IMG/VR virus record: IMGVR_UViG_3300030101_002774
Span: 1-21,024 of that record
Length of the DNA stretch: 21,024 bases
Strand: one strand, 5' to 3'
Origin: a virus
Of the stretch, positions 1-21,024 are shown in pieces (the first letter of the stretch is position 1; every line of letters begins with the position of its first letter). The translations under genes were made by a program, and so were the position numbers. A model generated the notes under the pieces. That model was not told where the DNA came from. It made no database searches and saw only the letters and a list, made by a program, of their open reading frames with translations.

Positions 1-265
1 TATCGGTCAAATTAGAGCAATTATCGTCAAATATCTTATACATACGTTCTATAGCTTGTTCTTTTTCCATGCCCCTTAAAAGCATATGCAAACCACTTTC
101 TACTGCTGTACCTCTTTCTGCTGAAGCACTACTGGGAAACTCATAACCAAATATCCTGCGTAAAGCCCATCTTTCTCTGTAAAAAGCAAATTCATTCAAA
201 TGACTAAACGATAAGGGCAATAGACTTTTATCGCCCCTATCAAATTTTTTAAAATGCTCAATCAT
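1..265 (-). CDS. PD-(D/E)XK exonuclease, N-terminal part (cut by window edge)
   Basis: The frame starts at ATG 265 and runs off the left edge, giving about 88 residues. The start resembles RecB/Cas4-like phage exonucleases: a serine-rich LSFSHLNEF segment, an arginine-rich stretch (YRERWALRRIFG) and then the AERGTAVESGLH segment, which matches the family's RGTAxH motif. The usual histidine is glutamate here, followed by SGLH. Such enzymes degrade DNA ends in phage recombination and replication. The catalytic D and ExK residues would lie outside the window, so activity cannot be judged. The start overlaps the previous gene by 8 bases, so it is probably translationally coupled at the end of the early operon. 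The family call is inferred from motif shape. Confidence 0.75.
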   Translation of the reverse strand, partial: MIEHFKKFDRGDKSLLPLSFSHLNEFAFYRERWALRRIFGYEFPSSASAERGTAVESGLHMLLRGMEKEQAIERMYKIFDDNCSNLTD

Positions 266-458
266 AGTCTTTTAACGCTTTTAAGTTTTTTTCAAGTTCG
301 CCTTTGACATCAGTAAGTTGTTCATAAACATTACTCTGACTACCAAAGTGTGAAATATATCTTACAAGAGCATTTAATAAGTTCTGATTTATCTCAATGC
401 TCATGCCAAGCCTTTTTTCATGCTCTTTTTTTACATAATCTGGAATAGTACTAGTCAT
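258..458 (-). CDS. Small helical protein of unknown function
   Basis: A 66-residue protein, charged and mostly helical. The middle (residues 25-45, INQNLLNALVRYISHFG) looks like an amphipathic helix and the C-terminus is Lys/Glu-rich, suggesting a short coiled coil. It has no cysteines and no membrane segment. It overlaps the upstream HTH gene and the downstream exonuclease gene by 8 bases each, so it belongs to a coupled set HTH - this gene - exonuclease. I do not recognise a named family. An accessory role to the exonuclease is only suggested by position. Confidence 0.7.
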   Translation of the reverse strand: MTSTIPDYVKKEHEKRLGMSIEINQNLLNALVRYISHFGSQSNVYEQLTDVKGELEKNLKALKDYD

Positions 459-669
459 CTATTTTACCCACTAATTCATATTCAGCAAATCTAACGCCAT
501 TTTTTGCTATCATGTTGGTTCTGATATCAAAACCATCTTTTCTTAAATCGTGGATTGTGGAACTTAACCGATATAGACCAAAATCTCTCATTGCATCTAA
601 ACCAGTTATTTTATAGCCATCAAGCAAATGGTCTTTTACTCTTTGGCATTTTGATTTTTTAATTGTCAT
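451..669 (-). CDS. Winged helix-turn-helix protein, HTH_39-like
   Basis: A 72-residue protein matching the small phage helix-turn-helix type of Pfam HTH_39. An N-terminal helix ends in HLLDGYKITGLDAM, followed by a recognition helix (RLSSTIHDLRKDG) and a wing (DIRTNMIAKNGVRFAEYEL). Family members typically read '...L..G..It..eAl..fg..rlaarI..LR..G..I.t', which this follows closely. It probably binds DNA, perhaps as a regulator of phage transcription. The start at ATG 669 is preceded by AAAGGATAG, a reasonable ribosome-binding site. The stop overlaps the next gene by 8 bases. The DNA target cannot be told from sequence; the palindromes near 3883 and 5565 are possible targets but nothing links them directly. 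Confidence 0.8.
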   Translation of the reverse strand: MTIKKSKCQRVKDHLLDGYKITGLDAMRDFGLYRLSSTIHDLRKDGFDIRTNMIAKNGVRFAEYELVGKIDD

Positions 670-682
670 AAAACTATCCTTT

Positions 683-1195
683 CTATAAATGTTTCATTGA
701 CTCTCTTTCATTGACCGACTTTGTTCTTAAGTCATCTCTGAAAGTCTTAAAGGATTCAAACCTAATCTTGGCTCTATTCCTCTTTTTAAGGGTTTCGTTA
801 TATCTATTAACGTAGTCCTTAAACTTTTCGTGGGTATATATTAACCCATCTAATTCTTTCATATTCTTATAACTTTTATTCTGAGAAAATTGAAGTATTA
901 ATTCTGCAATTATCATTTTTTCTTCTTTTTTCATAAGTTCAACTGCTGTATCTAGATCAGCAAATTCTAAGCCAATTTTGTCTACATAGCTATCTCGGTG
1001 TTTTGGATTGCTTTTTAAACGTACTGTTTTTACCCAATCCATACATAAAGCCACTTTTTCGGCTGATATAGGGGTATTAAGTATAACTTCCCACCCTTTT
1101 GCTATATCTTCGTGATTAGCTTTTATATCGCCATAATTCTTACCTCTGGCATTTATGACTTTTAAAATCTCATCACAAATATCTTTACCAATCAT
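683..1195 (-). CDS. DUF6378-like phage protein with extra C-terminal helical domain
   Basis: A 170-residue protein. Residues 1-90 fit DUF6378: RGKNYGDIKANHEDIAKGW, then VALCMDWVKTVRLKSNP, then HRDSYVDKIG. DUF6378 has no proven activity; its conserved residues resemble small phage proteins linked to nucleotide metabolism, but that is not established. Residues 95-170 are a separate Lys/Arg/Glu-rich helical region ending in RAKIRFESFKTFRDDLRT, resembling small helical phage proteins that usually stand alone, so this may be a fusion. The start at ATG 1195 follows the stop of the upstream gene by one base. Early-operon member. Confidence 0.7.
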   Translation of the reverse strand: MIGKDICDEILKVINARGKNYGDIKANHEDIAKGWEVILNTPISAEKVALCMDWVKTVRLKSNPKHRDSYVDKIGLEFADLDTAVELMKKEEKMIIAELILQFSQNKSYKNMKELDGLIYTHEKFKDYVNRYNETLKKRNRAKIRFESFKTFRDDLRTKSVNERESMKHL

Positions 1196-1198
1196 AAT

Positions 1199-1771
1199 TT
1201 ATTTACCTTTTTGCAGAAGTTTTTTTTGTATTCTTTGCAATTTTTGTTCTTTTTTTATATCCAAATATTCAATCACTTTTAGATCACCTCTGTTTTTTTT
1301 CATAAACACACAATGTGAACAAACTTGAAGTTCTCGTGGTAATCTTTTAACTGTATAAATTTTAAATTTTGTATATCTTCCACACACACACTTAAAAACA
1401 TAAGTAGGTTTCCTATTAGAAGAATAATTTTTAGAGAATCTTTTCCAATCTTCGTTAAAATCTTCTAAATTTTTAGTAAAATGATCTCCATACTTTTTCA
1501 ATATCGATAGGTAAAAAGCAACTTTTCTTTGTGGTCGTGTAATTCTTCCTACAATGAAAACATCTCCAAACTTTTTACCCATCATTACCTTTTGATTTGC
1601 ACTCCATTTATCTACATCAGTACAAGTATTAATGGGAAGTTTATCCCAATAACCTTTTTTTGGATTATCACTTCTTAAATCTGTATCTTTTATATCAAGA
1701 ATTTCTTTAAGTGCTAATTTATTAATAGGATAGTTGTGTAGTCTTTGCCAAAAGCTATTTTCGTATGTCAT
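1199..1771 (-). CDS. Uncharacterised protein with CxC/CxxC zinc-binding motif
   Basis: A 190-residue basic protein. Near residues 127-153 it has KCVCG followed about 20 residues later by CSHC, a four-cysteine arrangement typical of a zinc ribbon. The N-terminal part (residues 1-110) has lysine and aromatic residues and a segment (FIVGRITRPQRKVAFYL) that I cannot place in a family. The last 35 residues form a Lys/Gln-rich helix. The start at ATG 1771 overlaps the upstream stop in an ATGA, implying coupled translation. It may bind nucleic acid through the zinc module; this is inference from motif alone. Confidence 0.7.
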   Translation of the reverse strand: MTYENSFWQRLHNYPINKLALKEILDIKDTDLRSDNPKKGYWDKLPINTCTDVDKWSANQKVMMGKKFGDVFIVGRITRPQRKVAFYLSILKKYGDHFTKNLEDFNEDWKRFSKNYSSNRKPTYVFKCVCGRYTKFKIYTVKRLPRELQVCSHCVFMKKNRGDLKVIEYLDIKKEQKLQRIQKKLLQKGK

Positions 1772-1968
1772 AATTTATTTACCTTTATACATTCGCCTAA
1801 CACTACATTGTGATATGGTGGAACTTCTTTTGCTCTGTAATATAACAACTTCATCTGGCACTCTTTTTTAGTTTCAAATTCCCACTCAAACATATGAGTA
1901 AAACACGCTTGTTTGGCTTCTCCATTAGCTATCCATGCTGAACAAATTAATGCCATTGCTTTAAACAT
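1768..1968 (-). CDS. Small cysteine-containing, possibly secreted protein
   Basis: A 66-residue protein with a short hydrophobic N-terminus (MFKAMALICSAWIANGEA) that could be a minimal signal peptide, followed by cysteines near residues 23, 37 and 60. The spacing suits an exported disulfide-bonded protein of a type common in marine phages. The frame is open further upstream to 2049, but I place the start at ATG 1968: it overlaps the upstream stop by 8 bases, as neighbouring genes do, while the longer form would overlap it by 89. Function unknown. The 7793-7993 gene is similar in style. Confidence 0.65.
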   Translation of the reverse strand: MFKAMALICSAWIANGEAKQACFTHMFEWEFETKKECQMKLLYYRAKEVPPYHNVVLGECIKVNKL

Positions 1969-2197
1969 TTTTATTATCTTTAATAAGTTTTTTTCTTTTA
2001 GAATCGGCTTGGCAACGACACTTATCTGAACAATATTGTTTATTAACAAAAGTTTTAAGAACTCTTACTCTCATAAGTTCATGGCAATTTTTACAAAAAT
2101 CCTCATAATAAGCATTTTGTTTTAAAAATTTAATAGTTTCCTCTAATGCCTTTACTCTAAAAGTTAAATCTTTTTTTGCTTGTTTTAATGTAATCAT
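1961..2197 (-). CDS. Small zinc-finger-like protein
   Basis: A 78-residue protein with two cysteine pairs: C35-xx-C38 (CKNC) and C56-xxx-C60 (CSDKCRC), separated by a basic segment. This is the layout of a treble-clef or zinc-ribbon fold. Residues 1-30 form a Lys/Glu-rich helix and the tail after residue 63 is strongly basic, so nucleic-acid binding is plausible. The start at ATG 2197 has the early-operon ribosome-binding site GGAGTTC at 2201-2207, which itself lies in the last codons of the HNH gene upstream. Its place directly after an HNH gene suggests the two may act together, but no family is recognised. Confidence 0.7.
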   Translation of the reverse strand: MITLKQAKKDLTFRVKALEETIKFLKQNAYYEDFCKNCHELMRVRVLKTFVNKQYCSDKCRCQADSKRKKLIKDNKNV

Positions 2198-2482
2198 TTA
2201 GAACTCCAATTCTTTTTTATATATTTTGTCTTTTAAAATTAACTTTAGTTTTTCGTTAATGCCTTTGTTTTTATGAACTTTATTATGGCAACTTCTACAC
2301 AATGGAAATAGGTTATCTATTCTGTTTAATCTATTGCCTGCAACACCACCCATTTTTTTATTTTCTATATGGTGTATGTCTACTGCCACTTGCATATTAC
2401 AAAGCCAACATATGGGAATATCGCTTTCACAATACCCCCAATAGTCAGCAAATAGCTTTTTATAGTTCTTTAAGGTTTTCAT
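2198..2482 (-). CDS. HNH endonuclease-type protein
   Basis: A 94-residue protein with a complete HNH motif and its zinc site: C25-xx-C28 (CWLC), the catalytic pair H37-H38 (DIHHIENK), the structural asparagine N57 (RIDNLFPLC), C62-xx-C65 and H66/H70. HNH enzymes of this size nick or cut DNA; in phages they occur as homing endonucleases, packaging cofactors or recombination nucleases. Here it lies in the early module, far from any terminase in view, so a packaging role is not supported. The start at ATG 2482 lies 23 bases inside the upstream gene. The last codons carry the GGAGTTC site used by the next gene. Confidence 0.85.
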   Translation of the reverse strand: MKTLKNYKKLFADYWGYCESDIPICWLCNMQVAVDIHHIENKKMGGVAGNRLNRIDNLFPLCRSCHNKVHKNKGINEKLKLILKDKIYKKELEF

Positions 2483-2879
2483 TGAACGATTGTACTGCTT
2501 TTTTTGTTAGTTCTGGAATATCAGCTACAGAATATTGTCCACTACCCATAGCACGACCAACAACTCCAGTAACAAAGATGTCTAGTCTTTGGGTACTGCT
2601 TTTGCTATTACCCCCACTAGAAACGCTTGTATTGGCTTCTGGTGCATTGCCATCAATCACCTTAACACTAGATACATTTGAATATGGGTTACCATTTTTT
2701 GATTCTTTAGTATTGATGATATTATAGCTAATAGTGTTTCCTTTTTCTGGAAGTGGGTTCAGCATTTCCCCTCTACTGTAAAGTCTAGTACCATCTATTA
2801 GGTCTATGCAGAAATTTGGTATCCCATCTTCTGAATTATCGTAGCAAGCCTTAACCTGCCCAGTTCTTTGATTTGTCAT
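2460..2879 (-). CDS. Probable OB-fold single-stranded-DNA-binding-like protein
   Basis: A 139-residue protein. Residues 1-75 read as a small beta-rich barrel (QVKACYDN, FCIDLIDGTRLYS, GNTISYNII, PYSNVSSVKVI), suggesting an OB fold. A Ser/Gly/Asn-rich linker follows (residues 78-95), then a helical tail with TGVVGRAMGSGQY. Core, flexible linker and conserved tail are in keeping with a phage ssDNA-binding protein, but the acidic SSB tip is missing. I place the start at ATG 2879 because GGAG lies just upstream at the right spacing; a TTG 12 bases earlier would put that GGAG inside the gene. Early operon, next to the HNH gene. Function inferred. Confidence 0.6.
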   Translation of the reverse strand: MTNQRTGQVKACYDNSEDGIPNFCIDLIDGTRLYSRGEMLNPLPEKGNTISYNIINTKESKNGNPYSNVSSVKVIDGNAPEANTSVSSGGNSKSSTQRLDIFVTGVVGRAMGSGQYSVADIPELTKKAVQSFNENLKEL

Positions 2880-2893
2880 ATTATTCTCCAATT

Positions 2894-3283
2894 TTATTTA
2901 TTAATTACATTATAGCCACGCCCCTCAAGACAATTATTGAGTAGATCAGTTCTTGTCTTTAACTTCGGACTTAGCCATAACACTCTCCACCTTAGATTAT
3001 TATAAAGCACCTTACTTTTATCCCAGAAGTAAGAAGTATTATCTTCTACTAGGCTTTTGCAGGTAAAATAATCATCATGGTATCGGTTCATATCGCCTTT
3101 AATATTAGCTGACGATTTACCCCTACTGTCAACAATAGGGGTACTAGAACAACTTACTAAGAACCCTAATACTAGGATTAACACCATAGCTATTAAGATT
3201 CTTTTAAAGATAACAATTCCGATATTTCTTTTTCGGTAACTGTTAGCTTCTTTTATATGTAACTTGAAATATTTATTTAGCAT
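2894..3283 (-). CDS. Putative membrane lipoprotein
   Basis: A 129-residue protein with a hydrophobic stretch (IFKRILIAMVLILVLGFL) ending in the lipobox L-V-S-C45, so the mature form would start at C45 and be anchored by lipid. The mature part (PIVDSRGK..., two later cysteines, CLEGRGYNVI at the end) resembles alphaproteobacterial outer-membrane lipoproteins that start with PIVD and end with a C-x-x-GRGY motif, but the glycine-zipper centre of those proteins is missing. The basic N-region before the hydrophobic core is long (about 28 residues). ATG 3283 was chosen over a TTG at 3295. Its place among early genes suggests host takeover or superinfection exclusion; that is inference. Confidence 0.65.
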   Translation of the reverse strand: MLNKYFKLHIKEANSYRKRNIGIVIFKRILIAMVLILVLGFLVSCSSTPIVDSRGKSSANIKGDMNRYHDDYFTCKSLVEDNTSYFWDKSKVLYNNLRWRVLWLSPKLKTRTDLLNNCLEGRGYNVINK

Positions 3284-3479
3284 ATTTTTCGCCAATCATA
3301 TTCCAAGTCTGTTCAACAAAAGGCTCTAAATCATCGTAATCACAAATAAATTCGTAACCCTTTTTATATAACTCTTGAACTCTTTTAATAGCTTCTTCTA
3401 AAGCATCGCTATCTTTTACAATAGCAACCACCTTATCAAAGAAACTATCTTCTAAATATTGTTTATAAATTATACTCAT
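3273..3479 (-). CDS. Small acidic protein of unknown function
   Basis: A 68-residue, acidic, mostly helical protein (DALEEAIKRVQELYKKGYEFI, then a DDLEPF segment). The middle looks like an alpha/beta unit such as those in small modification or sensor proteins, but I recognise no family. I place the start at ATG 3479, not at the ATG 15 bases upstream, because the shared GGAGTTC ribosome-binding site (3486-3492) lies just before it and would be inside the longer form. It overlaps the upstream gene by 17 bases and the lipoprotein gene by 11. Confidence 0.65.
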   Translation of the reverse strand: MSIIYKQYLEDSFFDKVVAIVKDSDALEEAIKRVQELYKKGYEFICDYDDLEPFVEQTWNMIGEKYAK

Positions 3480-3645
3480 TAGCTTGAACTCCATTATTAT
3501 TATAGTTGTATATTTTTATAGTATTAAATTTATTATCGACTAATGCCCTTAAATCATCTTTAAAGACAACTCTAAAGTAATGCTTGACCTTACCATCTTC
3601 GATAAGGTCAAATCTTTTTAAATCTTTAAATACTAGCTTTTTCAT
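3463..3645 (-). CDS. Small beta-rich protein of unknown function
   Basis: A 60-residue protein, Lys- and Asp-rich, with short alternating beta-like segments (FDLIEDGKVKHYFRVVF, LRALVDNKFNTIKIYNY). It could be a small beta barrel or SH3-like fold. The start ATG 3645 has AGGGG eight bases upstream, overlapping the stop of the previous gene. The C-terminal NNNGVQ is encoded by the ribosome-binding cassette of the next gene, so the protein's tail and the neighbour's translation signal share bases. No family recognised. Confidence 0.65.
   Translation of the reverse strand: MKKLVFKDLKRFDLIEDGKVKHYFRVVFKDDLRALVDNKFNTIKIYNYNNNGVQANEYNL
3486..3492 (-). promoter_or_regulatory. GGAGTTC ribosome-binding site that fixes the start at 3479
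   Basis: GGAGTTC lies six bases before ATG 3479 and is preceded by AATAATAAT. Within the gene upstream the same bases encode Asn-Asn-Asn-Gly-Val-Gln. The identical cassette precedes six other early genes, which supports the downstream start. Confidence 0.75.
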
Positions 3646-3653
3646 AATTACCC

Positions 3654-3836
3654 CTATTTAAATTTGACGTTATTTGTTTCAATAAGAGATTTTAATTTAA
3701 TACACGCTATTCCAATCTCTTTGATATACTCATCAACTCTTATATTGCGTACAACGTCATTATCTAAATTATACGCAACTTTTTCTATTGAGGTAATTTT
3801 ATTGTGCAAGTCTATTGCTTTTTTTATATTTGTCAT
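3654..3836 (-). CDS. Small helical protein of unknown function
   Basis: A 60-residue helical protein with heptad-like spacing of Ile/Leu (NIKKAIDLHNKITSIEKVAY, later IGIACIKLKSLIE), so a coiled coil or helical bundle is likely. It is the first gene after a promoter-like cassette (3841-3914) and has its own GGAGTTC site (3841-3847) preceded by AAT repeats. It therefore seems to begin a transcription unit inside the early block. Function unknown. Confidence 0.7.
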   Translation of the reverse strand: MTNIKKAIDLHNKITSIEKVAYNLDNDVVRNIRVDEYIKEIGIACIKLKSLIETNNVKFK

Positions 3837-3840
3837 TCTT

Positions 3841-3914
3841 GAACTCCAATTATTATTAGTATTATTATGCTTTATTGCTATTACCTAATTTAAAGGCTAG
3901 GTTTTAATTGTCAA
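3841..3914 (-). promoter_or_regulatory. Promoter/operator/RBS cassette, second copy
   Basis: Read on the minus strand: TTGACA (3909-3914, perfect -35), a 16-base spacer, then TAAATT (3887-3892, -10-like). An inverted repeat ACCTA-N10-TAGGT (3883-3902) covers the -10. An AAT-rich leader and GGAGTTC (3841-3847) follow. The upstream cassette near 5529-5601 has the same order and the same AAAACCTAG segment. I infer a repressor operator over a promoter; the binding protein is unknown. Confidence 0.55.
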
Positions 3915-3922
3915 ACTATTTA

Positions 3923-4108
3923 TTATTTTCTTGATAAATAGTAACAATGCACTAGCTTTTTCTGTATTTTCTCCACTATTTTTAGGTCTTTTTTTGAACC
4001 AATATCCTCTGCATCTTCTTCTATTAAGAAAGCCAAGTTTTCACTATATTCGTGAATTGCTTGCCTTAATTGTTCCATTTCTTTTTGGCTAAATTTTTTG
4101 TAATACAT
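3923..4108 (-). CDS. Small acidic helical protein of unknown function
   Basis: A 61-residue, mostly helical protein, acidic in the middle (EEDAEDIGSKKD) and Lys-rich at the end. The start at ATG 4108 is preceded by AAGGAG and shares its first base with the stop of the upstream gene (TAATG), so translation is probably coupled. Two helical arms around an acidic turn suggest a helical hairpin. It is the last gene before the internal promoter-like cassette. No family recognised. Confidence 0.65.
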   Translation of the reverse strand: MYYKKFSQKEMEQLRQAIHEYSENLAFLIEEDAEDIGSKKDLKIVEKIQKKLVHCYYLSRK

Positions 4109-4272
4109 TATTTTTTCTCCTTGAAAGAACCAATTTTGGCATCAAAACCTCTTAACCATTTTAATTGATACAATTGTTCTTGTATTAATTTTTCAATTTT
4201 TTCTATTTGTAATTGAGTAAAATCAAAATCATGTTGTATGGTTATTTCAATCTTAGATTTATATCTTTTCAT
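4108..4272 (-). CDS. Small helical protein of unknown function (54 residues)
   Basis: A 54-residue reading frame that fills the gap between its neighbours. It starts KRYKSKIEITIQHDF, then has an amphipathic helix (QLQIEKIEKLIQEQLYQL), and ends GSFKEKK. The start ATG 4272 has GGGAGTTC directly upstream (4276-4282), the shared early ribosome-binding site. It overlaps the previous gene by 14 bases and the next by one (TAATG). Codon content, start signal and tight fit support a real gene. Function unknown. Confidence 0.7.
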   Translation of the reverse strand: MKRYKSKIEITIQHDFDFTQLQIEKIEKLIQEQLYQLKWLRGFDAKIGSFKEKK

Positions 4273-4498
4273 TATGAACTCCCTTTATTTTATTGATATG
4301 TCTTGAAATATAATTATCTAATCTTTTAAGATTACTTGACCAATGCTCTATATTAGTAATGTCCATTTTTCTAGCCAAAGACCAACCTCTAGGGTAAGAG
4401 TTTTCTTTAACTAACACCCAACCTAAATTTTCTAATTCCTCAGTAAGGTGGTAACCTTTTCGATATTTACTGATTTGACCTTTTACAATAAACTGCAT
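4259..4498 (-). CDS. Small basic protein of unknown function
   Basis: A 79-residue protein with two short beta-like stretches (MQFIVKGQI, GWVLVKENSYPRGWSLA) and a helical C-terminal half (LKRLDNYISRHINK). ATG 4498 has the AATAATAATA plus GGAGTTC cassette (4502-4508) upstream, lying inside the last codons of the previous gene. Its own last codons carry the ribosome-binding site of the next gene. It is one of several small proteins of an early operon that may modulate host functions; that role is general inference. Confidence 0.7.
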   Translation of the reverse strand: MQFIVKGQISKYRKGYHLTEELENLGWVLVKENSYPRGWSLARKMDITNIEHWSSNLKRLDNYISRHINKIKGVHNEKI

Positions 4499-4638
4499 TA
4501 TGAACTCCTATTATTATTAATATATTGTTGTGCTTCTTTTTTAGTTCTGAATATATCCAAAACTTTACCATTAAGAGATACAGCCCATTTACAAGCTGTA
4601 CCCCAATTTTCAGTTTTATATATTTGGTAATTATTCAT
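4498..4638 (-). CDS. Very small protein, DUF2188-like shape (46 residues)
   Basis: A 46-residue frame between two larger genes. The sequence reads NNYQIYKTENWGTACKWAVS, then LNGKVLDIFRTKKEAQQYI. The 'W.V..nG......F.TK.EA..yi' pattern resembles the short beta-beta-alpha fold of DUF2188-type proteins. The start shares a base with the stop of the large OB-fold gene (TAATG). The tail NNNRSS is encoded by the AAT repeats and GGAGTTC that serve as the next gene's ribosome-binding site. The family link is tentative, the gene itself likely. Confidence 0.65.
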   Translation of the reverse strand: MNNYQIYKTENWGTACKWAVSLNGKVLDIFRTKKEAQQYINNNRSS

Positions 4639-5525
4639 TATGCACTCTGTTTTGTTACTTCTGTTACTTTTAGTCTTTGTAACCTAGTCTGCTTTAAGAC
4701 ACACTTATCAAAAGATTTTGGGGCATACTTCATATGCTCTTTAATAAACCCAGTAACCTTAATTGTATCTCCCTTTTCAACGTAGTTGTAATCTTTGTCT
4801 TTAAGGTCTGTAGTGCCTTTGTAGATAAAGATATTACCCTTTTCGTCTTTGAAAGTGTAAATGTTAACATAACCAAATTGGCTTTCATAACCTGCAAATC
4901 TTGTATGTGTTAACTCTAACTCTACTTTATCGCCAATATTACCTACAAACTTAGAAGCCTTTGCTTCTTGAATTGCCCCTAATCTCCAACAACCTAAGTT
5001 AACTGGTAAAGATTTCGCTTCCTTATAAAGTTGCTTTTTTTCTTCGTCAGTTTTGAAAGAGTGTTTTTTTGACAATGCTTTTTTGAAAAGGTCTTTCATT
5101 TTGATATGGTCGTTCCAGTTCCATCTTGAGGACATTTTTTGAACCCATGTAACATCACCACAAATTTTAGCCCATCTTTCAGCCCAAATTTTTTCTGCTT
5201 TTATTTCTTCCTCAGTTCTGTATTCATAAGGGTTTTGATGTGTAGGCTCTTTAGTCAAATATAAAATTTTAGAAACTCTCATTTCCTCACAAAACTTTTT
5301 AGCTTTTTCATTAGCTTCATTATAGTCGATAGCCAAATTGATAAGATGTTGTGTTCTAAACTCATCTCTTGGAACTGGTCTGCCTAAAGGGTCTTTGCCC
5401 CATACTGTTTCTGTGTAGTTGCAGTAAAGAGAAAAAAGTTTTTGATCATGCCCTAACCCTACAAAAAGTGAGGACATTCTCTCAGTTACTTTTACAAATT
5501 CTTTTGCAAATTTTCTATCATTCAT
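4638..5525 (-). CDS. OB-fold domain protein, likely nucleic-acid binding
   Basis: A 295-residue protein, the largest of the early block. Residues 1-190 are helical and Lys/Glu-rich, with conserved-looking Trp residues. Residues 195-290 form a beta-rich domain (GDKVELELTHTRFAGYESQ, YVNIYTFKDEKGNIFIYKG, KGDTIKVTGFIKEH, CVLKQTRLQRL) with the strand order of an OB fold. This C-terminal domain resembles a module in many phage proteins that probably binds single-stranded nucleic acid. A role in phage DNA replication or recombination is inferred. The start ATG 5525 has the strongest cassette upstream (AAT repeats, AAGGAGTTC at 5529-5537) and follows a promoter-like region. Confidence 0.7.
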   Translation of the reverse strand: MNDRKFAKEFVKVTERMSSLFVGLGHDQKLFSLYCNYTETVWGKDPLGRPVPRDEFRTQHLINLAIDYNEANEKAKKFCEEMRVSKILYLTKEPTHQNPYEYRTEEEIKAEKIWAERWAKICGDVTWVQKMSSRWNWNDHIKMKDLFKKALSKKHSFKTDEEKKQLYKEAKSLPVNLGCWRLGAIQEAKASKFVGNIGDKVELELTHTRFAGYESQFGYVNIYTFKDEKGNIFIYKGTTDLKDKDYNYVEKGDTIKVTGFIKEHMKYAPKSFDKCVLKQTRLQRLKVTEVTKQSA

Positions 5526-5528
5526 TAT

Positions 5529-5601
5529 GAACTCCTTATTATTATTATCGGCATTAGTGCCAGTAACCTAGAGTATAATCTAGGTTTTATTTAAATGTAA
5601 A
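5529..5601 (-). promoter_or_regulatory. Promoter/operator/RBS cassette, first copy
   Basis: Read on the minus strand: TTTACA (5596-5601, five of six -35 bases), an 18-base spacer and TATACT (5572-5577, -10). An exact inverted repeat AACCTAG-N8-CTAGGTT (5565-5586) surrounds the -10. A small GGCA-CTAA-TGCC hairpin (5550-5561), AAT repeats and GGAGTTC (5529-5535) follow before ATG 5525. The -35 lies inside the 34-residue upstream frame. A repressor-controlled early promoter is inferred from the palindrome and its second copy near 3883. Confidence 0.6.
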
Positions 5602-5684
5602 GCACTAATATAACTTTTTTTTAAATTTATTGTGTTTTTCTTAGTTTTTGGTACTATTACTTGAGAGTAATCCTCCGTAATCAT
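5580..5684 (-). CDS. Very small basic protein or leader peptide (34 residues)
   Basis: A 34-residue frame at the very start of the leftward early block. It reads MITEDYSQVIVPKTKK, then a Lys/Asn/Leu-rich tail. The start ATG 5684 has GGAGTTC (5690-5696) six bases upstream, the same signal as six other early genes, which is the main reason to believe it. The stop lies inside the palindromic operator region of the next gene, so its translation and that promoter overlap. It may be a real small protein or a leader peptide; there is no family match. Confidence 0.5.
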   Translation of the reverse strand: MITEDYSQVIVPKTKKNTINLKKSYISALHLNKT

Positions 5685-5712
5685 AGTATGAACTCCAATT
5701 TTATACTATACT

Positions 5713-5740
5713 TAGGGGGTAAATTTAGGTTTATCCCCTA
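5713..5740 (+). repeat. Inverted repeat covering the start of the VRR-NUC gene
   Basis: TAGGGGGTAAA, six bases (TTTAGG), then TTTATCCCCTA: 11-base arms with one G-T pair. The last base of the repeat is the A of the ATG at 5740. In plus-strand mRNA the likely AGG ribosome-binding site would sit in the loop and the start codon at the stem base. It lies between two divergent genes, so it could be an operator, a translation-control hairpin or both. Confidence 0.6.
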
Positions 5741-6102
5741 TGATTAAAGAATCACATATACAAATAGCTTGTAACGATTTACTTAATCAAATGGCTAATG
5801 TTTACTGCTTTCGTCATTTTCATGTGCCTAATGAGGGTAAAAGGTCTATGTTTCTGCATAATCATATGAAACGCATGGGTTTGAAGTCTGGTTGTCCAGA
5901 TTTAATTATTGAATACCCCAAAGGGCGTATTATGTATGTTGAACTGAAAACTAAAACTGGCAGGTTAACACCAACACAAAAACTATGGGCTGTTCAATCC
6001 TCAGTATATGAAACCCCTCACTATATTGTAAAAGGTAATATTGATGAATGTCTAAATGAATTAAAAGATATTATTGAAAAGAATGTTCCTAAAAGGTCTT
6101 AA
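5740..6102 (+). CDS. VRR-NUC domain nuclease
   Basis: A 120-residue single-domain nuclease of the VRR-NUC branch of the PD-(D/E)XK superfamily. The active site looks complete: E32 in HVPNEGKR, D54 in KSGCPDL, E68 and K70 in YVELKTK, and Q80 in LTPTQK. Stand-alone phage VRR-NUC proteins of this size are structure-selective or nicking nucleases thought to act in replication or recombination. It is the only plus-strand gene in the window, divergent from the early block and convergent with the late block. Start ATG 5740 overlaps an inverted repeat. The nearest ribosome-binding candidate, AGG at 5727-5729, lies ten bases upstream and is weak. Confidence 0.9.
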   Translation: MIKESHIQIACNDLLNQMANVYCFRHFHVPNEGKRSMFLHNHMKRMGLKSGCPDLIIEYPKGRIMYVELKTKTGRLTPTQKLWAVQSSVYETPHYIVKGNIDECLNELKDIIEKNVPKRS

Positions 6103-6117
6103 TTTTCTAAGGTATGT

Positions 6118-6255
6118 TTAGACCTTTTTAAGTCTTAACACCCTCTGAGGGGCTTTAAATGAGGTTTTTTTACGCCTTTTTGCCCCTCTTTTACGCTTTG
6201 CAGACATTTTATCCATTAAAACGCTTAATGTGGTCGTTGTAGTGAAACCACTCAT
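6118..6255 (-). CDS. Very small lysine/arginine-rich protein (45 residues)
   Basis: A 45-residue frame starting with ATGA overlap on the stop of the preceding gene (6252-6255), so it is set up for coupled translation. Residues 1-15 are Thr-rich (SGFTTTTTLSVL) and the rest is very basic (MSAKRKRGAKRRKKTSFK, then RVLRLKKV). It continues the series of tiny basic genes at 6252-6630. Translation might instead begin at an internal ATG, giving about 29 residues. It lies across the region that would hold the terminator of the convergent nuclease gene, which weakens the call. Confidence 0.45.
   Translation of the reverse strand: MSGFTTTTTLSVLMDKMSAKRKRGAKRRKKTSFKAPQRVLRLKKV
6147..6192 (+). terminator. 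Candidate terminator after the VRR-NUC gene
   Basis: GAGGGGC (6147-6153) is mirrored exactly by GCCCCTC (6182-6188), followed by TTTT. The long loop also contains AGG/CCT arms and T-runs. This would end plus-strand transcription from the nuclease gene. A second inverted repeat (TGTTTAGAC-N8-GTCTTAACA, 6115-6140, one mismatch) lies just before it and may help stop leftward late transcription. The long loop makes this a moderate call. Confidence 0.4.
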
Positions 6256-6434
6256 TTACCAACTTTTCTCATTGCCCTAACATGTGCTTGACGAAATGTA
6301 CGCCCTTTTTTTAAATCTTTTGCCATCTCTTGCATATGTTTCAAAGTATGGTGTCTGGCGTGTCGGTTCATTGTCTTTTTTTGTCTTGAGGTTAAGTCTT
6401 TAGTAAACCTTTTAATAGAAGCAACTTTAACCAT
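6252..6434 (-). CDS. Small basic phage protein (60 residues)
   Basis: A 60-residue very basic protein, rich in Lys, Arg and His (VKVASIKRFTKDLTSRQKKT, then RHARHHTLKHMQEMAKDLKKG), ending in RAMRKVGK. I recall similar short proteins near the lysis genes of marine phages, but no function is established. Candidate roles are DNA binding in the particle or host interference. ATG 6434 shares its first base with the stop of the upstream 31-residue gene, and its stop overlaps the next gene's start (ATGA). Confidence 0.7.
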   Translation of the reverse strand: MVKVASIKRFTKDLTSRQKKTMNRHARHHTLKHMQEMAKDLKKGRTFRQAHVRAMRKVGK

Positions 6435-6529
6435 TATTTCTTTCTCATCTTCATTTTATTTTTTTTCTTTTTCTTCTTTTTCTTATTCATAGGCTTTGAA
6501 CTTGCTCTACTTCCATAATGATAAGGCAT
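6434..6529 (-). CDS. Very small lysine-rich protein (31 residues)
   Basis: A 31-residue frame starting MPYHYGSRASSKPMN, followed by a run of nearly continuous lysines ending MRKK. Start and stop each share one base with the neighbouring frames (TAATG on both sides), the same coupling as its neighbours. The MPYHYG start is a pattern I recall in short proteins of marine phages. It is probably translated; lysine homopolymers suggest nucleic-acid or membrane-surface binding, but function is unknown. Confidence 0.6.
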   Translation of the reverse strand: MPYHYGSRASSKPMNKKKKKKKKNKMKMRKK

Positions 6530-6630
6530 TATTTTTTCCCTTTCTTTTTCTTGTTACCTTTCTTCTGACTTTTTAAAATTGCCATTTGTAAGCCTTTAGG
6601 TAACTTCTTTTGTTTTTTTGTGAGTTTCAT
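6529..6630 (-). CDS. Very small lysine-rich protein (33 residues)
   Basis: A 33-residue frame: MKLTKKQKKLPKGLQMAILK, then SQKK and more lysines. The LPKGLQMAILK core is the most conserved-looking part and resembles a recurrent tiny protein of marine phages that I recall only by sequence style. An AGAGG ribosome-binding site lies six bases before ATG 6630. The stop overlaps the next start (TAATG). Function unknown. Confidence 0.65.
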   Translation of the reverse strand: MKLTKKQKKLPKGLQMAILKSQKKGNKKKKGKK

Positions 6631-6639
6631 TTTTACCTC

Positions 6640-6753
6640 TTAATGTAAAACTGTTGAATGTATTACTATAAGGATAACACAAAATATTAAAATCTGAACC
6701 CATGTTTTTAATTCTTCAAAAGTTTCCCAAATTTTTAAAAAAAAGTCTTTCAT
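6640..6753 (-). CDS. Very small single-pass membrane protein (37 residues)
   Basis: A 37-residue frame: KDFFLKIWETFEELKTW, then a hydrophobic helix (VQILIFCVILIVIHSTVLH) that would span the membrane with the N-terminus probably cytoplasmic. The start overlaps the holin stop in ATGA, so it is likely made together with the holin. A second holin-like or antiholin role is possible from position and topology but unproven. Confidence 0.6.
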   Translation of the reverse strand: MKDFFLKIWETFEELKTWVQILIFCVILIVIHSTVLH

Positions 6754-7139
6754 TTGCTAACTCCCTTTTTTGTATCTACTTTCTTAACCTTTTCAAATGA
6801 CCTCATGCCACCTATTCCAAGCATACCTAATAAAAGTGGCATCATAACCGACATATCAGCTTGTGGTATGATTACACCAAATCCTGCACAAATTGGACTT
6901 ACAAGAAAATTTATAGCCATTCCTAAAACAGCTACATATCCTGCTAAAGGTCGCCAAGAACTTTGAAACCAGTTCCCCCTTGATTCAGCTTCATTAACCT
7001 TTATTTGAGCCAAAGCTAATTGTTGAGCGTGTTTTTCAGCCATTGTGGATATTTCGTGGGCTAGTTTATTTTTAGTGTCTTTGTCCTCTATAAACTTGCC
7101 TAATAGCTTTGACGCTACTGGTACTAAACTTGCTATCAT
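6750..7139 (-). CDS. Holin, GTA 3-TM type
   Basis: A 129-residue membrane protein of the GTA_holin_3TM kind. Residues 1-50 are amphipathic (LAHEISTMAEKHAQQLALAQ), then the typical NWFQSSWRPLAGYVAVLGMA segment, a hydrophobic region (NFLVSPICAGFGVII) and MPLLLGMLGIGGMRSFEKVK near the end, giving two to three membrane passes. Holins pierce the inner membrane at a set time and release the lysozyme. The start overlaps the stop of the lysozyme gene by four bases (ATGA). Order lysozyme then holin, on the minus strand. Confidence 0.85.
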   Translation of the reverse strand: MIASLVPVASKLLGKFIEDKDTKNKLAHEISTMAEKHAQQLALAQIKVNEAESRGNWFQSSWRPLAGYVAVLGMAINFLVSPICAGFGVIIPQADMSVMMPLLLGMLGIGGMRSFEKVKKVDTKKGVSK

Positions 7140-7576
7140 ATCTTTGCCATTCTTTCACATAATCTTTCGGCTCTGTTAGTTACTTGCCGATACCATTTGG
7201 AATTTTTCATCTCTAAACTTGCAGATTTGAAATCTCTATTATCAATATGTTTCTTCATCTTTAAAAATCTGCTTAAACGAGGGCGACCAAGATTAAACAT
7301 CATATTTGCAATAATCAATTGTGCTTCTTCTGGTAAAATATAAAAATCTTCATATAAATAAGTACACTCATCTATTGTAACATTTAAATCTTGTTCAAAT
7401 AGTTCATTTACTCTTTCATCATCAATTTTTGTACCAACTTCTAAACCAAACTCTGGGTCTGTTTTTTTTACTAAATGCCCCACGCCCAAAGTTGGCAAGC
7501 CTAAATGATCTAAATATATTTCGTTCTTGTAGCCCTCATCAGCTTTTATTTCTTCTTTTAGTCTTTCTATATCCAT
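7136..7576 (-). CDS. Endolysin, T4-type lysozyme (GH24)
   Basis: A 146-residue muramidase that cuts the beta-1,4 bond between N-acetylmuramic acid and N-acetylglucosamine. The catalytic triad of T4 lysozyme is visible: E14 (KADEGYKN), D23 (YLDHLG) and T29 (LPTLGVGH). Later LIIANMMFNLGRPRLSRF and SKWYRQVTNRAERL match the family. The length is close to the usual 150-165 residues. There is no signal peptide or SAR anchor, so it needs the holin next to it for release. ATG 7576 overlaps the upstream gene by 10 bases. Confidence 0.92.
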   Translation of the reverse strand: MDIERLKEEIKADEGYKNEIYLDHLGLPTLGVGHLVKKTDPEFGLEVGTKIDDERVNELFEQDLNVTIDECTYLYEDFYILPEEAQLIIANMMFNLGRPRLSRFLKMKKHIDNRDFKSASLEMKNSKWYRQVTNRAERLCERMAKI

Positions 7577-7761
7577 TGCACCCTCTGTAAAACAAAAGCT
7601 ATGAATTGTGTGGCAACCATAAAACCAATAGCCCAGAGAACATAGTTCAACTTCTTTACCTCTTTTTGCAAATGATAAATATGATTAGTTTCCAGATGTT
7701 CTATCTTATTGTAGAGATTAACTAAATGCTCTTTGCTTGTTTTTGGTTCTAGTTTTGCCAT
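7567..7761 (-). CDS. Small coiled-coil membrane protein near lysis genes
   Basis: A 64-residue protein: residues 8-38 are heptad-patterned (LVNLYNKIEHLETNHIYHLQ) and residues 40-58 are a membrane helix (VLWAIGFMVATQFIAFVL). This topology (cytoplasmic coiled coil, then membrane) is common in small phage proteins beside lysozymes. It might modulate the holin, but it lacks a periplasmic domain and lipobox, so it is not a normal spanin. AAGG lies about six bases before ATG 7761. It overlaps the lysozyme start by 10 bases. Confidence 0.65.
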   Translation of the reverse strand: MAKLEPKTSKEHLVNLYNKIEHLETNHIYHLQKEVKKLNYVLWAIGFMVATQFIAFVLQRVQWI

Positions 7762-7792
7762 TTTTCAACCTTATATTTTTTTACTTAAAATT

Positions 7793-7993
7793 TCAATATA
7801 ATCTAGTATTCTCTGGTACAGATTTGAGTTTACAAATGCAACTCATTTCTCTTTCTTGTTCACCCATTCTTTGTACTTGACCATTTAATCTATCACGAAA
7901 ATAGGTACAATTGTTAATGTTGGCAAACTTTAAATCACCCTCAAATGCCAAAGGATTAGATAAATAGCATATCAAAATAAAGCAGGGCTTCAT
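7793..7993 (-). CDS. Small secreted cysteine-containing protein
   Basis: A 66-residue protein starting with a short hydrophobic signal-like segment (MKPCFILICYLSNPLAFEGD). Cysteines follow near residue 29 (NINNCTYFRDRL) and in the pair CIC near residue 53, ending KSVPENTRLY. I recall proteins with the same CTYFRDRLNGQ pattern in other marine phages. It is probably exported and disulfide-bonded. Close to the lysis genes, but no role is known. The start overlaps the stop of a 16-residue frame (7990-8040). Confidence 0.65.
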   Translation of the reverse strand: MKPCFILICYLSNPLAFEGDLKFANINNCTYFRDRLNGQVQRMGEQEREMSCICKLKSVPENTRLY

Positions 7994-8040
7994 GCTAAGC
8001 CATTGATTTTATTGACTATTTTCCCAGGGTACGTCCTCAT
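7990..8040 (-). CDS. Possible 16-residue coupled peptide
   Basis: A 16-residue frame (MRTYPGKIVNKINGLA) that starts in an ATGA overlap with the stop of the upstream gene and ends in an ATGA overlap with the start of the next. This links two otherwise separated genes by back-to-back coupling. It may be a true micropeptide or just a ribosome path to the next start. Too short for family comparison. Confidence 0.3.
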   Translation of the reverse strand: MRTYPGKIVNKINGLA

Positions 8041-8237
8041 TTCAAAACCTCATTTAAGCCAAAAACCTCTAACATCATAAAGGTAAAGAATAATAATAAA
8101 ACTCCACCAAATATAAGTTTGCCAGAAAAGTTTGTAGAACCTAATCTTATAGCAACAAACTCGTTTCCAAGTATTCTTAGTATTAATTCAAAACTATTTT
8201 CGCCTACTTTAACATCTAATGTTTTTTTATCCGACAT
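8037..8237 (-). CDS. Small single-pass membrane protein
   Basis: A 66-residue protein. Residues 1-38 look beta-like and soluble (LDVKVGENSFELILRIL) and residues 40-60 are a hydrophobic membrane helix (LIFGGVLLLFFTFMMLEVFG). The start ATG 8237 has AGGGGG upstream at a good distance. It lies between the tail-associated membrane protein and the lysis genes. A virion or lysis-associated membrane role is possible; no family recognised. Confidence 0.6.
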   Translation of the reverse strand: MSDKKTLDVKVGENSFELILRILGNEFVAIRLGSTNFSGKLIFGGVLLLFFTFMMLEVFGLNEVLK

Positions 8238-8292
8238 AAAAGCCCCCTAAAAAACTAAGTGTCCATATTATAATCGTAATTCTTATAAACAT
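8227..8292 (-). CDS. Possible 21-residue hydrophobic peptide
   Basis: A 21-residue frame (MFIRITIIIWTLSFLGGFYV, then G) filling the gap between two genes and overlapping the next by 11 bases. Almost entirely hydrophobic, it would be a minimal membrane peptide. It starts two bases after the upstream stop with no clear ribosome-binding site. Real translation is uncertain. Confidence 0.3.
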   Translation of the reverse strand: MFIRITIIIWTLSFLGGFYVG

Positions 8293-8293
8293 A

Positions 8294-8776
8294 CTAGCCC
8301 TTATTTGCTTTCCATATAAAAAATAATAAAACAAAAAATCCAACTATAGTTATTACCAAGCCTATTATAGCAATAATATTAATTATCTTGTCCATTTGCT
8401 CCTGCTTGCGATGGACTAACTCTGCTCGTTTTTTTCTTATGGAAATTTCGGTTTTAATAAAGTCTTCCCACCCTGCTTGCCCATATGACATCATTATCAT
8501 ATTTTTTAGGTCTTGTCGGTGTTTTTGCATCTTCTTTTTAGCTATAAGGCTGTCTAAAGCGACCTTTTCTATATTCTGACTGTTAAACATAGATTGCCAA
8601 AAAGTAGGGTTCTTGGCTCTTTTTTCCATATGCTCAATATCGCTACTATTTTGCATAAAAGTAGAAACTTGAGATGACATTTCAGATATATCTTTGCCTA
8701 GTGCAATGCCTTGTTTAAGGTAATCAACGCACTTAGTTGCACCTGCTAATAATAATCCTATGCTTGCAGGGTCTAT
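8294..8776 (-). CDS. Membrane-anchored tail-region protein with apparent AUA start
   Basis: The first ATG in frame (8680) gives 128 residues, but the frame is open for another 32 codons upstream. Those encode a family-typical start (DPASIGLLLAGA, then KQGIALGKDISEM). GGGAG (8783-8787) lies six bases before an ATA at 8774-8776, and no ATG, GTG, TTG or CTG exists in that stretch. I therefore propose an AUA start giving 160 residues. The middle is helical and basic and the C-terminus (residues 133-156) is a membrane helix. Marine phages have similar proteins with an N-terminal DPxT/S segment and a C-terminal membrane anchor; the function is unknown. If AUA is wrong, the shorter form from 8680 stands. 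Confidence 0.6.
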   Translation of the reverse strand: MDPASIGLLLAGATKCVDYLKQGIALGKDISEMSSQVSTFMQNSSDIEHMEKRAKNPTFWQSMFNSQNIEKVALDSLIAKKKMQKHRQDLKNMIMMSYGQAGWEDFIKTEISIRKKRAELVHRKQEQMDKIINIIAIIGLVITIVGFFVLLFFIWKANKG

Positions 8777-8782
8777 AACTCA

Positions 8783-8787
8783 CTCCC
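8783..8787 (-). promoter_or_regulatory. GGGAG ribosome-binding site before the AUA start
   Basis: GGGAG follows the stop of the upstream gene and stands six bases before ATA 8776, ideal Shine-Dalgarno spacing. It is 102 bases away from the first ATG (8680), so it would be useless for that start. This is the main evidence for non-standard initiation. Confidence 0.55.
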
Positions 8788-8994
8788 TTAGTCTGTGGGT
8801 TTATCGGGAAACTTAAAATCTTTATCTCGAATACTAGAAAATGTTTTTGTAATATCTCGTAAGGCTTGTCTATATGTTTTCCAATCTGATGGTATTGTTG
8901 TGTTAGTTTCTTGAGCCTTTACTACTACCCAATCACTTTCTTTAAGTAATTCATTTCTTTTCTGTCTTAACATAATTAAATCTGCACTTGCCAT
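8788..8994 (-). CDS. Tail-fibre assembly chaperone-like protein, paralogue 2
   Basis: A 68-residue protein resembling short phage fibre-assembly chaperones: RNELLKESDWVVVKAQE, then a middle of YRQALRDITKTF and a C-terminus ending FKFPDKPTD. The 'SDW ... YR..LRDit ... FP.KP' order is typical of that group. It follows the 180-residue fibre protein directly and shares one base with its stop. It is closely related to the gene at 10844-11119, which also follows a fibre gene. It likely helps fold or trimerise the fibre protein next to it. Confidence 0.7.
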   Translation of the reverse strand: MASADLIMLRQKRNELLKESDWVVVKAQETNTTIPSDWKTYRQALRDITKTFSSIRDKDFKFPDKPTD

Positions 8995-9536
8995 TATCCT
9001 CGAATCTCCATCAATGTTAAATTAGATGTAGCAGTTTGACCCTCAATAGTATTATAGTTATAGCCACCTCTATTTAAATAGAATGTACCACTATTACCAC
9101 TTTTACTAGCATAACCTTTAATATTATAAGTTGTTTGAGAGGTAGTGCTTGGTGAATCTAAGAAATGAAAAGGTATACAATTTGAACCTGCATAAGTACT
9201 ACCATCACCTCTAGTACTTGAGTGCATTTCAGCATTACCACTTGAAAAACTGCTTTGTGTGGTATCTCCTTTACCTATTTCTGTTGAAGCTCTAAATATT
9301 TTTGTACCATAATGTTCTACTGTGCTACTCATTGTGGTAGATACTTGTAAAAAACCCATGATAAGTATTTTGCTATTTGTTGAAAATGGAGTAATATTTG
9401 CTGTTAAACAAACAACTTCATTTGTGCCAAATAAATGAGAAGCAGATTCAGTATGTGCTTTTGAATGATGAGTAACTGTCTGTAATACAGCACCAGTAGG
9501 TGCTTGTAGTGAAAAATTTATTTTTGTTAATGGCAT
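8994..9536 (-). CDS. Tail fibre tip protein (receptor-binding-like)
   Basis: A 180-residue beta-rich Ser/Thr/Asn-rich protein. The C-terminal part (FHFLDSPSTTSQTTYNIKGY, later LTLMEI) matches the tip domain also found at the end of the 9852-10841 protein, including a segment ITPFSTNSKILI and the RASTEIGKG strand. Proteins with this domain are thought to form the distal adhesive end of marine phage fibres. It has no obvious shaft, so it may attach to the longer fibre or tip. Encoded directly before its likely chaperone (8788-8994). Confidence 0.7.
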   Translation of the reverse strand: MPLTKINFSLQAPTGAVLQTVTHHSKAHTESASHLFGTNEVVCLTANITPFSTNSKILIMGFLQVSTTMSSTVEHYGTKIFRASTEIGKGDTTQSSFSSGNAEMHSSTRGDGSTYAGSNCIPFHFLDSPSTTSQTTYNIKGYASKSGNSGTFYLNRGGYNYNTIEGQTATSNLTLMEIRG

Positions 9537-9539
9537 AAT

Positions 9540-9842
9540 TTACCCACCTATCAATGCTGTAATTTCATCATCAGACAAACCTAAATCTTTTAATTTTTGT
9601 TTGCCTTTATCTTTATCACTCATATTTTTTTCTGCTGTTTCTAATTCCGTTTTCTTAGTTTTTATTTGTGACCAAGTAACACCAAACTTAGATTCATCAT
9701 CACTTAATATAGCTGAACCATTTGAATCTTCTCCAATAACTTTTCTAAAACTTTTTTTAAACTGTGATTCTGTTGTTGGTTCTCCAGTAAGTGTCCAATC
9801 TTTTATACCTAATTCAACTAATGTGTCTGCTATTTTTATCAT
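9540..9842 (-). CDS. Small tail-fibre-region protein
   Basis: A 100-residue protein with a conserved-looking N-terminal half (ELGIKDWTLTGEPTTESQFK, then KFGVTWSQIKTKKTELE) and a helical C-terminal half. The 'W.L.GEP..E..F...F' motif recurs in short proteins next to marine phage fibre genes; I recall the pattern but not a proven role. The last stretch (KQKLKDLGLSDDEITALIGG) looks like a short helical hairpin. It sits between two fibre genes, so a chaperone or adaptor role is plausible. Confidence 0.6.
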   Translation of the reverse strand: MIKIADTLVELGIKDWTLTGEPTTESQFKKSFRKVIGEDSNGSAILSDDESKFGVTWSQIKTKKTELETAEKNMSDKDKGKQKLKDLGLSDDEITALIGG

Positions 9843-9851
9843 ATAATTATC

Positions 9852-10841
9852 CTATGTTAATACACTTGAAGCTATTTCCATTATTGTGAATGTTGATGTT
9901 GTAGCATTAATTTGACTATAAACATAAGCACCACTTAATCTTTTATGTTTTAGTTGATAAGTTATAGAACTTGTTGTTGATGGGTTATCTAATAATATTG
10001 CTGTACAATTATTTGGAACATTTGCACCATTATAACCAAATCCATAAGTAGTCGCTCCTGCTAAGTCGGTTGAATCTCTAAATACAGTTACTGTTGAATT
10101 TCCACCACTTGAAGTATAAACAGGTACGCTAAACATAACTAAAATTTTATTTGAACTTGAAGATGGTGTAATTGATAAAGATGAAACTCCATTGTTTACA
10201 TATGAAGTGCTATCTGATGAACTTTCACTTGAACTACTTGTGCTTTTTACTTGCAATATTCCACCTGCACTACCAAAAGCTAATTGTCCTACAGCAGTTG
10301 TTCCAGAACCAGTAATACTATCAACTGTCAAGGCTGTACCTGCTGTTACATTACCAGTTGGAAACTTTAGTGTATAAGATTGACCTGCTGAATGTGCAGG
10401 TGATTCTAATTTTATACCATGACTATTATTGCTACAATTTAACTGTAACACTCCACCAGTTCCACTTGATGTTCCATCACCTTTAATAGATAACCCTGCA
10501 TTTGATGAACTTGAAACAAAGTTTGTCTTTGCGTTTGTTACTGTACTATCACTTGGTGTTCCAATATCTAAAACATTACCTAATACCATAATAAAATCTA
10601 TTGTATCTGCTGAAGATAATGTGCCACTAGAGGGCAAAAATGTTATTGTTGAACCAGAAACACTAAAAGCAGTATTTGGGGCTTGTATAACTCCATTTAA
10701 GCTTACAATCATATGATTTGCTGACTCTGGAGTAAATGCTACACCACCATTTAATAAATTATATGTATTTGTACTAGATGTTGATATTGCATCTAACTTA
10801 ACAAAGTTTCCTACTTGTGGTGATTTACCTATATATGCCAT
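9852..10841 (-). CDS. Tail fibre protein with C-terminal tip domain
   Basis: A 329-residue beta-rich protein. Residues 1-105 (AYIGKSPQVGNFVKLDAIST, then a GGVAFTPE stretch) form an attachment domain typical of marine phage fibres. Residues 105-195 contain short repeats of a shaft (GLSIKGDGTSSGTGGVLQL and similar). Residues 195-329 form a tip domain: LQVKSTSS, LSITPSSSSNKILVMF, LDNPSTTSSITYQLKH, FTIMEI. The tip is related to the 8994-9536 protein, so the two may share a receptor fold or exchange tips. Start ATG 10841, immediately after the chaperone-like gene. Confidence 0.75.
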   Translation of the reverse strand: MAYIGKSPQVGNFVKLDAISTSSTNTYNLLNGGVAFTPESANHMIVSLNGVIQAPNTAFSVSGSTITFLPSSGTLSSADTIDFIMVLGNVLDIGTPSDSTVTNAKTNFVSSSSNAGLSIKGDGTSSGTGGVLQLNCSNNSHGIKLESPAHSAGQSYTLKFPTGNVTAGTALTVDSITGSGTTAVGQLAFGSAGGILQVKSTSSSSESSSDSTSYVNNGVSSLSITPSSSSNKILVMFSVPVYTSSGGNSTVTVFRDSTDLAGATTYGFGYNGANVPNNCTAILLDNPSTTSSITYQLKHKRLSGAYVYSQINATTSTFTIMEIASSVLT

Positions 10842-10843
10842 AA

Positions 10844-11119
10844 TTAATCCGTTGGTTTGGTTGGAAATTTAAAATCTTTTTGTTCCATACTTTGAAATTT
10901 CTTAGTGATATCTCTAAGTTCTTGCCTATATGCTTTCATATTATCTGTCATAGTTACATCTGATAAAGCATAAAAATCTGTTTCAGCTAATAACCTATTT
11001 CTTTCTAATCGTAATATGTCTAATTTTTTAGGTGCTGTTACTGATTGTCTTGCTTTTATTTTATCTGCTTCTTCTTTTGGTAAATCTTTTAATCCTACAC
11101 CATGTATAAAAGTTTTCAT
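10844..11119 (-). CDS. Tail-fibre assembly chaperone-like protein, paralogue 1
   Basis: A 91-residue protein. Its last 60 residues (RLERNRLLAETDFYALSDVT, then YRQELRDITKKF and FKFPTKPTD) align with the 68-residue protein at 8788-8994, so the two are paralogues. This one has about 25 extra N-terminal residues with a basic helix (FIHGVGLKDLPKEEADKIKA). It follows the 227-residue fibre protein by one base and probably acts on it. The fibre-plus-chaperone pattern occurs twice, suggesting duplication of a module. Confidence 0.7.
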   Translation of the reverse strand: MKTFIHGVGLKDLPKEEADKIKARQSVTAPKKLDILRLERNRLLAETDFYALSDVTMTDNMKAYRQELRDITKKFQSMEQKDFKFPTKPTD

Positions 11120-11803
11120 CTATGTTCTCCTTAATCCATAAATGTCCATTTTAACAACACTCACATCACCACTTCCAAAATTAATTCTTAAATCTGTTAT
11201 TTGATGAGTATTTACAGTATGCAAACCAGTTGTCATATAAAAGCTACCATGATTATTATTAGCAAGTGTAGTGCCACCTAACTCAGAAACAATAGTAGGT
11301 ATACCATTACCTAAACCTCTAAAATTCACACATCTCATAAATCCTGACCAGTATTTTGCAGGTACATTGTTAAACATCAATTCGCCATCACCATTTGAAT
11401 TGTAATTTCTACCAGTACCTGCTCCCCCTGCTTGACCCTCAATGAAATAAGGATTGGTTTGACCACCACCATAAGAGCCATTAAATTTAAATTCAATTTC
11501 TAAACTTGTATTACTTGAACTACTACCTTGTATTCTCATTACATTAATATAAAAAGAATCATAATCATCATAATCCATAGACCATTCAAATGTTGTAGCA
11601 CCTACAGAAGTATTACTTATATTTGCTAATAAAACTAAATCAGAAACACCACTTACAGTACCAGTAAAAGCATAATTTGCACTTAAATCTAATTTTGTAT
11701 TTCCTACTGCATCATCTGCAATCTTTGCAGTTGATATAATACCATCTGTTATATCTGATGATGTTAATGGTACTGTTGCAGGTTGTACTCCTATAAATCC
11801 CAT
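11120..11803 (-). CDS. Tail fibre protein, 227 residues
   Basis: A fibre protein with the usual N-terminal pattern of marine phage fibres: SSDITDGIISTAKIADDAVG, then NTKLDLSANYAFTGTVSG. The rest is beta-rich with Gly-rich loops (GGGQTNPYFIEG, GNGIPTIVSELGG) and ends in KMDIYGLRRT. The N-terminal AKIADDAVG block is a repeated shaft-like element that probably trimerises. It lies between the 115-residue structural protein and the chaperone-like gene. The receptor is unknown. Confidence 0.75.
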   Translation of the reverse strand: MGFIGVQPATVPLTSSDITDGIISTAKIADDAVGNTKLDLSANYAFTGTVSGVSDLVLLANISNTSVGATTFEWSMDYDDYDSFYINVMRIQGSSSSNTSLEIEFKFNGSYGGGQTNPYFIEGQAGGAGTGRNYNSNGDGELMFNNVPAKYWSGFMRCVNFRGLGNGIPTIVSELGGTTLANNNHGSFYMTTGLHTVNTHQITDLRINFGSGDVSVVKMDIYGLRRT

Positions 11804-11810
11804 ATTTCAC

Positions 11811-12158
11811 CTATGTAATTTCTAAAATACTTAATGTAGCATCTATTTTTTGTTGAACACTACAGTTTATTTTCAAAACATCAGTAGTTTGCATTACAAC
11901 TTTACCACCAGTCAAAAGTTCTAATGTAGAGCCACTTGGTATACTAACAGTTTTTGCTAATGAAACATTTGAATTTGTTTCTGTATCAGAAGTATCAGAC
12001 TCTAATGAAACATCAACTGTAACTGCTGTCGTATGTATGTTACAAAGCAGTAAACCTATAACCACTGTGGTTGTTGAACTGGGAACTGTGTAAAGTATTT
12101 CTGCTGAACCACTGGTTGGCATAGCCCCATTTGTTTTAACTTTAAATGTATTTGCCAT
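11811..12158 (-). CDS. Small beta-sandwich virion protein
   Basis: A 115-residue protein made mostly of beta-like segments (ILYTVPSSTTTVVIGLLLCN, VTVDVSLESDTSD, VSIPSGSTLELL, DVLKINCSVQQ, LSILEIT). This matches a common jelly-roll-like marine phage virion protein with a 'LYTVP...viGl.lcN' and 'iPsGstL.l' order. Such proteins are thought to decorate the tail tip or fibres. It lies between two fibre genes. Function inferred from fold style and position. Confidence 0.65.
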   Translation of the reverse strand: MANTFKVKTNGAMPTSGSAEILYTVPSSTTTVVIGLLLCNIHTTAVTVDVSLESDTSDTETNSNVSLAKTVSIPSGSTLELLTGGKVVMQTTDVLKINCSVQQKIDATLSILEIT

Positions 12159-12167
12159 ATATTCTCC

Positions 12168-12482
12168 CTATCCTAAAGCTATTGCCAAAGGCAAAGCATT
12201 TGGGTCTGTTTCTGATATTGTGCCAGTTACTGACATATTACTTGTTATTGCATTACTACTTATATTTATTTGAAATAACTCAACATTATCAGAACCATCA
12301 TTAATCTTTACTTTTAAAACCCCACTTGTTCCATTATCAACCCAAATTGTTCCAGTAGCTACACTACTTGGGGCTGAACTTCCTATATGAGAAGTGTTTA
12401 AAGCTGTTAAAATATTATTGAGTTCAGTTCTAAAACTGCTAAATCCTTGATTCGCTAAACTTACATCTGAAACTTGTGCCAT
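12168..12482 (-). CDS. Small tail-fibre protein
   Basis: A 104-residue protein with a helical start (QGFSSFRTELNNILTALNTS), the fibre-type segment ATGTIWVDNGTSGVLKVKIN and a beta-rich end (NMSVTGTISETDPNALPLAI). The 'gtiWvDn...lkv..g' pattern is common in phage fibre attachment domains. It directly follows the tip protein gene with a 19-base gap and probably belongs to the tip or fibre base. Confidence 0.65.
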   Translation of the reverse strand: MAQVSDVSLANQGFSSFRTELNNILTALNTSHIGSSAPSSVATGTIWVDNGTSGVLKVKINDGSDNVELFQINISSNAITSNMSVTGTISETDPNALPLAIALG

Positions 12483-12501
12483 AATTTTTTATACCTCTTT
12501 T

Positions 12502-15500
12502 TTATGTACTTTGCAATCCAAAACCTTTTGCTATGTAATCAAAAGTTCTATCTACTGCTGAACCACTTGAGTTAGTAAAAGCAATAGTAAACCCATTTAC
12601 TGTTTTTGAAGATATTGTGAATACATCTCCAGTTGTCATATTTTGTGCTGAAACACCAATAGCAGGAACACTAAAAAAAGGGTTTGTATAAGTTATTGTT
12701 TTACTCCCACTAGAGGTTTGCAAATCATTTTCTGCGAAAGTTCTTTCTTCCATATTTAATTTTATATCTATTTGTTTCACATTACTAGAGGTTTGACTAT
12801 CATCATTTGTTAATTTTAACCTAAACTTTGCGAATTTAAATTTGAAAGTAGCTGATTGACTTATATCCCCAAAAGATGTGCAATCTGCTAAAGATGTTGT
12901 AGATGTTGCAATTTGCACTCTATGAAAAGCATGTATTTGTTCAGTGCCATCAAATGGTGCTTTAGCTGAATCAAAAAATAATGCACCCCTGCCACTATCA
13001 AATAAATCATATGGGTTTTCTGCATCAAGGGTAATTGTTGGTTCAACATTACCATCATATATTTGTGGCAAAGATAAACTATTTATAAAATTGTAAAATC
13101 CTTTTGCATCTCTATTTGAGTTATTAAAGTTTGGATTTGAAGTTGTGTCTGTACCACCTAACTCAAAATCACCAGTTGGGCTATCAAAATTACCAACTGT
13201 ATCATCAAAATCAGTTACAGTATCTAAAGTTAAAACTGTATCTCCAGACGCATCAATTTTTACAGCTAATGGAAAAGTTGTGTCCATTTGATCTAATGCA
13301 GTAAATGTATTCGGTATTTCTGAAAATGTTGATATTTGTTGATAGGCTTGTATTCCAGATATATTCGTTGATATTATTGTAGCTTCTGCTGATGTATTTC
13401 CATTTTTATCAACTGCTTTAATCAAATATGAACCAACTCTTGCAGGAACTATAGCATTATCACATTTTCTTCTAGGGCATCTTACTAAGTTTGTTGAATT
13501 TAGCCAGTTTGCACCAGTTGTAACATTTTGATACCTTATTTCATAAAAAGATATATCTAAATCACTATTTGCAGAGGGTGGTGTCCATGTAAGTTTTAAA
13601 TGGTCTTGACCATGCAGTTCTACTGCAAAATCTTCAACATTACTTGGTGCATCAACTCCACCAATTATTGTTCTTGTAGTTGAAATAAATGTGCTTTTAG
13701 AACCAATAGTATTAACAGCCCTCACTCTGACTTGATAAGTTGCCCCATCAATTACGTTAAGATGTTGATATTCAAGTATTTTTCCCACTGCTATTTCTCT
13801 AAAAGAATCTGAAACTGCGTTTCCATTAGGGTCTAAAGTTTGTTTTATTTGAACTTCGTAATTATCAACAAATTGATCTGGAGAAGCCCCAATAGTAATT
13901 AATAATCTAGTAATAACAATTCCATCTGCATACTCTACTAATTCATCATCTAATGTAATGCTTGCAGGTGGCTGAACACTGAATGGGTTAGGTAAAGTTG
14001 TATCTGGTATTGTTGCTACTTCTTGCTGAGTGCCAAAAGTATAAAAACTATCTTGATGTTCTGAGCATTGTAAATTTACTGTATGATCTGCATTTATTGT
14101 CATTCCCTGCACTCTAAAAGGTTTTGCAGAAAAACTTGGTGTTGCATGAGTAACATTAACAATATCACCAATAGCTAAATCAAGGGCTGTAGCGTCTGCT
14201 CTGAGGGATATATCTAAACTTGACCTAGAACGCCTTAAAATGATTTCTGCCATCTCTTGGGCTTGATATGGGCTTGTAAACATAGAAAAGTCAAATCTAC
14301 CCTCTAGTAATAGTCCACCATCTGCTGTCTGCATATTAGCAAATTGATCTGCACTTGCTAAACCAGTTTCATCTACTGGTGGAAATTGTGCTGTATCTGA
14401 TTGAAAATTTTTATCTGGGTTTATAAAACTTACAACAACCCTATTATATCTTGAGTTTTTGTTTTTGCTTTGAACTGTAATGCCACCAATAATATTATCC
14501 TCTGTAAGAGTTATAGAAGCACTACCAGTGCTTTCAACCAAAATATTATACTTACCACCAGTAAAGTTTAAATAGGCTCTAGAACCCCTTACAAAGTCTT
14601 TTACATTGTCTATTGCTTTTTTTGAAGTATCTACAACTGTATGACTATCCATCAAATCAATCTGACTAGCACCAGAAAAAGGGGTTATATTTGTATCGCA
14701 AACATCACCTGCAACCTGCCAATCGGCAAAATTACTATCGAAATAGCTGTTTACAATACCCATTCCAAATCTATCGTTTCTTAAATAATCTAATAATTGA
14801 TAAATAGGATTATCTGAATACTCCCATGTTGAACTTGTATCTTTTCTATGTGAGCCACTACCACCAGTAACTGTACTATCAAGGTTTGGATTATATACTT
14901 TTTTACCTTTAATTATTGCTTGAACAGTTGGTAGTGAACCAAATTTATCAGCGTTCCATGTAAATCTCAAAGCTAAATATGCTAACCCTCTAAGTCTATG
15001 ATTTGTTGTCCATGAACTCAATGGTGTTAAAACTGAACAAGCTGTTTGGTCATCAGCACCAAGTTTTGCTTGAACTTGTATCAAACTTGAACCATCAAAA
15101 AAATTAGAATCAGTACTTGCAACCTCTCTTGTTGTGCTATCTGTTAAAGAACCAGTTAAAGTGACTAGATTATCATTTACAAAAAGTGATGAAATACTAT
15201 CTATTTCCCCCTCACTTAAAACCAATGCCATATATAAATATTGATTATCAGTTCCAGAAGTTTCTAAAAAAACAATATTACCACCCACTTTGCGTGTTCC
15301 ATAAACTACTGATATAAAACTATTCGCACTAATTTTATTGACTAATACACCTCTTGCATTTTGATCGGCTTGTATTTGTGAAAAATCTGGTATATCAACT
15401 TCTGGGGTTAGCCAACCCACTACATCTTCAACAACATCAACAACAATATCAACAACATCAGTTACAATATCGACAATGCTATCTACAATGTCGGTAATAA

Positions 15501-15510
15501 AACCACACAT
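12502..15510 (-). CDS. Tail tip attachment protein, gpJ-like
   Basis: A 1002-residue protein, by far the longest in the window, related in layout to lambda gpJ (host-specificity protein). The first 35 residues repeat an amphipathic unit (DIVDSIVDIVTDVVDIVVDV). Residues 50-120 contain SVVYGTRKVGG, FLETSGTDNQYLYMAL and LSEGEI, typical of the tip hub. The middle (residues 160-480) has FGSLPTVQAIIKGKKV and later tip-domain strands. Residues 540-710 have two fibronectin-III-like units (e.g. LKLTWTPPS). The C-terminal 290 residues are beta-rich and probably contact fibres or the receptor. It is encoded after the GNAT gene (overlap of one base) and before the fibres, as expected for the tip. Confidence 0.85.
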   Translation of the reverse strand: MCGFITDIVDSIVDIVTDVVDIVVDVVEDVVGWLTPEVDIPDFSQIQADQNARGVLVNKISANSFISVVYGTRKVGGNIVFLETSGTDNQYLYMALVLSEGEIDSISSLFVNDNLVTLTGSLTDSTTREVASTDSNFFDGSSLIQVQAKLGADDQTACSVLTPLSSWTTNHRLRGLAYLALRFTWNADKFGSLPTVQAIIKGKKVYNPNLDSTVTGGSGSHRKDTSSTWEYSDNPIYQLLDYLRNDRFGMGIVNSYFDSNFADWQVAGDVCDTNITPFSGASQIDLMDSHTVVDTSKKAIDNVKDFVRGSRAYLNFTGGKYNILVESTGSASITLTEDNIIGGITVQSKNKNSRYNRVVVSFINPDKNFQSDTAQFPPVDETGLASADQFANMQTADGGLLLEGRFDFSMFTSPYQAQEMAEIILRRSRSSLDISLRADATALDLAIGDIVNVTHATPSFSAKPFRVQGMTINADHTVNLQCSEHQDSFYTFGTQQEVATIPDTTLPNPFSVQPPASITLDDELVEYADGIVITRLLITIGASPDQFVDNYEVQIKQTLDPNGNAVSDSFREIAVGKILEYQHLNVIDGATYQVRVRAVNTIGSKSTFISTTRTIIGGVDAPSNVEDFAVELHGQDHLKLTWTPPSANSDLDISFYEIRYQNVTTGANWLNSTNLVRCPRRKCDNAIVPARVGSYLIKAVDKNGNTSAEATIISTNISGIQAYQQISTFSEIPNTFTALDQMDTTFPLAVKIDASGDTVLTLDTVTDFDDTVGNFDSPTGDFELGGTDTTSNPNFNNSNRDAKGFYNFINSLSLPQIYDGNVEPTITLDAENPYDLFDSGRGALFFDSAKAPFDGTEQIHAFHRVQIATSTTSLADCTSFGDISQSATFKFKFAKFRLKLTNDDSQTSSNVKQIDIKLNMEERTFAENDLQTSSGSKTITYTNPFFSVPAIGVSAQNMTTGDVFTISSKTVNGFTIAFTNSSGSAVDRTFDYIAKGFGLQST

Positions 15511-15953
15511 TACATCATTCTCCAGTTACTGCCTAAATTTTCAAAACCTAATCTTTTGAAAACAGCATCAATTTTCAACCCAGTTGTTATAGCTAAAAAT
15601 ATGGGTAATCCATCAGAAACTTTTTTTACACTATCAATCATTGTTTTTAATAATTTATAACTTCTAAAATTTTTCTTAATATAAATAACATGAATGTTCA
15701 TTACTTGTTCTTTACTAAACCATAACTCAGATTTGTAAAATATACACAAACCAACTAATTTATTTTTGTCTAAATTTTTTAAAAGTATAATTTTCCCTTT
15801 TTGTAACATTGCATTTATAAATGTTAAAAGTTTTGGTTTATCTACATCTGGTAAATTCAAATCAGATAAATCTTCATCTTTAAATTCTACAAGCAAATCA
15901 TAAATGTTTTCTACGTCTTTTTTCTCTGCTTGGTATAAATGAACACTTGTCAT
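15510..15953 (-). CDS. GNAT-like acyltransferase inside the tail-tip module
   Basis: A 147-residue protein with a GNAT-like layout: KLVGLCIFYKSELWFSKE (strands 2-3 and turn), IHVIYIKKNFRSYKLLKTMI (strand 4 and the CoA-binding helix), then FKRLGFENLGSNWRM, a typical GNAT end. The usual Q/RxxGxG/A pyrophosphate loop is degenerate here (NFRSYK), so CoA binding is uncertain. The gene overlaps the tip-protein gene by one base and the DUF2163-like gene by four, so it is made with the tail. It may modify a tail protein or a host protein; target unknown. Confidence 0.7.
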   Translation of the reverse strand: MTSVHLYQAEKKDVENIYDLLVEFKDEDLSDLNLPDVDKPKLLTFINAMLQKGKIILLKNLDKNKLVGLCIFYKSELWFSKEQVMNIHVIYIKKNFRSYKLLKTMIDSVKKVSDGLPIFLAITTGLKIDAVFKRLGFENLGSNWRMM

Positions 15954-16516
15954 ACTCTACCCCATTTAATATCCCTAACAGTAAGTGCAGAGAACTCCAT
16001 GCCTTTATCCCCAGAGAAAAATCTTTGTTGAGAATTGTCGGTTGTTGATCTACCACTGGTTTTACTAAAATTACCCCAATGTGATGTAACTGTTAAATTT
16101 ATATTGGCTGTAGTTGTATTGTCGCTAATTTTGTACTCATCTATCGTTCCATAAAATAACAAAAATGGGTCTGAGATTACTGCTAAATTATTGTCTAAAA
16201 AACCTCTGTAAATAAATACATCATCATTAATAATGTTTTCATTCAATGCAATAGAAATATACGTTTGATCTACGCCAGATAAACTAACAGCTAAAGAGTT
16301 TTTTGTAGGTTTATTTGTTTCGCTTACTCCAGTAATACCTTTAAAATGTCCATTTGCTAAATAAGTTCTTGATGAACCAGATACACTAGAGGTTATGTCA
16401 AAACTTGCATTAGTTAAATATACTGGCGTTCCAAAACCAAGTTCTACTAATAAAATTGGCTCAATATTACCAGTTGCTAGTTCGGTTTTAACTGCACTTG
16501 TTAACCCTCTAGCCAT
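15950..16516 (-). CDS. DUF2163-like tail tip protein
   Basis: A 188-residue protein. The N-terminal part (ARGLTSAVKTELATGNIEPI, LLVELGFGTPVYLTNASFDI) fits the DUF2163/GTA tip type, then LAVSLSGVDQTYISIALNE and a SQQ segment (STTDNSQQRFFSGDKGM) ending IKWGR. In gene-transfer-agent-like tails this protein sits between the distal tail protein and the tip hub. It probably forms part of the baseplate ring. The start overlaps the stop of the previous gene by one base. Confidence 0.75.
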   Translation of the reverse strand: MARGLTSAVKTELATGNIEPILLVELGFGTPVYLTNASFDITSSVSGSSRTYLANGHFKGITGVSETNKPTKNSLAVSLSGVDQTYISIALNENIINDDVFIYRGFLDNNLAVISDPFLLFYGTIDEYKISDNTTTANINLTVTSHWGNFSKTSGRSTTDNSQQRFFSGDKGMEFSALTVRDIKWGRV

Positions 16517-17124
16517 TACAAACTTTCTATAACATCAAACTGGTAATTATATAATAATTCTCCATCTTTTGCTATTTGGCTTGAATTAAACTCTTGAACA
16601 TCACTTGTTAAATGTACTGTAAATGGTACACTATCATAAGTTACTGAACTATTATTAGCTAATGCTTCTCTGATTGGTGGCTCTATTGTAACTGTTGCAG
16701 AATTACTTGATGAGGTTACATCTTCTACAACCATATAAACTTTACTATGTGCGAACTTAATTAAATCACCTGCTTTTAATCTACCTGCTCCATCACTTGC
16801 AAAACCATCTATGGCAATAGTAGTATCGCTTGCAGAGTGTACCCCATTGACTAACAAAGTGCCAGTTTCATTACCTTGGGCGTTCATATAACTCGGCAAT
16901 GTAATTGTAAAGTTTTCTTTTCTTGACCTTTGCTTAATTATAAAAGCCATTATTGGGGCAAACTCTGATCGTTTCATAGGAGGATATGAAACTGTAAAAC
17001 TAAACCTTTGCCCTTGTACCTGCCGTCTAAAAGATTTACCACTATCGGTTTCAGAGAATAATGTCTTTTGATTATTCTTAAAATTTAAAGCACTAAATCT
17101 AACATTTGGTAAAGCACCACTCAT
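16516..17124 (-). CDS. Distal-tail-like or minor tail protein
   Basis: A 202-residue beta-rich protein with FRRQVQGQRFSFTVSYPPMK, then APIMAFIIKQRSRKENFTI, and later an inserted ligand-like domain (GTLLVNGVHSASDTTIAIDG, KAGDLIKFAHSKVYMVVED). This order is common in marine phage minor tail proteins placed between the tape measure and the tip, comparable to Dit or lambda gpM/gpL in position. The C-terminus (LLYNYQFDVIESL) closes the first domain. The start overlaps the tape-measure stop (ATGA). Confidence 0.75.
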   Translation of the reverse strand: MSGALPNVRFSALNFKNNQKTLFSETDSGKSFRRQVQGQRFSFTVSYPPMKRSEFAPIMAFIIKQRSRKENFTITLPSYMNAQGNETGTLLVNGVHSASDTTIAIDGFASDGAGRLKAGDLIKFAHSKVYMVVEDVTSSSNSATVTIEPPIREALANNSSVTYDSVPFTVHLTSDVQEFNSSQIAKDGELLYNYQFDVIESL

Positions 17125-19154
17125 ATTATTGCCATTCTACCCTTTTCATTTACAGCTTGATTTATCATATTAACGATAACCCCTCTGCTATTAACTAATA
17201 ACTCATTAAACCCTCTGGCATCAACTGTATTAATATTGAAATTAACTGTTACTGGTTGCCCCATGCCTAGTTTATCATTTGGCACTATAGTTCCTGCTTG
17301 ATCTGGAACAAATAACTCAGCACCTTTTTCACCAACTATACTTGGTCTACCTACTGGGGGTCTACCACCCTCTGCAAATCCTTTTATTTTATTTACTAAA
17401 CTTGCTCCAAAAGCCAAAGCCCCACCAACAGCCACAATATTTAAAGGAAATGGTATTGATTTAAAAGTTTCCATTGCACCTGCAAAAAGGTTAATCATTG
17501 CTCTTTTAATAGCATCAGCTTTAAACATAGCCATAGATTTTGCAAACGCCATTTTTACTGCTTCACCTATAAGCATCTCAATAAACATTCTAACAACAAA
17601 TCTACCTAAATCTGCAAAGTTTAATTTACCAGTCATTACAAAATCTGTAAGTGTTTGTTTTAATTTACCAAAAGTAGCCTTTCCAATATCTTCTATTTGT
17701 TTAAAACCATCTTTTTGTTTGTTAACTGCTTCCATAAAACCAACACCGAAACTTTGATAGGCTTGCTGTAACATTCCAACTTTTTGTATTTCGTTATCTA
17801 TCTCATCACCCATGCCAATATCAACAAACTTTTCTGGAAAAACCTTATCTATTTCTTTTGTCCCCTCAATAGATTTTAAAAACTTTCTTACTATTTTTTC
17901 AAATTTATCTGATTTTTCTATTCCTAAATCTAATGTTGATGAAAACTTTTTGCCAAATAATGTTATTGAATCTCCAGATTTTTCGGCAGTGTCATCTATT
18001 TCGGCAAGTGGAGTTTTAAGTTCTTTAACTCTTTCCCTTAGAGATTTCATGTTATCGTTAAACTTCTTTTTTTCTTCATCTGTCATAAATAACGAACCAC
18101 CAAATCTGTGACCAAATTCCTCAATGTCAATCATTGTATCTAATATTGAGCCAAGACCAGACCTTATATTGTCCATAAACCCACCGATTAGCAATATAAG
18201 TGCCTTACCTTTTCTACCTAACATCAAAAATCCAAGTATCCCCAAAGTATCAAATGGTGCAGGAACGCTTTGAGCAAGATTGACAAGATTTACTATTGAT
18301 TTTGTTAAAAAAGAAAACATAGGGGTTAAAAAATCTAAAACTTTTGCACTACCTATCAAAATATCTTTAAACCCCTCTACAAGAGTTTTTCCAAATTTTT
18401 CTCCTGCTTTTTCAATACTACCAAAGTTCTTTTCTAATTCTCTTTCTACAAGCATCATGGCTTTTTTTAGAAATTCAAATGGAGCAGAATCCATTACAGC
18501 TAATTGAAATCTTGTGACCTTATCGCCAATCATTGACAAAGTACCATCAAAAGTCTTTGCCATATCTTCACTAGCACCTACAACTGCTAATGTACCATCT
18601 CTAAAAGCATCTAATATATGTTGTCTTGATTGTTCAGCACTAATCTTAACGCCTGCTTCAAAACCTAATAAAGCCTTAACACCTCTTTCTCTAAATAAAT
18701 CTGCTGAGTTTATTCCACTAGAAAAAGTTCTTTGTATTTGTTCTGCTGTAGTTGCAAAATCTAAACCAGACGCAGAAGCAATATCTCCAGTAATTTTTAG
18801 TAATGTATTTAATTCATCTGCATTTTTAGAAACTACTGCAAGATTTGCAGAACCTCTTTGTATCTCTTGTAATGAAAAGGGTACTTGCCCTGCAAACTTC
18901 ACTAAACTGTCAAAGGCTTTTGCACCCTCTCTAGCGTCATCAAATAGGAATTTGAACCTTACCCTAAGTCTTTCGACTTCTCTGGCTGTGTCTAAAAAAC
19001 CTTTTGCAATAAAACCTGCACCTAAACCTAGCAAAGCATTTCTAAGATTAAATACAGATGATTTAAGTTTATCTACCCCTCTTGTGGCTGATTGCATAGC
19101 CATTCTGGTCTTGTCTTTGGCTATAATATCAATATTTACTTGTTTAGTTGCCAC
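17121..19154 (-). CDS. Tail tape measure protein
   Basis: A 677-residue protein with all tape-measure signs: helical N-terminus (IDIIAKDKTRMAMQSATRGV), residues 75-200 in conserved form (FSLQEIQRGSANLAVVSKNA, TTAEQIQRTFSSGINSADL), hydrophobic stretches near residues 300-325 and 570-595, and the C-terminal FAEGGRPPVGRPSIVGEKGA before LFVPDQ. At about 0.15 nm per residue it predicts a tail near 100 nm. The start is GTG 19154, preceded by AAGG and overlapping the end of the frameshifted chaperone frame. It sets tail length and probably enters the cell envelope during DNA ejection. Confidence 0.9.
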   Translation of the reverse strand: MATKQVNIDIIAKDKTRMAMQSATRGVDKLKSSVFNLRNALLGLGAGFIAKGFLDTAREVERLRVRFKFLFDDAREGAKAFDSLVKFAGQVPFSLQEIQRGSANLAVVSKNADELNTLLKITGDIASASGLDFATTAEQIQRTFSSGINSADLFRERGVKALLGFEAGVKISAEQSRQHILDAFRDGTLAVVGASEDMAKTFDGTLSMIGDKVTRFQLAVMDSAPFEFLKKAMMLVERELEKNFGSIEKAGEKFGKTLVEGFKDILIGSAKVLDFLTPMFSFLTKSIVNLVNLAQSVPAPFDTLGILGFLMLGRKGKALILLIGGFMDNIRSGLGSILDTMIDIEEFGHRFGGSLFMTDEEKKKFNDNMKSLRERVKELKTPLAEIDDTAEKSGDSITLFGKKFSSTLDLGIEKSDKFEKIVRKFLKSIEGTKEIDKVFPEKFVDIGMGDEIDNEIQKVGMLQQAYQSFGVGFMEAVNKQKDGFKQIEDIGKATFGKLKQTLTDFVMTGKLNFADLGRFVVRMFIEMLIGEAVKMAFAKSMAMFKADAIKRAMINLFAGAMETFKSIPFPLNIVAVGGALAFGASLVNKIKGFAEGGRPPVGRPSIVGEKGAELFVPDQAGTIVPNDKLGMGQPVTVNFNINTVDARGFNELLVNSRGVIVNMINQAVNEKGRMAII

Positions 19155-19670
19155 GCCTTGCCTTTGCTAATCTTTCTTGTCTTTCTTGCTCTATCCTTTG
19201 AAGTTCGTAATATGCTACCCACATATTAAACTCATCAACTGTCATTTGCAAGATTTCGGAAACCGACTTATGAAGTTTTTCTGCTAAACCAAAGATATTG
19301 TATAGTTCTGGGTTATTCTTTAGTTTTTTTTATTATCTTCTAGGTCTGAGTTTCCAGTTCCCATTATTTTAGTAGCAACTTCAGCAATTATATTTGTGTC
19401 GGCTTTTGTCTTAAACTTCAAGATATGACTTGAATTAAACATTTTATCACCATCTTTTGTTAAAGCCTTTTCAATAATCACATCAATCAAAACAATCAAA
19501 TCAGTATTTGTAGCACCTTTAAATATCTTTTGTTTTTCAAGCATATTAAAAGGTTTGCAATAAATCGCTTTTTCTCCAACCAAACCCCACTCTGGTACTT
19601 CAATTATTTGAGTGTCAAGGTTACTGTAATGATCTCTTATGCCATCAAAATAATCAAAATTTTCTGACAT
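19144..19670 (-). CDS. Tail assembly chaperone GT, -1 frameshift fusion
   Basis: The G frame ends at 19320, but a -1 shift at the slippery A AAA AAC (19323-19329) leads into a second frame of 59 residues ending at 19144, just inside the tape-measure start. The extension reads LKNNPELYNIFGLAEKLHKS, then VSEILQMTVDEFNMWVAYYE and LQRIEQERQERLAKARRGN. The EI..M...EF..W.AYY pattern is the usual T domain. The fusion (about 175 residues; positions 19670-19323, then 19323-19144) binds the tape measure and tail tube protein during assembly. The T part has no good start codon of its own, as expected. Confidence 0.85.
19320..19670 (-). CDS. Tail assembly chaperone G
   Basis: A 116-residue protein, the unshifted product: EVPEWGLVGEKAIYCKPFNM, then LIVLIDVIIEKALTKDGDKM and an acidic/lysine-rich end (DLEDNKKN). 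It coats the tape measure before the tube forms and is not part of the finished virion. It lies directly between the major tail protein and the tape measure, the classic gpG position. Its end carries the frameshift site for the GT product. Confidence 0.85.
   Translation of the reverse strand: MSENFDYFDGIRDHYSNLDTQIIEVPEWGLVGEKAIYCKPFNMLEKQKIFKGATNTDLIVLIDVIIEKALTKDGDKMFNSSHILKFKTKADTNIIAEVATKIMGTGNSDLEDNKKN
19323..19329 (-). promoter_or_regulatory. Slippery heptamer for the programmed -1 frameshift
   Basis: The minus-strand sequence is A AAA AAC in the zero frame (after AAT AAA), followed at once by the TAA stop of G. Both tRNAs can re-pair one base back. A run of eight A's extends it. I could not confirm a downstream pseudoknot or stem-loop. 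Confidence 0.8.
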
Positions 19671-19673
19671 ATA

Positions 19674-20060
19674 TTAAACTGTGCCGATTGTTAATGCTCC
19701 ATTACCTTGAAGTGCAACTGTTCTTGTAGTCATTCCATCTAAAGTAACGCCAACTGACATACTTGTAACAATGCCAGTTCCAGTAAAGCTTTGATCTCCA
19801 GAACTGTTACCCTCTGGCAAAAACACAAAAGATAAACTTGAACCTTGAGTTAATGATTCTTGTTGTGCATTTTCTTCATTATAGTTCATATCAATAGAAG
19901 CTGTAAATGTACCTCTACCTGCTTTAAAAGTTTTGCTTGAATCTTCTAATGAAGTATCTTCAACAACGTCATGTGTAGTGTCTATTGTAAAACCAGTAAC
20001 ATTACCGATTGCAGTTCCACCTACAGTAACAACGCCCTCTTTTCCGTGATGTGTAGCCAT
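19674..20060 (-). CDS. Major tail protein (tail tube)
   Basis: A 128-residue beta-rich protein: KEGVVTVGGTAIGNVTGFTI, then VVEDTSLEDSSKTFKAGRGT, FTASIDMNYN and a GTGIVTSMSVGVTLDGMTTR end. These are typical of the tail tube fold of lambda-like and GTA-like phages, where hexameric rings stack into the tube. Length fits small tube proteins. Start ATG 20060 has an AGGAGG-type site (AAAGGAGGTC) just upstream, the strongest in the tail module, in keeping with high expression. Confidence 0.85.
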   Translation of the reverse strand: MATHHGKEGVVTVGGTAIGNVTGFTIDTTHDVVEDTSLEDSSKTFKAGRGTFTASIDMNYNEENAQQESLTQGSSLSFVFLPEGNSSGDQSFTGTGIVTSMSVGVTLDGMTTRTVALQGNGALTIGTV

Positions 20061-20219
20061 TTAGACCTCCTTTTGCTCGTCTTGTTTTATCACTTCTTCT
20101 TTTTTCTTTGTAACATTTTTTTCATTAGTTTTGTAGCCTAATTTTTTGTAATGCTCCAAAAAATCTTCTGTTATGGTAATTTCGTCATCACCTTTTATCA
20201 TTGTAATATCTTTAGCCAT
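20061..20219 (-). CDS. Small tail-module protein (52 residues)
   Basis: A 52-residue frame that fills the gap between the terminator-like and major tail protein genes. It reads MAKDITMIKGDDEITITEDF, then LEHYKKLGYK and a Lys/Glu-rich tail. Its start shares a base with the previous stop (TAATG). Its last codons hold the AGGAGG site of the major tail protein. Small proteins with a short beta part, a 'Y...GY' motif and a charged tail are common at this position in marine phages. Role unknown. Confidence 0.7.
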   Translation of the reverse strand: MAKDITMIKGDDEITITEDFLEHYKKLGYKTNEKNVTKKKEEVIKQDEQKEV

Positions 20220-20662
20220 TATGCACTCCCTCTTGTAAATTCATAGAATACTCTTGCTGTAACTCTAACGCCCCCATAAGGGTAAATTGTACCCTCATCA
20301 GTAGTAACGTCAACAATTTGTGTATCTAAAGCGTTTCCATTTCTTGTAACATCATTATCAAGTGTTTCTTCAATAACTTCAACAATTTGATTTCTTACTG
20401 TATCAATATTTGATGTTGTTCCCTTACCAAAAGCCACAATTAGAAAATCTATTGTACCAGAATATGTGCCACTACCAGTATCGCCAATGCTTAAAACTTC
20501 TCTTGTTTCATCACCAGATTGTATAAACATTGCAGGAAACTGTGCATCTGAAAGTTCTTCAACTTCAAATGGTTCTCTTGTAATTTTTTTAAACTCAATA
20601 GGGCTTGTAACAGCATCAAGTTTAGTAATTATATCACTTGCTATGTTTTCTCTTTTGCTCAT
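20219..20662 (-). CDS. Tail terminator-like protein
   Basis: A 147-residue alpha/beta protein: IASDIITKLDAVTSPIEFKK, FPAMFIQSGDETREVLSIGD, GTIDFLIVAFGKGTTSNIDT, VIEETLDN and YPYGGVRVTARVFYEFTRG. The order fits gpU-like and GTA-type tail terminators, which cap the tube at the head side. It sits between the neck/head-tail protein and the major tail protein. The start overlaps the stop of the gene upstream by four bases (ATGA). Family assignment is by layout and position. Confidence 0.7.
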   Translation of the reverse strand: MSKRENIASDIITKLDAVTSPIEFKKITREPFEVEELSDAQFPAMFIQSGDETREVLSIGDTGSGTYSGTIDFLIVAFGKGTTSNIDTVRNQIVEVIEETLDNDVTRNGNALDTQIVDVTTDEGTIYPYGGVRVTARVFYEFTRGSA

Positions 20663-21024
20663 ATACGCATCTGTTTAAAATAAAATTTTGAAAATTCACT
20701 TCTCAACTTATCTTCTTCTTTATCACCAATGGCAAAAAAAGGTCGTGTAATTTTTCTTTTGCCAACACCTAAACTATCGTGAAACGAAGCTATCTTTTCT
20801 CTTTCTTTATTAGCAAAAAATAATGTGCTTTTTAAACCACCAGTTCTAAAGTCTAAACTTCTAAACATCTTTCCAGTATCAGTAAGGTCTACAAAACCAG
20901 TTTGTCTACCCCTCTTTTTTCGGCTTCTGACAGTACTTCTTGCATAAGAACGCATTTTACCACCATCTGGCAGTTTACCTGCTTGTGTACGCTTTGTAAT
21001 CATAAGAATAGCCATATTAGATAC
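20659..21024 (-). CDS. Neck or head-tail connection protein, partial at window edge
   Basis: The frame is open to the right edge, so the gene is probably cut; ATG 21015 may be an internal methionine. The visible part (about 121 codons) is very basic: ITKRTQAGKLPDGGKMRSYA, then GFVDLTDTGKMFRSLDFRTG and RPFFAIGDKEEDKLRSEF. The 'RT..G ... Y ... vDLt.tG.M..sl ... RpFf' order is typical of the HK97 gp10-like or virion-morphogenesis group that joins tail and head. The stop overlaps the terminator-like gene's start (ATGA). Confidence 0.7.
   Translation of the reverse strand, partial: VSNMAILMITKRTQAGKLPDGGKMRSYARSTVRSRKKRGRQTGFVDLTDTGKMFRSLDFRTGGLKSTLFFANKEREKIASFHDSLGVGKRKITRPFFAIGDKEEDKLRSEFSKFYFKQMRI

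Follow-up and report, generated by a model that had tools for sequence, protein, structure and literature searches.

A hairpin loop antisense to a lineage-specific early ribosome-binding-site heptamer in a family of uncultured marine phages

GGAGTTC is repeated at the starts of early genes

The window, by which we mean the entire 21,024-nucleotide stretch of viral DNA analysed, contains eight matches to the heptamer GGAGTTC, all on the minus strand (2201, 3486, 3841, 4276, 4502, 5529, 5690 and 15992), where 0.86 were expected and the largest count among 100 shuffles was four. The same heptamer emerged as the top 7-mer upstream of ORF starts in an unbiased positional scan of the window. Seven of the eight copies lie in the early region, and six of these are gene starts, with the ATG of a plausible ORF following after 3–8 nt. 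These six minus-strand ribosome-binding sites (RBSs) are found at 2201..2207 (gene 1961–2197), 3486..3492 (gene 3273–3479), 3841..3847 (gene 3654–3836), 4276..4282 (gene 4108–4272), 4502..4508 (gene 4259–4498) and 5529..5535 (gene 4638–5525). By our own gene count, the heptamer stands at ~6 of 19 early starts versus 0 of 26 late starts (p ~0.003), and copy 15992 is inside a late gene. A preliminary description of this DNA had listed the repeated positions, which were all recovered, and had held that the late genes do not use the motif, which these counts bear out. It had also taken seven copies to be early gene starts; six stand, and 5690 was ruled out as a start site, since its ORF is 34 codons long and relatives do not preserve the ATG. 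A leader ORF at this position, not being conserved in relatives, was rejected. The early RBS sequence is given as AATAATAATAAGGAGTTCATAATG, and at 2201..2207 the upstream frame also ends in GAG TTC TAA.

Four of the six start-site copies are preceded by AATAATAAT, as had been described. Two of these AAT tracts (4502 and 3486) lie within the upstream reading frame as Asn codons, and the other two are preceded by a promoter/operator. On the minus strand, a predicted early promoter (TTTACA-N18-TATACT; 5565..5601) overlaps an operator-like AACCTAG-N8-CTAGGTT, and a second, weaker copy of this arrangement (TTGACA...CCTAGCCTTTAAATTAGG) is found at 3884..3914. The further function once proposed for the tract is best read as that of an unstructured 5′ end of early mRNAs or of a translation enhancer, with half of the tracts located in coding sequence.

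The motif also coincides with sites of genome rearrangement. In alignments of close relatives, 24 of 60 breakpoints fell ≤20 nt from a motif copy versus 5% expected, some of the short matches being the repeat itself, and the cassette carrying gene 4259–4498 is missing in relative L078 exactly between two copies. Such data could be explained if the motif were the recombination joint of a mobile gene-plus-RBS cassette with no regulatory role, akin to lambdoid boundary sequences or the PeSL cassettes of T4. The latter are mobile regulatory cassettes with an early promoter and a stem-loop between genes at shuffling joints; here, breakpoints cluster at the motif and two copies have a promoter/operator, but the RBS copies have no stem-loop. 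We regard a pure joint as quite improbable, since it leaves unexplained the hairpin, the loop match and the concerted change at conserved syntenic genes described below, and shuffling there may arise as a by-product.

A covarying hairpin precedes the VRR-NUC gene

The copy at 5690 sits in a hairpin loop, and this hairpin separates two divergent transcription units. Stem search and stem covariation define this hairpin, HP1, on the plus strand at 5682..5710 (CATAGTAT-GAACTCC-AATTTT-ATACTATA). Its apical loop displays the anti-RBS heptamer GAACTCC (5690..5696, plus strand), the perfect antisense of the early RBSs and complementary over all 7 nt to the six in the window. Always directly downstream is the gene for a VRR-NUC nuclease (5740..6102, plus strand; Pfam PF08774; synteny in ~60 loci), whose start codon is abutted by a second stem in the sequence, HP2 (TAGGGG...CCCCTA; 5713..5740, plus strand). 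HP1 lies 49–105 nt before this gene in 66 related loci (42 clusters) and precedes virtually all VRR-NUC homologues of the set. HP2 is kept by compensatory changes, for example GGGGCTGT/ACAGCCCC in L231.

Stem covariation was counted in 11 distinct hairpins on hand-phased arms because automatic alignment misplaced the 5′ arm across loop lengths. The 88 stem pairs comprise 81 Watson-Crick pairs, 4 GU pairs and 3 mismatches, as compared to 44 Watson-Crick pairs after shuffling. Loop length varies from 10 to 17 nt, a behavior unlike that of a fixed DNA operator. Because the stem is almost without wobble pairs, the strand is not readable from GU/AC asymmetry. An Rfam search of the window gave no match to c4 or any other catalogued RNA family.

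Loop and RBSs change in concert across lineages

Read in the sense of the RBSs, the hairpin loop has the form GGAGNNN, where NNN is TTC, ATC, GTC, CAT, GCA or TAT depending on the lineage, and the RBSs before the early genes of a given genome bear the same NNN as its loop. The resulting table of loops against RBSs is near-diagonal, with 133 own-lineage sites in 42 dereplicated clusters versus a permuted mean of 65 and maximum of 96. Values before dereplication were 150 versus 62; a redundancy artefact was therefore rejected, the effect being unchanged after dereplication. The own heptamer is the commonest in 40 of the 42 clusters, and 86% of its occurrences are at starts versus 29% for other GGAGNNN sequences.

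Individual gene families follow the same pattern. Orthologues of a DUF1376 family switch among TTC, GTC, GCA, CAT and ATC with lineage and carry the own heptamer in 24 of 27 cases, as do 13/13 members of an ArdC-N-like family and 28/35 of a lipoprotein-like family; all six members compared from the family of gene 3273–3479 have TTC. The heptamer follows lineage also where the gene is on the other strand (L113–L117), and loci added later agree (the ATC group L235/L242/L245/L251, and L247/L179). Exceptions are L170, in which GGAGATA is repeated yet the hairpin loop is CCCCCC, and L255 (loop TAT) and L151/L161 (loop TTC), in which the DUF1376 RBS does not match.

The preliminary description had suggested looking for the motif in close relatives; these carry GGAGTTC, lineages further away have versions of their own, and the motif is missing only from remote isolates, being absent as an RBS from the cultured relatives HTVC026P, 202P, 111P and 112P. 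We found no cultured phage with the element, no prophage or host in a DUF1376 search of GTDB genomes, and no isolate phage with the SSB-like neighbour (2460–2879). The phages that carry the element probably infect SAR11 bacteria, and gene control in SAR11 phages is little known.

These comparisons strongly support the earlier suggestions that TTC has a function beyond the Shine-Dalgarno sequence and that the early genes are co-regulated, as NNN changes in concert across genes and with the hairpin loop. GGAG is a common Shine-Dalgarno sequence in these genomes, and common ancestry and base composition could make an ordinary strong site seem repeated. This is very improbable; NNN is not complementary to 16S rRNA and is nonetheless the conserved part, as well as being lineage-specific, concerted and tied to a hairpin. 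Still harder to credit is a target for an endoribonuclease like T4 RegB, which cleaves GG*AG within the translation initiation regions of early genes (PMC3014915). In its consensus, GG*AGRAYARAA, GGAG must be followed by a purine, a rule broken by GGAGTTC and GGAGCAT, and no RegB family match was obtained among the early proteins scanned, from a window that probably covers only part of the genome (~32 kb in isolated relatives).

For each RBS, the own loop gives the strongest duplex (−12.4 to −17.6 kcal/mol), as compared to −5.6 to −10.5 kcal/mol with the anti-Shine-Dalgarno sequence. GGAGTAT is tolerated in CAT lineages, where it would form a G-U pair with the loop. A wider wobble test on RBS variants was mixed, with position-7 transversions tolerated and no wobble excess in TTC lineages; it was rejected as a discriminator between RNA and protein and kept as weak support.

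Predicted promoters favor an antisense RNA

A predicted antisense-RNA promoter (TTGTGT-N16-TACTAT with a TGG extended −10) was located by promoter scoring at 5630..5657 on the plus strand. The plus-strand prediction is supported statistically by a mean score of 11.7 versus 10.2 ± 0.2 for shuffles (0/100 shuffles), individual promoter predictions not being significant alone in an AT-rich genome. Conservation in a sister group picks up again at the −35 box of this promoter. The sense strand of the hairpin has no evident promoter signal. The predicted early promoter is downstream of the hairpin, and early mRNA from that promoter would therefore lack it. A sense-strand leader reading of the hairpin was dropped on these grounds.

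The own-lineage RBS heptamer and the antisense hairpin loop together suggest a small RNA that silences early genes. Judging from sequence, we consider it probable that translation from many early RBSs is repressed by an antisense RNA, or a 5′ leader, that pairs with them. Such an RNA would start near 5664 on the plus strand as its own small transcript and/or as the 5′ leader of the VRR-NUC mRNA. Once folded, its loop would present GAACTCC to GGAGTTC at the RBSs of the six early genes, where pairing would most simply block ribosome access and the AAT tracts may keep the targets unstructured. GGAG would be retained for the ribosome, with NNN providing extra loop pairing and a lineage-specific address, and loop and RBSs would therefore change together. 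We infer that the RNA is made, pairs and represses, as well as its timing in infection. For an RNA acting in trans with no known chaperone, seven base pairs is a short match.

The sense-strand hairpin loop and the RBSs share a sequence, and a phage RNA-binding protein (a RegA- or coat-like repressor or activator) could bind GGAGNNN at both, the hairpin serving as a high-affinity or sensor site and NNN drifting with specificity. T4 RegA acts on ~30 early RBSs, but at sites without a clear sequence consensus (PMC3014915). A protein appears unlikely given the predicted early promoter downstream of the hairpin, the absence of a promoter signal on the sense strand, the lack of a RegA-like family match among the early proteins scanned, and a specificity that must have shifted repeatedly at precisely these three bases. 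The 'phage regulator' of the preliminary description thus survives in spirit, with the evidence pointing to antisense RNA and not to a protein or S1. Less probable again is reversed control, in which the hairpin acts in cis within the leader of VRR-NUC and the RBSs of abundant early mRNAs pair with it, tuning VRR-NUC expression. The constant placement of HP1 before VRR-NUC and of HP2 on its start codon would fit, but a match between a single leader and many RBSs is more simply read as one regulator with several targets, and the targets keep the match even when distant or on the other strand.

Comparison with known systems

The nearest known system in mechanism is the c4 RNA of P1/P7, an antisense RNA with complementary sequence in its loops that covers a ribosome-binding site and on which heteroimmunity depends (PMC12197685). 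Both have a loop complementary to a phage mRNA RBS, as read here from sequence alone. c4 has one target operon (ant), whereas one loop here would address several early RBSs and be transcribed from a divergent promoter; the loop types, of which there are several, differ by lineage and may be compatible with c4-type heteroimmunity. The CI RNA of satellite phage P4 is a short antisense RNA that controls the phage's own replication genes via complementary sites (PMC4825925). It pairs with seqA/seqC to cause transcription termination, whereas the sites here are Shine-Dalgarno sequences. T4 RegB and RegA also shut off early genes post-transcriptionally at GGAG/AUG regions (PMC3014915), as is proposed here, although they are proteins with neither a lineage-specific heptamer nor an antisense hairpin.

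Nearest in appearance are the Start-Associated Sequences (SAS) of cluster K mycobacteriophages, which are repeated, asymmetric, RBS-containing sequences 3–7 nt before non-structural genes that extend beyond 16S pairing and have no known function (PMC3203893). The window motif is likewise a Shine-Dalgarno-containing repeat a few nucleotides before non-structural gene starts in one orientation. The SAS consensus, GGGATAGGAGCCC, is the same in the subclusters compared (PMC3203893), while the window motif is GGAGTTC with different flanks, and the SAS literature surveyed proposes no link to an antisense hairpin. About half of the SAS sites are immediately preceded by 17-bp inverted repeats (extended SAS); the AACCTAG..CTAGGTT-like dyad upstream of two window sites is of another kind. 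Citrobacter phage Mordin has a 26-bp RBS-containing start-associated repeat, of unknown role, before eight hypothetical genes on one arm (PMC4611695), unrelated to ours in sequence and phage.

Phage start-associated repeats were described in 2011, and their function has since gone without explanation. One such repeat is now tied by covariation to a specific hairpin, which offers a concrete antisense mechanism with several natural specificity variants; if true, this would amount to a multi-target phage riboregulator and to a naturally occurring collection of orthogonal RNA-RBS pairs. Antisense loops act as incompatibility determinants in plasmids. More speculatively, the heptamer may be an RNA address code, in which a single antisense loop shuts down an entire early regulon, lineages diverge by three bases in the loop and all target RBSs, the address sorts marine phages that infect together into immunity or incompatibility groups, and at least some SAS of other phages are targets of such RNAs. 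That all SAS have an antisense hairpin was rejected, as Keshu and Unicorn keep SAS with no proper match in the homologous intergenic region; the match in that region of Hammy is only partial. In mycobacteriophage Anaya and several relatives, a reverse-strand SAS copy is located in a hairpin loop.

Genome organization and a repeated heptamer

The window is a linear virus contig of 21,024 bases that resembles deposited phages only minimally at the nucleotide level; the nearest counterparts of its large tail protein are those of siphophages of SAR11 bacteria (HTVC026P, 51% identity; HTVC202P, 46%; HTVC111P, 41%). Early genes (258-5525) and structural genes (~6118-21015) occupy the minus strand, and one plus-strand gene, encoding a VRR-NUC nuclease (5740-6102), lies between the two blocks. 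The labels early and late were assigned from gene content and position. Going by its sequence, a putative phage-type lysozyme (endolysin) gene is located at 7136-7576.

GGAGTTC occurs eight times in the window, on the minus strand only (0.86 expected), and ranked top in an unbiased scan of 7-mers upstream of starts. The preliminary description took it for the ribosome-binding site (RBS) of seven early genes. This holds for six early ORFs; the copy at 5690 precedes no gene start and is part of a hairpin loop. Another copy (15992, minus strand) is internal to a late gene. Four of the six RBS copies are preceded by AATAATAAT, as had been described, and the heptamer is kept in the close relatives L078, L090 and L104-L107 (~90% nucleotide identity). 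Four isolated relatives do not use GGAGTTC as an RBS.

Relatives were gathered by a pattern scan and by protein scans of viral contigs, which also returned many more distant loci. Every distant lineage has its own GGAG+NNN repeated before early genes: ATC in L112, L122, L125, L235 and L242; GTC in L113-L117 and L119; CAT in L135, L157, L171, L176 and L182; GCA in L121. A large distant group (L111, L118, L156 and others) likewise has TTC.

A hairpin upstream of VRR-NUC

In every one of these genomes, one heptamer copy lies away from starts and forms part of a hairpin's apical loop, with ACCCCCTA or a similar sequence immediately preceding the hairpin. A VRR-NUC start codon follows at 49-105 nt, and essentially every VRR-NUC homologue with upstream sequence in the set has this hairpin. 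Across 11 distinct hairpins, 81 of 88 stem pairs are Watson-Crick, 4 are GU and 3 are mismatched; shuffling the partners leaves 44 Watson-Crick pairs, and column-wise shuffling yields 62 at most. The ATC group L112/L122/L125/L253 has a short stem of 4 bp, and the stems of L247/L180 and L255 are irregular. The loops span 10-17 nt, a variation more in keeping with an RNA hairpin than with a fixed-spacing DNA operator. A second stem, TAGGGG/CCCCTA (5713-5740), adjoins the VRR-NUC start codon; in relatives its loop ranges from ~15 to 75 nt and its stem changes are compensatory.

Covariation of loop and RBS

Across the 42 clusters that dereplication left, the NNN of the genome's own loop is present at 133 start-associated sites versus 65 on permutation (maximum 96), and the own heptamer is the commonest in 40 clusters. 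Starts account for 86% of own-heptamer occurrences versus 29% for other GGAGNNN, and long records show the own heptamer chiefly in the hairpin and before starts. The DUF1376 family (PF07120) uses TTC, GTC, GCA, CAT or ATC across five lineages and has the own heptamer in 24/27, including genomes with the gene on the other strand; the ArdC-N-like and lipoprotein-like families have it in 13/13 and 28/35, respectively. Loci fetched once the rule had been formed also agree.

Exceptions exist. Locus L170 repeats GGAGATA at early RBSs, and the loop of its hairpin before VRR-NUC (L170:4100-4160) reads CCCCCC on the VRR-NUC strand; this locus is either a counterexample or in a transitional state. The DUF1376 RBS is non-matching in L255 (loop TAT) and in L151/L161 (loop TTC). 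In the L147/L158/L164 group, the hairpin loop matches TTC and a second RBS heptamer, GGAGAAT, is repeated with AAT tracts (L158: 5818, 6129, 6602 and 8613); no partner for this heptamer was found. Heptamers altered at the seventh base are also common.

Short identical joints may aid gene exchange by cassette shuffling. Alignments of the early region to seven close relatives gave 60 ends, of which 24 fell ≤20 nt from a motif copy (5% expected), some of the 24 being short matches of the repeat itself. L078 lacks a complete gene cassette at 4259-4508 (gene 4259-4498), which two GGAGTTCATAATG copies flank in the window, and is joined exactly at the motif. Shuffling nevertheless leaves the hairpin unexplained.

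Predicted promoters and a candidate antisense RNA

Most simply, an antisense RNA would cover several early RBSs, each RNA step being inferred from sequence. Between the hairpin and the first gene there is a predicted early promoter (TTTACA or TTGACA, a spacer of 17-18 nt and a TATAAT-like box), set within a dyad AACCTAG..CTAGGTT; early mRNA would therefore start downstream of the hairpin. The dyad, AACCTAG-N8-CTAGGTT (5565-5586 and 3884-3901, minus strand), overlaps predicted early promoters, recurs in relatives immediately before AAT tracts, and is probably a repressor operator.

On the opposite strand, a predicted promoter (TTGnnn-N16/17-TGnTAnnnT) stands mostly 32-41 nt before the loop. Its mean score over 23 partly interdependent representatives was 11.67 versus 10.22 ± 0.21 in dinucleotide shuffles (0/100), single scores being individually non-significant. 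Among the 17 sequences of a sister group, conservation drops to 0.34 upstream and recovers from the opposite-strand -35 box. Read on this promoter's strand, the loop sequence is GAACTCC, the reverse complement of the early RBS heptamer. In predicted loop-RBS duplexes, the matched pair is the strongest at every RBS (-12.4 to -17.6 kcal/mol), stronger than the anti-SD.

The c4 RNA of P1/P7 is a known antisense RNA covering a phage RBS; the CI RNA of P4 is similarly antisense, but acts by termination. No Rfam family matched in the window, and no comparable pelagiphage system was found in the open-access literature. Start-associated repeats without assigned function are described in cluster K mycobacteriophages (Start-Associated Sequences, SAS) and in phage Mordin. 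In the mycobacteriophage Anaya (L267:29871-29883, record 59870-59882), a conserved intergenic region contains a stable hairpin whose apical loop includes the reverse-strand SAS copy, an arrangement shared by Angelica, Peanam, Validus and Enkosi. The Anaya-type match is missing from Keshu and Unicorn, which do retain SAS, and is partial in Hammy, making this parallel a lead and not a rule.

Proposed mechanism

With such an antisense RNA, GGAG would be kept since the ribosome needs it, and NNN would vary freely provided that loop and targets match. Repression might serve early shut-off, replication control (DUF1376 being the most constant of its targets), or immunity against related phages. A CCTCC (5671-5676, plus strand) in the RNA's predicted 5' tail, kept in most TTC lineages (the L111 and L147 groups) and not in others, could form a second anti-SD contact.
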